From Stigmatella aurantiaca DW4/3-1 (lineage in GTDB: Bacteria; Myxococcota; Myxococcia; Myxococcales; Myxococcaceae), in contig NC_014623.1 in assembly GCF_000165485.1 (NCBI RefSeq), forward strand, positions 7,334,893 through 7,398,892: 64,000 nt of DNA, written 5' to 3'. The translations under genes and the position numbers were made by a program. Position 1 is the stretch's first letter. Every line of letters begins with the position of its first letter. Of the stretch, positions 1-64,000 are shown one piece after another. The notes below the pieces were generated by a model, which made no database searches, was not told the DNA's origin, and saw only the letters and a program-made list of their open reading frames with translations.

Positions 1-2
1 AC

Positions 3-1538
3 ATCGAGGCGGCCCAGGACCCCACGGCCCGGGAGCGCCAGCAGCTCAAAGAGGTGACGGACCTGGCCGCCGAGCACTTCCGGGCCTTGCTCTGGCAGGA
101 CGAGGGCCGCGCGGCCCGGGCTTACCTGGCCACCCGCGGGGTCTCCGAGGAGACCGCGCAGGCCTTCGGGCTCGGCTGGGCCGCCCAGTCCTGGAGCCTC
201 CTGGCGGACAAGCTCACCCGGGCCGGCATGGTGGAGTGGGGGGTGAAGGCAGGGCTCGCCCAGCGCCGCCAGAACGCGGACGGCTACTACGACTTCTTCC
301 GAAGCCGCCTCATGGTGCCCATCCGGGCCCCCGAGGGCCGCCCCATCGCCTTCGGCGGCCGGCTGGTGGGCGCGGAAGAAGGGCCCAAGTACCTCAACTC
401 GAAGGAGTCCCGGCTCTACAACAAGAGCGAGACCCTGTACGGCATGGACCAAGCCCGCGACGAGATCCGCCGGCGCAAGTCCGCGATCCTGGTGGAGGGC
501 TACTTCGACTGCATCGGCTTGCACCAAGTGGGGGTCCGCCACGCCGTGGCGCTGTGCTCCACGGCGCTGACCCCGGGCCACTTGCAGTTGCTGCACCGGG
601 GCGAAGCGCGCGAGCTGGTCCTGCTGCTGGACGGAGACCAGGCCGGCCTCAATGCCGTCGAGCGGCTTGCCGGTCCCCTGCTCGCCGCGGGAGCATCCAC
701 CCGGGTGGCCCTGCTGCCCCAAGGGGATGATCCGGACACCTTCGCGCGTCGAGAAGGGATGGAGGGCGTGGAACGGCTTCTCCAGGGGGCTCAGCCCCTG
801 ACCGCCCACCTCTTCTCCAGTGTCCTCCCAGAGGGGGGGCGGGCGAGCTTCGAGGAGAAGATGGCGGCGATCGAGCGGCTCAGGCCCATGGCGGCGCAGA
901 TCCCCATGGGACTGGTGCGCTCGGCCTTCCTCAATGCCGTGGGCGCGCACTTCAGCCTGCCCGTGGGGGACCTGGAGGGCGCCCTGCGGCCCAAGGCCCC
1001 CCCGAAGCCCGCCCCCTCCTCCGCCCAACCCCCTTCTCCTTCGGCCCCCGCGGCCCCCCGGCCCCCTCCGGTGCGCCCCCCCGACGCGCTGGAAACCTTC
1101 TACGTCGCCGCCACCCTCCGGGAGCCCCGCCTGGTGGCCCGGGACACCTTCCGAGCATGTGATGAGCTGTCCCACACGGGCCTGCGAATGGTGCTGGCCC
1201 ATGCCACCTCCGGCCAGGGCGCCGAGGACGCCCTCTTCGAGGCGCCGGAGGTCGTGAAACGGGCCCTGGAAGGCGCCCTGCGGCAGCTTCCCGAGGCAGG
1301 CGCCCCTCTGGAGCAGGCCTTCCTCGCGGTGTGCCGCAAGCTGATGCTGCGGCGCATCGATGAGCAGCTTGGCTATATTGAAAAAGCCACGAAGCAGGCT
1401 CCGGGAGCCTACGATCTCACCGAGGAGACGCGACGGTTGCTGGCCGAGCGCATTGAATTGCTGGCCCTGAAAAAACGAGTCCTCGACGAGCTCCGCCCCG
1501 CGCCTACGGGAACAAAGGCCCCAATGCAACCGGTTTGA
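3..1538 (+). CDS. dnaG: DNA primase, 5'-truncated by the window edge
   Basis: DnaG makes the RNA primers for replication. The frame is open from base 3, and an in-frame GTG at 54 is internal, so the N-terminal zinc finger and the start lie outside the window. A TOPRIM domain is visible around nt 485-790: the [12 protein letters not shown] stretch carries the catalytic Glu, followed by [15 protein letters not shown] with the DxD-type metal site. A Pro/Ala-rich linker (about nt 980-1080) leads to a C-terminal helical region of the kind that binds DnaB. rpoD starts 88 bp downstream on the same strand, the usual dnaG-rpoD macromolecular-synthesis order. Identification is secure; only completeness is lacking. 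Confidence 0.96.
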
Positions 1539-1626
1539 GTTCGCGTTTGTAAGTATCCTGCAATTTGCGATAGATCGGCCGGCTCGCTCCAGGCCAAGCA
1601 CCTGTTTTCTAAGGAGAAGTACCCGA

Positions 1627-3747
<2,121 letters not shown>

Positions 3748-3768
3748 GGCCCAACTGGTGAAGTCTCC

Positions 3769-3799
3769 AAGCCCCCGCGTCCCCATGGACCGGGGGCTT
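3769..3799 (+). terminator. Rho-independent-type hairpin after rpoD
   Basis: A 9-bp perfect inverted repeat, AAGCCCCCG (3769-3777) and CGGGGGCTT (3791-3799), with a 13-nt loop lies 21 bp after the rpoD stop. The following CGCCGTTTCTAG has only a weak T run, as is common in GC-rich genomes. Confidence 0.6.
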
Positions 3800-3820
3800 C
3801 GCCGTTTCTAGAGTCCGGCT

Positions 3821-4111
3821 GTGCCCGTGACGTCTCCCCTCCCCTTCTCCGAAGCCGTGCGGCGTGCGGTGCGCGCCATCCCCCGGGGGGAGGTGCGCTC
3901 GTACGCGCAGGTGGCCCTCTACGCGGGCAAACCCGGGGCGGCGCGCGGGGTGGGCCGGGAACTCAAGACGCTGAAGGGCGTGCCCTGGTGGCGTGTCATC
4001 CGCTCGGACAGGACGCTGGCGCCCGCGGTGGCGCACGAGCAGGCCCGGCGATTGGCGGCCGAGGGCGTTCAGGTGAAGCAGCAAGGAGAACACTTCCGCG
4101 TTGTGCCCTGA
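3821..4111 (+). CDS. Alkyltransferase-like protein (ATL, MGMT-fold, no catalytic Cys)
   Basis: Small 96-aa protein with the DNA-binding/alkyl-lesion-binding fold of O6-alkylguanine-DNA alkyltransferase. The order [28 protein letters not shown] then [23 protein letters not shown] matches the MGMT C-terminal domain. Where active MGMT has PCHRV the sequence reads PWWRV, so the alkyl-acceptor Cys is replaced by Trp. Family knowledge: ATL proteins bind O6-alkylguanine without repairing it and flag it for nucleotide-excision repair. GTG at 3821 is the start that gives the family length. It stands alone between the rpoD terminator and the tRNA gene. Both central residues being Trp (WW instead of WH) is a mild departure from typical ATL. 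Confidence 0.85.
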
Positions 4112-4198
4112 GCCCCTCTGAACAGGGGTGTTCTGTCCTCTTGTCAGCGGCACGTTCTGCGAGATACTTCTTCACGTCGCAGCGCGTTGTTTTGGGAA

Positions 4199-4271
4199 GG
4201 GCCCTTAGCTCAGCGGTTAGAGCTGTCGGCTCATAACCGATTGGTCCCCGGTTCGAATCCGGGAGGGCCCA
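4199..4271 (+). tRNA. tRNA with CAT anticodon, probably tRNA-Ile2 (lysidine-modified), possibly elongator tRNA-Met
   Basis: A 73-nt cloverleaf can be drawn by eye: acceptor GGGCCCT pairs with AGGGCCC, D arm GCTC/GAGC, anticodon stem GTCGG/CCGAT with loop CTCATAA (anticodon CAT), T arm CCGGG/CCCGG with TTCGAAT, discriminator A, no encoded CCA. The body (CCCTTAGCTCAG, GGTTAGAGC, TTGGTC) resembles bacterial tRNA-Ile2 more than elongator Met, so decoding of AUA after lysidine modification is the better guess. Its 3' part is the repeat that bounds the downstream integrative element. Confidence 0.92.
4227..4271. other. Putative attachment site, left copy (attL) inside the tRNA gene
   Basis: The 45 bp from the anticodon stem to the tRNA 3' end are repeated exactly at 33023-33067. 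Integrases of genomic islands commonly recombine within the 3' half of a tRNA, restoring the gene. The position and extent fit that use. Homology continues beyond the repeat because the flanks are duplicated, so the true core crossover cannot be narrowed from this sequence. Confidence 0.7.
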
Positions 4272-4609
4272 CTCTTCGTAACCCTTCCCCACGCCTCGGG
4301 ATTCTCCTCCGGGGCGGTGGGGCGGAAGGCGGCCCTCTCGGAGTTCCGCACCAGATGCCAAGCTGCCTTTCTGAATTCGGCAAAGATGGCAGGGCCAACA
4401 AACCATCGAGGAGTGCAAGTGAATGGACGTGCAGCACTGGCCTTCTTCGTGAGCCTGCTGCTGCCTCTGCCACTCGTCTTCTTGCTGAGCGGTGGGCTGC
4501 TGCCCGGCTTGCGTAAAGGCAGTCCTGCATCGACAGCCAATGCACCCAGGACTCCGAGTGTCCCGAAGACCAGATCTGCCGTCCCATCGCTTCTTCGGGC
4601 GACGGCCCC

Positions 4610-5179
4610 TTGGTCAGGCTCTGCATCCCCACGGGCGTGAGGAAAGAAGGCGAGCACTGCATCGAACTGCCGGAAACCCGGGAAGCCGCCTGCGCGCCCG
4701 GGCTTCTCTGTGGCGCAAAGGAGGGATGGTGCGCCCGGCCATGCCGGAAGACAGATGCGACGGTGTGCCCTGAGGGCTTTTTCTGCGCGGACACGGTGCC
4801 AGAGCCCCTGTGCCTGCCCACATACAAGGCCAACGGGTGCCCGCCAGGGCAGCGTTGCATTCATGGTGCCGAAGGCGCCTCCACGTGCGCGGAAGTTTAC
4901 GGACCTGATTGCCAACAGAATCCTTGTCCCAGAGCCGGTGAGTGCCACGTGAGCCACGACTCGACGCGCCCCGGCAAAGTGTGGATGGAATGCGTTGAGC
5001 GGTGTGGTGAAGGCTACCCTCCCTGCAGTGCGGGGCTGATCTGCGATGCCTGGGTGTGCAGAGTTCCTTGCAATTCGCAAGATCCTCGCAATTCGCAAGA
5101 TCCTCATCCCTGTATGAAAGGCTACCTTTGCAAGCAGCACAGGTCCGGAAGGCCCGAGGTTTGCCAACCGGAATCATAG
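4610..5179 (+). CDS. Cysteine-rich secreted protein, copy A, probably frameshifted near its signal peptide
   Basis: Cys-rich polypeptide with repeated C-x(3-8)-C units such as CAPGLLCGAKEGWC and CPEGFFCADTV, like the disulfide-rich lipoproteins common in myxobacteria; function unknown. The same frame is open back to 4517 and reads more Cys units (CTQDSECPEDQICR), but a TAA at 4514 blocks it. Just upstream in another frame, from GTG 4419, lies an evident signal-peptide-like segment (residues ALAFFVSLLLPLPLVFLLSG). The simplest reading is one ancestral gene (about 4419-5179) with a frameshift near 4500. Copy B carries the same lesion. Copy A has an extra 18-bp unit (around 5067-5102) adding six residues (RNSQDP). 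The only start after the stop that is readily usable is TTG 4610. Confidence 0.5.
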   Translation: MVRLCIPTGVRKEGEHCIELPETREAACAPGLLCGAKEGWCARPCRKTDATVCPEGFFCADTVPEPLCLPTYKANGCPPGQRCIHGAEGASTCAEVYGPDCQQNPCPRAGECHVSHDSTRPGKVWMECVERCGEGYPPCSAGLICDAWVCRVPCNSQDPRNSQDPHPCMKGYLCKQHRSGRPEVCQPES

Positions 5180-5274
5180 CCGAGTTCCTCTCGGGGTGCC
5201 CGCTGAATGGGACTCAAACACCACCACCCTCTTGGGTCTGATAGTCTGGGGGTTACCTGGGAGGTTCCCCCGCA

Positions 5275-6189
5275 TTGCTCCAACCCTGCATCTTTCCCGT
5301 CGCACTTGCCGCCTTGCTGATGGACCTTCCTGCCGCGGCACAGGCCGCGCCCGTAGAAGGCCCAGCCCCGCGCTCCATCGTGCTCACGGGCAAAGCGGGC
5401 GAGTCTCCCTTGCTCTACCTCGCGCCTGGCACCTTCACTTTCATCCTCTTGGACGCGCCGATTCTCCGCGAGTCCGTCGAGGTGGAGGACCGTGCCCGCT
5501 TTGCCCGGGTGGATCCATCCGATCAGGGCATCACGCTTGCGCTCAGGGCGCCACTGGCTCCCACGGAGCGGCTGGCGCTCCGGTTCACCTACCGCGAAGG
5601 TTCCCCTTCCAGTACCGTGTTCCTGCTGACGGGGCGAGTTGGTGAAGCGGACATCGTGGTCAACGTGAGCCGCCCGCCGCAAACCGTGGAGGCGTGCCGT
5701 GCGGAACTGTCCGTCACACGCGAGCACTGCGAGGCGCAGGGCAAGGAGTTGGAGGCGTTGAGGGCCCGCTCGCTGACAGTGAGTCCAGCGGCCGTGGCGC
5801 TCGCGGAACTCGTGGACAAAGAAGGCATGAAGACTGGGAATTTTAAGGAGTCATGCCTCGATGCGCCGGGAGAGTTTCGCCCCACCCGGTGCAGGGCGCT
5901 CGGGGCATCCGCTTGGACCGTGTTTGTCTTCGAAGTGAGCAACGGGGGGGAGGCGCCTTGGGCGCCCGCGTGGGCCGAAGTCACGCCCGACTCTGGAGGG
6001 GTGCCACGCCGCGCCCGTGCGGTGCTCGCCAGACGGGCCACCGTTCTCCCAGGGGAGGAGGTGAGCGTGGCTGTCGAGGTGGAAATGCCAGTGCGTAAGC
6101 CGCAAGAATGGCTGGAGGCGCCGCACGCGTTGCGGCTGTGTGACGCCGCCGGAAGCCGCTGTCTGTCCCTCTCCCGGGTGCTGCTGTAG
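5275..6189 (+). CDS. DUF2381 family secreted protein (myxobacterial paralogous family), copy A
   Basis: 304-aa exported protein starting at TTG 5275 with GGGAGG 10 nt upstream. The N-terminus (LQPCIFPVALAALLMDLPAAAQA) looks like a signal peptide with cleavage after AQA. The body has the features of the myxobacterial DUF2381 family: RSIVLTG near the mature start, LAPGTFTFILLDAPI, a beta-rich domain ending in VVNVSRPPQTVEACRAEL, a helical linker, and a second beta domain. Members are typically encoded directly beside Ser/Thr kinases, as here (stop to next start 13 bp), suggesting a periplasmic partner or sensor. No biochemical function is known to me. Copy B differs at about 29 residues. Confidence 0.85.
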   Translation: MLQPCIFPVALAALLMDLPAAAQAAPVEGPAPRSIVLTGKAGESPLLYLAPGTFTFILLDAPILRESVEVEDRARFARVDPSDQGITLALRAPLAPTERLALRFTYREGSPSSTVFLLTGRVGEADIVVNVSRPPQTVEACRAELSVTREHCEAQGKELEALRARSLTVSPAAVALAELVDKEGMKTGNFKESCLDAPGEFRPTRCRALGASAWTVFVFEVSNGGEAPWAPAWAEVTPDSGGVPRRARAVLARRATVLPGEEVSVAVEVEMPVRKPQEWLEAPHALRLCDAAGSRCLSLSRVLL

Positions 6190-6202
6190 CAACAAGCGAG
6201 AG

Positions 6203-8029
6203 GTGTTTGGCGTGAAGGTGGAGAGGGTGGCGCAAGTGGACCCAAGGGATCTCAAGCCCGGCCAGTGGGTGGACGGCTGGCGCATCGTGCGGCGCATCGG
6301 CAGCGGCGCCTACGGAGTTGTCTACGAGGTAGAGAAGGACGGTCAGCGCTTCGCGCTCAAGCTGGCCTGCCACCGTGAGCAGAGCGGAGACCCGAGACAG
6401 ACGGATGCACGCGCAAAGCGCGAGGTGGCCTGTCTCCAGCAACTCCATCACCGCCACATCATCCGCATGTGGGCCCATGGCCGATGGCCAGAGCCGCGCT
6501 CGGGTTTTCTCTACATCGTCCTCGATTTCGTGGACGGCTACACGCTGGGTTATTGGGTGGAGCGAACCCATCCGACGCCGCATGAAGTGGCCGTCCTGTT
6601 CCTGAAGCTATTCGACGCCTTGGAGCACCTGCACGGGCGAGGTGTATTCCACCGGGACTTGAGCTTGCGGAACATCATGGTCTCCCAAGACGGAGAACCG
6701 GTGATCATCGACTTTGGCGCGGCGGACTACGCGGCCGCCGAGGAACTGACGGATGCTCCACTGCCTCCCGGAACCCCGCGCAACCGGAGCCCGGAGGCCG
6801 TGAGTTTCTGGACGGCCAACCGTCACAACCCCGAGGCGCGTTACCCCTTCAAGGCGACCGACGACATTTTCGCGCTCGGAGCCAATCTCTATGACGTGCT
6901 GACGGACCCCTCGCCCGAGCGCAGCCAGAAGCGGCCTCCACTCGGAGGGGTGATGCCACCGCCCTCCCCGTTCAAGGTGACTCAAGGGCGCGTTCCGCAG
7001 GAATTGAGCGCCTATGCAATGCACCTGATCGCCAGCGAGCCCAGAGCGCGGCCTGCGACCGCGAAGGATGCGCGGCGTCCATTGCAGGAATTTGCTCGAT
7101 TCGAACACCCCGAGTGGCGAGGGCTCCCCATTCACCCAATCGCTTCGCAGCTCCCGCCAGAGCCCGCCAAGAGGGGGGCCGTGCCGTCTGCTGCTGGGGA
7201 TTTGGCGGGGAAGGTTCCTCGCTATGCAGGGCGTTTTCTCGGGCTTGTAGGGGCGCTGGCGCTGGCCGTGCTTGCGGCAGCCATGGCCGCCTCCCTGCTA
7301 CACGGCACCACGTCCCCCGCGCCCACCCACGTGGCGAGGGAGGCTCCAGCAACTCAACCTCCCACCTCGGCGTTGGCCGAAAAGCCGACAAGCCGCCCCG
7401 CTCCATTACCCTCGCCTCTCCCGACCCCCGAGGAGGCGAGCCCTTCTGTGAATCAGCCCGAGAATTCCCCTGCCCTCACCCACGGCGTACCGAACCCGTC
7501 TCAAGTCCAGAAGGCCAGTGCTCAGCGTGCTCTCTCGAAGGCGCAGAAGTGTGCGCTCCTCGTGGCCTCCCTCTCTTGGGTCGCGGCAGGCTGCCCGGGT
7601 GTGCAGACTCGCCCGGAACCGGAATTGTGTCCGGAGAAAGCCGTGAAGGCCATGGAGCAAGAACTCGATTGGTCGTTGGACTCTGGAGAAACCCTCCTTG
7701 TCACCGTCGATGTGACCAAAGGGAAGATTCCCCGCCGCACCAGCAAACGGGAGGAGACTATGACAGTGTTCAAGGATGGTCCCGTGACAGGGGCTCTTTC
7801 CGAGCCAAACGGGAAGGCCCCCGAGGGGACGATTCTGGAGGGGCATCTGTGGACAACCGGCGACAAAATCGTTGGCCGTTATTTCCGCGCCCGCCTTCCC
7901 AACGGACGCACGGTTCCAATCTGCCTTGAGCTGAAGTACGGAGGCATGTTCAAGGAAGAGGGTTCCAAGCCCGGAAAGGCCGTGGGCAGGAAGGAAGCGG
8001 ATGCAGGCGGCGTGACGCGGTGGCGGTGA
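6203..8029 (+). CDS. Membrane Ser/Thr protein kinase with extracytoplasmic C-terminal domain, copy A
   Basis: Eukaryote-like (Hanks-type) kinase. With GTG 6203 as start: glycine loop IGSGAYG (res 32-38), ATP-binding Lys in ALKLA (K53), catalytic HRDLSLRNIM (H150-D152), DFG at D170, then APE-like SPEA. A single membrane segment follows (about res 345-366, FLGLVGALALAVLAAA), a Pro/Thr-rich linker and a C-terminal domain. Just before that domain is a second hydrophobic stretch ending VASLSWVAAGC (C464), which resembles a lipoprotein signal with lipobox. GTG 6212 has better ribosome-site spacing and may be the true start (605 aa). It follows the DUF2381 gene and precedes the pseudokinase, forming one likely operon. 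Confidence 0.9.
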   Translation: MFGVKVERVAQVDPRDLKPGQWVDGWRIVRRIGSGAYGVVYEVEKDGQRFALKLACHREQSGDPRQTDARAKREVACLQQLHHRHIIRMWAHGRWPEPRSGFLYIVLDFVDGYTLGYWVERTHPTPHEVAVLFLKLFDALEHLHGRGVFHRDLSLRNIMVSQDGEPVIIDFGAADYAAAEELTDAPLPPGTPRNRSPEAVSFWTANRHNPEARYPFKATDDIFALGANLYDVLTDPSPERSQKRPPLGGVMPPPSPFKVTQGRVPQELSAYAMHLIASEPRARPATAKDARRPLQEFARFEHPEWRGLPIHPIASQLPPEPAKRGAVPSAAGDLAGKVPRYAGRFLGLVGALALAVLAAAMAASLLHGTTSPAPTHVAREAPATQPPTSALAEKPTSRPAPLPSPLPTPEEASPSVNQPENSPALTHGVPNPSQVQKASAQRALSKAQKCALLVASLSWVAAGCPGVQTRPEPELCPEKAVKAMEQELDWSLDSGETLLVTVDVTKGKIPRRTSKREETMTVFKDGPVTGALSEPNGKAPEGTILEGHLWTTGDKIVGRYFRARLPNGRTVPICLELKYGGMFKEEGSKPGKAVGRKEADAGGVTRWR

Positions 8030-8191
8030 ACCGGACGCTGTATCGGCGTGTCGTGGCGGACTTCTGCTGACGCTGTAGTGGCGCTGCGCGGCACGGCCAA
8101 TCCCCAGCGTCGTTCATTCCGCTGGTTCATGCTGGGTAGTGTTTCGCTCCATTGCGCGGCGCCCTTTCGCGCTGCCAGGAGTCACCACCGC

Positions 8192-9388
8192 ATGTCTACG
8201 GCGAGGCCCCCCTGGAACATCCCGGGCGTCATTCTCTTCTCTCAGGGCGAACTGTCCTACGAGGTGGATCTGTCGCGAGGGCTGGTCGAGGAGTGGGCGC
8301 AATCGAAGTTGGGCGAGAGGACCGCCGTGGCTTGGGAGCGCACGAGAGAGCAGCGCCTCCGCCAGGTCATCGTTCGCAGCTTGCCAGCGACGTCAGACGA
8401 GCCTGAGGCACTCGCCAAGGCGCGTGCTCGGCTCCGTGAGGAAGCGCGCTTGGCGGCCCATCTGCACCATCCCGGGATTGCCCAAATCTTCGGCATCCAT
8501 GAAGTCCAGGGGGCCCTTCACATTGTGTCCGAGCGGGTCGAGGGCGCCTCGCTCAACACCCTGATCACCTACTCGCTCATGCGCAAGGCTCCCTTGACCC
8601 CCGCGTTCTGCCTCTACGTGGGCGCAGAGGTCGCCAGCATCCTGCATTACGCGCACAGCCGCACGGATGAGAGCGGGGCCCCACTGGGCATCGTGCATCG
8701 TGACGTGAGCCCCACCCGCATCTACCTGGGCACCGCGGGTGAGGTAATGCTCACGGACTTCGCCTGCGTACGCTCTCTTCTCTCAGGCCGGGTAACAACG
8801 ACGCTGCCTCGGCCTCAAGGCGAGGTGTTTTATGCTTCACCCGAGGCGCTCCTGGGAGAAGAGGTGGATCCACGCTCGGATCTGTTCTCGCTCGGGCTGG
8901 TGCTCTTGGAACTGGCCACGGGGCTCCACCTCTACAACACGTTCACCATACGGCCCGGGGACTTGGAGGAAGCGCTCACGCCAGCAGTCAAGGAACAAGT
9001 GCTCGGTGCCGCCATGACGGCCCTGGTGGCGGACCTGCCTGAGCACGCGGAGGATTGCATCCTGCGGGCAGCCACGTTTTCCCCCCAAGACGTGGCGGAG
9101 CTGACCGAGCCACTCCCGCTCCCGCTGCGTTCCATCCTCCGCAGAGTGCTCCAGCGACGTCCGGAAGACCGCCACCTGTCTGCGGCTGCATTGGAAGCGG
9201 AACTGAGAGCGGGCCTCGCGCTGCTCGAAGCTCCTTACGGGGCCATGGAAGCCCTTGAGGAAGGCCGCGATTCACGCGATGGGGCCAGCACGAGCCGGGG
9301 CGTCATCGAGCCCACGGGTGATGATGCGTTTCCCCCCGTGCTGGTGGGGGAAGAGGAGATCACCACCGAACCGGGCGGGACCAACTAA
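8192..9388 (+). CDS. Protein-kinase-like protein lacking catalytic residues (pseudokinase), copy A
   Basis: 398-aa protein from ATG 8192 (CCAGGAG 11 nt upstream) with a kinase fold but altered catalytic motifs. No glycine-rich loop is seen, the ATP-anchoring Lys position reads QVIVRSL (Arg), the catalytic loop reads HRDVSPTRIYL where kinases have Asn before Ile, and DFG reads DFA. The alpha-C Glu (REEARLAAHLHHPGI) and HRD Asp are kept. An activation-segment-like FYASPEAL and a C-lobe follow; there is no membrane segment. A role as scaffold or allosteric partner of the adjacent kinase is inferred. The TAA stop is also the target site duplicated by the IS immediately downstream. The copy B protein is identical. 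Confidence 0.85.
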   Translation: MSTARPPWNIPGVILFSQGELSYEVDLSRGLVEEWAQSKLGERTAVAWERTREQRLRQVIVRSLPATSDEPEALAKARARLREEARLAAHLHHPGIAQIFGIHEVQGALHIVSERVEGASLNTLITYSLMRKAPLTPAFCLYVGAEVASILHYAHSRTDESGAPLGIVHRDVSPTRIYLGTAGEVMLTDFACVRSLLSGRVTTTLPRPQGEVFYASPEALLGEEVDPRSDLFSLGLVLLELATGLHLYNTFTIRPGDLEEALTPAVKEQVLGAAMTALVADLPEHAEDCILRAATFSPQDVAELTEPLPLPLRSILRRVLQRRPEDRHLSAAALEAELRAGLALLEAPYGAMEALEEGRDSRDGASTSRGVIEPTGDDAFPPVLVGEEEITTEPGGTN

Positions 9389-10320
9389 GAGCGCGTGGAA
9401 AAATTACGACTCCAGCAGGCGCTCGTAGATGAGGCAGAGAGCCAGGTCAGCAAGAGCCTTGTAGGTTGCAACCGAGTGCTCCTCCCGGATCTCCAGCTTT
9501 CGGAACTGATGGAGCCAAGAGAGCGTGCGTTCAACGACTGAGCGTTTCCTGCCCAAACCACTTCCATGAGCAGTTCGTCGCCGGGCGATATAGGGCTCAA
9601 TATGCCGTTTCTTCAACTGCAGTCGGTGGGAGTCGGAATCATAGCCCCGATCTGCGTAGAGTTTCTGCGGCTTCTGTTTGGGGCTGCCCCGCTTTCCGCG
9701 GACACGGGGAAGCTCATCCACCAAGGGGAGAAGTTGGGTGATGTCATTCCTGTTTGCCCCGGTGAGAGTCACGGCAAGGGGTGTCCCCATGGCATCGGTG
9801 ATAAAGTGATGCTTGGTGCCAAGCTTTCTTCGGTCAACGGGGCTGGGGCCGGTTTTTCGGCCTCCGCTGGGGGCGCGTACGGAACTGCTATCAACAACTG
9901 CATGCGTCCAATGGAGTCGCCCCTTGCTTCTCAGTTCCGCCAAGAGAAGTTGGCTCAATCGCTTCCAAACACCCGCCCGATGCCACCTCAACAACCAGAG
10001 ACGGCAAGTATAACCCGAGGGGAAAGCACCGGTGGCAGGCAATGCGCGCCAGGGAACGCCTGTTCGCAACACGAACACGATGCCGCTGAAGATCCGGCGA
10101 GGGTCGGTCCTCTTGCGCCCAGCGAATTGCACGTGGCGATCCTTTCTTCGAGGCTGCGGCAGCAGCGGTTCGAGTTTTCGCCACAGTTCATCTGACACCC
10201 AGGGTTCAGCCATGGAAGTCCCTCCCTCTCTCGGGCGGACTCACACCTATGCACTGCGACATCAACCCCCAACGACCGTCACGACGCTGACAGAATCCGG
10301 GTTAATTTTTCCACGCGCTC
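9389..10320. mobile_element. IS5-family insertion sequence, complete, IS1031-like ends
   Basis: A 932-bp element with perfect 18-bp terminal inverted repeats beginning GAGCGCGTGGAAAAATTA, flanked by TAA direct repeats (9386-9388 and 10321-10323). The uninterrupted site is preserved in copy B at 38164, which gives exact boundaries. GAG ends and a 3-bp TNA duplication fit the IS1031 group. Because copy B lacks it, insertion came after the large duplication. Confidence 0.93.
9404..10213 (-). CDS. IS5-family transposase
   Basis: 269-aa single-ORF transposase. The N-terminal DUF4096-like region (PWVSDELWRKLEPLLP, FVLRTGVPWRALPA) is followed by the DDE domain: VVDSSSVRAP for the first Asp, LYADRGYDSD for the second, and VVERTLSWLHQFRKL with the Glu. 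The reading frame is intact and the terminal repeats are perfect, so it is probably functional. It is encoded opposite to the neighbouring kinase genes. Confidence 0.95.
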   Translation of the reverse strand: MAEPWVSDELWRKLEPLLPQPRRKDRHVQFAGRKRTDPRRIFSGIVFVLRTGVPWRALPATGAFPSGYTCRLWLLRWHRAGVWKRLSQLLLAELRSKGRLHWTHAVVDSSSVRAPSGGRKTGPSPVDRRKLGTKHHFITDAMGTPLAVTLTGANRNDITQLLPLVDELPRVRGKRGSPKQKPQKLYADRGYDSDSHRLQLKKRHIEPYIARRRTAHGSGLGRKRSVVERTLSWLHQFRKLEIREEHSVATYKALADLALCLIYERLLES

Positions 10321-10461
10321 TAAGCGCTTTTTTGGCTCGCAAGGGGGCAAGGTCGGCGCCAGAACCCACGCCGACAAAGCCAAAGGCCAGGCTGGAAGAA
10401 AGCGTGGCATGATGCGCCTCATGCTCCGCCGCCTCGCCTGATGGCTTCTTGACTCTGCCCG

Positions 10462-11535
10462 CTAGAAGTCAATGAAGGCGTACAGCGCGCGGTGGTTCGA
10501 CTTCGTACCACTCACCGTGTAGTTGATCGGCGACGGTTGCACGGCCCCTTTGATGAACAGGTAGTCGATCTTGGATGCCCCGTTCGTGGCGGCCGTACCA
10601 TAGCCGGTCATGCCCTGATCGTTGAGCGTGGTCGAGGGGATGTTCTTGCGGTTCGCGTCGATGCCCACGATGCGGATCGTCGATGCGTTCATCAAGCTGG
10701 TCGCGTCCGCCCCGAGGTGGATACCGGTCCCCTTGATACCGGTGTCTTTGTCACCCGCGCACGCGTTCGCCGAGTTCTCCTGCGGAAGGTGCATGGTCGC
10801 CGCGAACACCGTGGTCCCGGTCGCCTTGATGGTGAAGCGCGCCGCAATGGCGCTGGTGCGCTTCCACTTGTACTTATCCGTGGTGTCGGGATCGCTGTCC
10901 GGCGGCTTGTACAGGGTGCATCCAGCCCCCCCGTTGTACGGCGTTCCCGGCTTGAGCCACCCAGCACTCCAGTAGGCCGAGACGTCGCCGGCAGCCAGAC
11001 TCAACCGCCCGGTGTTGTAGATGATGCCGTTGGTCTGCTTCTTCTTCAAGTCGCCCAACGACTGATCACTGCACTTGTGGGTACTTCCCCAGGACTCGGG
11101 ATCGGACCAGACAACAATCGCCTTATACGTCCCCGTCGGCAGCCCGAACATGGCGGAGAGCTGGTCGGCGTAGGCCTCTGCCTGCCCGGTACCGCGTATC
11201 TGCTGCACAATGAGCAGATCGGGAGCGACCACTCCGGAGGTACCGGTCTTCCCAGCGTCGTCGACGAGTATCGACTTCAGGTGGTCCGTACCCGAGACGC
11301 GGGTACAGGTCCCGTCGGAGTTGTTCATGACCAGGTTCTCGATGTTGTTGTTGTACACCCGCAGCACCCGATCCGTCGGCTGTCCCAAGACCCTGGCGTC
11401 CGCATCCGCCGGCCGGAGCGCGGCCAATGTGTTCGGCGTCGGCGCATCCGTCGGAGCGGTGTCCGCCTCCATCCCGCCGCACGCCATCAGGAGGGAACCA
11501 AAAGACAGGCTGGTGATGAACGTCTTCATCTTCAT
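10462..11535 (-). CDS. Lipoprotein of the endonuclease/exonuclease/phosphatase (DNase I-like) fold, copy A
   Basis: 357-aa protein from ATG 11535 (AGAGGA 8 nt upstream). The signal peptide ends in the lipobox LMAC (Cys19), so it is an outer-envelope or surface lipoprotein. EEP-fold landmarks are present: NIEN near the start, APDLLIVQQI where active enzymes usually have LQE, FAATMHLP, IVGIDANR (GDFN-like), KIDYLFIKG and SNHRALYAF (SDH-like). The Glu-to-Gln change at the metal site could lower or alter activity. Predicted substrates are nucleic acids or phosphoesters but are undetermined. It converges on the pseudokinase gene. Copy B encodes the same protein. Confidence 0.8.
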   Translation of the reverse strand: MKMKTFITSLSFGSLLMACGGMEADTAPTDAPTPNTLAALRPADADARVLGQPTDRVLRVYNNNIENLVMNNSDGTCTRVSGTDHLKSILVDDAGKTGTSGVVAPDLLIVQQIRGTGQAEAYADQLSAMFGLPTGTYKAIVVWSDPESWGSTHKCSDQSLGDLKKKQTNGIIYNTGRLSLAAGDVSAYWSAGWLKPGTPYNGGAGCTLYKPPDSDPDTTDKYKWKRTSAIAARFTIKATGTTVFAATMHLPQENSANACAGDKDTGIKGTGIHLGADATSLMNASTIRIVGIDANRKNIPSTTLNDQGMTGYGTAATNGASKIDYLFIKGAVQPSPINYTVSGTKSNHRALYAFIDF

Positions 11536-11936
11536 GGGATGAATCCTCTGGGAGGGTGCCAACGCGGAATGGGTGGCCCAAATCCATCGTAACACGACTA
11601 CACTGCCTTCTCAGATAGACCTGCACCTGAGCTTTTGCCGGCCCAATCCTGATTCGCCGTCATCCTGTTCCACCGGGCTCCGGGCCCCTGAGCGCAGGAA
11701 GGACAGGAGCCCCAGTGGGCGTAGAGAGCGGGAGGTGCGAGAGGCTGACGGGTAGCCCATGATCCACATTCCGGGCCGACGCAGAAGCCATTCATCTCCC
11801 GCAGACACACGCCTGCCCTGCCCAGCCGCCTTCCCAGGCGGAACGCGGCAGGGGCTTGCCTCTCTTGGCTGGCTGGGGCGACCCTCGCGCAGGGGCCTGT
11901 CTCGCACCTGCCATGAGCAGTCCCAGATGCTCCAGA

Positions 11937-12239
11937 GTCGCTCGCACTCCTGCCGCCTCGTCACGTGCGCCAGCACTCTTAAGTTCGAGTTTCGCACTTT
12001 TGAGAGCGTTAAAAGGGGGAATGCTCAGAGGAGAAACAGGTCTTTCAGGGGAGAGATCGAGGGGGTTTTGAAGGACCCATGGACCTCTGAGGGGTGCTGA
12101 AAACTCCGGCATCGGGAGCATTGGTACAGCGTAGGCATCCCTTGAAGAGTCATCCTGCCCGAGGGCGAATTCCTCAAGATGGAGCGTGAGCCATCGTGTG
12201 CTCCTAGTCGAGGGGATGGTTTTATCCCTCTCAAAAGTG
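11937..12239. other. Intergenic remnant between repeat copy A and the group II intron
   Basis: No gene is supported. The segment starts where copies A and B diverge, inside an old IS5-type transposase tail (residues LEHLGLLMAGA on the minus strand). It contains TTAAGTTCGAGTTTCGCAC followed by TTTTGAGAG (11978-12005), the same motif that is split by the group II intron and recurs near 49190. From 12205 a short hairpin GAGGGAT/ATCCCTC region adjoins the intron 3' end. Confidence 0.5.
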
Positions 12240-13018
12240 GTCGGGTGGCCCCGGGCGATTGCTCCCCCGGGGCTCCCACAGATCCGGACGTGCGCAACTC
12301 ACGCATCCGGCTCTTCGTCGCATGGTTTCGCCGCGAGCAGTCGATTGTGCCTCCTCACGCCTCTACTGGCTTTGCGCCATCATCGCTATCCGTCGAAGTG
12401 ACGTTGACACGGTGCTTGGGGCTCAGTGTCCCCACCATGTTTCTCTCCTACGGTTCCATGCTCCGGCGCCCCCTTCCCTCCACAGGGTTCGCTTGGGTGC
12501 GTTCCCCTGCTTCTGCGGTAGTACGAGGCGCTCCGACTCCCTGTCGTTCTTCCTGCACGGCTTCGTTTCCTTCGCCATGGCAGTACCATCGCTACCCGTC
12601 TTTCGCTCTCAGGAAGGTCGGGCGCCCATCCTCCTTGAGCCAGGGTTGTTCTCCGGCTTCCCCAACCGGTCTCCTGTCATGGAAACGTCAGGGCCTCCCA
12701 GGTTCCTGGGCAACCCTCTGTGGACGTGCCCCGCTCTTCGACCCCGGCGAGACCGGGAGAGCAGGCCCGTTCAATCTCCCGATGCGGCCTTCCGCTGTTT
12801 CGACGGCGTCAGCTCTCGCGACAAGTTCCTTTCGGGGCTCAATAACGCGGCCCGCCCACTCGCTGTCTACGCTTCGCAGCCCGGGTTACCCCAGCACCAC
12901 GCAAGACTCGCTTCCGGCCGGTGGCCTCCTTTGCCGGGCAGGATTCGCACCTGCAGGGTTGCTCGTGAAGTTTCCGCTCTACATCGCTTCCTCCTCACCC
13001 AAGCTTTGCCTGGCGCAC
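12240..13018 (-). ncRNA. ORF-less group II intron
   Basis: On the minus strand the segment begins with the 5' consensus-like GTGCGCC (from 13018) and ends ...CCGAC at 12240. Domain V is recognisable at 12281-12313 (GAGCCGGATGCG, loop, CGCACGTCCGGATC). Domain VI follows as a long GC stem (12244-12280). Joining the flanks gives TTCGAGTTTCG then CACTTTTGAGAG, the same sequence found uninterrupted at 11983-12005, which fixes both splice points. At 779 nt it has no room for a maturase. ORFs predicted across it are spurious. Splicing or mobility would need a maturase supplied from elsewhere. Confidence 0.85.
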
Positions 13019-13052
13019 CGAAACTCGAACTAAGTCCTGTGTCCACAAAATC

Positions 13053-13154
13053 GGCTCTCCCGCACTTCGTGTGGTTCAGCGGCAGCAAGCAGGCGAGCCC
13101 CGCTCGTGCGGCCGTCCGCATGCGCCCAAGATCCACACAAACTGCGGGAGAGCC
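13053..13154. repeat. Short inverted-repeat element related to ISL3-type ends (MITE-like)
   Basis: 102 bp bounded by 22-bp imperfect inverted repeats (GGCTCTCCCGCACTTCGTGT at left; 20 of 22 match) and flanked by ACAAAATC on both sides. The ends match the outer end of the ISL3 transposase remnant at 31269. Related partial copies lie at 31270-31371 and 50231-50285. The 8-bp flanks look like an ISL3-type target duplication, but related copies share part of that flank, so the element may be longer than drawn. Confidence 0.7.
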
Positions 13155-13170
13155 ACAAAATCGGGGCAAG

Positions 13171-13291
13171 CCTATGCTCCGCTTTCACCGCGTAGCTTCT
13201 GCCCATGAGTGGAAAGCCTTGAGAACTCTCCAGTTATCGGTCGGTTGCTACGCGGTGATCCCTCCCCTGGTGACCGATCCGGGCCTATGCT
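13171..13291. repeat. IS1380-end fragment between 8-bp direct repeats
   Basis: Sequence 13179-13283 is the reverse complement of the left end and transposase start region of the IS1380-type element at 26321-26425 (shared CGATAACTGGAGAGTTCTCA and flanks). CCTATGCT stands at both borders (13171-13178, 13284-13291). No coding capacity remains. Confidence 0.6.
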
Positions 13292-13391
13292 GGGAGTTTG
13301 GAGTTGGAGTAAACAAGAAGAGTGTTCTCTGCAGCGTGGAGCCTCGCAAGAGGAAGGCCTAAGGCGCTGGAAATAAATAAAGTTGCCAACT

Positions 13392-14718
13392 TCACTGAGT
13401 TCGCCGTGACTCCAACACATAGTTCCAGTCGCCATGAAAGTCATCAGCCCGTAGCGCCAAGCTCTTCATTTCTGCCTTCGTGATCTCGCCCCCCGTTGGA
13501 TATTGCCGTTTGTCCAGTCGTGCCTTGACGCGCAGGCCTTTGGTGGTTCGCGTGCTTCCAATGAGGTTGACCACGGTCTCATAGCTGGTCAGCGGCTTGC
13601 CCCTCCAGTTCTGTTCTGGGTGATGTGGCAGAAGAGCCGATGCTCGATTTTGTTCCACTTGCTCGTTTCTGGCGGAAAGTGGCACACATGGATGCGCAGC
13701 CCCGCCTCGTCGGCGAACCTTTGCAGTTCGAGCTTCCAGGCGCGTGTGCGGTAAGGGGCCCGGTCGGAAATTAGTTGTCCGAATTTCCAAGCTGAAGGCC
13801 AGTTTCTCGGGCATCGGAACGCCCCTCATGGCCAAGTAAATCGTGATCGGGCCCTTAGCCGTTGCTGCCCCCTGCATCGGCTGTAATGAGCAGTTCCGTC
13901 GCTCTGGGATAGGCTGGCTGTCCCATCGTTTTCCACCACTGGCCAATCGATGCGACGGCAAAGGCTGGCGTGTCATGATCGCGCCCGACGCTGACCCAAG
14001 CCTCGTTTCGGCTCATGTCGAAGATACCGTAGGGGATCGCCTTGCCCAGAGCCTCTTCAGGAAAGTCGTGGACATTGACCTCTTCCGGTCGGCCCTTCGG
14101 TTGCCACTCCCGTCCTGCATTTCTGAAGGGACCGACAAGTTCCTTCTTCTTCGTGTCCACGGAGATGACGGGTTGCTTGCGTGCCTGGAAGTTCTCCACC
14201 ATCGCGGAGATGTACTCGAATTGGGCGTTGCGGTCTGGATGCTCTGCGCCCTCGAGATTCTTGCGCAACGCATGAAGGCTATACCCCAGTTCGTGCAACT
14301 TCTTGCCGACACTCACATGGCTGACCCGATAGCCTTCGCGCCGCAACTCTGTTGCCAGATTCCGGGTACTCTTGCAACTCTACCGCAGGGGCGACATGGG
14401 ATCGCCTCTTGTCGTCGGCGACACCAGCCGCTCAAGTGCCTCAACCCATCCCTCTTGTCTCACCACCAGCGCCTTGCGGCCACCACCAGGTCGCCGCTGA
14501 CGCTCTGTACCTGCATCGCCTCTCTTCAGTTCCTCGCGGCCTGCTCGGATCGTCTCCCGTGCCAATCCCGTCGCACCCGCCACCACCGAGTCGCCACCAT
14601 ATCCTATTGAACTCGACTCTGTTGCTGCCCACAGTCGGCGAGCCTGTTAATTCAATACTCTTTCCAGGGCCTGATACTTTGTGCGGACGGCCGCCTCCAA
14701 CTTCAGGTCTCGCTTCAT
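13392..14718 (-). pseudogene. ISAzo13-family transposase, multiply disrupted
   Basis: The ISAzo13 protein can be followed from ATG 14718 (KYQALERVLN) through GATGLARETIRAG, RRPGGGRKALV, HELGYSLHALRKN, VISVDTKKKELVG, the KGRPEEVNVHDF block, LLITADAGGSNG, TSKWNKIEH and HGDWNYVLES. Lesions seen: an in-frame TAA after VLN, an in-frame TAG after MSPLR, the MITE inserted after GGSNG, and a 5-bp duplication (CAGAA) near HITQN that shifts the frame. Catalytic motifs survive in pieces only. Confidence 0.9.
13754..13855. repeat. 102-bp MITE with TA target duplication inside the ISAzo13 transposase
   Basis: Ends AGGGGCCCGGTC and GATCGGGCCCT are imperfect inverted repeats, flanked by TA at 13752-13753 and 13856-13857. 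Deleting the segment plus one TA restores the transposase reading GGSNG-YRTRAWKLELQRF, which proves it is an insertion. TA duplication suggests mobilisation by an IS630/mariner-type transposase. Confidence 0.8.
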
Positions 14719-14774
14719 ATCGAGGCCAGATCATATAATCACAGAAGTTGGCAACTTTATTTATTTCCAGCGCC

Positions 14775-15848
14775 CTACCTCAGTTGTTCGACGATGAGCT
14801 GGCGCGCATTCAGATGAATGGTCACGCGTCCTCCTTTCAATTCTCGAAGCTGGCGGAAGGCACGAAACCCTTCGAGGATGGCTTCCTCCCATTGCCACAC
14901 TGGGAGTTGCGAGACCTCATACCCCTTCGTGAACTCCTGGATGCTCTTCAACAGGTCGTAGTCCACTTGTGAGAGGTTCTCGAAATACCTTACCTGCTTC
15001 GCACGGCTGAAGACGATGGCAGAAATAGCCTCTTCGATAATAACGGCCCTCGCACCGTCCTGGTTCTCATCGGCGGAACGATCGCTCTTCCGCTTGGAGC
15101 GCAGGAGGGCGCGGAGCACAGGAGACCAGCCTAGGTATGCCGCATATGCGAAGTGGAAGATGTCGTGATAGCGGTAAGCATCCGCATCCGTGATGTTGTC
15201 CGTGATGCGGTCCCCAATGTTGATGTCCTTGTACCGCAAGAGAATCTGCGGCCTCTCGGGCGTGCCGCGCTCGATGAAGTCCACGGTGAAGAGGCGGGGG
15301 AGCTGTTCCTCTTTGGGAGCGCTCTCATCAAAAAGCGGATGTGCCTTTTTCTCCAAGGGCCAGCGGCTCTCTATCTTCTTGCGGTTCCTCTTGGACGCCT
15401 CAACCAGCTCGATGGGGGCCGCGGCTGCAACCACACGCAGGCCGTGCCATGTGTCCTGGAGCGCGACGCGAAGAGTGTCTGGATTGGCACGATGGATGGC
15501 TTCCAGCACGCGACCGGCTGCAGCCCCCAGAGCGAGGATGGGGACTAGCGGGGTTTGGGCGGTATTTCCCGCTTCGCCCGGTGTGTCGAGAGGCAGCGTC
15601 TGGAGCAGATCCGACGCGCTCACGTTGGCGAGACGTACGAAGTACCACAGCGCGTCGCCCAGCTCGTCCGCCAGCCGCCCCTCATAGAGGGGATAGGCGG
15701 GGCCTTCGCGCTTCTTCTTCTTGAACTCGGCCAGGACACCTCCGACTTCACCCAAGAGCCCGGACGCGAGAAGCTCCTTATGGTCGCGCTCCCGAACCAG
15801 GGTGTCCGTCTTCTCAGCGGCTACCGCGAACTCGAGGAGCCAGCTCAT
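14775..15848 (-). CDS. MazG-like nucleotide pyrophosphohydrolase with large C-terminal domain (paralogue 1)
   Basis: 357 aa from ATG 15848 (GGGAGGT 5 nt upstream), overlapping the stop of the Nmad2-like gene by the ATGA arrangement. The N-terminal part is MazG-like: LLGEVGGVLAEFKKKKREG then LADELGDALWYFVRLA, the second helix keeping the ExxD metal motif, while the first has ExxG instead of ExxE. The C-terminal half (from about residue 180) has ITDADAYRYHDIFHFAYAAY, GWSPVLRALL and EEAISAIVFS, shared with the paralogue at 21520-22410. MazG enzymes hydrolyse (d)NTPs to monophosphates; the C-terminal domain resembles the MazG_C type reported in conflict systems (recalled, not searched). Last gene of the TIR-Nmad2-MazG operon. 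Confidence 0.75.
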   Translation of the reverse strand: MSWLLEFAVAAEKTDTLVRERDHKELLASGLLGEVGGVLAEFKKKKREGPAYPLYEGRLADELGDALWYFVRLANVSASDLLQTLPLDTPGEAGNTAQTPLVPILALGAAAGRVLEAIHRANPDTLRVALQDTWHGLRVVAAAAPIELVEASKRNRKKIESRWPLEKKAHPLFDESAPKEEQLPRLFTVDFIERGTPERPQILLRYKDINIGDRITDNITDADAYRYHDIFHFAYAAYLGWSPVLRALLRSKRKSDRSADENQDGARAVIIEEAISAIVFSRAKQVRYFENLSQVDYDLLKSIQEFTKGYEVSQLPVWQWEEAILEGFRAFRQLRELKGGRVTIHLNARQLIVEQLR

Positions 15849-16480
15849 GCGCACCTCCCAAGGTGGGCTCCAGGCCTAGCCAGATGGCGACGGAACTCCA
15901 CGGGCTCTCCCTTGAGACCTGGACCGAATGAGGTGACCCATTCGACGAAGTCCTTCATGAACTCTGGAGCAAAGTGGGACAGGTGGCCTTGCCCACCACG
16001 GATGATGGTCTCTCCCTTGCCTCTCCGGAACCGCTCGGGAATTATGATGGCGCCCTTTCCGAAATAGACGAACCAGTCGCTCACCAGCACGCGGTCCACG
16101 TGCGTGTCGTGGCTCACGTTGGCACGATTGGTGCTATCCTTATGGCTGTGGTGGGACCTGGCTTGGCACCACTGCCCACCTGCTCGATGGTAGATATTGT
16201 CGCCGAAAGCCTGCTTAATGCTCGCATGCAGGTTGGGCCGCTTTGACAGAAAGCGGGGATCCGACCAGTACCGGTCGAACGTGAGCGTCTCACCGACTCG
16301 CATAGCGTAGATGAGCCGGTCGCCCAGGCCGTGCTTTTTGGAGCCGGTCCCAACCACCCAGTCACCGCGCTGCGCGCCCTTCCGAATCTGGGGCTTGCAG
16401 GTGGCAAGGGTACAATGGCCATAGAAAGGGTTCGGAGCGAACCCGTAGTCTCGCGCAACGACATAGGAGTAGAGTGTCAT
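15845..16480 (-). CDS. Nmad2-like (nucleotide-modification-associated domain 2) protein
   Basis: 211-aa protein beginning MTLYSYVVARDYGFAPNPFY with CTLATCKPQIRKGAQRGDWV and GTGSKKHGLGDRLIYAMRV, the pattern I recognise as the Nmad2 family named for its genomic link to modified-base systems. A central KRPNLHASIKQAFGDNIYHR block, an HHSHKDSTNRANVSHDTHVDR stretch and VSDWFVYFGKGAIIIPERFR follow. Biochemical function is unknown; the GDWVVGTG pattern recalls nucleotide or base-binding domains of the PUA/EVE type, which is inference. Its ATG overlaps the TIR gene stop (ATGA, 16477-16480) and its stop overlaps the MazG-like start, so the three proteins are probably made in fixed ratio. Confidence 0.7.
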   Translation of the reverse strand: MTLYSYVVARDYGFAPNPFYGHCTLATCKPQIRKGAQRGDWVVGTGSKKHGLGDRLIYAMRVGETLTFDRYWSDPRFLSKRPNLHASIKQAFGDNIYHRAGGQWCQARSHHSHKDSTNRANVSHDTHVDRVLVSDWFVYFGKGAIIIPERFRRGKGETIIRGGQGHLSHFAPEFMKDFVEWVTSFGPGLKGEPVEFRRHLARPGAHLGRCA

Positions 16481-16956
16481 TCGGGCGTTGGCTCCCCACA
16501 GTTGTAGCGTTCGATGTCCCGCTCTGGGACCAAGTTCGAGCCGTCAGGGTTGCACCAAGTGTTGATGGTGCCATTCACCGCGTCCACCACACGCTCTACC
16601 TGGCAGTTCACCAGGGCATCTCCGTACATCTGAAAACTCACGGGGAGGTCTGCGTCCTGCCCTCCGAGGACATACACGCCCACGATGCGCTTCCCCTGCC
16701 TCTCCGCGTACTCAATCTCCTTGTCGGTCCAAGGCCTCGTGCGGATGGCTGGAGAAATCAGGACAAGGAGCGCTCCTGCCCTGTCGATGCGCGGAGTCAT
16801 ACGGTGCGCGCCCGCTGCTCCGGAGAGCAAGGGGCTCTCGCTCGACGAGTGCTGGAGGCTGTACCCATGCATCGCGAGGAGACCCTTCAACTCCTGAACC
16901 ACGGCGCCATCCTGAGGGGCATGACTGATGCAGATGTTCTTGCTCTCATCGCTCAC
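16477..16956 (-). CDS. TIR-like (Thoeris-ThsB/DUF1863-type) domain protein
   Basis: About 159 aa from GTG 16956, which has AAGGA 9 nt upstream; an ATG at 17043 would add 29 low-complexity residues without a ribosome site. The fold pattern is SKNICISHAPQDGAVVQELKGLL, then RIDRAGALLVLISPAIRTRPW, DKEIEYAERQGKRIVGVYV and a closing helix, as in MTH538-type TIR-like proteins. Bacterial TIR proteins make signal nucleotides from, or consume, NAD; the invariant catalytic Glu may be E in DKEIEYAE but cannot be assigned by eye. First gene of a coupled operon with the Nmad2- and MazG-like genes. Function as an immune sensor or signal producer is inferred. Confidence 0.7.
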   Translation of the reverse strand: MSDESKNICISHAPQDGAVVQELKGLLAMHGYSLQHSSSESPLLSGAAGAHRMTPRIDRAGALLVLISPAIRTRPWTDKEIEYAERQGKRIVGVYVLGGQDADLPVSFQMYGDALVNCQVERVVDAVNGTINTWCNPDGSNLVPERDIERYNCGEPTPE

Positions 16957-17311
16957 GGCAACCCATCCTTGTTGTTGAGTGGATCCCGGCTGTTTGGTGA
17001 CCCCCTCTAGTGCTGATGCTCCGGACCGCCTGTTTTTCGCCATCGCGATCAGAAAAATTTCGCTCGAAATGCGTGGGGAGGAATCTGGCGCGTCGGCCCA
17101 TTACAGGGCGAGATGCTCGCCACCCTGCGCATTTCGCCATGAGGGGCGAAATGCGTCAGACCACGCTGAGAGCATGGCCATCCGGGAGCAGGACCAGAGA
17201 CAATGGTCGTGCTGTAATTTTCCATTCCAAATGATTCAGTCGCGCTATTTTCGAGCGCCTTGGCAAAAAAGGCGGATTAATGAGCATCCTGAAGAAAGGA
17301 GCGGGAGAGGG
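16957..17311. promoter_or_regulatory. Divergent promoter region with palindromic CGAAATGCG sites
   Basis: A region between the TIR operon (minus) and the sigma-like operon (plus). It holds an 11-bp perfect inverted repeat CGCATTTCGCC (17128-17138) and GGCGAAATGCG (17145-17155) with a 6-nt loop, plus a further half-site CGAAATGCG at 17065-17073. Three copies of the same 9-mer between divergent genes suggest an operator for a regulator encoded here, possibly one controlled by the ImmA/IrrE protease. No clear -35/-10 pair was identified. Confidence 0.55.
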
Positions 17312-17893
17312 GTGGATACCAAGGTCCGAGCCAAGTTCATGGCGGAGGTGCCGCGCGTGCATGCGCAGGTGCTCGCCCGTGTCCTCATCCTCGTGAGGGG
17401 CACAGGCTTTAGGATACGTTCGATGACCCCGAATGAAGCAGCAAGGGACCTCGTTCAAGAGGCCGTGATGCGGGCCTTGGATGGTCGAAGGAACTGGAAC
17501 CCCGAGCAAGTGCCCGATTTGGATGTCTACCTGTGTGAAACCGTCCGCAGCATCATGAATGCAGAGTTCCGAAGCAGCGCGATGAACACGTATCTCTATG
17601 AGGAGGACAGCGTCGAACTCGACAAGGTGCAAGCGCTCGCCGAGAAAACCACTCCCGAGGACGAGCACCTGCACCGAGAGCAGATTCGCCGCAGGGTCGA
17701 CCTGATTTTAAGGGCCACCCAGAACGAGAAGAGCCTCCTTGCACTCGTGGAGGCCATCATGGATGGCTGCGACAAGCCTACCAAAGTGGCTGACCAGCTC
17801 GGTATACCTGTTGAGGAGGTTTACAATGCGACTCGAAAGCTTGCTCGCCGTGCACTCGTTCTAGAACAGCAGATAGAGGAGCAGCAGCAATGA
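17312..17893 (+). CDS. Sigma-70-family-like transcription factor (ECF-like)
   Basis: 193 aa from GTG 17312 with AAGGAGCGGGAG upstream. A region-2-like segment (NEAARDLVQEAVMRALDGRRNW, VDLYL-type DLDVYLCETVRSIM) is followed by an acidic linker and a C-terminal helix-turn-helix (DKPTKVADQLGIPVEEVYNATRKLARR), the arrangement of small sigma factors. The stop overlaps the next ATG by 4 nt (17890-17893). It probably directs transcription of the local cluster, its own partner genes included. It could also be a sigma-like HTH regulator that does not bind core polymerase. Confidence 0.7.
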   Translation: MDTKVRAKFMAEVPRVHAQVLARVLILVRGTGFRIRSMTPNEAARDLVQEAVMRALDGRRNWNPEQVPDLDVYLCETVRSIMNAEFRSSAMNTYLYEEDSVELDKVQALAEKTTPEDEHLHREQIRRRVDLILRATQNEKSLLALVEAIMDGCDKPTKVADQLGIPVEEVYNATRKLARRALVLEQQIEEQQQ

Positions 17894-18312
17894 CGAAGCG
17901 CATCGAGCATGACGCCGACGCAGCCTTCCTCGCCTGCTTCGACACACTGAACGAGGATGTTCCACTTGGGCCGGACGAGGCCAAGGACATCCTCCGTGAA
18001 GCAGGTGTTGACCCAGATACAGAGCTGGCTCACCTAATGTCATTTATTGATGACTTTGAGAAGAAACAAAAAAAAGAGCGGTTTGCACGTGCGGAACGTG
18101 AACGCCAACAAGCACTTCAACGAATTTCGGCTCGCCGAGTTTCACGCGCACGACCAGAGCTGCTTGCTCGCATTGAGTTTTTGAAATCCAGGCTCCCAAA
18201 CGGAGCGGAACTTCAAGCACATTTCCGGGGTTTCGAGTCAGCGCCCGAAGAGGACTTGGAGTCGCTCGTAGCAGAGTTTGAGGAACTCATCGAGCATGGC
18301 CAAAAAAAATAG
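17890..18312 (+). CDS. Hypothetical 140-aa protein between sigma-like factor and ImmA/IrrE protease
   Basis: Not recognised. Acidic N-terminal part (DEDVPLGPDEAKDILREAGVDPD), then a long charged helix (FEKKQKKERFARAERERQQAL), then SRARPELLARIEFLKSRLP. No signal peptide or membrane segment. It is translationally coupled to both neighbours (ATGA with the sigma-like gene; 17-nt overlap with the protease gene). By analogy with ImmA/IrrE systems, where the protease cleaves a partner, this protein is a candidate inhibitor of the sigma-like factor and protease substrate; that is inference only. Confidence 0.6.
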   Translation: MTKRIEHDADAAFLACFDTLNEDVPLGPDEAKDILREAGVDPDTELAHLMSFIDDFEKKQKKERFARAERERQQALQRISARRVSRARPELLARIEFLKSRLPNGAELQAHFRGFESAPEEDLESLVAEFEELIEHGQKK

Positions 18313-19087
18313 CTGGCAGCATGCTGATGTACAACGGGGCGAGCATGCCGCGCGCCGGGTCTATGCTGAGCTCGGCATTTCGCATCCGACCGAAGCGCCA
18401 TTGGAAGTTCTGGCTTATCTGCGTGGAGCCCTTGTCCGTGACCTGCCGATGCGTGGAGCGCTTGGCAGGATTTCACGTGTTGGCCCCAGCGCAGTCATTT
18501 CAATCAGCACCAGCATCTCGTACGCACCGCGGCGCAGATGGACCATCGCCCACGAACTCGGGCATCTCGAGCTTCACAAAACAGGAAGCCAGCTTGAGCT
18601 TTGCAAAGACGCCGACATCTCGGAGAACTATGACGCAGGTACCGAGCGTGAGGCCAACGCTTTCGCCTCGGAATTCTTGATGCCTTCCACGCTCTGGAGC
18701 AAGTGCGTTGACGTTGCGGAGCCCAATCTCGACATTGTCGGAACACTCGCAAAAGAGTTTGAGGTAAGCTTCACTGCCGCAGCCATCCGTTTCGTCAAGC
18801 TGTGTCCCGAATGCTGCTGCGTTGTGTTCGCCAAGGAGGGAAAGATAGAGTGGTTTGCACGGGGTTCCGACTTTGACTACCAGATGCAGCAAGGCACAAA
18901 GCTTGACCCTTATACCCTCGCCTTCGACTACTTCAAGAAAGGCACGGTAACTACCCGTCCTGAAACTGTCTCTGCCAGTGCTTGGCTATCGGATAAGTAC
19001 GTCAAAGCTGACGACGAGTTGGTTGAGCATTGCCGCATACTCCCTCATCTGGGTGCAACGCTATCACTCCTCTGGGTTCCGCCTTGA
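18296..19087 (+). CDS. ImmA/IrrE-family metallopeptidase
   Basis: 263 aa from ATG 18296. The zinc motif is clear: RRWTIAHELGHLELHKTG (HELGH plus downstream His), followed by EREANAFASEFLMP with the third ligand Glu and then FEVSFTAAAIRFVKL. A C-terminal domain with CPECCCVVFAKEGKIEWF and a terminal beta-rich part follows, as in ImmA/IrrE proteins with GAF-like tails. Members cleave transcriptional repressors or regulators after stress or DNA damage. In this operon the target is likely the 140-aa protein or the sigma-like factor. The gene overlaps the upstream one by 17 nt. Confidence 0.88.
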   Translation: MAKKNSWQHADVQRGEHAARRVYAELGISHPTEAPLEVLAYLRGALVRDLPMRGALGRISRVGPSAVISISTSISYAPRRRWTIAHELGHLELHKTGSQLELCKDADISENYDAGTEREANAFASEFLMPSTLWSKCVDVAEPNLDIVGTLAKEFEVSFTAAAIRFVKLCPECCCVVFAKEGKIEWFARGSDFDYQMQQGTKLDPYTLAFDYFKKGTVTTRPETVSASAWLSDKYVKADDELVEHCRILPHLGATLSLLWVPP

Positions 19088-19244
19088 TGAGTCGGCGGAA
19101 GCTCTTGAGCCACGCCAGCCTCCTCTCCGCTGTCTTGCTACGGCCAAACTACGGCCAAACCTTGTCCTGCATGTCGTGCTTGCCTGCCTTCCGAGCACAA
19201 GATGCAGTGGTGCGGTGCGTACCCCGTGAACGGTTACTCCTTCT

Positions 19245-19483
19245 TATGCGCAATTCGTCAGCATCGCGAAGAGCATCTATAACAAGCTCCAGGCGGACGG
19301 AGGGATGCGCGTCGTTTACGAGCCCGGTGTCATGAAGAACTCTACCGGCGCCAGGACGAAATTGGCACCCCGTTCTGTGTCGGGGTCGACTTCGACACGC
19401 TTGAAGATGGGAAGGACGTGGCGATTAAGAACACCGTTACAGTGCGCTGCCGTGATAGCATGGCGCACGAGTGCGTCGCCGTT
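19245..19483 (+). pseudogene. Glycyl-tRNA synthetase C-terminal fragment
   Basis: Between the protease and UDG-like genes lies a relic resembling the anticodon-binding region of Gly[21 protein letters not shown] in one frame and [20 protein letters not shown], then [13 protein letters not shown] in another. The frame changes near 19330, and the rest of the enzyme is absent. It is the only housekeeping-type fragment in the cluster and hints at the place a segment was picked up or inserted. Confidence 0.65.
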
Positions 19484-19513
19484 TCCGGGTTCAAGACCTA
19501 CCGGCGCGAAAAG

Positions 19514-20188
19514 ATGCAGCGAGGGCTGTGCAAACAGTTAGGGGGGTACGTGGCATTCAACGTCAACGACTTCGTGGCGCGCGTGAGCAAGGTGCAGGTC
19601 TCGCACCATTTCAACCCGTACCGCGACACGTGCCCTGAGCATGACACGCCGGAGGCACCCCAGGTGCGCCAGGCGAATCTGCGGGCCTATCTTCAGGCGC
19701 TCCAACAGTTTCCCATCAAGGCTGCCTGGATAGGCCAGGACTTCGGCTATCTCGGCGGACGGCGGACGGGGCTCCCTCTGACCGATGAGATGCGCCTCTC
19801 CTCCTTCGAAAAGCTCTACAAGACCGCTCCTTTGAAGAAGGCGACGTGGACGGAGGCGGCGCGGGAATCCACTGCGTTGGAGGCCTGGAAGTTGCTACCC
19901 ACGTACTCCTCCCATCCTCCGCTTCTCTGGAACGTGGTTCCCCTACATCCCTATGAGCCAGGCGATTCCATGTCCAATGTGCCATTCAGCCGGGCCGCCG
20001 CCCAACAATGCCTTCCGTTCTTGGCAGAGCTACTGAATCAATTCTCCCCTCACGTGGTCATTGCAGTAGGTAGGCTTGCGGAGGATGCACTCACGCAGTT
20101 GGGAGTCCCGACCATCTACGTACGCCATCCGAGCCATGCTGGGCAGCGTAAGTTCCAGGAGGGTATTCAGAAGTTCATGAAGTTCTGA
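19514..20188 (+). CDS. Uracil-DNA glycosylase superfamily protein
   Basis: 224 aa from ATG 19514; the frame stays open further upstream but only through the GlyRS relic. The family pattern is [14 protein letters not shown] near the N-terminus, [24 protein letters not shown] (the base-excision motif-A region), [31 protein letters not shown], and [14 protein letters not shown], the motif-B His loop. Such proteins excise uracil or, in some families, bind or remove modified bases. It is followed 15 bp later by the kinase-like gene, so the two are probably co-transcribed. Given the hmdU-kinase-like neighbour, a modified-thymine substrate is an attractive inference. Confidence 0.8.
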
Positions 20189-20203
20189 CCTGACAGGAGA
20201 GCC

Positions 20204-21541
20204 ATGTCCGAGCTGACTGCAGTGGAAGTCTCGTATGACCTTCTCGAAAAGCCACGCCGCGAGGCCATCCAGGCTTCCGCACAGCACTTACTTAAGGAGA
20301 TAGACCGGCCCAAGGCAATTCATGAGAAAACCCTGAGCTTGCGCGAGTACATCTGGCCAGCACTGGATGCCTACGGACATGACCAAAGTCTGCCTCATGA
20401 TTACGAGCTCAGTCTGTTGCCTCTAAGTAGGATTGGTGCTGAGCAGGGCTTCTCTGGGAGCAGCATTCTCTTAGGGTATTTCAAGCATAAGAAGAACACC
20501 AGCCTCTTCCCCTCTCAACCCATGGTCATCAAACTGCGGGAGAAGTGCCCCACAGCGTTCGGCAAGCTCTCCGAGCTTCGGGATGAGCTTCACCGCGCAG
20601 AGCGATTGAGGCCTTATATCTCCTACCACAAGAGTCAGTATGCGCTTCCCCTGCACATCTCTGACGATCTTCCCGGAATGGGCTACCAGGTGCTTTGGTC
20701 TCCTTTTGCGTTGACAGATCTGGTTCAACGCCACCAGTCGGGTCTCAGCTTTCTAGAGGCCCCTGATCTTCGTCAGCTTCTGAAGATCAAAAAGGGAGGG
20801 GAGCCCTCTGAGGAGTCATTGAAAAAGGCCCTGAAGGTGGTTGAGAGCGCCTTTCAAATCATGGGTCCTCTTCATAAGCGAGATGGAACGGCTCGTTCTG
20901 TATCGACTTCATTCCACAAGGAATACGAACCCTATTTGAGAAAGCTCGGAGAGGGCTGGGGCAGTTCCTGGAGGGAGATATGGGGAACTCAGCAAAAAAC
21001 TTCGGACTTCAATATCTGCTGGGTCAATCCCTTCTGGGTTCTCAGCGAGCTAATGGCTCGGAACAACGTTTTATTGCGCCTTGGTGCAATTCATGGCGAC
21101 CTGCACCCAGGGAATATTCTCTATGCCACGCCCGAGCGCCCATTTTTGATCGATTTTGGATGGGCTGATGACAATGCCCACATTGCCAAGGACTTCGTTC
21201 TTTTGGAGTGTAATCTGCGGTTCATCTACTTCCCTGCCGACGTTTCATTCTCGGAAGTGCGGCGTTTTGCTCAGATGAATGCCCAGGATGTCGCATGGCC
21301 GGAGGATTTGAATAAGCGATTCAAGCCGCGATTCGATGTGATTCAGTCACTCAGAAAAGCATTCCTTGATGCGCACGGAGTCAAGGTGGACTGGATGACG
21401 GAGTACGTCATTCCGCTGTTCCTGGTGTCCATGGGGCTGCTACGCTACGTGGATCAGTACACCAACCAGGTGGCGGCGCGCCTGACCGTCCTGGAACTCG
21501 CCCAGTATATCAACGATAACTATCTGTTGCAGGTGGAGTAG
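20204..21541 (+). CDS. APH-like kinase-fold protein (TCAD9-like)
   Basis: 445 aa from ATG 20204 (ACAGGAG 8 nt upstream). It has the small-molecule-kinase signature LGAIHGDLHPGNILYA and FLIDFGWADD, equivalent to HxDxxxxN and DxD of aminoglycoside phosphotransferases, and an N-lobe with GFSGSSILLGYF and VIKLREKC carrying the likely ATP Lys. I recall a Ternary-complex-associated domain 9 family in conflict systems with this signature; assignment by eye only. Substrate unknown. It is downstream of the UDG-like gene and its last 22 bp overlap the convergent MazG-like paralogue. Confidence 0.7.
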   Translation: MSELTAVEVSYDLLEKPRREAIQASAQHLLKEIDRPKAIHEKTLSLREYIWPALDAYGHDQSLPHDYELSLLPLSRIGAEQGFSGSSILLGYFKHKKNTSLFPSQPMVIKLREKCPTAFGKLSELRDELHRAERLRPYISYHKSQYALPLHISDDLPGMGYQVLWSPFALTDLVQRHQSGLSFLEAPDLRQLLKIKKGGEPSEESLKKALKVVESAFQIMGPLHKRDGTARSVSTSFHKEYEPYLRKLGEGWGSSWREIWGTQQKTSDFNICWVNPFWVLSELMARNNVLLRLGAIHGDLHPGNILYATPERPFLIDFGWADDNAHIAKDFVLLECNLRFIYFPADVSFSEVRRFAQMNAQDVAWPEDLNKRFKPRFDVIQSLRKAFLDAHGVKVDWMTEYVIPLFLVSMGLLRYVDQYTNQVAARLTVLELAQYINDNYLLQVE

Positions 21542-22410
21542 GTCAGCGTCCGCTTGAGCATATCGACATGCACCCTCCCACCCTCATGTGTACGCATATT
21601 ACGCCAGACACGGTAGCCCATTAGGATGGCCTGCTCCCATTGAGCGGGCGAGCGCTCACGGACCTCAAGGTTGGTCGTCAGCTTCTTTATGGTGCGAAGC
21701 AATTCGTCGTCGAGGGCTCTACTGTTCTGCAAGAAGTCATGGTCCACCGCATAGGAGAAGACGTAGGCGGAGATGCCTTCCTCGATGACTGCGGAACGTC
21801 CCCCGTCTTCCACTTCATCTACCTTCGGCTGGCTCCGACGCTTGCGGTCCATCAACTTACGCATGACGGGTGACCAGCCGAGGAACGCCGCATAGGACAG
21901 GTGGAAGACGTCGTGGAAGCGGTAGCCATCGTCCGCGTAGGCATTGTCGGTCAGGCGGTTGCCAATGATGTGTCCCTCCCACTTCAGGAAGACGGTGGCC
22001 GTCTTCCCCTGCATCTGTTGGGTGAACTCCACGGAGAATTGACGAGGGAGTTGTTCCTCGGCAGGAAAGCCGTCATCGAAGAATGAGTAGGGACTCGTGC
22101 ACTCGGAGGTGTCCTCGCGCAGGAATCGCTCCCGGGTCTTCTTGAGGTTGAGCCGCGCAATCTCGTCAAGCTCCAGGCCAAACTTCGTTGCGACGTTGGC
22201 GACGTACCAGAGGATGTCTCCCAGCTCCTCGGCAACGTTCTCCTTGAAGAGGCGGTACGTGTCTCGGTCCCGCAGCTTCTTCTTATAGTCCGATAGCAGC
22301 GTGCCTACCTCGCCGGCCAAGCCCAGCAGGGGGACGATGAGTCCTTCCTCGGCGTTAGAGGGGTTCCGGTCTGTCTCTTGCGCCCGTCGTTGGTACTCCC
22401 GCAGGTCCAT
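21520..22410 (-). CDS. MazG-like nucleotide pyrophosphohydrolase with large C-terminal domain (paralogue 2)
   Basis: 296 aa from ATG 22410. N-terminal MazG-like helices: DLREYQRRAQETD, GLAGEVGTLLSDYKKKLRDR and VAEELGDILWYVANVA; as in paralogue 1 the first metal motif is ExxT instead of ExxE and the second ExxD is kept. The C-terminal domain has DDGYRFHDVFHLSYAAFLGW and EEGISAYVFSYA. It is shorter than paralogue 1 because it lacks an Ala-rich insert near residue 90. It follows the TMPK/hmdU-kinase-like gene on the same strand with a 136-bp gap. The two MazG-like genes sit at opposite sides of the cluster and are encoded on the same strand. Confidence 0.75.
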   Translation of the reverse strand: MDLREYQRRAQETDRNPSNAEEGLIVPLLGLAGEVGTLLSDYKKKLRDRDTYRLFKENVAEELGDILWYVANVATKFGLELDEIARLNLKKTRERFLREDTSECTSPYSFFDDGFPAEEQLPRQFSVEFTQQMQGKTATVFLKWEGHIIGNRLTDNAYADDGYRFHDVFHLSYAAFLGWSPVMRKLMDRKRRSQPKVDEVEDGGRSAVIEEGISAYVFSYAVDHDFLQNSRALDDELLRTIKKLTTNLEVRERSPAQWEQAILMGYRVWRNMRTHEGGRVHVDMLKRTLTYSTCNR

Positions 22411-22546
22411 CAGCTGTCTCCACGTCTAGGAGTGTGTTGCAGTAACGGGAAAAACGAGCTTCGACCTACGAGAGGTAGTACCGGCTCTGGAGTCGAAGCC
22501 CATCAGGTAGTAGGTCATCGGATTACCCCAACAGGCTCCTAGCCCA

Positions 22547-24313
22547 TCACTTGAGTCCGTTGCTCAGCTCCCCCTGGCTCGACTCCGCAGCGATGCGCTC
22601 GTTCAGCCCCCATTTGGGAGGAAACCAGTAGTCTATCCTGCCTGGGTCATGACGGTAATGTTGCTTGATGCGCGTCCGGCCGCTGATTCCCTGAATCTCC
22701 GGATGGGCGACACGAGCGTATTTATCAACCTCACAGAAAAGGTTCTGGCAGTCGATGAGGTGCAGCTTGCGGCCCCACAGGGAGCGGAAGCGCAGGCCCA
22801 GCGCCTCGAAGGCCTCATCTTGCATGCGTGTGACATACTCGATGACCTGAGACTCCGTTATCCCTCCGAGGTCTCCGAAACACTTGCGGATTCCATCGCG
22901 TGCTCCCGGTCCGGGGACGATAAAGTCTTCCTCGAAGTCGTAGGCCGCGCTGTAGTTGAGGTCCGTCACATACTGGTAAGCGAGGAAGTCACCCATCATC
23001 GGATACGAGCGCAGAATTTCGAAGGCCGTCCGCAGGTTCCTGGCTTCCTGCATGCGCAGCGGCACGCGCTCCTTCATCATGTACTCGAGCAAGCGCAGGT
23101 GGGTGCCATGCTTGCGGGGGTGATCGAAGCCAGAGGCGGCCGGCATGACATAGGCGGCGGAGTAAATGCGCTCTTCCCTCTCCATTGCCCGAGAGAGCAC
23201 CCGCTCATAATGCTCAAAGTCATAATCCGCGAAGGAGATTTCTCCCACCTCCGCCTCGAGCAGCTTCCACGTATCGATTTTGTTGAAGAGCTTGAACAGG
23301 AGCGTCCGGAAAAAGATATTCTCTGCGGTCTGATCGCCTCGGTAGGTGACGTTCCGGATGAGGTACTGGCTGACACGGTCCGCCGCTCGGTAGGCGTTGG
23401 TGAAGCGGTACTCTGAAAGGATGGGGTCTTCGGTCCACGGAGGCGGAGTGCCTTCCAGCCGCCGGAAGAAGACTTCCTGACGCTCGGCGGCAAACCGCCA
23501 ATATGTCTCGAACACCGGTGTCGGCCGCAAAGCCTGAGGGAGACACTGAATCAGGGAGCGAGGCTCATACTTCGGTGCGGGATTGGGCGTGAAGGTGAAG
23601 CCGAGCTGCTCGACTGGGCGCTGCTCGTGCCTTTTCAAGACGAGCGGCGTCTCGGTGGGGATTTCCCTCAAGAGGGCTTCCGGTGCGAGTGAAAGGGCCT
23701 TCGCGGCCAGCTCCTCGGCAGAGGAGCCGTCTTCCAAGTGGCGGATGCAGTAGACGGTCCCGTTATCCTCCGCGAGCGTCTGGTAGCTGCGCTCCACTCC
23801 GCCCTGGCCGAGCTGGGAGACTCCCCCCTGATCCTGTTTCGCCGGGTACAACATGAAGATTGCATGCGGTGCGGCCCGCTCTTCCCAGAACTTACGTTCG
23901 AACTCGATGAGCCGCTTTAGCAGGCGGGAGGGCACGCCTCGCGCCTGGCCGTCCACCGCTGTGGACCACCAAAAGCTATCTGTCACTACACACGTGTTGG
24001 ATGCAAGGGCGGGAGGGGCACCCTTCACCGCACAAATCATTCGTGAGAAGGCATCAACCAGCTGCTCGATGATGGGCTCCGCGCTGGCAGCTTGCCCACG
24101 GGATTTGCCACCCTTGACAACAGGCTGAGCCTCATTGGAAACAAGCGCTGAGCCTTTCTGGCAGGGGAGATAGATGCAATTGACGCCTCGTTGCGTGAGC
24201 GCGTGAGCGAATGCCTCGGCTACCGCCGCCCGCTTGCTCCGGTTGACTCCCTCGAAGACATACAGCTTCGCCGGATGTCCCTTTCCCCTCTTCGCTGTCT
24301 GTGCTGGCCGCAT
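22547..24313 (-). CDS. Thymidylate-kinase-like P-loop domain fused to 5-hmdU DNA kinase helical domain
   Basis: 588 aa. Residues about 14-230 follow a thymidylate-kinase layout: LYVFEGVNRSKRAAVAEAFA at the P-loop, VVTDSFWWST, FMLYPAKQDQGG. The P-loop is degenerate (GVNRSKRA, not GxxGxGKT/S). Residues about 270-575 match the helical domain found in phage 5-hydroxymethyl-dU DNA kinases and once called alpha-glutamyl/putrescinyl-thymine pyrophosphorylase: RFTNAYRAADRVSQYLIRNV, LLFKLFNKIDTWKLLE, IYSAAYVMP, LAYQYVTDLNYS, LIDCQNLFCEVDKYARVAHP, GISGRTRIKQHY. It likely acts on modified thymine in DNA or on the nucleotide. First gene of a short operon with MazG-like paralogue 2. Confidence 0.78.
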   Translation of the reverse strand: MRPAQTAKRGKGHPAKLYVFEGVNRSKRAAVAEAFAHALTQRGVNCIYLPCQKGSALVSNEAQPVVKGGKSRGQAASAEPIIEQLVDAFSRMICAVKGAPPALASNTCVVTDSFWWSTAVDGQARGVPSRLLKRLIEFERKFWEERAAPHAIFMLYPAKQDQGGVSQLGQGGVERSYQTLAEDNGTVYCIRHLEDGSSAEELAAKALSLAPEALLREIPTETPLVLKRHEQRPVEQLGFTFTPNPAPKYEPRSLIQCLPQALRPTPVFETYWRFAAERQEVFFRRLEGTPPPWTEDPILSEYRFTNAYRAADRVSQYLIRNVTYRGDQTAENIFFRTLLFKLFNKIDTWKLLEAEVGEISFADYDFEHYERVLSRAMEREERIYSAAYVMPAASGFDHPRKHGTHLRLLEYMMKERVPLRMQEARNLRTAFEILRSYPMMGDFLAYQYVTDLNYSAAYDFEEDFIVPGPGARDGIRKCFGDLGGITESQVIEYVTRMQDEAFEALGLRFRSLWGRKLHLIDCQNLFCEVDKYARVAHPEIQGISGRTRIKQHYRHDPGRIDYWFPPKWGLNERIAAESSQGELSNGLK

Positions 24314-25027
24314 GGAAATTCGCTAGTCGCAACGGGGTACTACAGGGTGATACAGGCAGTGTTAGTCGCTTGTGACACGCGCGGGTGCGCGTACCATGGC
24401 AGGCGGTAACAGTGCGGCCATGGCTGCTCACGTCAATGAAATCGACAGCTCAACATCTTGCAACAGTAAGCTACGTACCGCCTCCACGATGAGTCGACCT
24501 CTGCTCGCCACGGCGCTCCCCAGCAGGAAAAGACCCGGAGTTTCAGGGGGTTCCTCAAGCGAGTGCAGAGCAAATGCCGCGAAAGGCTAACCCGCTGCCT
24601 GAGACAGCCACGAAGTCGGAGCCGAAGAAGGAGCGGACGCTGCGGTTGGATCGGGCCGGGCTGCTGCACCGTATATTCACGCTGGACGTGTTAGCCTGCG
24701 TGTCGAGCGCTTTTTTCCCCGGAGGCAAGTGCCCTGGACGCTGATCCAAGTGCGACGCCGCTTATAGCATCTGCTGCTGCGCCGCATCGGCCACTGCCCG
24801 CTCTGCCATCTGCCACTGCCAGAGCCACATCAGCTACCGTGCTCCTCCGCGAGGCCCCTCACGCATCTGACCGAGTAATACCAGGAGCTTAGAGGCACCC
24901 CTTTCAAGGTGATGGAGGAGGCAGGCAGTAGGAAGGGGAAGCGAGGGGGAAAGCGGTGGCTTGTGAGGACAGCAAGGGGCGAGGGCCGGGAGCATCTTTG
25001 TAAGGAGCGCCTTGCGGAGGAAGGACC
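24314..25027. other. Intergenic region with IS91-type transposase relic
   Basis: The only recognisable piece is 24574-24744, whose frame ends KKERTLRLDRAGLLHRIFTL followed by DVLACV, like the C-terminal tail of IS91-type/putative transposases. The rest shows no supported gene; the last part is probably the left end of the IS4-like element whose transposase starts at 25028. Confidence 0.45.
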
Positions 25028-25223
25028 ATGGCCCTGGATGATGTCTTCGAGCGCTTCGTGCGCAAGAGCCCCTTGTCGGTCATGGCGCGGTTGCTGATGC
25101 AGCGGGCGCTGAGCGCCGAATGGATGGAGAAGCTGTTCCAGGAACACCGCCAGAGGCAGTACACGAAGGAGTTGCTGTTTTCGGCGGAAGTGGAGTTGAT
25201 GGAGCTTGTGGCGCTGGGAATGA
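25028..25223 (+). pseudogene. IS4-family-like transposase, N-terminal fragment
   Basis: ATG 25028 with GCGGAGGAAGG upstream reads DVFERFVRKSPLSVMARLLM, then LFQEHRQRQYTKELLFS and ELMELVALGM, the start of an IS4-like transposase. It is cut at 25224 by the left end of an IS66 element, and nothing of the C-terminal DDE part remains nearby. Confidence 0.7.
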
Positions 25224-25282
25224 GTATCCGCTGCATGAGCCCCGTCTGGAGTAGCTGAGCCAGAGCGCGCAAGGTGGGGCGC

Positions 25283-25630
25283 ATGGTAGACATCGAGATG
25301 TGGAAGAAGCGAGTGGAGGACTGGCGCGCCAGCGGGCAGAGCGCCGGGGAGTACTGCAAGAGCCAGGAGTTTACGGCAGGCACGCTCTACCGGTGGTCCA
25401 GTCGACTGGCCGAGGCAGCACGGGAGGAAGTGGAAGGTGCAATCCCCCTGGTGAGGTTGGTGCGCGGCACCCAGCCCAAGCCTCCGCAGCCCGTAGAGGC
25501 CGCGGCGCAGTCGGTGGCGGTCATCATCGAAGTGAAGGGCGCACGAGTGCTGGTGCCGCCTGGAGCACAGGTAGCGACAGTCGGGGTGGCGCTGGAGGCG
25601 CTCGGAGCCGACGGACGGAGCGGGGCGTAA
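25283..25630 (+). CDS. tnpA: IS66 accessory protein TnpA
   Basis: 115 aa from ATG 25283. The N-terminal helix-turn-helix (EMWKKRVEDWRASGQSAGEYC, LYRWSSRL) and a small C-terminal beta part (AVIIEVKGARVLVPPG) are typical of IS66 TnpA. The stop overlaps the tnpB start (TAATG). Confidence 0.92.
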   Translation: MVDIEMWKKRVEDWRASGQSAGEYCKSQEFTAGTLYRWSSRLAEAAREEVEGAIPLVRLVRGTQPKPPQPVEAAAQSVAVIIEVKGARVLVPPGAQVATVGVALEALGADGRSGA

Positions 25631-25971
25631 TGATTCCGCACGGCGTGGAGATCTTCGTCGGGCTGGAGCCCATCGATTTGCGCTGGGGATTCGAGCGGCT
25701 GAGCGGGCTGGTGGAGACGCGACTGGAGCGCCCGGCGCGCAGTGGAGCCTTGTGCGTGTTTTTCGGCAGGAGGCGCACGGCGCTCAAGGTGCTCTTCTAC
25801 GATGGGACAGGGCTGTGCCTGTTCTACAAGCGACTGGACACCGGCTGCTTCCAGGTGCCCCAAGGGCTTGAGGAGGGAGCCACCCACCTGGTGGTGGAGG
25901 AGCACGTGCTGGAGGAGTTGCTGGACGGGCTGCGCGTGGAGGCGCCGCGTCGAGGTCCTCGCCCGCATTGA
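25630..25971 (+). CDS. tnpB: IS66 accessory protein TnpB
   Basis: 113 aa with the IS66 Orf2 signature: IDLRWGFERLSGLVETRL, GALCVFFGRRRTALKVLFYD, GLCLFYKRLDTGCF. Intact; translationally coupled to tnpA. Confidence 0.93.
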   Translation: MIPHGVEIFVGLEPIDLRWGFERLSGLVETRLERPARSGALCVFFGRRRTALKVLFYDGTGLCLFYKRLDTGCFQVPQGLEEGATHLVVEEHVLEELLDGLRVEAPRRGPRPH

Positions 25972-26056
25972 GTGCAGTGCAGAGGGGCCGCACGCAGTGG
26001 CCCCTACCTGTCAGGTGGGTATCGACAGCGCGGACGTGAAGGGTTACAAGGCCGAG

Positions 26057-26320
26057 GTGTCCCTGCACGAGCCGGCTTCCGCAGCCCTGGCGCGCATCGC
26101 CGAGCTCGAAGCGCTGTTGAGCGCCGAGAGGCAGCGCAGCGCGCAGCTGGAGAACGAGCGGGACGTGCTGCGTGCCTCGCATGAGCGGCTGCGGCTGGAG
26201 TTGGAGTTGCTCAAGCGTCGCTTGTTCGTCGCCAAGGCCGAGCGGGTGGATACCCAGCAGTTGGAGCTGGAGTTTGCCCAGAAGCTGCGTGCGCTCGAGG
26301 AGGTCGCCGACACGCTAGCC
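26057..26320 (+). pseudogene. tnpC: IS66 transposase TnpC, N-terminal fragment (copy 1)
   Basis: The coiled-coil leader typical of TnpC (RIAELEALLSAERQRSAQLE, ELELLKRRLFVAKAERVDT, KLRALEEVADTL) from GTG 26057 is interrupted after DTL by IS1380-type sequence. The DDE domain is missing. Confidence 0.82.
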
Positions 26321-26876
26321 CGGATCGGTCACGAGGGGAGGGATCACCGCGTAGCGACCGACCGATAACTGGAGAGTTCTCAAGGCTTTCCACTCATCGG
26401 AAGGAGCTACGCGGTGAAAACAGAGTGTACCCCGAAGCAGGTGGAGTTCGACAGCGTTGGAAGGAGGCAATTGGTGGCGGCGTTTGACGGGGAGCACATC
26501 TCGTCGGATGGAGGGCTGACGCTGTTGCACCAGGTGGACCAGCGCTTCGGGCTGATGCGACAGTTCGCTGAGTGCTTCAAGGACATGAGAAGGCCGGAGT
26601 GGCTCAAGCACACGGTGGAAGAGCTCGTCCGTCAGCGTGTTTTCGGCATCGCGTGCGGCTACGAGGACCTGGTGGACCACCAGACGCTGAGAAACGACCC
26701 GCTGCTTGCAGCCGTGGTGGGCAAGGAGGAGCCTCAGAAGCAGCCTTTGGCCAGCCCGAGCACCCTCAACCGGCTGGAGCTGACGCCCGCGGACGCCACC
26801 GCGCAGGCGCGCTACCGCAAGGTGGTCTACGACAGCCGGGCCATTGAGGACTTCTTCGTGGATGCGTTCCTGGATG
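26321..26876. mobile_element. IS1380-family element, left part only
   Basis: Starts near CCCGGATCGGTCACGAGGGG, a sequence also found (reversed) at 13260-13283, and runs into the transposase start. It is cut at 26877 by the second IS66 element. The right half is absent. Confidence 0.75.
26414..26876 (+). pseudogene. IS1380-family transposase, N-terminal fragment
   Basis: From GTG 26414 the frame reads FDGEHISSDGGLTLLHQVD, RQRVFGIACGYEDLVDHQTL, LASPSTLNRLEL: the N-terminal DUF4338/DDE part of IS1380 transposases. It stops at AFLD where IS66 sequence begins; the remaining residues to 26911 are encoded by the IS66 end. Confidence 0.85.
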
Positions 26877-26935
26877 GTATCCGCTGCATGAGCCCCGTCT
26901 GGCGGAGCTGAGCCTGCGCGAGCAAGGTGTCGCGC

Positions 26936-27271
26936 ATGGCAAACGCGGAGCAGTGGAAGAAGCGAGTAGCGGACTGGCGCGCCAGCGGGCTGAGCGCGGC
27001 GGAGTATTGCAAGGGCCAGGAGTTCACGACGGGCCCGCTGTACCGGTGGTCCAGTCGGCTGGCGGAGGCAGCGGGTGGAGAGGCGAGCCCTCTGGTGCGA
27101 CTGGTGCGCGGCACGCAGCCCCCGGCTACCGCCGAGGCCGCGCCGCGAGCCGCCCAGGTCATCATCGAAGTGCAAGGCGCACGTGTCCTGGTTCCTCCTG
27201 GCGCGGACGTTGCGACGGTGGGGATGGTGCTGGCGGCGCTCGGGGTGGCAGACCGGAGCGTGGCGCGATGA
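26936..27271 (+). CDS. tnpA: IS66 accessory protein TnpA (copy 2)
   Basis: 111 aa from ATG 26936 with the same HTH pattern (EQWKKRVADWRASGLSAAEYC). It overlaps tnpB by ATGA at 27268. Confidence 0.92.
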   Translation: MANAEQWKKRVADWRASGLSAAEYCKGQEFTTGPLYRWSSRLAEAAGGEASPLVRLVRGTQPPATAEAAPRAAQVIIEVQGARVLVPPGADVATVGMVLAALGVADRSVAR

Positions 27272-27609
27272 TTCCGCACGGCGTCGAAATCTTCGTCGGG
27301 CTTCAGCCCATCGACTTGCGCTGGGGGTTCGAGCGGCTGGCGGGGCTGGTGGAGGAGCGGCTGGGCCGCCCGACGCGCAGCGGGGCGCTCTTCGTCTTCT
27401 TCGGCAAGCGGCGCACCGCGCTCAAGGTGCTCTTTTACGACGGCACGGGGCTGTGCCTTTTCTACAAGCGTCTGGACTCGGGCTGCTTCCAAGTGCCCGC
27501 CGGGCTGGCGGAGGGCGCCCAAAGCCTGGCGGTGGAGGAGCACGTGCTGGAGGAGTTGCTGGACGGGCTGCGCGTCGAGGCGCCGACTCGCGGCCCTCGC
27601 CCGCATTGA
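27268..27609 (+). CDS. tnpB: IS66 accessory protein TnpB (copy 2)
   Basis: 113 aa, closely like the copy at 25630: IDLRWGFERLAGLVEERL, LFVFFGKRRTALKVLFYD. Intact. Confidence 0.93.
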   Translation: MIPHGVEIFVGLQPIDLRWGFERLAGLVEERLGRPTRSGALFVFFGKRRTALKVLFYDGTGLCLFYKRLDSGCFQVPAGLAEGAQSLAVEEHVLEELLDGLRVEAPTRGPRPH

Positions 27610-27700
27610 GAGCAGCGCGCGCGGGGTCCGCACGCGGTGGTACCTACCCGTCAGGAGGGTGTCGACAGCGCGGATGTCAGGGGTTACAAGGCCGCCTCCG

Positions 27701-28195
27701 ATGCACGAGTCCACGGACGCCACCCAGGCGCGCATTGCCGAGTTGGAGGTGGCCCTGCTCGCGGAGCGGGCAGCCCTGGCCGCCGAGAGGCAGCGCAGCG
27801 CGCAGTTGGAGCAGGAGCGGGACGTACTGAAGGCCTCGCACGAGAGGCTGCGGCTGGAACTGGAGTTGCTCAAGCGCCGTCTCTTCGTGGCCAAGGCCGA
27901 GCGGGTGGACACCCGGCAACTGGAGCTGGAATTCGCCCAGAAGCTGCGGGCCCTGGAGGAGGTGGCCGACACGTTGGGCATGGCCTCGGGCGAGGTATCA
28001 GGGGGCGTGGGGAAGAAAAAGAAGCGCAAGCCAAAGGGCCGACGCGACTTGAAGAGTCTGCCGCTGGAGGAGAAGCGGGTGGAGATTACCGACCCCGTCT
28101 TCGACGCGCTGGTGGCCCAGGGCAAGGCCGAGCGAATCGGCTTCGAGGAGAGCTGCAAGCTGGCGTGGCAGCGGGGCGGCATGCGAAGGCCGTAA
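27701..28195 (+). pseudogene. tnpC: IS66 transposase TnpC, N-terminal fragment (copy 2)
   Basis: Begins at ATG 27701 with the coiled-coil leader and continues through KKKKRKPKGRRDLKSLPLEE and EITDPVFDALVAQGKAERIG, part of the zinc-binding region. It is truncated at the next IS66 terminus (28192), which supplies the stop. Confidence 0.82.
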
Positions 28196-28252
28196 GCCAC
28201 CGGTCCTGCCCAGGTAGTAGGAGGCCCGTGTCACGTGCAGGGTGGCGGCACG

Positions 28253-28627
28253 ATGAAGACCCGAGAAACGACGAGAGCGACTGCAGCCTCGTGGCAGGAG
28301 GAGGCACGGAGTGCGCGGTGGACGGAGGAGATAGCGGAGGCGGTGTTCCGAGCGCAGGAGGCCGAGGGCATTTCTCTGTGGGCATTCTGCCAGCGGCACG
28401 GGCTATCCTATGCACGGGTCCGGTTCTGGCAGCAGCGGCGCAGCCGCGAGCAGCAGCCGTTGTCCTTGGTTCCCGTGAGAGTGAGCGGGGCAGCGCTGCC
28501 GGATGAGAGTGGCGCGGGCGGCCTCGAGATGGAGGTGTCGGGAGTCCGCGTCCAGGTACGAGAGGGAGCCAGTCAGGAGCTGATTTCGCGGGTGGTGCGA
28601 GCGCTCAAGGAGAGCACGGCATGCTGA
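28253..28627 (+). CDS. tnpA: IS66 TnpA-like protein (copy 3)
   Basis: 124 aa from ATG 28253. HTH segment WTEEIAEAVFRAQEAEGISL, WAFCQRHGLSYARVRFWQQR; C-terminal beta part as in TnpA. Overlaps tnpB by 7 nt. Confidence 0.88.
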   Translation: MKTRETTRATAASWQEEARSARWTEEIAEAVFRAQEAEGISLWAFCQRHGLSYARVRFWQQRRSREQQPLSLVPVRVSGAALPDESGAGGLEMEVSGVRVQVREGASQELISRVVRALKESTAC

Positions 28628-28962
28628 GACTGCCGGAGTCGGTGCGAATCTTCGTGGCCAGCGCGCCCACGGACATGCGCAAGCAAGCCGATGGGCTGTC
28701 CGCGCTGGTGAAGGGCGTGCTGGGAGCAGAGCCGCGTTCCGGTCACCTCTTCGTGTTCTTCAACCGGGGCAAGGACATCATCCGTATCCTGTTCTGGGAC
28801 AGCAACGGCTTCTGCGTGGTGAGCAAGCGTCTGGAGGCGGGACGCTTCCGGGTGCCGGAGGTGGCTGAGGGCCAAGCCTCGGTGAGCCTGGAGGCCAAGC
28901 AACTGGTGGAGGTGCTCTCGCTGGTGGAAGCGGCGCGTGCGCGTCGGCGTCCGGTGCACTGA
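28621..28962 (+). CDS. tnpB: IS66 TnpB (copy 3)
   Basis: 113 aa: RIFVASAPTDMRKQADGLSA, HLFVFFNRGKDIIRILFWD, GFCVVSKRLEAGRF, the classical IS66 Orf2 pattern. Intact. Confidence 0.95.
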   Translation: MLRLPESVRIFVASAPTDMRKQADGLSALVKGVLGAEPRSGHLFVFFNRGKDIIRILFWDSNGFCVVSKRLEAGRFRVPEVAEGQASVSLEAKQLVEVLSLVEAARARRRPVH

Positions 28963-29029
28963 GGGGCGCAGGACGCAGCAGGGCTTTTCAGTTGCGGCCT
29001 ACCTCAGAGGTTGGCATAGCTGGGCGCGC

Positions 29030-30700
29030 ATGACGACGCCCGCGACAGTAGCTGATGAGGCCGGTGAGCTGGAGAGGGAGCAGCAGGCTCCCAGTGAGCT
29101 TGAAGGCGTGCGCGCCTACGTGTTGAGGCTGTTGGAGCAGGGCCAGGGCCTCCAGGCCATTGAGATGTTGGTGGACCTCCTGGCCCGGCTGCAGGAGGCG
29201 CACACCTCCACGGCGCAGCGGCTCAAGGAGGCGCTCCGCCAGCTGGACGGGCGCCGCAGTGAGAAGACGCCGGCCAACGAGCTCCAGTTGCTGTTGTCCT
29301 TCCTGAGCGCGGAGGGCGCTGCGCCCACGGTCTCCGAAACGACGCAGCAGACACCGCCCTCGCCGTCGGCCCCGTCCTTTGCCTCGGGTTCTGCGGACGG
29401 CACGGGTAACAAGCCGCCGCCCCGCCGACAGGCTCCTCGTGGGGCTCAGGCCCTGCCGGCGCACCTGGAGCGGCGCGAGGTGGTGGTGCCCGTCCCCCCC
29501 GAGCAGAGAGCCTGCCCCAGCTGTGGCCAGCAGCGCACTCCCATGGGCGAGGAAGTCAGCCAGCGGCTGGAGTTGGAGCCGGCGCGCTTCTTCGTCCAGG
29601 TGGAGAAGCGGCCCAAGCTCTCCTGCACCCGGTGCAAGGAGGGTGTCGTCTGTGCGCCAGCCGCCGAAGCCCCGCTGCCGGGTGCCTTGCCGGGCCCCGG
29701 CCTGCTGGCCCAACTGCTGGTGGGCAAGTACCGAGATGGGCTGCCGCTGCATCGCCAGCAGGCCATTTTCGACAAGCGCTACGGAGTGAAGCTGCCGCCC
29801 TCCACACTGGGAGACTGGCTGGCCGGGGCATGCGACGTACTGCCTCCCCTGGTGCAGCGGCTCAAGCAGAAAACCCTCCAGGACTTCCTCGTCCAGACGG
29901 ACGACACGGGCCTGCGCGTGCTGGACAAGGACGACCCGCGCGGCATCAAACGCGGCCACCTCTGGCCCTACGTCGGCGAGGGCGGCAACCTCTTCGTCGA
30001 GTACACTCCTGACTGGAGTGGGGAGGGCCCCCAGAAAATCCTCTCGGCGCGTCAGGGCTACATTCAGGCCGACGGCTACGCGGGTTATGACGCCCTGTTC
30101 ACTGCCACCTCTCCCCGCACGGAGGTGGCGTGCTGGATGCACGCTCGGCGCGGCTTCGAGAAGGCTTTCCGGGCAGGAGAGCCTCGCGCCGCTCTGGTGC
30201 TTTCCCACATTCAGCAGTTGTACGCCGTCGAGCGCGAAGCCACCGAGCGCGGGCTGTCTCCCCAACAGCGCGGCCAACTGCGCCTGGAGAAAAGCGCCTC
30301 CGTCTACACAGACACCTTCGCCCTGCTGGAACAGCTCAAGCCCCAGGTGGCTCCCAAAACTCCGCTGGGCAAGGCCATCACCTACGCCCAGAACCGGTAT
30401 CTCCCCCTCGGCCGCTTCCTCGAGGACGGTCGCCTGCCGCTGGACAACGGGGAGGTGGAGCGCCTCATCCGGCTGATTGCCATCGGCCGCAACAACTACC
30501 TGTTCGCTGGCAGCGACGCCGCAGGTCAACGCGCAGCTCTCGCTTACACCCTGGTGCTCAGCTGTTACCGGCTCGGCATGGACCCGTGGGCCTACCTGCG
30601 CGACGTGTTGCCCAAGCTGGGCGACACCCGCTTCCCGGCCGCACGCCTCGCGGAGCTCTTGCCTGAGGCCTGGCTCCAGCAGCAACGCCAGCAGATGTAG
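29030..30700 (+). CDS. tnpC: IS66 transposase TnpC (copy 3)
   Basis: 556 aa from ATG 29030. N-terminal helical leader, Pro-rich linker, zinc-finger pair (CPSCGQQRTP and CTRCKEGVVC), then the DDE domain: DFLVQTDDTGLRVLD, YIQADGYAGYDALF, and the Glu in LPLDNGEVERLIRLIAIGRNN, with an IS66 C-terminal tail (GMDPWAYLRDVLPKL). Intact and probably active. Confidence 0.95.
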   Translation: MTTPATVADEAGELEREQQAPSELEGVRAYVLRLLEQGQGLQAIEMLVDLLARLQEAHTSTAQRLKEALRQLDGRRSEKTPANELQLLLSFLSAEGAAPTVSETTQQTPPSPSAPSFASGSADGTGNKPPPRRQAPRGAQALPAHLERREVVVPVPPEQRACPSCGQQRTPMGEEVSQRLELEPARFFVQVEKRPKLSCTRCKEGVVCAPAAEAPLPGALPGPGLLAQLLVGKYRDGLPLHRQQAIFDKRYGVKLPPSTLGDWLAGACDVLPPLVQRLKQKTLQDFLVQTDDTGLRVLDKDDPRGIKRGHLWPYVGEGGNLFVEYTPDWSGEGPQKILSARQGYIQADGYAGYDALFTATSPRTEVACWMHARRGFEKAFRAGEPRAALVLSHIQQLYAVEREATERGLSPQQRGQLRLEKSASVYTDTFALLEQLKPQVAPKTPLGKAITYAQNRYLPLGRFLEDGRLPLDNGEVERLIRLIAIGRNNYLFAGSDAAGQRAALAYTLVLSCYRLGMDPWAYLRDVLPKLGDTRFPAARLAELLPEAWLQQQRQQM

Positions 30701-30782
30701 GCTTGTCGGTCCCTCTTCCATCACCGCTCAGGGGTACCACCCCCAAGGTACTCATGCGACCTGAGCAGGACCGGTGGCTTAC

Positions 30783-31269
30783 GGAGCGTATCGGGGCTGG
30801 CAGGCATCGCCAGGGGCTTGAGAAGCCTGGCCCCCGCTTCGGCCCCGGCTGTCATGCCCACCGCACACTGGGCTGTGGCCAGCCGTCGTGTCCGCCGAGC
30901 CCGAGCCGCCAAAAGGCGGGACACTGGCTCGGTAAAGGTGCGCCGAGAGCACTCTGGATTGCGGCAGTAGAAGCGGCGCACCCGCAGCTCAAGCTGAACT
31001 GGGCGCCCTGCGCATAGCAGATCGGTGGGGTGCCGGACGTAGGTGCTGTGGGGCGCGGTGCTGCGACTCTTGCAGGAGGGGCACTGCGCGCCCACGGACT
31101 CGGAACGCACTGTCAGGAGGGCTTGGGCGGAGCCGCTGCGCGCCACTCGCTCTACGTGGCAGCCCGGTATCGAATACAACGATGTCATCTTCGATTGTAA
31201 CCGCTTCACCGGCAGCCTACTGCCTTGGCCGGTTCCTCAGGCTGGCTCCACACAAAGTGCGGGAGAGCC
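30783..31269 (-). pseudogene. ISL3-family element remnant with transposase N-terminus
   Basis: From ATG 31188 the minus strand reads MTSLYSIPGCHVERV, AQCPSCKSRSTAPHS, RRFYCRNPECSRRTF, the zinc-binding N-terminus of ISL3 transposases, ending where the IS66 copy 3 terminus begins (30782). The outer end of the element is GGCTCTCCCGCACTTTGTGT at 31269. The catalytic domain is lost. Confidence 0.8.
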
Positions 31270-31371
31270 GGTTTTGTGGACACCCCTGTGGATCCTGGAC
31301 TCATGCGGACGGCGGCACGAGCGGGGCTCACCTGCTCGCCGCCTCTGAATCACACGAAGTGCGGGAGAGCC
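31270..31371. repeat. Degenerate ISL3-end MITE-like copy
   Basis: Related, in opposite orientation, to the 13053-13154 element: shared GGACGGCGGCACGAGCGGGG core (one base off) and right end CACACGAAGTGCGGGAGAGCC at 31351-31371. The left terminus is altered. It adjoins the ISL3 remnant directly. Confidence 0.55.
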
Positions 31372-31454
31372 CCCAAATCAGGGCAAGCCCACACCCCCAT
31401 CGAGGAATCTATCGACAGGGTAGGCTGCGGGTTTCCATTCAACTGCTCTCGGCG

Positions 31455-31841
31455 TTACTCGGGGGTAGGTGAATCTACTTCCTGCGGCGTGAAGGAGGGC
31501 ACGAGTGTCAGCTTCATCTCCGCCCGCTTCCCGACGGCTAACGTCTTCCCAGCCACCTTCACGAGAGTTCCCCAGGAAGACAGCTGTTGGTTCCGCAGCC
31601 ACTCCTCAGCACGTGCCATATCTGGGAAGACATGTGCAGGATCGACTCCGGAGGGAGCAGCTCTGTCAGTGTCGCGGAGGTACTCACGAAAAGCCGTGAG
31701 CTGGCCGGTCACATAAAGATAGTGGAGCGCGTTCGCTGCGGTACTGAGCGCATCGCGCGCAGTGTCAGGAACATGTTCTACCGCACCCTCAAGGGCATGG
31801 CACAGGGATTCAAATTCGAAGTCTTCGGGTCGTGTCGTCAA
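31455..31841 (-). CDS. Hypothetical 128-aa protein, partner of the upstream lipoprotein
   Basis: Not recognised. Soluble, no signal peptide. It starts MTTRPEDFEFESLCHALEGA, includes AANALHYLYVTGQLTAFREY and a HVFPDMARAEEWLRNQQLSS segment that resembles LTFSDMKTAQDWLNRNKAEV in the lipoprotein encoded 11 bp upstream. The tandem, co-directional arrangement of a secreted lipoprotein with a small cytoplasmic protein is reminiscent of myxobacterial toxin-immunity pairs, but no toxin domain can be named. Confidence 0.6.
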   Translation of the reverse strand: MTTRPEDFEFESLCHALEGAVEHVPDTARDALSTAANALHYLYVTGQLTAFREYLRDTDRAAPSGVDPAHVFPDMARAEEWLRNQQLSSWGTLVKVAGKTLAVGKRAEMKLTLVPSFTPQEVDSPTPE

Positions 31842-31852
31842 GAGCCTGCTCC

Positions 31853-32389
31853 TCAGAGTGCCGCGAGAGGAATCAGCACCAGCACGCCCGCCCCTGCCGT
31901 GCCAATGACAAAGGCAGCCCCAGCCACTAGGACAATGCTACCCACCAGCACCTCCGCCTTGTTCCGGTTGAGCCAGTCCTGGGCGGTTTTCATATCCGAG
32001 AACGTCAAAGGCTGAGCCTCCGTCTCCTTTATACATTGCATGTACTCTTCCCGGCATTTCTCCGTGCAGTAGTTGTGGTGTTGCGCGCCACCACGCTTGC
32101 GTGGCCAGGGAGGTTTCGAGTTCCAGCACCGTTCGAAACAAGCGATCTGCTCTGCCGCACAGTTGCGTGAGCCAGTGCCCACAAACACGGCTTCGAAGGT
32201 GCGCGATTCGCGAGGGGCTTGCCTCGACTCATGCGGCAGCGCTCCCCCCTTAAGCCGTACCGCCTCAGAGTTGCCACGCAACATGGGCTGGGCGTTTTGG
32301 CATGCCGCGAGCACGAGAAGCAGTGCGGTTGAGGAGCATCTGAATTGAATACTGCATACATGGGTAACCGATGATGAAGAGGTTCTCAA
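31853..32389 (-). CDS. Cysteine-rich lipoprotein, myxobacterial family, possible polymorphic-toxin type
   Basis: 178 aa if translation begins at TTG 32389. The signal region TALLLVLAAC gives a lipobox Cys. The middle has CAAEQIACFERCWNSKPPWP and YCTEKCREEYMQC, a six-Cys pattern I associate with a myxobacterial lipoprotein family. The C-terminus is a hydrophobic hairpin-like segment (VLVGSIVLVAGAAFVIGTAGAG). Architecture recalls SitA-like lipoproteins exchanged between cells, but that is inference. The start is uncertain: no ATG or GTG precedes the signal in frame. It sits near the right end of the integrative element. Confidence 0.6.
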   Translation of the reverse strand: MRTSSSSVTHVCSIQFRCSSTALLLVLAACQNAQPMLRGNSEAVRLKGGALPHESRQAPRESRTFEAVFVGTGSRNCAAEQIACFERCWNSKPPWPRKRGGAQHHNYCTEKCREEYMQCIKETEAQPLTFSDMKTAQDWLNRNKAEVLVGSIVLVAGAAFVIGTAGAGVLVLIPLAAL

Positions 32390-32691
32390 GCGGCCCCATA
32401 CTGCCAGTTAGAGCCGAGGCTCGGTACTCAATACTTGGTGGAACGGAGTTCGAACCTTCTCACGCGGGCGCGGACCGGAAGCTGGAGGACGCGAGCCCTG
32501 CGCCTGAGAGGATGTTGATCAGGGGCAAGCAGGCAGGCTGCTTTCGGGCAGCATTCCTCAGCGTCTTGCGCTTACCGAGCCGCTGGTCAAGCCCTGGTAG
32601 ACGGTGGAGGGCCCAGTGCGCCGAGGAGCAGTCTTGAGCGGTTCCCGGTTCCCGCCGTAGGGGCGGGAACTGGGAACCACCGGCCCGAGCA
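32390..32691. other. Intergenic region before the xis-like gene
   Basis: No gene is supported. From 32617 to about 32705 the sequence is repeated, slightly diverged, at 50316-50404, including the hairpin annotated separately and the C-terminal codons of the xis-like gene. Confidence 0.5.
32640..32678 (-). terminator. Strong hairpin downstream of the xis-like gene
   Basis: A 17-bp inverted repeat (GGTTCCCGGTTCCCGCC at 32640-32656, partner at 32662-32678, one G-T pair) with a 5-nt loop, 14 bp after the stop codon. No T run. The same hairpin is preserved at 50339-50377. Confidence 0.55.
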
Positions 32692-32943
32692 TCAGCGCCG
32701 CCCCCGGGCGAGAAGCGCCTCAAGCGACGCCACTGGAATGCGGATGGAGCCTCCCACCCACACCCGCTCCAATTCTCCGCGCTCCAAGAGCGCATAGACC
32801 GTGGCCCGGCAGACGGCCAGTTCCGCCGCCACCTCGCGCACCGTGAGCAGCGGCGGGGCCGCTGGCCGCACCAAGGTCCGCACCACCGGCGCACCACGGC
32901 CAGTCGAAAGGGTGGAAACCCTGCTAAGCGGCACCGCCGCCAT
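32692..32943 (-). CDS. AlpA/Xis-like helix-turn-helix protein
   Basis: 83 aa from ATG 32943; an upstream open frame exists but runs antisense into the tRNA remnant. The excisionase-type (MerR-like) winged-helix pattern is clear: LLTVREVAAELAVCRATVYALL, then ERGELERVWVGGSIRIPVAS and LEALLARGRR. Such proteins aid excision or regulate the integrase of genomic islands. Its place 80 bp inside the right attachment-site repeat supports that role. No integrase gene was found between the repeats, so the element may depend on another integrase or have lost its own. Confidence 0.8.
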   Translation of the reverse strand: MAAVPLSRVSTLSTGRGAPVVRTLVRPAAPPLLTVREVAAELAVCRATVYALLERGELERVWVGGSIRIPVASLEALLARGRR

Positions 32944-33022
32944 AGGCTGCGAATCTCTTGTACTTTCCGCAGGTTGCGAAGCCCTGCCAGGGCTTGCCAC
33001 CCCTTGCCAACCGTCCCCACCC

Positions 33023-33067
33023 CGGCTCATAACCGATTGGTCCCCGGTTCGAATCCGGGAGGGCCCA
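33023..33067. other. Putative attachment site, right copy (tRNA 3' fragment)
   Basis: An exact 45-bp copy of 4227-4271. Upstream sequence does not complete a cloverleaf, so this is a tRNA 3' fragment and not a gene. Together with the left copy it bounds 28.8 kb. Confidence 0.75.
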
Positions 33068-33405
33068 CTCTTCGTAACCCTTCCCCACGCCTCGGGATTC
33101 TCCTCCGGGGCGGTGGGGCGGAAGGCGGCCCTCTCGGAGTTCCGCACCAGATGCCAAGCTGCCTTTCTGAATTCGGCAAAGATGGCAGGGCCAACAAACC
33201 ATCGAGGAGTGCAAGTGAATGGACGTGCAGCACTGGCCTTCTTCGTGAGCCTGCTGCTGCCTCTGCCACTCGTCTTCTTGCTGAGCGGTGGGCTGCTGCC
33301 CGGCTTGCGTAAAGGCAGTCCTGCATCGACAGCCAATGCACCCAGGACTCCGAGTGTCCCGAAGACCAGATCTGCCGTCCCATCGCTTCTTCGGGCGACG
33401 GCCCC

Positions 33406-33957
33406 TTGGTCAGGCTCTGCATCCCCACGGGCGTGAGGAAAGAAGGCGAGCACTGCATCGAACTGCCGGAAACCCGGGAAGCCGCCTGCGCGCCCGGGCT
33501 TCTCTGTGGCGCAAAGGAGGGATGGTGCGCCCGGCCATGCCGGAAGACAGATGCGACGGTGTGCCCTGAGGGCTTTTTCTGCGCGGACACGGTGCCAGAG
33601 CCCCTGTGCCTGCCCACATACAAGGCCAACGGGTGCCCGCCAGGGCAGCGTTGCATTCATGGTGCCGAAGGCGCCTCCACGTGCGCGGAAGTTTACGGAC
33701 CTGATTGCCAACAGAATCCTTGTCCCAGAGCCGGTGAGTGCCACGTGAGCCACGACTCGACGCGCCCCGGCAAAGTGTGGATGGAATGCGTTGAGCGGTG
33801 TGGTGAAGGCTACCCTCCCTGCAGTGCGGGGCTGATCTGCGATGCCTGGGTGTGCAGAGTCCCTTGCAATTCGCAAGATCCTCATCCCTGTATGAAAGGC
33901 TACCTTTGCAAGCAGCACAGGTCCGGAAGGCCCGAGGTTTGCCAACCGGAATCATAG
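33406..33957 (+). CDS. Cysteine-rich secreted protein, copy B, probably frameshifted
   Basis: Same as the gene at 4610 but with one 18-bp unit fewer, so the sequence near the C-terminus reads CNSQDPHPCM with no extra RNSQDP. The signal-peptide-like segment again lies in a different frame (GTG at 33215) and the blocking TAA is conserved, so the frameshift predates the duplication or the mature part uses an internal start. Confidence 0.5.
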   Translation: MVRLCIPTGVRKEGEHCIELPETREAACAPGLLCGAKEGWCARPCRKTDATVCPEGFFCADTVPEPLCLPTYKANGCPPGQRCIHGAEGASTCAEVYGPDCQQNPCPRAGECHVSHDSTRPGKVWMECVERCGEGYPPCSAGLICDAWVCRVPCNSQDPHPCMKGYLCKQHRSGRPEVCQPES

Positions 33958-34052
33958 CCGAGTTCCTCTCGGGGTGCCCGCTGGATGGGACTCAAACACC
34001 ACCACCCTCTTGGGTCTGATAGTCTGGGGGTTACCTGGGAGGTTCCCCCGCA

Positions 34053-34967
34053 TTGCTCCAACCCTGCATCTTTCCCGTCGCACTTGCCGCCTTGCTGATG
34101 AACCTTCCTGCTGCGGCACAGGCCGCGCCCGTAGAAGGCCCAGCCCCACGCTCCATCGTGCTCACGGGCAAAGCGGGCGAGTCTCCCTTGCTCTACCTCG
34201 CGCCTGGCACCTTCACTTTCATCCTCTTGGACGCTCCGATCCTCCGCGAGTCCGTCGAGGTGGAGGACCGTGCCCACTTTGCCCGGGTGGATCCATCCGA
34301 TCAGGGCATCACGCTTGCGCTCAGGGCGCCACTGGCGCCCACGGAGCGGCTGACGCTCCGGTTCACCTATCGCGAAGGTTCCCCTTCAAGTGCCGTGCTT
34401 CTGCTCACGGGGCGAGCCGGTGAGGTGGACACCGTGGTCAATGTGAGCCGCCCGCCGCAAACCGTGGAGGCGTGCCATGTGGAACTGTCCGTCACACGCG
34501 AGCGCTGCGAGAAACAAGGCCAGGAATTGGAGGCGTTGAGGGCCCGCTCGCTGACAGTGAGTCCAGCGGCCGTGGCGCTCGCGGAACTCGTGGACGACAA
34601 CGGCATGAAGGCTGGGAATCTTAAGAAATCATGTCTCGATGCGCCGGGAGAGTTTCTCCCCATCCGGTGCAGGGCGCTCGGGGCATCCACGTGGACCGTG
34701 GTTGTCTTCGAAGTGAGCAACGGCGGGGAGGCGCCTTGGGCGCCCGCGTGGGCCGAAGTCACGCCCGGCTCCGAAGGGGTGCCACGCCGCGCCCGTGCGG
34801 TGCTCGCCAGCCGGGCCACCGTTCTCCCAGGGAAGGAGGTGAGCGTGGCTGTCGAGGTGGAAATGCCAGTGCGTAAGCCGCAAGAATGGCTGGAGGCGCC
34901 GCACACGTTGCGGCTGTGTGACGCCGCCGGAAGCCGCTGTCTGTCCCTCTCCCAGGTGAGGCTGTAG
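34053..34967 (+). CDS. DUF2381 family secreted protein, copy B
   Basis: 304 aa, TTG start at 34053, same layout as copy A. About 29 substitutions separate the two, clustered in the middle (SAVLLLTGRAGEVDTVVNV; CHVELSVTRERCEKQGQELE) and C-terminal part. Substitutions are spread over the whole mature protein with no stops, so both copies look maintained and may have diverged in specificity. The adjacent kinase start is 14 bp downstream. Confidence 0.85.
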   Translation: MLQPCIFPVALAALLMNLPAAAQAAPVEGPAPRSIVLTGKAGESPLLYLAPGTFTFILLDAPILRESVEVEDRAHFARVDPSDQGITLALRAPLAPTERLTLRFTYREGSPSSAVLLLTGRAGEVDTVVNVSRPPQTVEACHVELSVTRERCEKQGQELEALRARSLTVSPAAVALAELVDDNGMKAGNLKKSCLDAPGEFLPIRCRALGASTWTVVVFEVSNGGEAPWAPAWAEVTPGSEGVPRRARAVLASRATVLPGKEVSVAVEVEMPVRKPQEWLEAPHTLRLCDAAGSRCLSLSQVRL

Positions 34968-34980
34968 CAACAAGCGAGAG

Positions 34981-36807
34981 GTGTTTGGCGTGAAGGTGGA
35001 GAGGGTAGCGCAAGTGGACCCAAGGGATCTCAAGCCCGACCAGTGGGTGGACGGCTGGCGCATCGTGCGGCGCATCGGCAGCGGCGCCTACGGAGTTGTC
35101 TACGAGGTGGAGAAGGATGGGCAGCGCTTCGCGCTCAAGCTGGCCTGCCACCGTGAACAGAGCGGAGACCCGAGGCAGACGGATGCACGCGCGAAGCGCG
35201 AGGTGGCCTGTCTCCAGCAACTCCATCACCGCCACGTCATCCGCATGTGGGCCCATGGCCGATGGCCAGAGCCGCGCTCGGGTTTTCTCTACATCGTCCT
35301 CGATTTCGTGGACGGCTACACGCTGGGGCAATGGGTGGAGCGAACCCACCCCACGCCGCATGAAGTGGCCGTCCTGTTCCTGAAGCTGTTCGACGCCTTG
35401 GAGCACCTGCACGGGCGGGGTATCCTCCACCGGGACTTGAGCTTGCGGAACATCATGGTCTCCCAAGACGGAGAACCGGTGATCATCGACTTTGGCGCGG
35501 CGGACTACGCGGCCGCCGAGGAACTGACGGATGCTCCACTGCCTCCCGGAACCCCGCGCAACCGGAGCCCGGAGGCCGTGAGTTTCTGGACGGCCAACCG
35601 TCACAACCCCGAGGCGCGTTACCCCTTCAAGGCGACCGACGACATTTTCGCGCTCGGAGCCAATCTCTATGACGTGCTGACGGACCCCTCGCCCGAGCGC
35701 AGCCAGAAGCGGCCTCCACTCGGAGGGGTGATGCCACCGCCCTCCCCGTTCAAGGTGACTCAAGGGCGCGTTCCGCAGGAATTGAGCGCCTATGCAATGC
35801 ACCTGATCGCCAGCGAGCCCAGAGCGCGGCCTGCGACCGCGAAGGATGCGCGGCGTCCATTGGAGGAATTTGCTCGATTCGAACGCCCCGAGTGGCGAGG
35901 GCTCCCCATTCACCCAGTCGCTTCGCAGCTCCCGCCAGAGCCCGCCAAGAGGGGGCCCGTGCCGTCTGCTGCTGGGGATTTGGCGGGGAAGGTTCCTCGC
36001 TATGCAGGGCGTTTTCTCGGGCTTGTAGGGGCGCTGGCGCTGGCCGTGCTTGCGGCAGCCCTGGCCGCCTCCCTGCTACCCCGCGCCACGCGCCACGCGC
36101 CCGCCAGCGTGGCCAGGGAAGCCCCAGCAACTCAATCTCCCACCTCGGTGTTGGCCGAAAAGCCGACAAGCCGCCCCGCTCCATTACCCTCGCCTCTCCC
36201 GACCCCCGAGGAGGCGAGCCCTTCTGTGAATCAGCCCGAGAATTCCCCTGCCCTCACCCACGGCGTACCGAACCCGTCTCAAGTCCAGAAGGCCAGTGCT
36301 CAGCGTGCTCTCTCGAAGGCGCAGAAGTGTGCGCTCCTCGTGGCCTCCCTCTCTTGGGTCGCGGCAGGCTGCCCGGGTGTGCAGACTCGCCCGGAACCGG
36401 AATTGTGTCCGGAGAAAGCCGTGAAGGCCATGGAGCAAGAACTCGATTGGTCCCTGGACTCTGGAGAAACCCTCCTTGTCACCGTCGACGTGACCAAAGG
36501 GAAGATTCCCCGCCGCACCCGCAACCGGGAGGAGGCTGTGACAATATTCAAAGATGGTCCCGTAACAGGGGCTCTTTCCGAGCCAAACGGGAAGGCTCCC
36601 GAGGGGACGATTCTGGAGGGGCATCTGTGGACAACCGGCGACAAAATCGTTGGCCGGTATTTCCGCGCCCGCCTTCCCAACGGACGCACGGTTCCAATCT
36701 GCCTTGAGCTGAAGTACGGGGGCATGGAGAAAGAAGAGGGCTCCAAGCCCGGAAAGGCCGTGGGCAGTAAGGAAGCGGATGCGGGCGGCGTGACGCGGTG
36801 GCGGTGA
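34981..36807 (+). CDS. Membrane Ser/Thr protein kinase with extracytoplasmic domain, copy B
   Basis: 608 aa from GTG 34981. All catalytic motifs are kept (GSGAYG, ALKLA, HRDLSLRNIM, DFG). Differences from copy A concentrate just outside the membrane segment (ASLLPRATRHAPASVAREA), with a few in the C-terminal domain (RRTRNREEAVTIF), that is in the extracytoplasmic part, parallel to the divergence in the DUF2381 partner. The lipobox-like VASLSWVAAGC segment is conserved. Confidence 0.9.
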   Translation: MFGVKVERVAQVDPRDLKPDQWVDGWRIVRRIGSGAYGVVYEVEKDGQRFALKLACHREQSGDPRQTDARAKREVACLQQLHHRHVIRMWAHGRWPEPRSGFLYIVLDFVDGYTLGQWVERTHPTPHEVAVLFLKLFDALEHLHGRGILHRDLSLRNIMVSQDGEPVIIDFGAADYAAAEELTDAPLPPGTPRNRSPEAVSFWTANRHNPEARYPFKATDDIFALGANLYDVLTDPSPERSQKRPPLGGVMPPPSPFKVTQGRVPQELSAYAMHLIASEPRARPATAKDARRPLEEFARFERPEWRGLPIHPVASQLPPEPAKRGPVPSAAGDLAGKVPRYAGRFLGLVGALALAVLAAALAASLLPRATRHAPASVAREAPATQSPTSVLAEKPTSRPAPLPSPLPTPEEASPSVNQPENSPALTHGVPNPSQVQKASAQRALSKAQKCALLVASLSWVAAGCPGVQTRPEPELCPEKAVKAMEQELDWSLDSGETLLVTVDVTKGKIPRRTRNREEAVTIFKDGPVTGALSEPNGKAPEGTILEGHLWTTGDKIVGRYFRARLPNGRTVPICLELKYGGMEKEEGSKPGKAVGSKEADAGGVTRWR

Positions 36808-36969
36808 ACCGGACGCTGTATCGGCGTGTCGTGGCGGACTTCTGCTGACGCTGTAGTGGCGCTGCGCGGCACGGCCAATCCCCAGCGTCGTTCATTCCGC
36901 TGGTTCATGCTGGGTAGTGTTTCGCTCCATTGCGCGGCGCCCTTTCGCGCTGCCAGGAGTCACCACCGC

Positions 36970-38166
36970 ATGTCTACGGCGAGGCCCCCCTGGAACATCC
37001 CGGGCGTCATTCTCTTCTCTCAGGGCGAACTGTCCTACGAGGTGGATCTGTCGCGAGGGCTGGTCGAGGAGTGGGCGCAATCGAAGTTGGGCGAGAGGAC
37101 CGCCGTGGCTTGGGAGCGCACGAGAGAGCAGCGCCTCCGCCAGGTCATCGTTCGCAGCTTGCCAGCGACGTCAGACGAGCCTGAGGCACTCGCCAAGGCG
37201 CGTGCTCGGCTCCGTGAGGAAGCGCGCTTGGCGGCCCATCTGCACCATCCCGGGATTGCCCAAATCTTCGGCATCCATGAAGTCCAGGGGGCCCTTCACA
37301 TTGTGTCCGAGCGGGTCGAGGGCGCCTCGCTCAACACCCTGATCACCTACTCGCTCATGCGCAAGGCTCCCTTGACCCCCGCGTTCTGCCTCTACGTGGG
37401 CGCAGAGGTCGCCAGCATCCTGCATTACGCGCACAGCCGCACGGATGAGAGCGGGGCCCCACTGGGCATCGTGCATCGTGACGTGAGCCCCACCCGCATC
37501 TACCTGGGCACCGCGGGTGAGGTAATGCTCACGGACTTCGCCTGCGTACGCTCTCTTCTCTCAGGCCGGGTAACAACGACGCTGCCTCGGCCTCAAGGCG
37601 AGGTGTTTTATGCTTCACCCGAGGCGCTCCTGGGAGAAGAGGTGGATCCACGCTCGGATCTGTTCTCGCTCGGGCTGGTGCTCTTGGAACTGGCCACGGG
37701 GCTCCACCTCTACAACACGTTCACCATACGGCCCGGGGACTTGGAGGAAGCGCTCACGCCAGCAGTCAAGGAACAAGTGCTCGGTGCCGCCATGACGGCC
37801 CTGGTGGCGGACCTGCCTGAGCACGCGGAGGATTGCATCCTGCGGGCAGCCACGTTTTCCCCCCAAGACGTGGCGGAGCTGACCGAGCCACTCCCGCTCC
37901 CGCTGCGTTCCATCCTCCGCAGAGTGCTCCAGCGACGTCCGGAAGACCGCCACCTGTCTGCGGCTGCATTGGAAGCGGAACTGAGAGCGGGCCTCGCGCT
38001 GCTCGAAGCTCCTTACGGGGCCATGGAAGCCCTTGAGGAAGGCCGCGATTCACGCGATGGGGCCAGCACGAGCCGGGGCGTCATCGAGCCCACGGGTGAT
38101 GATGCGTTTCCCCCCGTGCTGGTGGGGGAAGAGGAGATCACCACCGAACCGGGCGGGACCAACTAA
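36970..38166 (+). CDS. Protein-kinase-like pseudokinase, copy B
   Basis: 398 aa, identical in sequence to the copy at 8192. Here the TAA stop (38164-38166) is followed directly by the sequence that in copy A lies beyond the IS5-family insertion, showing the empty site. Same altered motifs: QVIVRSL, HRDVSPTRI, DFA. Confidence 0.85.
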   Translation: MSTARPPWNIPGVILFSQGELSYEVDLSRGLVEEWAQSKLGERTAVAWERTREQRLRQVIVRSLPATSDEPEALAKARARLREEARLAAHLHHPGIAQIFGIHEVQGALHIVSERVEGASLNTLITYSLMRKAPLTPAFCLYVGAEVASILHYAHSRTDESGAPLGIVHRDVSPTRIYLGTAGEVMLTDFACVRSLLSGRVTTTLPRPQGEVFYASPEALLGEEVDPRSDLFSLGLVLLELATGLHLYNTFTIRPGDLEEALTPAVKEQVLGAAMTALVADLPEHAEDCILRAATFSPQDVAELTEPLPLPLRSILRRVLQRRPEDRHLSAAALEAELRAGLALLEAPYGAMEALEEGRDSRDGASTSRGVIEPTGDDAFPPVLVGEEEITTEPGGTN

Positions 38167-38304
38167 GCGCTTTTTTGGCTCGCAAGGGGGCAAGGTCGGC
38201 GCCAGAACCCACGCCGACAAAGCCAAAGGCCAGGCTGGAAGAAAGCGTGGCATGATGCGCCTCATGCTCCGCCGCCTCGCCTGATGGCTTCTTGACTCTG
38301 CCCG

Positions 38305-39378
38305 CTAGAAGTCAATGAAGGCGTACAGCGCGCGGTGGTTCGACTTCGTACCACTCACCGTGTAGTTGATCGGCGACGGTTGCACGGCCCCTTTGATGAA
38401 CAGGTAGTCGATCTTGGATGCCCCGTTCGTGGCGGCCGTACCGTAGCCGGTCATGCCCTGATCGTTGAGCGTGGTCGAGGGGATGTTCTTGCGGTTCGCG
38501 TCGATGCCCACGATGCGGATCGTCGATGCGTTCATCAAGCTGGTCGCGTCCGCCCCGAGGTGGATACCGGTCCCCTTGATACCGGTGTCCTTGTCACCCG
38601 CGCACGCGTTCGCCGAGTTCTCCTGCGGAAGGTGCATGGTCGCCGCGAACACCGTGGTCCCGGTCGCCTTGATGGTGAAGCGCGCCGCAATGGCGCTGGT
38701 GCGCTTCCACTTGTACTTATCCGTGGTGTCGGGATCGCTGTCCGGCGGCTTGTACAGGGTGCATCCAGCCCCCCCGTTGTACGGCGTTCCCGGCTTGAGC
38801 CACCCAGCACTCCAGTAGGCCGAGACGTCGCCGGCGGCCAGACTCAACCGCCCGGTGTTGTAGATGATGCCGTTGGTCTGTTTCTTCTTCAAGTCGCCCA
38901 ACGACTGATCACTGCACTTGTGGGTACTTCCCCAGGACTCGGGATCGGACCAGACAACGATCGCCTTATACGTCCCCGTCGGCAGCCCGAACATGGCGGA
39001 GAGCTGGTCGGCGTAGGCCTCTGCCTGCCCGGTACCGCGTATCTGCTGCACAATGAGCAGATCGGGAGCGACCACTCCGGAGGTACCGGTCTTCCCAGCG
39101 TCGTCGACGAGTATCGACTTCAGGTGGTCCGTACCCGAGACGCGGGTACAGGTCCCGTCGGAGTTGTTCATGACCAGGTTCTCGATGTTGTTGTTGTACA
39201 CCCGCAGCACCCGATCCGTCGGCTGTCCCAAGACCCTGGCGTCCGCATCCGCCGGCCGGAGCGCGGCCAATGTGTTCGGCGTCGGCGCATCCGTCGGAGC
39301 GGTGTCCGCCTCCATCCCGCCGCACGCCATCAGGAGGGAACCAAAAGACAGGCTGGTGATGAACGTCTTCATCTTCAT
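38305..39378 (-). CDS. Nuclease-fold (EEP) lipoprotein, copy B
   Basis: 357 aa, protein identical to copy A; I counted about five silent nucleotide differences. Same lipobox LMAC and EEP landmarks (IVQQI, MHLP, GIDANR, KIDYLF, SNHRALY). Complete absence of amino-acid change against a few silent ones suggests purifying selection on both copies, or recent gene conversion. Confidence 0.8.
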   Translation of the reverse strand: MKMKTFITSLSFGSLLMACGGMEADTAPTDAPTPNTLAALRPADADARVLGQPTDRVLRVYNNNIENLVMNNSDGTCTRVSGTDHLKSILVDDAGKTGTSGVVAPDLLIVQQIRGTGQAEAYADQLSAMFGLPTGTYKAIVVWSDPESWGSTHKCSDQSLGDLKKKQTNGIIYNTGRLSLAAGDVSAYWSAGWLKPGTPYNGGAGCTLYKPPDSDPDTTDKYKWKRTSAIAARFTIKATGTTVFAATMHLPQENSANACAGDKDTGIKGTGIHLGADATSLMNASTIRIVGIDANRKNIPSTTLNDQGMTGYGTAATNGASKIDYLFIKGAVQPSPINYTVSGTKSNHRALYAFIDF

Positions 39379-39769
39379 GGGATGAATCCTCTGGGAGGGT
39401 GCCAACGCGGAATGGGTGGCCCAAATCCATCGTAACACGACTACACTGCCTTCTCAGATAGACCTGCACCTGAGCTTTTGCCGGCCCAATCCTGATTCGC
39501 CGTCATGCGTCATCCCTGTTCCACCGGGCTCCGGGCCCCTGAGCGCAGGAAGGACAGGAGCCCCAGTGGGCGTAGAGAGCGGGAGCAGAGCGGGAGGTGC
39601 GAGAGGCTGACGGGTAGCCCATGATCCACATTCCGGGCCGACGCAGAAGCCATTCATCTCCCGCAGACACACGCCTGCCCTGCCCAGCCGCCTTCCCAGG
39701 CGGAACGCGGCAGGGGCTTGCCTCTCTTGGCTGGCTGGGCGACCCTCGCGCAGGGGCCCGTCTCGCACC

Positions 39770-40509
39770 TGCCATGAGCAGTCCCAGATGCTCCAGACAG
39801 CAGCCCAGAACAAGGAGGCCGAAGTGGACATCATCGCGCCGCTCCACCACCCACCGGTGCTGTCCCAGCCTTTGCTTCGACTCGATGCCGGGCCGTGCGA
39901 TGCGTGGAGTGATGCCGCGCCGACGCAGGCCGCGACGGTTCTTGCGCGACGCGTACGCCTTGTCGGCATGCAGCTTGTCGGGCCGGTGACGGGGAGGTCC
40001 GCGCGGCTGCCTCACTTGGGGCACAGCCTCTAGCAGAGGGAACAGCGCGTGCGTGTCGTGGACGTTGGCTCCCGTCAGACTCTCGGCCAGCGGAAGCCTT
40101 CCTCTGTCGACGAGAAGATGATGCTTGCTGCCCGCCTTCGCTCGGTCCGTCGGGTTCTTGCCCGTGAGGACCCCCCTTTGGAGGCTCGCACCGTCGAGGA
40201 GTCGATCGAGGCACGGCTGAAGTCCACTTGGCCGCGCTGGCCCATCTCGTTGAGCAGCAGTCGCCGGAGTTGCTCAAACACTCCGGCACGTGTCCATTGC
40301 TCCAGGCGTCGCCAAGTCGTCATCCCCGACAGGCCGAACTGCTTCGTCGGCAGCATCTCCCAGGGAATGCCGGTCCTGAGCACGAAGACGATGGCCTCCA
40401 AGGCGGCTCGCTCATCAACCCGGGGGCGGCCGGGCTTCTTCTTCTTGGGAGTTGGAAGCAGCGGAACGACTCGCTCCCACAGCGCATCCGGTACGAGAGC
40501 GCGAACCAT
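39770..40509 (-). pseudogene. IS5-family transposase, frameshifted and internally deleted
   Basis: From ATG 40509 the frame reads VRALVPDALWERVVPLLPTP, FVLRTGIPWEMLPTKQFGLS, SIDSSTVRASKGG and then shifts. The second frame continues KLHADKAYASRKNRRGLRRR, RHWVVER-type GQHRWVVERRDDVHFGLLVL and LEHLGLLMAG. About 15 residues are missing around VVER. A tail of the same relic is present at the end of copy A (about 11890-11936), so this IS was present before the duplication. Confidence 0.85.
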
Positions 40510-40944
40510 GAAGCCCAAGTGTTCATGGGCCTGGCTTCCGTCCACCCTCCCTTTCAAACCTTACTTTTGCTAGGCGCTCTTAATGGCTTCCGGGGTGGTT
40601 CCGCTGCGCTTGGCGAAGGCTGTCGCCGAGTACGTCATGGCCACTGTCGAGGGCGGGTCTTGCGCAGCCCCCTCCATGACGACAGGACCGATATCCCCAG
40701 GCCAGGGATGCGCGCGCAACTCTCGCCACCGGCCTACGGGCTCCAAGTGGAGGGGCCTGGTGATGCCGTGGCATGTTCTGAGTGCAGCTCTGCCGGGGTG
40801 GACTCCGTGCGCGGCTTCGCCCCGGAGCCGGGCACTTGGCAAGGCGAGCGCCAGCCCCCAGGCGTGGATGCGGAGGTTCTTCACGTTGCTCCCTTCGCCG
40901 CTCCAGCACGGCTCGAGGACTTCCAGGCGCCGAGCCGCCAGCGG
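40510..40944. other. Intergenic region with a 105-bp repeat
   Basis: No gene is supported. 40641-40745 (CCACTGTCGAGGGCGGGTCT onward, through CCTCCATGACGACAGG and ACCGGCCTACGGG) recurs in the same orientation at 48860-48969. The two copies bracket the peptidase, SulP/carbonic anhydrase and two-component genes. Confidence 0.6.
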
Positions 40945-43107
40945 CTAGAGGTTCTCCTGGAAGTGGCGCATCAGCCTCGCCCAAACCCTCTCGCTTACGA
41001 CGGGATCGACGAGCATGTGCGAAGACCCGCGCAGCGGTAGCACCTCGTGAGGCTTTCCAGCGCGGAACAAGGCATCGGAGAGCTTCAGCGTGTGCGCGAA
41101 GAAGACGTTGTCGTCGAAGGTGCCGTGGACGAGCAGCAGCTTGCCGATCGGCTTGTCCGCCTTCACGTAGGTGAGCAGCGAGTTCTTCTCGTACGCCTCC
41201 GGGTGCTCCTCCGGGAGCCCGAGGTAGCGCTCGGAAAGATGGCTGTCGTAGTCGCGCCAGTCCACCACCGGAGCGCCAGCGAACGCGGCCTTGAAGACGT
41301 CCGGGCGCGAGAGCGCCGCGAGCGCGGACATGTACCCGCCGTGGCTCCACCCCTCGATGCCCACGCGCGTGAGGTCCATCTCCGGCACCTCGGCGGCGAG
41401 CGCCCGCAGCGCGGCGATCTGATCGTCGAGTACGTCGGCGAAACCGAACTTGATCTTCCGTTCCCACGCGCGGTCGCGCAGCGCCGTTCCGCGGCCGTCG
41501 AGCTTCACCACAATGAAGCCGTGGTCCGCCATCCATTGTGGGATGAGGTTCATCGCCATGCTCTGGTAAACCGTCGGATAAGCGGCCCCGTAGATATCGA
41601 CGATGACCGGCAGCTTCACGCCCGGCTTGAAGTTCTGGGGCCGGATGATCGCGGTCCAGAACCGCTCGGGCCCGACCTGCCGCAGCTCGAACCGGGGCTG
41701 GATCGGAGGCTCGCGCGCGACAGATGGCAGCTCGCCGAGGCGCGTCCCGTCGGACCGATGGACGTACGCCCGGCGCAGGCGGGTCGGACCTTCGGTCGTG
41801 ATGACCATCAGGCCGCCCCGGCCGGAGACGGCCGCCCCTTCGAGCGCGGGGCCACCCGAGGTCACACGCTCGGGCTCACCGCCGCCCTTGACCCGCCACA
41901 GGTACCGCTCGGTCGGGTTCGGCCCGCCCAGGAAGTACAGGACGTCTTCCTTCGGCAGATAGTTCACCAGCATCTGGAAGCCAGAGCCCGGCTTCACCAG
42001 AGACCGCGCCAGGCTTCCGTCGGCACGGCGGAGTTCCACTTCCGAGGCCCCGTTGCGCTCGGTGGACCAGAGAAAGCCGCTGCCATCCTCCAACCACTCG
42101 GGGAAGTCTTGGTTCAGCGAGAGCCATGCGTCGTCCCTCTCGACGAGAAGCGGTCGCGTCTGGCCCGTCCGCGGGTCCGCCGCGAGGAGCACCTCTTCCG
42201 TCTGCGCGCGGTTCTGGACCAGCAGGGTGAGCGGGCCCCCTTTCGACCACCTCACCGTTGCCATGTAGGGGTACTTCTCCGCGTCCCACCTGACTTCCTT
42301 CGCCGGGCCACCCGCGACCGGCACGACGAAGAGCCGCACCTTCGCGTTCGGCTTGCCGGGCCGCGGGTACGCGAACGGCTGGGCGTCCTGTTCGGGGCTC
42401 GCCGGGTCGACGAGGTTGAGCTTCTCCACGCCGGACGTATCGGCCTCGGCGTAGGCGATGTGCTTCGCGTCGGGGCTCCACCAATAGCCGGTGAAGCGGT
42501 ACATCTCTTCTTGCGCCACGAGTTCGGCGAGGCCATGCGTCCGCTCGGGAGTGCCGCCCCGCGTGATCTGGCGCTCCTTGTTGGTGGCGAGCTCGACGCG
42601 GAACACGTCGTTGTCGCGGACGTAGGCGACTTGCTTGCCGTCCGGCGAGAACTGGGGGTCGATGACCCCCTCCCCCGCGTTGAGCTGGGTCACCTTCCCG
42701 GAGCCGCGCTCGACGGCATAGAGCTTGCCCGAGAGCGTCAGCAGCACCTTCTGCCCATCGCGGGAGAGCGCGTACGAGGTGAAGCTGCCGCCCGAGGCGC
42801 GCATGCGCTCACGGCGTGCCCTCTTCTGGGGTGACAACGTCTCCTCCGCGCCAGCGATGACGCGCTCCGGAGTGAGCAGTTCGCGGGTTCCTCCCGTGGC
42901 GACGTCGAATGCGAACAACGAACTCACGCCCGACGCCGGCGAGCCCCGGAGGAAGAGCACCGTCTCTTCGTCGGGGGTGATCCCCACCGCCATCGGACGG
43001 CCCAGGTTGAAGTTGCGCGTCTCCGCCATCTGCCGGAGGAGGGTGCCGGATTCGGAGGGTGCGGCAGCGCTCACCAGCGAGACCGCGGCCAGCAACTGAA
43101 GCATCAT
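40945..43107 (-). CDS. Secreted prolyl-oligopeptidase/dipeptidyl-peptidase IV-type serine peptidase (family S9)
   Basis: 720 aa from ATG 43107 (GAGGTG 6 nt upstream). The N-terminus MMLQLLAAVSLVSAAAPSES is a signal peptide. A seven/eight-bladed beta-propeller with YSPDG-like repeats (PQFSPDGKQVAYV, YWWSPDAKHIAYAEAD with the DPP-IV Glu region YRFTGYWW) covers residues about 40-450. The alpha/beta-hydrolase domain has the nucleophile in GIEGWSHGGYMS, Asp in HGTFDDNVFF and His in RGSSHMLVD. It should trim peptides in the periplasm or outside the cell, fitting a predatory, protein-degrading lifestyle. Monocistronic; the C-terminus lies next to the repeat at 40641. Confidence 0.92.
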   Translation of the reverse strand: MMLQLLAAVSLVSAAAPSESGTLLRQMAETRNFNLGRPMAVGITPDEETVLFLRGSPASGVSSLFAFDVATGGTRELLTPERVIAGAEETLSPQKRARRERMRASGGSFTSYALSRDGQKVLLTLSGKLYAVERGSGKVTQLNAGEGVIDPQFSPDGKQVAYVRDNDVFRVELATNKERQITRGGTPERTHGLAELVAQEEMYRFTGYWWSPDAKHIAYAEADTSGVEKLNLVDPASPEQDAQPFAYPRPGKPNAKVRLFVVPVAGGPAKEVRWDAEKYPYMATVRWSKGGPLTLLVQNRAQTEEVLLAADPRTGQTRPLLVERDDAWLSLNQDFPEWLEDGSGFLWSTERNGASEVELRRADGSLARSLVKPGSGFQMLVNYLPKEDVLYFLGGPNPTERYLWRVKGGGEPERVTSGGPALEGAAVSGRGGLMVITTEGPTRLRRAYVHRSDGTRLGELPSVAREPPIQPRFELRQVGPERFWTAIIRPQNFKPGVKLPVIVDIYGAAYPTVYQSMAMNLIPQWMADHGFIVVKLDGRGTALRDRAWERKIKFGFADVLDDQIAALRALAAEVPEMDLTRVGIEGWSHGGYMSALAALSRPDVFKAAFAGAPVVDWRDYDSHLSERYLGLPEEHPEAYEKNSLLTYVKADKPIGKLLLVHGTFDDNVFFAHTLKLSDALFRAGKPHEVLPLRGSSHMLVDPVVSERVWARLMRHFQENL

Positions 43108-43210
43108 TCGGAGCACCTCGTCCGATCGAGTCTGGCTGCCCTCTCGGCGAAACGCCCGCGGATTCGTATCTTAGAGGGCCAGGAAGCCCACAAAGCGCTG
43201 GGCATCCACG

Positions 43211-43240
43211 CCGCCCCTCCTAAGAAGGGCGGCGGCTTTT
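43211..43240. terminator. GC-rich hairpin between carbonic anhydrase and peptidase genes
   Basis: CGCCGCCC and GGGCGGCG pair around a 10-nt loop, followed by GCTTTTCC on the plus strand. It lies after the carbonic anhydrase stop, although the T run is on the opposite side from that gene's transcription. Confidence 0.4.
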
Positions 43241-43255
43241 CCAAACGCTGGATGC

Positions 43256-43960
43256 TCAGGCGGCCGAGGTGGACGCCTCTTCCACGCCGCTCGGCCTCTC
43301 CAACTCCTTGAGCATGCGCTCTCCCTCGAGCTCATCGATGGGGGTGAAGCGCTCGAGGCTCGGACGGTAGGCGTGCACCCGCGCCTGGCCGATGTCGAAC
43401 CACCAGCCGTGCAACCGCACGGTGCCGGCCGCCAGACGATCGCGCACCAGGGGGTAGGTCTTCAGGTTCTCCATCTGCTGCAGCACGCTGTACTGGCTGA
43501 GCCGGTCATACGGGGCCAGCCCCTCGCCGATCTTCCCACCGCGCTCGAAGGCGGCCAGGGCGGGGCGGCCCACGTCCAGCCAGCTGCTGAGGTTGGGCGT
43601 CTTCTGATCGTTGTACCCGGACAGAATGGCCTTCATGGCGCCGCAGCCGGAGTGGCCGCACACCACGATGTCCTTCACCGGCAGGGTGAGCAGGGCGAAC
43701 TCCAAGGCCGCCGCCTCGGAGCGGTCGCTCAGGGACAGGCCCGCGGCGTCCGAGGGCGGCACCATGTTGCCCACGTTGCGCATGACGAAGAGGTCACCCG
43801 GGTTGGTGGACGCGAAGAGGTTGGGCACCACGCGGCTGTCGGCGCAGCCGATGAACAGGCAATCGGGAGCCTGTCCATGGGCCAGCCGCGCGAAGGTGGA
43901 GCGGTAGGCGGGAAGGCTGTGACGCTGGAAATCGAGGAGACCCTGAACGAGCTTCTTCAT
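43256..43960 (-). CDS. Beta-class carbonic anhydrase
   Basis: 234 aa from ATG 43960. Converts CO2 and bicarbonate. Zinc ligands are visible in CLFIGCADSRV (Cys and the Asp-Arg dyad) and VVCGHSGCGAMKAIL (His and Cys). The helical N-terminus (KKLVQGLLDFQRHSLPAYRS) is normal for the class. It starts 2 nt after the SulP transporter stop, so the pair is one operon: bicarbonate import or exchange coupled to hydration. Similar SulP-carbonic anhydrase pairings occur widely in bacteria. Confidence 0.95.
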   Translation of the reverse strand: MKKLVQGLLDFQRHSLPAYRSTFARLAHGQAPDCLFIGCADSRVVPNLFASTNPGDLFVMRNVGNMVPPSDAAGLSLSDRSEAAALEFALLTLPVKDIVVCGHSGCGAMKAILSGYNDQKTPNLSSWLDVGRPALAAFERGGKIGEGLAPYDRLSQYSVLQQMENLKTYPLVRDRLAAGTVRLHGWWFDIGQARVHAYRPSLERFTPIDELEGERMLKELERPSGVEEASTSAA

Positions 43961-43962
43961 GA

Positions 43963-45504
43963 TTAGGCACCTTCCGAGGAAAGAGTCGTGGTTGCGGAAA
44001 CAGGCACTACGGACTTGTTGGAAAAGGTGGAGCCCTTGCGCGCCCACACCTCCTCGAGCGGCTCCATCCACACCTTGCCGCCCGTCTTGCGGTGGTTCTG
44101 GCACCAGCTCTCCAGTGCCTCGTAGCCGGAGTGGTCCAGCGTCTCCACCGCGAGATCCAGCTCCACCTGGGCCCCATTGGGCACCTGGGCGAGCGCGGCC
44201 GACAGCTGCGGCACGCCCACGAAGGTGAGGGCGCCGCCCACGCGCACCCGGTACACCTCACCCTCCTGCTTCACCTGCACCTGCACCCGGCCCAGCCGCC
44301 ACAGCAGCCGCGCCACCGCCACCGCGAAGCCCAGCCCGATGCCGGCCAGCAGGTTGATGCCCACCACGCCGGCCACCGTCACCACGTACACGACGAGCTC
44401 GCCGCGCCGGCGCAGCTCCTGGATGTGGTGCATGTTGACCAACTTGGCGCCCACGTGGACGAGCAGACCGGCCAGCACGGTGAGGGGCACCAGTCCGAGG
44501 TAGGAGCCCAGCAGGGACACGAAGAGCAGCATCCACACGCCGTGCATGAAGGCGGACGCGCGCGTCTTGGCGCCCGCGGCGATGTTGGCCGCGCTGCGCA
44601 CGATGACGCCGGTGATGGGCAGGCCGCCCATCAGCCCGGACAGGGTGTTGGCCATGCCCTGCGCGAACAGCTCCTTGTCCAGGTTGGCGCGCGGGCCGGT
44701 GTGCAGCTTGTCCGTGGCCACCGCGCTCAGCAGCGACTCGGCGCTGGCCACCAGGGCCAGGGAGAACACCGCGGCCGCGAAGGCGCCCCAGTGGGCGGGC
44801 AGCTCGGGCAGCCGGATGCTCTCGAAGAGGCTCCCGGCCAGCTCCACCCGCTTCACGTCCGCGCCCCACACCGCCGCGGCCACCGAGCCCACCACCACCG
44901 CCACCAGCGGTCCGGGCACCTTCTTGAGGCGGCTGTCGGGCATCACCTGCCACAGCACCAGGATGGCAATGGTGACCACGCCCAGGATCGTCGCGGGGCC
45001 ATGCAGGTCGATGATCTGCCCCGGCAGCTCGCGCAGGTTGGCCCAGGCGTTGGACTGCGGCGCGCCGCCCAGCACGATGTGCAGCTGGCCCAGCACGATG
45101 AGGATGCCGATGCCCGCGAGCATGCCGTGGATGACGGCCGGGGAGATGCCCAGCGCGGCGCGCGCCACCTTCATGCCGCCGAGCACCATCTGGATGACGC
45201 CCGCGGCGGCCACCGCGGCGCACGTGGCGGCGAAGCCCAACTCATTGATGAAGCCGAACACCATCACCGCCAAGCCCGCGGCCGGGCCGCTCACCAGCAG
45301 CGGCACACCGCCGAACAAGCCCACCACCAAGCCGCCCACCACCCCGGCGATGAGCCCGGACATGATGGGAGCACCCGAGGCCAGGGCGATGCCCATGCAC
45401 AGCGGCAGGGCTACCAGGAAGACCACCAGGGAGGCGGGCAAGTCACTGGCCAGCACCGTTCGGAGCGAGCCGGCGGAGCCGACCTTCTGCTCGTTGGACC
45501 TCAT
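43963..45504 (-). CDS. SulP-family anion transporter with STAS domain (probable bicarbonate or sulfate transporter)
   Basis: 513 aa from ATG 45504. About 10-12 membrane segments with SulP landmarks: SDLPASLVVFLVALPLCMGI, LIAGVVGGLVVGLFGGVPLL, GMLAGIGILIVLGQLHIVLG, ESLLSAVATDKL, ELFAQGMANTLSGLMGGLPI. A C-terminal STAS-like domain (VGGALTFVGVPQLSAALAQV, TLDHSGYEALESW) follows. Pairing with carbonic anhydrase favours bicarbonate as substrate. A sigma-54 promoter lies 77 bp upstream, and an NtrC-type activator gene is next to it. A longer frame to 45576 exists but lacks a ribosome site. Confidence 0.9.
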   Translation of the reverse strand: MRSNEQKVGSAGSLRTVLASDLPASLVVFLVALPLCMGIALASGAPIMSGLIAGVVGGLVVGLFGGVPLLVSGPAAGLAVMVFGFINELGFAATCAAVAAAGVIQMVLGGMKVARAALGISPAVIHGMLAGIGILIVLGQLHIVLGGAPQSNAWANLRELPGQIIDLHGPATILGVVTIAILVLWQVMPDSRLKKVPGPLVAVVVGSVAAAVWGADVKRVELAGSLFESIRLPELPAHWGAFAAAVFSLALVASAESLLSAVATDKLHTGPRANLDKELFAQGMANTLSGLMGGLPITGVIVRSAANIAAGAKTRASAFMHGVWMLLFVSLLGSYLGLVPLTVLAGLLVHVGAKLVNMHHIQELRRRGELVVYVVTVAGVVGINLLAGIGLGFAVAVARLLWRLGRVQVQVKQEGEVYRVRVGGALTFVGVPQLSAALAQVPNGAQVELDLAVETLDHSGYEALESWCQNHRKTGGKVWMEPLEEVWARKGSTFSNKSVVPVSATTTLSSEGA

Positions 45505-45580
45505 TTCTCTCAGCCTCCACACACACAGGAAGGCGCCGCGTCTCCTCGCGGGAGACTGGGCGCGTGTCCGGCTCACATGG

Positions 45581-45595
45581 GCAAGAGCCGTGCCA
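45581..45595 (-). promoter_or_regulatory. Sigma-54 promoter of the SulP-carbonic anhydrase operon
   Basis: On the minus strand TGGCACGGCTCTTGC matches the -24/-12 consensus TGGCACG-N4-TTGC, with GG and GC exactly 10 nt apart. It precedes the SulP start by 77 bp. The adjacent bacterial-enhancer regulator supports function. Confidence 0.85.
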
Positions 45596-45646
45596 CGTGC
45601 GTGAAGGGGGTTTCCCTCTGAAGGGCTTGGAGAGAAGTCCCAGGGA

Positions 45647-45665
45647 ACTTCAAGAAATTTGAAGT
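45647..45665. promoter_or_regulatory. Putative upstream activator site (palindrome) for the NtrC-type regulator
   Basis: ACTTCAAGAAATTTGAAGT is a perfect 7-bp inverted repeat around GAAAT, about 52 bp upstream of the -24 element. A similar, imperfect site (CCTTGAACAAGAATCTTGAA) lies at 45688-45707. Paired palindromes at this distance are typical NtrC-family enhancers. Confidence 0.7.
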
Positions 45666-45718
45666 GGGCCCGGGGTCAATGAAAGAACCTTGAACAAGAA
45701 TCTTGAAGTGCTGCCCGC

Positions 45719-47058
<1,340 letters not shown>

Positions 47059-47062
<4 letters not shown>

Positions 47063-48738
47063 GGGGTGCTCTCCAGGGGCAGCCGCAGGGTGAAGCGGCT
47101 GCCATCGGGCAGGCGGGTATAGGTGAGGTGGCCTCCATGGGACTCCACGGCGGCCCGGGCCATGGGCAGGCCCAGGCCCACGCCCTTGGCGCGCGCGGTG
47201 GCGAAGGGCTCCCACAGGCGCGGCTCCAGGTCCGTGTCCACCCCGCCGGCGTTGTCCTCCACCCGCAGGACGGCCTCGTTGTCCTCGCGCGCGAGGGTCA
47301 CCCGCACCCAGGGCGAGGGACACAGGCCCGTGTCGCGCGCCACCGCGCCCGCCTCCACCGCGTTGCGCACCAGGTTGTCGATGGCGGACACCAGCAGCGC
47401 CGGGTCCGCCTGCGTGGTGAGGCCTTCCTGCAGCGCCACCTGCACGGGCACGTCCTCGGACTCCGGCACCAGGCGCACCGACTGCAGGGCCTCCTCCACC
47501 AGCAGGTGCAGCTCGCAGGGGCGGCGCAGGGCGGCGGCCCTCGGGGCGCCGAAGGACAGCAGCGAGCGGGCCAGGTGCCCCAGCCGCTGCACCTGGGCAC
47601 GCAGCGCGGTCAGGGCCACCTCACCCGCGGTGGCGGCGGGCCGCAGCAGCGACAGGGCCGCCTGGATGCCGTTGAGGGCGTTCTTCACCTCGTGGGCGAT
47701 GAGCTGGCTGGCGGCGCCCAGCGCGGCCATCGTCTCCTGGTGCCGCAGCCGCTCCTCGGCCGCCAGCAGCGAGCGGTACGAGCGGCGCAGCAGGAAGGTG
47801 AAGAGCAGCAGGGTGCTGCCCAGCAGGGCGATGTGGAAGAGCAGCTCCCCGAGGAAACGGCGCTGCAGCCGCGCGATGTCCCGCTCCTCGTCCTCCAGCA
47901 CGGCCAGCAGCATGCCGCTGACGCCCGGGACGGAGACATGGGCCGCCGCGCCCAGCATGCGCTTGCCGTCCAACACGAGGGGCCCGGCGGCCTCGGCCAG
48001 GGCGCGCAGCCGCGGGGCGCGCTCCGCGCTCCATGCGAAGTTCGGCGCGGGCACGGGCAGCAGGAGCTGGCCGTTCCCATCCAGCAGCAGCGACATGTCC
48101 GCGCCCCCCGAGCGGACGCCCGGAAGGGGACGCGCCCCCGCGCGCAGCTCGCCCACCAGCAGGCCCGTCACCTTGCCGCCGTGCGTGATGGGGACCGCCA
48201 CCACCAGCGGCCCATCCGTCCCCTCCAGCAGGTTGATGTCCGAGACGCCCTCGGCCAGCACCCGGCGGAACCAGGGGCGGCTGGTCAGGGGGGAGGCCCC
48301 CAGCGACATCTGGGCCGGATCGCTCCACACGCGGCGCCCCTCGGGGGTGAGCAGGGCCACGCCCTCGGAGAAGAGGGGCGAGTGGTGGAAGGCGCTGTCC
48401 AGCATGGCCACCTCCGGGCCCGAGGAGCCGTCCTCGGGGAAGAGCTGGGGGTGCTCGGCCAGCCGGCGCAGCTCCGCCTCCAGCAGGCCCAGGTGCACGC
48501 CCAGCGCCTCGGCCTGCACCTGGGCCTGGCTGGAGAGGTTGCCGAGCATCTCCTCGCGGGCGTTCTGGAGATCCTCCCGGTAGGCGAGCAGGGGGCTGGC
48601 CAGGGCCACCACGCCGAGCAGCGCCAGCCCCACCGTGGCGGAGCGTCCGGCACGCTGTTGGGCGCGCGCCAGCTCTCCGAGGGCGGAGGACAGGGAGGGG
48701 CCCGGCAGGGGGGGCGGTCGCGACATGGGGCGCATCAT
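47059..48738 (-). CDS. Membrane sensor histidine kinase
   Basis: About 559 aa from ATG 48738 (GGGTGG upstream; ATG 48735 and 48726 are alternatives). Transmembrane helix SATVGLALLGVVALASPLLA, a periplasmic dCache-like sensor (PLFSEGVALLTPEGRRVWSD, SPLTSRPWFRRVLAEGVSDI), second helix ELLFHIALLGSTLLLFTFLL, then the HisKA segment ASQLIAHEVKNALNGIQAAL with the phosphorylated His, N box DNLVRNAVEAG, G boxes VEDNAGGVD and KGVGLGLPMARAAVESHGG. Cognate partner of the overlapping NtrC gene. The ligand sensed may be an anion, organic acid or other small molecule; not determinable here. Confidence 0.92.
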
Positions 48739-49350
48739 GCGCCAAACCACCCGGGGCGAGGGGAGTGTCCTGAGGGCAATGAGCACAAGTTGGGGCACCC
48801 GCCCGCAACACACTCCCGATTTTCTCCAACACCGCCTTGATGGCCCCCGGGAGGGAGTGCCACTGTCGAGGTCAGGTCCCGCGCGAGCCCCTCCCCTCCA
48901 TGACGACAGGCCCTATGTCCCCGGGCCAAGGATGAACGCTCAACTCGCGCTACCGGCCTACGGGATCCACCAGGGTGAAACACGGCCAGGACGGGAAACG
49001 CAGCGCGTGGACGTCACATCCCAAAACATGCATGCATCCAGTACTAGTGTGTCATGAACGTATGCCTTCCCCTGTTGTCCTCCGAAAGGAACCATACGTT
49101 GATGATACATTAATACTAGACGCCACCCAGGCATTTACCCCTATGCACATGCTCGTCGGCCAAGCGCAATTTCATCAATATCCGGTTACCCGCGCTTTTG
49201 AGAGGGATAAAACCATCTCAAAAGCGCGGAACTCGAACTAAGCAGGGCCCGGCCGGGAGAGGCCGACACAGAGCCCTCCCCCGTCCTGCAGAAGTCACGA
49301 AGCGGTACGCAGACGGCTGGCCAATTGCCAGGGCGCACCGCTCGTGGTGT
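48739..49350. other. Intergenic region with repeat and hairpin
   Basis: No gene is supported. Contains the second copy of the 105-bp repeat (48860-48969) and the perfect hairpin at 49190-49229 described separately. AT content rises around 49040-49180, unlike the flanking genes. Confidence 0.5.
49190..49229. repeat. Perfect 14-bp hairpin with the same motif as the group II intron target
   Basis: CCGCGCTTTTGAGA (49190-49203) and TCTCAAAAGCGCGG (49216-49229) with loop GGGATAAAACCA, followed by AACTCGAACTAAG. The same string, in reverse, flanks the group II intron (12205-12239 plus 13019-13034) and part of it recurs at 11978-12005. Likely a small repeated structural element or terminator. Confidence 0.7.
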
Positions 49351-49953
49351 CTAGAAATAGCGCATGTAGATGGACGAGGTGAGGTTGTCCGCGGGCCCCA
49401 GATTACAAGCGCTGCCGCAATTGACATACCCGCCCAGGAAGTTGGGCTCCGTGTAGTGGTTGAAGGACTTGCAGCTCGGGTCGTAGCTGATCGCCGACGA
49501 GATACGATTGTCCCAGACCGTCGGCAGGCTCGCCACGTAGAGATCACTCTCTGCGCAGGTGTAGCTCGCGTTCAACGTCAGCGTCGCACCGAGGAGGTTG
49601 GGGAAGTCGTACTCAACGGCGGCGATCCCTGCAGCTCCCAGGTTCATCTCCTTGAGATCCTGCGCCGTCACATGGGAGTTCAGCTTCACGGCTCCCTTCG
49701 TCGCGTGCGAAATCGCCTCGGCGAAAGTGTCGAAGCAGCTGGCCGGGGGCGCTGCAATGCCAGTTGGCAGGGCCTCCCCGTGCTTCACCGAGAGGGCTTG
49801 GACGACGCAGTGAGTCTTCTCCTTGACCAATCCCTGCACCGTGGTGGAAGGCTCCAAGGCAGTGCTCTCCTGGCCCTCCATCTGATCGGTTCCGCAACCC
49901 ATGGCCATGACCGCGCTGACGGCTGCCATCATCAGTGTGTGCTTCATATTCAT
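49351..49953 (-). CDS. Lipoprotein with beta/gamma-crystallin-like domain
   Basis: 200 aa from ATG 49953. Signal peptide MNMKHTLMMAAVSAVMAMGC ends in a lipobox Cys. The C-terminal half carries two calcium-binding-type motifs of beta/gamma-crystallins, DNRISSAI and DNLTSSIYM, each after an aromatic/Gly strand (NHYTEPNFLGGYVNCGSACN). Myxobacterial Protein S of the spore coat has this fold, so a Ca-binding envelope or spore-surface role is plausible. The middle part (residues 40-120) is not recognised. Confidence 0.65.
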   Translation of the reverse strand: MNMKHTLMMAAVSAVMAMGCGTDQMEGQESTALEPSTTVQGLVKEKTHCVVQALSVKHGEALPTGIAAPPASCFDTFAEAISHATKGAVKLNSHVTAQDLKEMNLGAAGIAAVEYDFPNLLGATLTLNASYTCAESDLYVASLPTVWDNRISSAISYDPSCKSFNHYTEPNFLGGYVNCGSACNLGPADNLTSSIYMRYF

Positions 49954-50230
49954 TCCTTTTCTGTCCGGAGTGTTTTCCACCCCGTACACTTGAGGGATAC
50001 TATTTCAGGGAGAGCAGCAAGGCTGATTCCTGGCACAGCATGAGAAGGTTTCGGCTTGTCCTGGATTCACTTTCACGAGGCCAAGCAGGTCCCCCTCGAA
50101 ACTGTATGAGCCGACACGCCAGAAAATGATGCACAGAATCGGTGGTGACCCGGACTGGAAGGAAAATCAAGCACTTGCCCTCAGTGCGGCATCAATTAGG
50201 CCCATGCCACGGATTTTCGGCCCTCCCGCC

Positions 50231-50285
50231 TCATGAGCGGAGTTCGCCTGCTTGCTGCCGCTGAACCACACGAAATGCGGGAGAT
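50231..50285. repeat. Half copy of the ISL3-end MITE-like element
   Basis: The segment with CGCCTGCTTGCTGCCGCTGA, then ACCACACGAAATGCGGGAGA, matches the right half (reverse orientation) of the element at 13053-13154. The left half is missing. Confidence 0.55.
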
Positions 50286-50315
50286 CCACCCAATCGTGGC
50301 AAGACAAGGATCCCA

Positions 50316-50436
50316 TGCGCCGAGGAGCAGTCTTGAGCGGTTCCCGGTTCCCGCTATAGGGGCGGGAAGTGGGAACCAGCGGCCCGAGCATCAGCGCCGC
50401 CCTCGGGTGAGGAGGGCTCTCTCCAACGTGGCCAGG
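50316..50436 (-). pseudogene. Remnant of the xis-like gene end and its hairpin
   Basis: 50316-50404 matches 32617-32705 with few changes. Read on the minus strand it ends ATLERALLTRGRR-stop (stop at 50391-50393), equivalent to ASLEALLARGRR of the intact gene. The frame closes at a TGA just upstream, so only the C-terminal tail survives. Probable right-end scar of a second integrative element. Confidence 0.7.
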
Positions 50437-50713
50437 AAACTCCCAGCGACTCAAAGCCCTTCCACCCCGGCGTTGGCCGAGCTGAACGAGCAGGCACATT
50501 CGCGGGGCCTCGTGGAGTGTCTTACAAGTTCTTCGACAGCCCGGCCCGTGCCGTCGCCCTGAAGGACACGAATGCGGGTGCAGGCGCCCTGACCGACGGA
50601 GGTCCGTTCAAACCTGTAGGACAGCCATACCAGTTCGTCCCGAGTGCGCCGAGGGGCGACACCTCGAACCAACGAGGTCCAAAGACTTCGCGGACAGTCC
50701 CCTACCGCTGAGA

Positions 50714-51161
50714 TCAGTTGAGTTGAGGGAAAGAAAGGCAGTGACGGAACCACGCGGCGAGCTTCTCGAAGGGCGTTGCGGCGCGCAGTTGCCGCACTAC
50801 CCGAGCCAGATCGTCGACGACGCCAGGGGCCAGCGTGCGCAACTGCCGCTTCAAGTCGGCCCACCACAGCTCGATGGGGTTGAAGTCGGGGCTGTAGGGC
50901 GGCAAGTACACCCCACAGGCTCCGATGGCCTCGATCGCCTGGCGCACACCTTGGACTTTGTGAGCGCCCAGATTGTCCATCGTCGTCCACCGACCGCCGG
51001 GGCGAGTGCCCACGGCTCTGTGGCCTACCGAAGCCCAGCCATCCTCGCGCACCATGGAGGTAGTGCAGGCGGTGCAGCGCCCGCTGCACCGCAGAGCGGC
51101 TGCTCTGCACGCCCGTGCGCTGGGTGAGCGCTTGGCGCAACTCCTCTGCTCTACCGATCAC
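50714..51161 (-). pseudogene. IS630-family transposase, internally deleted
   Basis: The N-terminal HTH part (AEELRQALTQRTGVQSSRSA, VQRALHRL) is in one frame from about 51161. The C-terminal catalytic part (TTMDNLGAHKVQGVRQAIEA, GVYLPPYSPDFNPIELWWAD with the DDE Glu) is in another, ending at 50714. The region between, with the first catalytic Asp, is missing. Confidence 0.85.
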
Positions 51162-51336
51162 GCCAACTGCTTCCCGGGGGAGCTGGCTTCGTCGGGGGGC
51201 TTGACGACACGGTCACCCTCACCGAGACGCCCGGGGCTTTCTTGGATGTGCAGGTGAACTTCACGCCGCTTCAGGGCAAGCCCCTGCATAAGGTACCGGG
51301 AGTAACGCAACCCCGCCTCCTCACGAGGGAATCGCC

Positions 51337-51729
51337 ATGCCCCCCCCCACCTCCAGCGCCGCCCCGACCTTCTACCCCGTGCTACGCTACAAGAACGCGC
51401 CCGCCGCCATCTGGTGGCTCACCACCGCCTTTGGCTTCGAGGAACACCGGGTGGTCCCCGGGCCGAACGGCACCGTGGCCCACGCGGAGCTGCGCTTCGG
51501 CACGGGCATCTTCATGATGGGCAGCCAGAAGGACGACCTCTTCGGAAACGCAGGCATGGCCCCCTACGTTTACGTGAGCGACATTGACGCCCACTGCGCC
51601 CGGGCACGGGCCGCGGGGGCCGTCATCGAGAAGGAGCCCTTCAACACCGACTACGGCTCGCGGGACTATGCGGCGCGGGATTGCGAGGGCCACGTTTGGA
51701 GCTTTGGCACCTACCGCCCCGCGCCTTGA
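51337..51729 (+). CDS. VOC-superfamily (glyoxalase/PhnB-like) protein
   Basis: 130 aa from ATG 51337 with ACGAGGGA upstream. Paired beta-alpha-beta-beta-beta units: FYPVLRYKNAPAAIWWLTTA, FGFEEHRVVPG, VAHAELRFGTGIFMMG, then VYVSDIDAHCARARAAGAVI, DYGSRDYAARDCEGHVWSFG, the classic PhnB/extradiol-type closing motif. Probably a metal-dependent or binding protein; substrate unknown. It stands alone between IS630 debris and the convergent lipoprotein gene. Confidence 0.9.
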   Translation: MPPPTSSAAPTFYPVLRYKNAPAAIWWLTTAFGFEEHRVVPGPNGTVAHAELRFGTGIFMMGSQKDDLFGNAGMAPYVYVSDIDAHCARARAAGAVIEKEPFNTDYGSRDYAARDCEGHVWSFGTYRPAP

Positions 51730-51789
51730 ACCTGGGATTGAGCCTGGGACACGGCCGCCTCCAAGGGGGCGGCCGCGCCGATCTCCACG

Positions 51790-53151
51790 CTACGGGGCGT
51801 ACTCGAACTTCACCGAGGAATGGCACGGGTGGGTGCCATCGATGATGTCAAAGATGTCGACGTTCTGAGGAGGCGTGGAAACGGTGTCCTTCGGGAACCC
51901 AGTGCCTCCCCACGGCGCGCCCGCGTTGAGCTGGATGGACCCACCCGTCGACGAGTAGACGGGCACGCCCGACGGCGCCGAAGCGGTGATCAGCAGGTTG
52001 GTGGCACAGTCCGCGGGCGCTCCTCCCGGGAACGTCAGCTGCAACGTCTCATCCACGTTCGGGCGAATGTTGTAAAGAACGGTGAACGGCGCCTCTGAAC
52101 CGATGGTGCTGGTCCTGTAGAGGTAGGTCGAGGCGGAGTTCTGAAGTCCCGCGGTGATCGAGATGCCAGGCTCCGGCGTCAGATCCGCGGGGTTGTAGCA
52201 ATAGGAGGGGAAGTTCGAGAGTTCGATGACGGTGCAAGCGGGGGTCGTCTTCTCGATGTCCGCGTTCCACATGCCAAGTCCACCGTTGCTGGGGACGGGC
52301 CGGCCGGGCTGCGCGGCGGGACCGCCAATCAGGGTGAACGCGGTGCTGGCGGCGCCCGGCCGGATGTTGGCCTGCTGCTCGACCCACAAGCCCGTCGCGC
52401 TGTCGAAGCGCCACATGGCGAGCCGGCACGCCGGGATCGCCGCCGTCTGTCCCAGGACACAGGGTGGCATGGACTTCACCTCGGCCGGAACGCGCAGCAC
52501 CACCTCCGCGGTCTTGTTCTGCCCGAGGTTCACCGCCGCGCCCGCCGGGGTCGCCGCGCTGATGGAGAAGGCGCCGACAGACTCCAGCGCCACCCTCTGG
52601 CCGCTGGAGTTCACCGCCGTGAGATCTCCCGGCATGCGGAGCGGCGAGTACCCGGCGATGCTGACGTTGACCGTCCCCGTCACCACTTGTCCGGAAGCGT
52701 TGACCAGCGAGTTCGCGGGAATCGTGACCGTGACGTCCCCCACTTGCAGGGTGGAGGTCACGCCCGCGTTGATGGCCTTGGTGGTGGCCCGGGGCAAGAC
52801 ATGGATGGCATTGAGCTTGGCCGCGCTCAGGAACTCCGACATGGGCCCGTAGCCCGTCTTGCTCGCGCTGAGGTTGTAGCCCGCGGCCGTGGCGGTAATG
52901 GAGACAAAGTACTTGCCCGTGCTGTCGGTCGTCCGGCTGATGCCATTGATGGTCACCGTGGCCCCTGCCACGGCCGCGCCACTGTCGTCCTTCACCGTCC
53001 CGGTGAACACCGCCGAGGCCAAGGCCGTCTCCTGCTCGTGGAGCGCCGGGGCGTTCGGCTGCGAGGTGCCCATGTCGTCACCGCCGAGGCATCCCACCGA
53101 GAGCATCGCGGGAGCCACAAATGCCAACCACCATCTCTTCATCATTGCCAT
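51790..53151 (-). CDS. Lipoprotein with carboxypeptidase-regulatory-like domain
   Basis: 453 aa from ATG 53151 (TTGGAGG 5 nt upstream). Signal peptide KRWWLAFVAPAMLSVGC with lipobox Cys, then a carboxypeptidase-regulatory-like beta sandwich (FTGTVKDDSGAAVAGATVTI, SITATAAGYNLSASKTGY) and a second all-beta region with VTIPANSLVNASGQVVTGTV, a pattern also found in ZU5-like domains. The C-terminal 200 residues are Gly/Ser/Thr/Pro-rich and not recognised. Probably a surface-exposed adhesion or matrix protein. The 311 bp upstream (53152-53463) hold no other gene and are AT-rich near 53200, likely its promoter. Confidence 0.75.
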   Translation of the reverse strand: MAMMKRWWLAFVAPAMLSVGCLGGDDMGTSQPNAPALHEQETALASAVFTGTVKDDSGAAVAGATVTINGISRTTDSTGKYFVSITATAAGYNLSASKTGYGPMSEFLSAAKLNAIHVLPRATTKAINAGVTSTLQVGDVTVTIPANSLVNASGQVVTGTVNVSIAGYSPLRMPGDLTAVNSSGQRVALESVGAFSISAATPAGAAVNLGQNKTAEVVLRVPAEVKSMPPCVLGQTAAIPACRLAMWRFDSATGLWVEQQANIRPGAASTAFTLIGGPAAQPGRPVPSNGGLGMWNADIEKTTPACTVIELSNFPSYCYNPADLTPEPGISITAGLQNSASTYLYRTSTIGSEAPFTVLYNIRPNVDETLQLTFPGGAPADCATNLLITASAPSGVPVYSSTGGSIQLNAGAPWGGTGFPKDTVSTPPQNVDIFDIIDGTHPCHSSVKFEYAP

Positions 53152-53463
53152 GACAGCCTCCAAGGAAAAGGCGTGCGAAAAGTGAAACACGCATTCTTAA
53201 ACACCTCTTGGAGACTCAATGACAAGCAAATAATGAGAATTCCATCCAGCTCAGGATTCGAGGCCTGTAACTCATTCCGTTACACCCGGCGCCCGGCTTG
53301 TAACCATTCATGTAACAACGCCGCCGGGCGTGAGAGGGAAACATATCCTGGCATGAGCATTGAATTGCGTGGAGCCCCTTCTGGGGAACTCCTTTCAGGG
53401 CCTCGCCCTGGGCCCTGCAATCGGAACCCGGCGGCCAACGTACATTCCTCCCGTGGAGGAACC

Positions 53464-53863
53464 ATGAACCGCACTCGCATGAAGCAGTCTTCGAAGAGGT
53501 GGTGGAAATCCCTGGCCGAACTCGCCTTCTTCGCCGTCATCCTGCGTGCCTCAGGGCTTCACGCAGGAAGGGGCGCGCCTCGAATACCTTCCAGGCGCGC
53601 CCCACCCACTCCACCCCGATCCCGGCCAGGGGCCTGCCCTGGAGGATGGGGTGGTGCCTCCCCGGCACTACCTGGTCCTCGGCGATCACCGGGGCAACTC
53701 ATCGGACAGCCGGGCCTGGGGCTTCGTTCCTCGCGAGAACCTGCTCGGCCGCGCGGTGGCCATCCCCTACAGCCCACGTGAAGGCCTCTCGGGCCGTGAG
53801 CGCTGGTGGATTCCACTGCGCGCGGCCGAGGAAGAGGCCAGCGACGCTCGCCTCACACGCTAG
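53464..53863 (+). pseudogene. Signal peptidase I relic, catalytic part missing
   Basis: ATG 53464 reads [20 protein letters not shown] and AFFAVILR, a leader-peptidase-like membrane start. In another frame (53546-53863) the conserved box [20 protein letters not shown] and [14 protein letters not shown] follows. The segment with the catalytic Ser (PSGSM) and Lys is absent and the frame changes, so it cannot process signal peptides. Confidence 0.75.
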
Positions 53864-54330
53864 TCCGCCAGGAGGACCTCGTAGATGAAGTTGAACGCCT
53901 TGCCCTGGGGGTCCCGGAATTCGAGCCGCATCTGCCCGTGGGCGCCCTGGAACGCCCCCGTGCCTCCGGTAATGGCCAGCGTGGAATCCCGCGTGTCGTA
54001 GAAGGGCCCCGCCACCGTGAGCTGCCCGTCATCGAGAAACGCCGTCCATGTGCACTCCCAGGAGGCCCCCGCCTGGACGCGCACGCAGTAGCCCTGGTCG
54101 GTGCCCACCTGCGCCGTGTTCGCCTCATCGAACAGCGGATTGACGAAGGTCAGGACGTCGCCCGCTGAGTCACCCGAGGGCTCCAAATCCGCGACCGCAT
54201 CCGTCTCCGCGCGCTCGACGAGCCGGAGCGTCCGCGTCTGGAGTCCTTCGCCGCCGTCCTCATCTCCACAGCCCGCGAGCGCCGCGCACAGCACGAGCCC
54301 TGCCCCAAATCTTCTCACTGCTCCTCGCAT
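53860..54330 (-). CDS. Lipoprotein with allene-oxide-cyclase-barrel-like domain
   Basis: 156 aa from ATG 54330. Signal [14 protein letters not shown] with lipobox Cys. The body [74 protein letters not shown] fits the AOC/dirigent-like beta-barrel family (ITGGTGAF and C-x-W-x-C features). Bacterial members are of unknown function. The stop overlaps the signal peptidase relic end by 4 bp on the opposite strand. Confidence 0.75.
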
Positions 54331-54489
54331 GTCCCCTCCAGGTGAGCCACCCAGCACCGGAACCGCTCCTTTTCTTCAGGGAGCGCCCCTTGCCAGCCAC
54401 TGCATGGTAGCTGCATTGTGGCGCCCCGCTGATGCCAGAGGGGACAACCATGGCCCAGCTGGCGAACACTCCGCCGGAGTCACCACGCC

Positions 54490-56766
54490 ATGACGAGAAA
54501 GCTTCGCTCCGCCTTGCTGGGGCTGGTCCTGTGTACCGCCTCCCAAGCGCTCGCCGCCCCCTACTGGGGCACCTTCCAGACAGACGCCTGCACGGGCCTG
54601 GGCAAGCGCCAGAAGTCCGCCATCCTCTGGGGCATTCCGGTGGGCGCCTCCTGGGAGACCACGTGCGCGAGCACGGGCGCCACCCTCGACGGGCGCTGGT
54701 ACGCGAAGCCGGACCGCTGCGTGAACACCCGCACCAACATGTGGGGCCAGTTCGACGTCACTGATGCGAGCTGCAACGCCACCTGGGGCACCTTCAAGAA
54801 AGACCGCTGCACGGACTCGGGCCGGCGCCAGTACTCGGCGCAGTTGCTCAACGTCCCGCCCAACACCTCGTGGGAGAGCGCCTGCCAGGCCACCCCGGCC
54901 ACCGTGGCTGGCTATACCTTCCTGCACCCCACCCGCTGCGTGAACACGGGCACCACGGGCATGTGGGGCGAATTCGAGGTGGAGGACACCACGTGCAACC
55001 CGGTGACGGAGTGCACCGCCACCCCACCGGCAGGCACCTTCACCAAGACAGGCAACACCGGCACGGTGAGCTGCGATGCTTTCTGCGCCAACCGGGATGC
55101 CACCTGGGGCCAGCGCGGGGCATGCGTGAAGGGCGTGGTGACGAGCGGCCCCCATGCGGGCACCTGCCTTGCCTGCAACGACGTGGCCGCCGAGCAGGGC
55201 GACACCGGAGTCACCTGCTACTGCAAGGCCCCCGCGAAGGGCTTCGCGGACCTGCACGCGCACCAGTTCGCGAACCTCGCCTTCGGCGGTGAGGCCTTCT
55301 TCGGCAAGGCCTTCGGGCCGATCTCCACCGCCCTCCCCTGGTGCGACAGTGTCCACGGACCGGGGGGGAGCCGGGACTTCTTTGGCACCCTCATGACCAC
55401 CCTGGGCTACGGCACCGGCGGTGTGGGCCACCATGTCGGCGGCAACCCACAGTTCGACGGCTGGCCGCGCTGGAACAGCTTCACGCACCAGTCCATGTAT
55501 GAAGACTGGCTCTACCGCGCCGTTCAGGGGGGCCTGCGGCTGATGGTCTCACTGGCCGTCAACAACCAGGACATCTTCGCCTTCCCCATCTACGCCGCCA
55601 AGGCGCCGGGCCGCACCGGCGAGGACATGGAGGCGGTGGACTTGCAGATCGACGAGGCCTACCGCATGCAGAGCCACATCGACGCGAAGGCGGGTGGCAC
55701 GGGCCTCGGCTGGTACCGCATCGTGAAGACGCCCGCGGAAGCCCGCACCGTCATCGCCCAGGGCAAGCTGGCGGTGGTGCTGGGCGCGGAGGTGGACTAC
55801 CTCTTCGACTGCCGTCGCAACGGCACGTGCACCAGCGCCTATGTGGAGGCACGGCTGGACCACTACCACTCCCGGGGCTTGCGCCACCTGTTCCCCGTGC
55901 ACTTCAAACAGAACGCCTTCGGTGGCGCCGCGCTCATCAACCTCATCACCGAAGGGGACTCGCGCAGCTGCGCCCAGGAAGGCTACGAGTACCAGCGGGA
56001 CATCGCCCAGCCGCCCATCTGCGGCGCCCAGGGGCTGACGGACCTCGGCCGCACCCTGGTGCGTGGGATGATGCGCCGGAAGATGCTCATCGACATCGAC
56101 CACATGTCGAAGCGGGCCTTCGACGACACGCTGAGCATGGTGGAGCCCTACGGCTACCCGGTGGTGAGCGGCCACACCACGCTGTTCGAGACAGCCCGCG
56201 GCGGCAAGCGCCATGAGGGCAGCCTCAAGGGCGAGCAACTCCAGCGCATCCGCAACGTGGGCGGCATGGTGTCGCTCATCCTCGACCAGGGAAACCGGGA
56301 TGAGGTGCCCACCTGGCGGGGGGCGGGCCAGCCGGTGGTGGAGCACCAGTGTGGCAGTACCTCCCAGAGCTGGGCCCAGGCCTACCTCTACCTGACGAAG
56401 CAAACGGGGGGTGGGCCGGTGGGCTTCGGCACGGACTTCAACGGCTTCGCGGGCCTGCCGGGGCCACGCTTCGGCGCCGAAGCCTGCCACGGCGGCAGCT
56501 CCGCCGCGCAAGTGGCTCGCACGCGCTACCCGCTGAGCATCGCCGTGGAGAACAGCCCCACCAAGCTGGAGCGCAGCGTGGTGGGCACCAAGGTGTTCGA
56601 CATCAACGAGGACGGCCTGGCCCACACGGGCATGCTCCCGGACTTCGTCGCGGACCTGCGACGCCAGGGCTTGCGCAGCCAGGATCTGGACCCGTTGATG
56701 AACTCCGCCGAGGGCTACCTCCAGGTGTGGGAGCGCGCCGAGGCCGCGAGCGCCCGGGTGCCGTAG
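54490..56766 (+). CDS. Secreted M19-type membrane dipeptidase-like metallohydrolase with N-terminal Cys repeats
   Basis: 758 aa from ATG 54490. Signal peptide LLGLVLCTASQALA. Two tandem units of about 60 residues follow (YWGTFQTDACTGLGKRQKSA and TWGTFKKDRCTDSGRRQYSA, each ending WG-x-F-x-V then Cys), then a Cys-rich linker. From about residue 250 a metallo-dependent hydrolase barrel: FADLHAHQFANLAFGG (HxH), GLRLMVSLAVNNQD, LGAEVDYLFDC, RHLFPVHFKQNAFGG, MLIDIDHMSKRAFDD, VSGHTTLFE, GFGTDFNGFAGLPG. This order matches peptidase M19. Substrate could be dipeptides or related amides outside the cell. Complete and monocistronic. Confidence 0.82.
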   Translation: MTRKLRSALLGLVLCTASQALAAPYWGTFQTDACTGLGKRQKSAILWGIPVGASWETTCASTGATLDGRWYAKPDRCVNTRTNMWGQFDVTDASCNATWGTFKKDRCTDSGRRQYSAQLLNVPPNTSWESACQATPATVAGYTFLHPTRCVNTGTTGMWGEFEVEDTTCNPVTECTATPPAGTFTKTGNTGTVSCDAFCANRDATWGQRGACVKGVVTSGPHAGTCLACNDVAAEQGDTGVTCYCKAPAKGFADLHAHQFANLAFGGEAFFGKAFGPISTALPWCDSVHGPGGSRDFFGTLMTTLGYGTGGVGHHVGGNPQFDGWPRWNSFTHQSMYEDWLYRAVQGGLRLMVSLAVNNQDIFAFPIYAAKAPGRTGEDMEAVDLQIDEAYRMQSHIDAKAGGTGLGWYRIVKTPAEARTVIAQGKLAVVLGAEVDYLFDCRRNGTCTSAYVEARLDHYHSRGLRHLFPVHFKQNAFGGAALINLITEGDSRSCAQEGYEYQRDIAQPPICGAQGLTDLGRTLVRGMMRRKMLIDIDHMSKRAFDDTLSMVEPYGYPVVSGHTTLFETARGGKRHEGSLKGEQLQRIRNVGGMVSLILDQGNRDEVPTWRGAGQPVVEHQCGSTSQSWAQAYLYLTKQTGGGPVGFGTDFNGFAGLPGPRFGAEACHGGSSAAQVARTRYPLSIAVENSPTKLERSVVGTKVFDINEDGLAHTGMLPDFVADLRRQGLRSQDLDPLMNSAEGYLQVWERAEAASARVP

Positions 56767-56780
56767 CGCGGGAGGAGGGG

Positions 56781-57473
56781 TTATGCCCTGCTCCCACGGT
56801 AGCCCCCCGCCACCCGCTGGAGGGTGGCGCGGTCCGCCTGGATATCGAGCGGCCCCTGGCTGTAGACGTGCTCCAGAATCTCCTTCGGCGCCGTGTCGGG
56901 CCGGCCGGCGTTGAAGGGGGGCTCTGGCGCGTATTCCATCAAGAGCTGGACCGACTGAGCGGCAACGGGGCCCGCCAGTTCGGCGGCGAGCGTCAACCCG
57001 AAATCGATTCCCGCCGTGATGCCTCCGCCGGTCAAGATGTGGCCGTCACGGACCACGCGGCCAGCATCGGGAATGGCGCCAAAGCTGGCCAGCAGGTCAC
57101 GCATGGCCCAATGGCACGCGGCGCGCCGGCCTTCGAGCAGACCCGCCATCCCCAGGATCAGCGAGCCCGTGCACACGGACGTCACGTAGCGCGCGGTGGA
57201 GGCCAACCGGCGGATCGCGGCCATGTAGACAGCGTCCTGCATGACCTCCATGCACAGGCCGCCCGGCACACAGAGCACATCACAGCGCTCCACGTCCTCC
57301 AGCCGGGTCAGGGCGGAAAGGGTCAACGGCCCCTCCTGGATCGGCTGCCCTCCCACGGAGGCGAACACCAGCTTGGTGCCGGGAAGCAGCCTGAGTGCCG
57401 TCTGAGGCCCCATGAAATCGAGGAACGTCGAGTGCGGGTAGAGCGGAAAGACGATGACGACGGACGAGGCCAT
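56781..57473 (-). CDS. DJ-1/PfpI-family protein (isonitrile-hydratase-like)
   Basis: 230 aa from ATG 57473 (AAGGAG 9 nt upstream). DJ-1/PfpI fold: VVIVFPLYPHSTFLDFMGPQ, CDVLCVPGGLCMEVM, nucleophile elbow YVTSVCTGSLILGMAGLL with the conserved Cys, CHWAMRDLL (His), VRDGHILTGGGITAGIDFGL. This is the isonitrile hydratase/cyclohexyl-isocyanide-hydratase-like branch. Divergent from the GlxA-type regulator whose sensor domain is the same fold, suggesting the regulator controls it. Confidence 0.88.
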   Translation of the reverse strand: MASSVVIVFPLYPHSTFLDFMGPQTALRLLPGTKLVFASVGGQPIQEGPLTLSALTRLEDVERCDVLCVPGGLCMEVMQDAVYMAAIRRLASTARYVTSVCTGSLILGMAGLLEGRRAACHWAMRDLLASFGAIPDAGRVVRDGHILTGGGITAGIDFGLTLAAELAGPVAAQSVQLLMEYAPEPPFNAGRPDTAPKEILEHVYSQGPLDIQADRATLQRVAGGYRGSRA

Positions 57474-57567
57474 GGCGAGGACTCCTTGAGGATGAGCCGG
57501 GTTTGACAATCCCCTTATGGTCCTTCATCGTCGTGACCGAAAGGACATAGATCCCTCGATTTCCGCC

Positions 57568-58515
57568 ATGGTCCGAGACATTGGGTTGTTGGCCTTCCCC
57601 GAGTTCCAGATCCTCGATCTCACCGGGCCCGCCTCGGTGTTCGAGGGACCGGGCATCTTCGAGAAACCGGCGGCCTACCGGCTCCACCCCCTGTCCGAGC
57701 ACGGGGGCATGCTCAAGAGTTCCTCGGGCGTGGAGATCCTGACCCAGCCACTCGAGAGGACTGCCTTTGACACGCTCCTGGTCGTGGGCGGGGCGGGCAC
57801 CCTGGTGGCCATGGAGTCGCCCGCGCTGCTCCAGTTCGTGAAGGCCGCGGCCACAGCCTCCCGGCGGGTCGCCAGTGTCTGTACTGGCGCCTTCATTCTG
57901 GCCGCCGCGGGATTGCTCGACGGCCGGCGGGCCACCACCCACTGGAGACAGGCGGCCTTGCTGCAGCGCCTCTTCCCGAAAGTGCGCGTCGAGGCGGAGC
58001 GGATCTTCATCCAAGACGGCTCCCTCTGGACGTCCGCAGGGGCCAGCACCGGGATCGATCTCTCGCTGGCGCTGCTCGAGGAGGATCTCGGCCTCGACGC
58101 CTCACGTGCCACGGCGCGCGATCTGGTCGTCTACCATCGCCGCCCAGGCGGCCAATCCCAGTTCTCCACGTTGCTCGACCTCGAACCCGCCTCCGATCGC
58201 ATCCGGCTGGCGCTGGCGTTCGCCCGCGAGCACCTGCATGAGCCGCTGACCGTGGAGCGGCTGGCCCAAGCTGCTTGTCTCAGCCCTCGCCAGTTCGGCC
58301 GGGAGTTCCTCGCCGAGACGGGACAGACCCCGGCCAAAGCCGTGGAGCGGCTGCGTGCCGAAACTGCCCGGATGCGGATCGAAACCAGCACCGAACCCAT
58401 CGAGAGGATCGCCCAGGAGGTCGGCTTTTCCGATCCGGAGCGAATGCGCCGGGCCTGCATCCGGCTGTTCGGACAGCCGCCGCAGGCGCTCCGGCGGGCG
58501 GCACGCGCCGCCTGA
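57568..58515 (+). CDS. GlxA-family transcriptional regulator (DJ-1/PfpI domain plus AraC-type HTH)
   Basis: 315 aa from ATG 57568; a start at 57517 would overlap a TTGACA element (57505 region). N-terminal DJ-1/PfpI domain (IGLLAFPEFQILDLTGPASV, RVASVCTGAFILAAAGLLDG, TSAGASTGIDLSLALLEED), C-terminal double HTH of AraC type (LTVERLAQAACLSPRQFGRE, PIERIAQEVGFSDPERMRRA). Typical of amine/nitrile-responsive regulators. It is transcribed away from the DJ-1 gene. Confidence 0.92.
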   Translation: MVRDIGLLAFPEFQILDLTGPASVFEGPGIFEKPAAYRLHPLSEHGGMLKSSSGVEILTQPLERTAFDTLLVVGGAGTLVAMESPALLQFVKAAATASRRVASVCTGAFILAAAGLLDGRRATTHWRQAALLQRLFPKVRVEAERIFIQDGSLWTSAGASTGIDLSLALLEEDLGLDASRATARDLVVYHRRPGGQSQFSTLLDLEPASDRIRLALAFAREHLHEPLTVERLAQAACLSPRQFGREFLAETGQTPAKAVERLRAETARMRIETSTEPIERIAQEVGFSDPERMRRACIRLFGQPPQALRRAARAA

Positions 58516-58573
58516 GCACGAAGCCCGCCGTTGACGGCGGACCTCCATCCCAGGAGGCCCGTGGAGCGGGGGC

Positions 58574-58879
58574 TCAGTGCGTGGGCGTGGGCGCCGCCGC
58601 GCAGTACGACTCGGAAAGAACTTCCTTGTATTGCGTCATGCGCCCTGTGAGCCACATGGTGGTGTCACCACAGTTGCACCAACCCGAGCCCGAGTACTGG
58701 GTGAGCGCGGCGTCCTTGTAGTAGTCATAAAAGAACGTCTTGCCACCGCATGCCGGCAGCGCATCCTCGCGGGTGGCGAGGTTGGATGGCTCCGTCACGT
58801 CCAACTCGGCGCCGCCGCAACCGGCCGACAGCCATCCCACCGCGAGCAGCACTCCTCCCATGACACTCTTTGCCTGCAT
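58574..58879 (-). CDS. Small lipoprotein
   Basis: 101 aa from ATG 58879 (AAGGAGGGT upstream). Signal MGGVLLAVGWLSAGC with lipobox Cys; mature part is short with CGGKTFFYDYYKDAALTQYS and WCNCGDTTMW, a Cys pattern seen in other small secreted myxobacterial proteins. Function unknown. Confidence 0.75.
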   Translation of the reverse strand: MQAKSVMGGVLLAVGWLSAGCGGAELDVTEPSNLATREDALPACGGKTFFYDYYKDAALTQYSGSGWCNCGDTTMWLTGRMTQYKEVLSESYCAAAPTPTH

Positions 58880-58978
58880 GTACCCTCCTTGAGAATGAAG
58901 CCAGTCATTCCGGACCGCCAGGGGAGTGTACCACCCCGGGCGGGTTCGAGGGTGCCTTCCCCTGGCCTTCGAGCCGGC

Positions 58979-59362
58979 CTATGGCTCGGTGCCCCAGACC
59001 AGGACGCCGCCGCGGAACACGGTCATCCGGTCCCAGGAGGTGAAAGCGGTCTTGGTGGCATCGAACGAGTAGTCATTGGTCTCATCGAAGTTGGACCAGT
59101 TGCTCTTGTTGAACCGGAGGTGCACCTCGCCACTGTCGTGGCCCGCGGCGATCGAGCCCGCCCCCGAGGTGAAGCCAAGCTCGACATAGTGCGAGGCGCC
59201 CGGCCTCGGCGTGGACAACTGCACCACGGAGGCAGTGACATTCGCGCAGCCCGCGGTGGCATAGTCACACGAGCTCTGGATCGACTCTCCTGAATCGGGC
59301 GTGAAACGGATCCGCTCGTTGGTGTAGCCGGTAGTCCAGCCATCCAGGTTCCGCTCCACGTG
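58979..59362 (-). pseudogene. CBM3 (cellulose-binding module) C-terminal fragment of a lost glycoside hydrolase
   Basis: The frame ends with the second half of a family 3 carbohydrate-binding module: CANVTASVVQLSTPRPGASH, YVELGFTSGAGSIAAGHDSG, EVHLRFNKSNWSNFDETNDY, TVFRGGVLVWGTEP-stop. Upstream of about 59362 the reading turns into unrelated sequence, and no catalytic domain, linker or signal peptide is found. It is the tail of a secreted cellulase-type enzyme. Confidence 0.75.
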
Positions 59363-59404
59363 AGGCGGGCCAGCAGCACCTCGAAAACAGCTTTTCCCTG
59401 CCAA

Positions 59405-60069
59405 TGCATTTGGTATGGGAAATATTTGCCGTGGCGCGGATGGCTGGATTGGCGAATGGATTCAACAGGGTTTCTCCGCCTGGCTTTGAGGCACGCATTC
59501 CCCTGGGCGCGGCGCACCCGCCTCTGGCGAGAATGACAAACGGCCCGGGATGCGCTGTCTCATCGCGCAAGCCTTCTGGCCCGCAGGCGATCGACCGCCT
59601 CAACACATCTCAATCCCTACACACGGAGACCCGCCCGCGCTGGCCTCCGTGGCATTGCCTGCAAGCCATTGGAGGGAGCCCTTCCGGCCCCATCCCGGGC
59701 CCGCCATGCGGCGCCCGGCTACGGCTTGCCAGACACGTGGGTGGGAGGGCTCTCCCGAGAACACCTGGTGGGCAGCAGGCACACTCCTCCGGCTTCCACG
59801 GACCCTTTTCGGGCTGCCGAAGCCACGAGCGCTCGCATCACCGCCCTCCCTTTTGGTATAGGACTCCGGTATGGGACTTCGAGTCGTAACGTTTCGGTAC
59901 ATGATTCGTCCCACAGGCGCGGTCAGCAGTCAATACCCAATGACAACGTTACGATTTTTGGTAGAAACTGTGACGCGTCGCGACAGAAATAGCGGCGTTT
60001 GCAACGCATTGCGGCAGACGAAAGGCTTTGTCGCGATGCGGCAAGAACCGTTGTAAGACATCACCGGAG
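59405..60069. promoter_or_regulatory. Upstream region of the glucosidase gene with repeated TCGTAACGTT sites
   Basis: No gene is supported. TCGTAACGTT (59884-59893) and its inverse AACGTTACGA (59945-59954) are 51 bp apart; each contains AACGTT. They lie 120-190 bp before the glucosidase start and are candidate operators for the LacI-type regulator encoded downstream. Confidence 0.45.
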
Positions 60070-60075
60070 ATGACG

Positions 60076-61407
60076 ATGCGTTTCCCTCCAGGCTTTTTGT
60101 GGGGAGTCTCGACTTCCAGCTACCAGATCGAAGGAGGCGCTCCGGACGACGGGCGGGGACGGAGCATCTGGGACACCTACTGCGCCACGCCTGGCAAGGT
60201 CGCGCGGGGAGACACCGGTGAGGTGGCATGCGACCACTACCACCGCTATGCCGAGGACCTCGACCTGCTGCGGAACCTGGGCGCAACGGTCTACCGCTTC
60301 TCCATCATGTGGCCCCGGGTGATGCCGGACGGTGTCGGGAGGCTCAACCCCAAGGGGCTCGATTTCTACGACCGCATCGTCGACGGGTTGCTCGAGCGCG
60401 GCCTGCGCGCCTGGCCCTGCCTCTACCATTGGGACTTGCCGCAGGCGTTGCAGGACCGCGGGGGCTGGGCCAATCGCGACATCGTGGGCTGGTTCGCGGA
60501 GTACACCGCCGTCATGGCCCGGCGGCTCGGCGACCGCGTTGACCAGTGGGTCACCTTCAACGAGCCGAGCGTGTCGGCCTGGGTCGGCTACGAGGAAGGG
60601 CGCCATGCGCCCGGACTGACGGATCCCCGCGCGGCCATTCGCGCCGCGCACCACCTCAATCTGGCGCATGGACGGGCCGTCGCGGTGCTGCGCAGCCTGA
60701 CGCCCAAGGCCGGCATCGGGCTGGTGATCCCGGTGCACAAGGCGCGTCCGCTGCCGCAATTCCAGGAGCGCGATGGCCACCTGGCCGCGCTCTTCGAGGA
60801 CAAGTGGAACGGCGTCTTCCTCGATCCGGTCTACCACGGCCGCTACCCGGCCTCGGTGGAGGCGAAGTTCGCCAGCCACGTGCAGCCCGGAGACCTCGAG
60901 GAGATCCACCAGCCGATCGACTTTCTCGGCGTTAACCACTACTTCCCGAGCTACGTCCAGCCTGCGGCGAATGGCGCCTGGCCGTTCCAGCACGCCGACC
61001 CGCCGCTCTACTTCCGCCGCACCGAGACGAACTGGGCCATCGACGGCCAAGCGTTCTACGAGGCCCTCCGAAACGTTCAGATTCGCTGCGGCAATCCACC
61101 GGTCTACGTGACCGAGAATGGGGGTGCGTTTATCGACGTGCCCGGACCCCAAGGCCGGGTTGACGACCAAGACCGTATCGCCTATTACCGGGAGTACTTG
61201 ATCGGATTGCAGCGCGCCATTTCAGAGGGAGCGGACGTGCGCGGCTTCATGCCCTGGTCGCTGCTCGACAACTTCGAATGGGCGCTCGGATATGAGAAGC
61301 GCTTCGGCCTCGTGCATGTGGACTACCGGACGCAGAAGCGGACCCCGAAAGCGTCCTACGGCTTCATGCGGGAAGTGATTGCCACCAACGCGCTGCCTGG
61401 CGTTTGA
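60076..61407 (+). CDS. Family 1 glycoside hydrolase (beta-glucosidase)
   Basis: 443 aa from ATG 60076 (CCGGAG 6 nt upstream; ATG 60070 also possible). GH1 landmarks: FPPGFLWGVSTSSYQIEGG, FSIMWPRVMPDG, WPCLYHWDLPQALQDRGGW, acid/base Glu in WVTFNEPSVSAWVGY, nucleophile Glu in VYVTENGGAF, DGRG at the entry and WSLLDNFEWALGYEKRFGLV at the end. No signal peptide, so cytoplasmic: hydrolysis of imported beta-glucosides such as cellobiose. A LacI-family regulator starts 64 bp later on the same strand. Confidence 0.95.
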   Translation: MRFPPGFLWGVSTSSYQIEGGAPDDGRGRSIWDTYCATPGKVARGDTGEVACDHYHRYAEDLDLLRNLGATVYRFSIMWPRVMPDGVGRLNPKGLDFYDRIVDGLLERGLRAWPCLYHWDLPQALQDRGGWANRDIVGWFAEYTAVMARRLGDRVDQWVTFNEPSVSAWVGYEEGRHAPGLTDPRAAIRAAHHLNLAHGRAVAVLRSLTPKAGIGLVIPVHKARPLPQFQERDGHLAALFEDKWNGVFLDPVYHGRYPASVEAKFASHVQPGDLEEIHQPIDFLGVNHYFPSYVQPAANGAWPFQHADPPLYFRRTETNWAIDGQAFYEALRNVQIRCGNPPVYVTENGGAFIDVPGPQGRVDDQDRIAYYREYLIGLQRAISEGADVRGFMPWSLLDNFEWALGYEKRFGLVHVDYRTQKRTPKASYGFMREVIATNALPGV

Positions 61408-61471
61408 ACCCGGTGGGACCGACGTGAGCATCAAACGACGCCAGCGTCAGGACATTGGCAAGGGAGGTGGA

Positions 61472-62539
61472 ATGACTGGGGGGCGAGCGAACCTCAGGAC
61501 GCTGGCGGAGCATCTCGGGTTGTCCATCAGCACCGTCTCCCGGGCGCTGAAGAACGGACCCGAGGTCAGACCCGAGACAATCGAGCGGGTGAAGCAGGCC
61601 GCCGCCCAGTTCGGCTATGTGCCGAACATCGGCGGCATCCACCTGCGGACCGGCCGGACGCTCAAGGTCTGTTCGATCCTCTATGCGCCCGAAGTGGGCG
61701 ACTACGGAGAACCGGGCTTCCTCGCCCAGGTCGAGGGCATGTCGAACGGCCTCGAGAAGGCGGGCTACAACCTGATCGTCCTGGCGCAGACGGGCCATCA
61801 GGCGCCCCTGGAGTCGGTCCGCAAGGTCTATGACCAACGGCTCGCCGACGCCATCGTCTTCTCCCGCACCACGCCCATGGATGAGCGGGCGCGGTTTTGC
61901 CTGGAGAAGGAGTTCCCGTTCGTGAGCTTCGGGCGGACCGAGCTGCAGACACCGCACGCCTTCGTCGACCATGACGACGAGAGCGCGGTCTTCGACGCGG
62001 TGGTGCAGATGGCCCGGGGTGGGCACCGGAGGATCGTCCTGCTCAACCCGCCCGGCGGGCTCACGTACGTGGGCTTGCGGCTGCGGGGCTATCAGCGGGC
62101 ACTGGCCGAGGTGGGCCTGCCCTGGACCGAGTCCATGGTGTACCAGGGCGATCTGTCGGTACGGGCCACCCGGGAGGCCGTCAAGCAGCTGCTGGTGCGT
62201 GAGCCCTCGACGACGGCGTTCGTCTGCGGGAACCAGATGTCCATCGTGGGCACGCTGGAGGCGCTGCTCGAAAACGGCATGGACACCCAGAGGGACGGGC
62301 TGAGCGTTGTCGGCTTTGGCGGCATGCCGTTCCTCACCCTCTCCGAGCAACGCGTCACCTATTACTACCAGCCCCAGGTGCGCGTCGGCACCATCCTGGC
62401 CAACCATCTGACCGCCCTTCTGAATGGCCATCCCGCGGAGACCCTTCAAACGGTCCTGCCCTATGTGCGGATCGATGACCTGCGGGTGTTCCGCACGCAC
62501 CATGGGTTCGATCCGGCCAAGCTGCCGCAGCAGTCTTGA
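61472..62539 (+). CDS. LacI-family transcriptional regulator
   Basis: 355 aa from ATG 61472 preceded by AGGGAGGTGG. N-terminal LacI HTH NLRTLAEHLGLSISTVSRAL with hinge helix (TIERVKQAAAQFGYVPN), then a periplasmic-binding-protein-like sugar domain (DYGEPGFLAQVEGMSNGLEK, RRIVLLNPPGGLTYVGLRLR, VVGFGGMPFLTL, YYYQPQVRVGTILANHLTAL). Probably a repressor of the adjacent glucosidase gene responding to a sugar. Confidence 0.93.
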   Translation: MTGGRANLRTLAEHLGLSISTVSRALKNGPEVRPETIERVKQAAAQFGYVPNIGGIHLRTGRTLKVCSILYAPEVGDYGEPGFLAQVEGMSNGLEKAGYNLIVLAQTGHQAPLESVRKVYDQRLADAIVFSRTTPMDERARFCLEKEFPFVSFGRTELQTPHAFVDHDDESAVFDAVVQMARGGHRRIVLLNPPGGLTYVGLRLRGYQRALAEVGLPWTESMVYQGDLSVRATREAVKQLLVREPSTTAFVCGNQMSIVGTLEALLENGMDTQRDGLSVVGFGGMPFLTLSEQRVTYYYQPQVRVGTILANHLTALLNGHPAETLQTVLPYVRIDDLRVFRTHHGFDPAKLPQQS

Positions 62540-62562
62540 CTGCTCGAGGGCCCAGGACTGCC

Positions 62563-63699
62563 ATGCGAATTGCCTCGCAACGCCACCTCTTCGAGCTGCC
62601 CGGGGACCTCACCTGGCTCAACTGCTCATACATGTCGCCGCAGCCGCTCAGCGTGAGCGCAGCGGGGCGCGAGGCGCTCACACGCAAGGCGAGCCCCTGG
62701 CAGGTGCGTCCCGAGGACTTCTTCACCGATTCCGAGGCCCTGCGGCAGCTCTTCGCGCGCTTGGTGGAGGCAGACGGAGAAGGGGTGGCGTTGGTGCCTT
62801 CGGTGAGCTACGGCATGGCGGTGGCGGCGGCCAACGTGCCCGTGCGCGAGGGCCAGCGGCTGCTCGTGCTCGCCGAGGAGTTTCCCTCCAACGTGTACCC
62901 GTGGCGTGAGCTCGCCGGGCGCTCGGGCGGCCAGGTGCGGACCGTGCCCCGCCCCCCGGATGGAAATTGGACACGCGCCCTGCTCGCCGAGATGGACGAG
63001 CGCACGGCCCTCGTGGCGGTGCCCCACTGCCACTGGACGGACGGGGGGCTCGTGAATCTGGAGCCAGTGGGCGCCCGGGCCCGCGAGGTGGGCGCCGCGC
63101 TCTTGGTGGATGGGACTCAGTCCGTGGGCGCCCTGCCCTTGAGCGTGGCGCGGGTACAGCCGGACTTCCTCGTGACCGCGGGCTACAAGTGGCTCATGGG
63201 CCCCTTCAGCCAAGGGTACCTGTACGTGGCGCCGCGCTGGCGGGATGGACGGCCCCTGGAGCACAACTGGCTCCTGCGGGGAGGCAGCGAGGATTTCGCC
63301 CGGCTGGTGGACTACCGGGACGATTTCCAGCCGGGGGCGCGCCGCTTCGACGTGGGCGAGCGCAGCAACCTCATCCTGGTGCCCATGGCGCTCGCCGCCC
63401 TGCGCCAAGTGCTCGCCTGGGGCATCGCGGACATCCAGGACACGCTGGGCGTGCTGACCCGGCGGGTGGCGCAGGGCGCCCAGGCGCTGGGCCTGGAGGT
63501 GACCCCCGAAGCGCAGCGGGCCGGGCACCTGGTGGGGCTCAAGCGCCCGGGTGGGTACGCCCCCTCGGTGCTGGCGACGCTCGCGGCGCGTCAGATCTTC
63601 GTGAGCGTCCGTGGGGACCGCCTGCGGGTGTCCCCCCACCTCTACAACACGGAGGCGGATGTGGACCGCCTCCTCGAAGCGCTGGGAACGCTCGGTTAG
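62563..63699 (+). CDS. Class V aminotransferase-fold PLP enzyme
   Basis: 378 aa from ATG 62563. Fold type I PLP enzyme of the class V/cysteine desulfurase-like group: WLNCSYMSPQPLSVSAAGRE at the N-terminus, ALVPSVSYGMAVAAANVPVR, VAVPHCHWTDGGLVNLEPVG, ALLVDGTQSVGALPLSVARV (PLP Asp), and the Lys in FLVTAGYKWLMGPFSQGYLY. Substrate unknown; neighbours do not define a pathway. It follows the LacI gene by 23 bp and may be in the same transcript. Confidence 0.88.
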   Translation: MRIASQRHLFELPGDLTWLNCSYMSPQPLSVSAAGREALTRKASPWQVRPEDFFTDSEALRQLFARLVEADGEGVALVPSVSYGMAVAAANVPVREGQRLLVLAEEFPSNVYPWRELAGRSGGQVRTVPRPPDGNWTRALLAEMDERTALVAVPHCHWTDGGLVNLEPVGARAREVGAALLVDGTQSVGALPLSVARVQPDFLVTAGYKWLMGPFSQGYLYVAPRWRDGRPLEHNWLLRGGSEDFARLVDYRDDFQPGARRFDVGERSNLILVPMALAALRQVLAWGIADIQDTLGVLTRRVAQGAQALGLEVTPEAQRAGHLVGLKRPGGYAPSVLATLAARQIFVSVRGDRLRVSPHLYNTEADVDRLLEALGTLG

Positions 63700-63703
63700 C
63701 CGG

Positions 63704-64000
63704 TCAGAGGTTGCCCAGGAAGTCCTGCTTGCCGATGTCCACCCCGTTGTGACGCAGGATGGCGTAAGCCGTGGTGACGTGGAAATAGAAGTTGGGCAGC
63801 GCGAAGGTGAGCAGGTAGGCCTGGCCCAGGAAGCGGGCCTCGCGGCTCCCCATCTTGAGGACGATGTTGCGCTCCTCGCTGCTGTCGATCTGCGCCGCGC
63901 TCACGCCTTGCAAGAACGTGACTGTCTTTGCAATGCGCGCCTTGAGTTCGGGGAAGGACGCCTCGGTGTCCGCATAGCTGGGCATCTCGATTCCCGCCAG
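63704..64000 (-). CDS. DUF1993 family protein, cut by the window edge
   Basis: The visible C-terminal 98 residues (PSYADTEASFPELKARIAKT, QIDSSEERNIVLKMGSREAR, YLLTFALPNFYFHVTTAYAI, LRHNGVDIGKQDFLGNL) match the DUF1993 family of small helical proteins, which share the four-helix DinB-like layout and often metal-binding His. The frame is open to base 64000, so the start is outside the window. Confidence 0.88.
   Translation of the reverse strand: MAGIEMPSYADTEASFPELKARIAKTVTFLQGVSAAQIDSSEERNIVLKMGSREARFLGQAYLLTFALPNFYFHVTTAYAILRHNGVDIGKQDFLGNL

Follow-up and report, generated by a model that had tools for sequence, protein, structure and literature searches.

A composite immune-type locus in Stigmatella aurantiaca with a candidate sigma/anti-sigma/CapP switch

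A 64,000-nucleotide stretch of contig NC_014623.1 from Stigmatella aurantiaca DW4/3-1, here called the window, contains ten genes that we read, with somewhat better than even confidence, as a composite immune locus whose built-in sigma/anti-sigma/CapP switch controls a nucleotide-centred operon. This operon, g3-g2-g1, lies head-to-head with a second one, g4-g5-g6. All ten genes of the original prediction are present as long ORFs at the positions it gave, and its domain calls survive profile searches, in which nine genes match families and g5 gives weak matches only (Pfam, PADLOC). The features are as follows.

g1: 14775..15854, minus strand, MazG + MazG_C protein of the insertion-bearing type found in TIR-Nmad2 operons
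g2: 15845..16480, minus strand, Nmad2 protein
g3: 16477..17043, minus strand, ThsB-like TIR protein
Divergent region: 17044..17311, 268 bp, no strand, palindrome at 17128-17155
g4: 17312..17893, plus strand, ECF-like sigma factor
g5: 17890..18312, plus strand, small protein, putative anti-sigma factor, C-terminal tail resembling that of CapH
g6: 18296..19087, plus strand, CapP-type ImmA/IrrE protease, HELGH
tRNA-synthetase anticodon-domain remnant: 19337..19513, plus strand, Pfam HGTP_anticodon 6.9e-8
g7: 19514..20188, plus strand, UDG-superfamily protein (ORF as called starts at 19418)
g8: 20204..21541, plus strand, APH/TCAD9-like kinase, accessory
g9: 21520..22410, minus strand, MazG + MazG_C protein of the HMUDK-paired type
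g10: 22547..24313, minus strand, TMPK-like domain fused to HMUDK_hel
Left IS remnant: 13855..14346, minus strand, ISAzo13-type DDE transposase fragment (Pfam PF07592, 1.6e-68)
Right IS remnants: 26414..30700, plus strand, DDE_Tnp_1_4 fragment and IS66 (Pfam)
tRNA-Met: 4199..4272, plus strand (ARAGORN), last 46 nt repeated at 33023-33068

The IS remnants bear out the prediction that the cluster is IS-flanked. That it also lies within a tRNA-integrated element is plausible: the second copy of the 46-nt tRNA-Met end opens a repeat of 5.2 kb (97%). A scan of ten proteins from that region, part of its ORFs, revealed no integrase. No third copy of the tRNA-Met end occurs in the window, in the 60 kb past its right end or in the 20 kb to its left.

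The candidate switch (17312–19087) consists of a sigma-like gene, a small-protein gene and a CapP protease gene that are conserved as a unit. The likeliest start of g4 is the GTG at 17312, preceded by AAGGAG, and not 16979. Its match to Sigma70_r2 passes marginally (2.2e-5, 24.6 bits against a cut-off of 24; Pfam), that to TIGR02937, a model spanning both sigma regions, falls below the cut-off (6.2e-10, 38.9 bits against 42.9), and no Pfam region-4 family matches; g4 also matches the profile sigma16 (2.3e-50), a model that itself includes g4. The g4 and g5 ORFs overlap by 4 nt. No Pfam family above cut-off and no HTH family was found for g5, which gives a weak capH match (1e-3, PADLOC) and resembles CapH over its C-terminal part only: a 32-residue tail is common to both, and the HTH of CapH is missing. 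Comparison of the tails of the small-protein family and CapH by hhalign, controlled with reversed and column-shuffled alignments, scored 32.0, against at most 17.3 in 40 column shuffles. The third gene, g6, most likely starts at the ATG at 18296, matches Peptidase_M78 (6.2e-18, Pfam) and capP (1.2e-55, PADLOC), and carries the HExxH motif as HELGH.

The triad is complete in all 19 plasmid CapP loci inspected, which come from the 25 listed of 114 records, and occurs in four genomes of the window's own phylum; HExxH is present in 18/18 triad proteases. Almost everywhere the triad faces another gene head-to-head. The gene preceding it is divergent in each of the 18 annotated plasmid loci, and in 10 of them a recognisable immune operon lies opposite (multiubiquitin/ThiF in five, CBASS in four, ThiF with patatin in one). 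Among the other loci examined, none pairs the triad with TIR-Nmad2-MazG_C. The original prediction had listed the sigma-like factor, the coupled small protein and the protease and had expected regulated expression; regulators do belong to the locus, but that the three form one conserved switch was overlooked. Searches of the open-licence literature, mostly narrow word searches and outside Lau 2022 and Burroughs 2015, found no description of the sigma-CapP triad, nor of the TIR-Nmad2-MazG_C-UDG operon, and the triad seems undescribed so far as an immune-gene switch.

The intergenic regions in front of the triads may hold a dedicated promoter in part of the family. TGTCCG-N17/18-GCATA was found in 9/19 plasmid triad regions, with 12 strict sites inside these regions versus none in 183 kb outside: seven in 2,667 bp versus none in 123,918 bp for the discovery loci, and five in 1,138 bp versus none in 59,434 bp for the held-out loci. 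The motif is common to about half of the proteobacterial triads, and is missing from 10/19 plasmid regions, both Bacteroidota loci included. A half-motif search of 398 genomes gave 8 matches versus 12 in the reversed control, no enrichment, and no match had a triad less than 1.5 kb away. The strict motif was not found in the window, where the divergent region instead holds the palindrome CGCATTTCGCC-N6-GGCGAAATGCG, with 11-bp arms that were matched in 0/60 shuffles and an inner 24-mer that has a single site in the whole 10.26-Mb genome; operator control is thus possible there. A further GCGAAATG-N18-GCATGG on the plus strand was noticed by eye and is not claimed as a promoter motif.

These features also bear on a rather doubtful alternative, that g4 is a sigma-derived DNA-binding repressor or activator with g5 as its CapP-cleavable partner, the motifs being operators and not promoters. 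The half-sites do form inverted repeats in the shared intergenic region, the palindrome of the window fits such a role, and Sigma70_r2 stays below cut-off in 6/6 other triad sigma proteins scanned, with zero match in four of the six. On the other hand, two blocks at a constant spacing of 17-18 bp, each facing its own gene, resemble -35/-10 elements, and NCBI annotates 4/18 plasmid members as sigma-70 family.

With g4 as a sigma factor, the g5 small protein would hold it in resting cells. Damage or infection producing single-stranded DNA would activate the CapP protease, which would cleave g5 via the CapH-like tail, and the released g4 would drive transcription of both the operon that encodes it and the immune operon opposite. 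The enzymes of the locus may target NAD and abnormal pyrimidine nucleotides or bases: the TIR protein would make or hydrolyse an NAD-derived signal, nucleoside triphosphates would be hydrolysed by MazG/MazG_C, and bases in DNA would be the targets of UDG (g7) and HMUDK_hel (g10). The g9-g10 genes would be a second, related enzyme pair acquired nearby, with g8 as an accessory. The gene content, the recurring neighbourhoods, the conservation of the triad and the motif are observed; we infer the sigma/anti-sigma binding, the cleavage, its trigger, the substrates and the protection against phage.

The nucleotide-centred operon belongs to a recurrent family. Profile matches are strong for g1 (MazG_C 2.7e-78, MazG 3.7e-5; Pfam) and g2 (Nmad2 5.7e-67, Pfam), whose ORFs overlap by 10 nt, and g3 matches TIR_2 (4.3e-10, Pfam) and ThsB (3.5e-31, PADLOC). 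In the alignment g3 retains two residues that do not vary across 13 sequences, W105 and E109, and is altered at the F38, R64 and W147 positions and in one loop. A TIR gene lies within 45 bp of Nmad2 in 20/27 Nmad2 loci examined, and 18 of these 20 contain MazG_C, so that more than two of the genes are indeed kept adjacent elsewhere. Nine of the 20 have UDG only, ten HMUDK_hel only and one both; the window is the sole Nmad2 locus examined in which the two occur together. Three relatives (G105, G075 and G120) have the order TIR-Nmad2-MazG_C-HMUDK, preceded by a TIR-SLOG protein, a profile without a match within the window; g1 is 52-56% identical to the genes that follow Nmad2 there. Plasmids of Mesorhizobium, Cupriavidus and Beijerinckia carry TIR-Nmad2-MazG_C-UDG operons with extra TIR genes nearby in 3/3, patatin-type phospholipases in 2/3 and SIR2 in 1/3. 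In unselected genomes Nmad2 is often alone, with a TIR partner in one of the five Nmad2-bearing genomes among 398; in the window's phylum the partner is present in 4/7 genomes with Nmad2. The nucleotide- or DNA-centred and immune-type domains that had been called are real, and several stay together across phyla.

The second pair, g9-g10, represents a widespread cellular combination, MazG_C–HMUDK_hel being found in 72/80 loci. The pair often follows a CapH/CapP-type repressor and protease: of these 80 MazG_C loci, 58 have a CapP-like protease, and in 46 it is directly preceded by a CapH-like gene. The g9 protein matches MazG_C (2.8e-81, Pfam) and is 71% identical to its relative in G096. For g10, predicted to be a TMPK-hmdU-kinase-helical fusion, the helical part holds (HMUDK_hel 4.4e-111, Pfam), but the thymidylate-kinase match is sub-threshold (0.036) and the TMPK-like domain has no Walker A motif, for which reason an active kinase was rejected for the window. 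The P-loop is present in 11/13 fused TMPK-HMUDK_hel copies and missing in g10 and one other (L009). A sequence search of the PDB with HMUDK_hel gave four weak matches, the best with E 0.31.

We regard as very unlikely that the locus is a phage remnant or cargo, either a DNA-hypermodification cassette or a prophage-borne defence operon. HMUDK_hel relatives do occur in 433 of 50,697 phage records, and three IMG/VR contigs (L133-L135), out of five found with MazG_C, carry TIR-Nmad2-MazG_C-UDG, so the operon can sit on contigs classed as viral. However, the phage matches listed for g10 are at most 37% identical and none covers 80% of the query, the 15 listed for g9 cover 32-47%, chiefly the N-terminal MazG part, and confirmed MazG_C relatives number 553 in genome contigs versus 5 in IMG/VR, counts for which search patterns and collection sizes differ. 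Nmad2 has zero matches in the 50,697 phage records, which leaves the predicted direct link to phage hypermodified thymine unsupported. The cassette reading is disfavoured by these poor or missing matches, although the operon is on three IMG/VR contigs.

The g7 protein is a UDG-superfamily member by profile (UDG 1e-7, Pfam) and HPS motif, with putative glycosylase activity. Its HPSHAG keeps the conserved HPS of the family's HPSYGG; a second motif, of 13 residues, was compared with the family (GRDLGYRGGRRTG). Its subfamily, marked by a GRDLG motif, is often encoded beside MazG_C, and a PDB sequence search gave no match. Because the ORF as called (19418) opens inside the anticodon-domain remnant, probably a piece of glycyl-tRNA synthetase, the UDG itself begins at about 19514 or further downstream; we read the remnant as a recombination scar. 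The g8 protein matches TCAD9 (4.9e-13) and APH (1.2e-5; Pfam) and carries HGDLHPGN and DFG motifs. It was rejected as a core component: it has no relative in the other 116 locus sequences compared and no plasmid match, and in 193 genomes besides its own the search gave a single relative, 34% identical, plus four weak matches. Parts of the locus may be decaying, as the deviations of TIR and UDG at conserved positions and the missing P-loop of g10 suggest.

The locus is a mosaic rather than one ten-gene system. It combines a TIR-Nmad2-MazG_C(-UDG) operon, a MazG_C-HMUDK_hel pair and the sigma-small-CapP controller. One undescribed system of ten genes was too strong a claim: none of the loci examined has the full set, g8 is missing from the other 116 sequences and the remnant splits g6 from g7. 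Taken further, this would make the locus a defence island of independent immune and mobile pieces between IS elements, in which the triad would control no more than the TIR operon facing it, and g7-g8 and g9-g10 would be unrelated neighbours, a possibility that deserves some weight but that we think unlikely. The remnant, the isolation of g8, the joint UDG and HMUDK of the window and the best relatives of the pieces, which fall in different loci, are all compatible with it, as are g9-g10 relatives without TIR-Nmad2 (G096, G114) and UDG relatives without Nmad2 or MazG_C (L151, L155). Against it, UDG, MazG_C, Nmad2, TIR and HMUDK co-occur repeatedly in other combinations, and CapP-type proteases are frequent near HMUDK-MazG_C operons.

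In 2022 Lau et al. reportedly presented CapH and CapP as controllers of immune operons. That pair resembles the triad in the CapP-type ImmA/IrrE protease with HExxH, the ~32-residue C-terminal tail of the partner and the location beside immune operons. The CapH partner has an N-terminal HTH, whereas g5, without a recognised one, follows an overlapping sigma-like gene; the triad is also set apart by its head-to-head layout and by the bipartite motif, which about half of its proteobacterial representatives carry. On balance we favour a further damage-gated controller family, a sigma factor with a CapP-cleavable anti-sigma factor. In Pseudomonadota, Bacteroidota and the window's phylum it would face CBASS, multiubiquitin and TIR/nucleotide operons head-to-head, and many of its proteobacterial members would have a bipartite promoter of their own. 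We combine this with a view of HMUDK_hel and GRDLG-type UDG as interchangeable base-acting enzymes in one TIR-Nmad2-MazG_C defence family. If true, the promoter could be searched for to mark immune operons, unknown ones included, and the UDG/HMUDK swap gives a handle on cellular roles of the HMUDK_hel, Nmad2 and MazG_C domains.

Thoeris combines a ThsB TIR protein with a SLOG effector. The g3 protein matches ThsB models and the relatives in G105, G075 and G120 adjoin a TIR-SLOG protein; unlike Thoeris, the locus adds Nmad2, MazG_C and UDG or HMUDK, and no SLOG, SIR2 or patatin effector was matched among the ten genes (Pfam). The excerpted text on DefensePredictor (PMC13092281) covers nucleotide-modification defence units: it reports validated defence roles for 5-hydroxymethyluracil kinase and thymidylate synthase domains, mentions NMAD and UDG in the legend to that figure, and assigns MazG, MazG-C, aGPT-Pplase and dUTPase to systems that are predicted and unvalidated; its excerpts describe no TIR-Nmad2-MazG_C-UDG operon or sigma-CapP controller. 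Brig3, a 5hmC DNA glycosylase in phage defence according to excerpts of PMC13160076, is of the UDG superfamily like g7, a likeness by description, while g7 is of the GRDLG-motif subfamily near MazG_C. The active 5-hmdU DNA kinase domain of the phage thymine-hypermodification pathway has no counterpart in g10. In the excerpted text of PMC13373217, the CapP of CapH+CapP is activated by ssDNA, and CapK+CapS, a kinase plus STAS-wHTH repressor, controls diverse immune operons like the triad and with a logic akin to sigma/anti-sigma switches, where the triad uses a protease and a sigma-like factor. CapW, CapH+CapP and CapK+CapS act there by lifting a repressor; a protease-released sigma factor, if true, would be positive and self-amplifying control.

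Ten genes fill positions 14775-24313 of the window, and nine of them match families above cut-off in profile searches; the exception is g5, which encodes a small protein with a weak capH match. The cluster is bordered by IS remnants, and the original prediction of an IS-flanked group of immune-type genes is borne out. Its further suggestion, that the ten genes constitute one undescribed system, has to be narrowed: the genes are of immune type, but the cluster is a mosaic of blocks, and others have already predicted, or in part validated, its enzyme families. The blocks are as follows, g3 and g4 diverging from a 268-bp region between them.

Blocks and fragment within 14775-24313
Minus strand: overlapping genes g3-g2-g1 (TIR, Nmad2, MazG_C)
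Plus strand: overlapping genes g4-g5-g6 (sigma-like protein, small protein, CapP)
Plus strand: g7-g8 (UDG, APH/TCAD9 kinase)
Minus strand: g10-g9 (HMUDK_hel fusion, MazG_C)
19337-19513: tRNA-synthetase anticodon-domain fragment between g6 (CapP) and g7 (UDG), entering the called UDG frame

The anticodon-domain fragment, which we take to be from glycyl-tRNA synthetase, is a recombination scar. The last 46 nt of a tRNA-Met are found again 28.8 kb downstream. Because they head a 5.2-kb repeat there (97%), a tRNA-directed element is plausible, as had been proposed, although no integrase was found among the ten proteins scanned. A module comprising DUF2381 and a pair of Ser/Thr kinase genes is present in the window in two 97-98% identical copies (4227-11936 and 33023-39797). 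Both copies begin within a tRNA-Met 3' end, and the first has an extra IS4/5-type transposase.

TIR lies within 45 bp of Nmad2 in 20 of 27 Nmad2 loci (window included), while the other seven have none of the partners TIR, MazG_C, UDG and HMUDK_hel. Partnerless Nmad2 is found in three of the seven Nmad2 genomes of the window's phylum and in four of five among 398 genomes of another phylum. TIR adjoins Nmad2 in all seven plasmid records inspected, out of 16 with Nmad2, and TIR-Nmad2-MazG_C-UDG forms a single operon on Mesorhizobium, Cupriavidus, and Beijerinckia plasmids. MazG_C is absent from the stretch in two of the 20 TIR-Nmad2 loci (L156, L159). UDG alone is present in nine of the 20, HMUDK_hel alone in ten, and both in one, the window. 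Because these loci carry one or the other, and both only in the window, UDG and HMUDK_hel seem to stand in for each other in a single role; a hypergeometric calculation puts the probability of an overlap this small at 6e-5, a value that ignores shared descent and locus choice. GEAPG is the usual UDG motif, whereas the subfamily that includes the UDG of the window has GRDLGYRGGRRTG in its place; one of the nine UDGs (in L123) is of the different, GEAPG type (27% identity). Among three plasmid loci chosen by UDG alone, MazG_C adjoins it in one, and both MazG_C and Nmad2 are missing from the other two.

In 195 genomes of the window's phylum, MazG_C occurs in six, HMUDK_hel in ten, and Nmad2 in seven. 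The gene order TIR-SLOG, TIR, Nmad2, MazG_C, HMUDK_hel is shared by G105, G075, and G120, two of which have a second TIR ahead of HMUDK_hel, and MazG_C and HMUDK_hel are kept together in G096 and G114. A MazG_C scan of genome contigs matched at least 590 stretches, at least 553 of which were confirmed. In the best 80 of these, HMUDK_hel is present in 72, a CapP-like protease in 58, a dCTP-deaminase-like gene in 29, and X300, a gene of ~250-300 aa near HMUDK_hel-MazG_C, in 64 (e.g., L051:6755-7585); CapP, X300, and HMUDK are all present in 54, and a CapH-like gene lies directly upstream of the CapP-like gene in 46. No Pfam family was found for three X300 members scanned. In two MazG_C loci read in detail, the genes run in the order CapH (capH 1e-18 and 1e-16), CapP, X300, HMUDK_hel, MazG_C, with a C1 peptidase between CapP and X300 in one of them. 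A CapP-like IrrE protease carries a fused chagasin-type inhibitor domain for cysteine proteases, Inhibitor_I42, in L122 (5406-7060) and L013 (12510-13526); a papain-like C1 protease gene follows the fusion in L122, and a C1 peptidase adjoins ImmA/IrrE in L158 (9435-11131). These HMUDK-MazG_C/UDG operons possibly encode a protease-inhibitor relay.

The cluster enzymes are related to the phage thymine pathway, which is at most a candidate origin. Relatives of HMUDK_hel turn up in 433 of 50,697 phage records, and none of the 15 matches listed exceeds 37% identity. For g9, the 15 phage matches listed span chiefly its N-terminal MazG part, and Nmad2 has no match in the 50,697 records. TIR-Nmad2-MazG_C-UDG on three of five IMG/VR contigs found with MazG_C counts against a purely cellular picture. 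The P-loop of the fused kinase is lost in the window and in same-genus L009 and kept in 11 other fused copies.

CapP relatives were compared in four genomes of the phylum and in 19 plasmid loci (19 of 25 matches listed; 114 records overall). Every close relative inspected is preceded by a gene of ~120-145 aa and a sigma-like gene of ~180-210 aa; in 11 of the 16 triads measured, these two genes share a 4-nt overlap. When profiles were made from 16 triads, they recovered both genes in all eight loci left out of the building (L189, L204-L210), L189 scoring 8.6e-26 for sigma and 9.8e-7 for the small protein. Sigma70_r2 is just over the Pfam cut-off in g4; in six other triad sigma proteins scanned, it is below cut-off in two and without match in four, and NCBI annotates four of 18 plasmid sigma genes as "sigma-70 family". 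Over its last ~32 residues, the small-protein family matches the CapH tail (hhalign score 32.0, probability 57%, E 1e-4), compared with 14.1 for the reversed alignment and at most 17.3 in 40 column shuffles. This tail makes the small protein resemble a CapH whose DNA-binding part has been swapped, a likeness for which the evidence is modest; four single relatives scanned gave no PADLOC capH match.

The gene before the triad is divergent in all 18 annotated plasmid loci, and in ten a recognisable immune operon faces it; the remaining eight neighbours are of no recognisable type, that of L183 being an inserted IS21.

Genes next to the triad
Plasmid loci L178, L182, L186, L206, L207: multiubiquitin/ThiF, facing
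Plasmid loci L181, L187, L188, L208: CBASS, facing
Plasmid locus L184: ThiF and patatin, facing
Phylum genome locus L043: divergent Prok-E2/multiubiquitin
Phylum genome locus L044: divergent PycTM protein, sub-threshold
Phylum genome locus L045: divergent, two small genes, then a ThiF gene
Phylum genome locus L046: triad co-directional, downstream of a ThiF gene

In a Pontibacter plasmid (L178:5961-7681), umuD and a Y-family polymerase lie directly 3' of the triad, in keeping with a DNA-damage signal.

Among all 6-mers, CGGACA/TGTCCG alone is found on both strands in four or more of the 14 triad intergenic regions, namely in six. Extended by eye to TGTCCG-N17/18-GCATA, this candidate promoter motif occurs seven times in the 2,667 bp of 12 plasmid intergenic regions (L189 bounds guessed) and nowhere in the other 123,918 bp of the discovery loci. 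Unchanged, it gave five sites in four intergenic regions (1,138 bp) of seven new loci and none in 59,434 bp outside their intergenic regions; independence is limited, as the L204 and L207 sigma proteins share 80-89% identity with sigma proteins from the loci examined before, whereas for L208 and L209 no relative exceeds 45%. Overall, the strict motif is present in nine of 19 plasmid regions (both strands in three) and absent from ten, including both Bacteroidota loci. A -10 variant, TGTCCG-N17/18-GCATG, occurs in L205 (both strands) and L185 (plus strand), with three sites within the 19 regions and one outside. A half-motif search of 398 genomes gave eight matches, none with a triad within 1.5 kb; the reversed control gave 12. 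The strict motif was not found in the window, which instead has a palindrome with 11-bp arms between the divergent genes (reached in 0 of 60 shuffles), its core occurring once in the genome, which is one contig of 10.26 Mb.

CapP is described as an ssDNA-activated protease that cleaves CapH (PMC13373217). Because of this behaviour and the triad's anatomy, we infer that CapP would cleave the small protein, that cleavage would free the sigma factor, and that the released factor would switch on both divergent operons. The putative anti-phage function is suggested by gene context and by DefensePredictor, in which units containing 5hmdU-kinase and thymidylate-synthase domains were validated in E. 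coli (PMC13092281). The window itself has weak points: no SLOG effector is among its ten genes, its TIR and UDG deviate at conserved positions, its kinase is without a P-loop, and the pairing of triad with TIR-Nmad2-MazG_C is seen once, no second such locus being present among those examined.

What appears new in the locus is the sigma-small-CapP controller, a variant of the CapH+CapP kind: a CapP-type protease and a partner with a CapH-like tail are common to both, whereas the triad's partner has apparently had its DNA-binding part exchanged.
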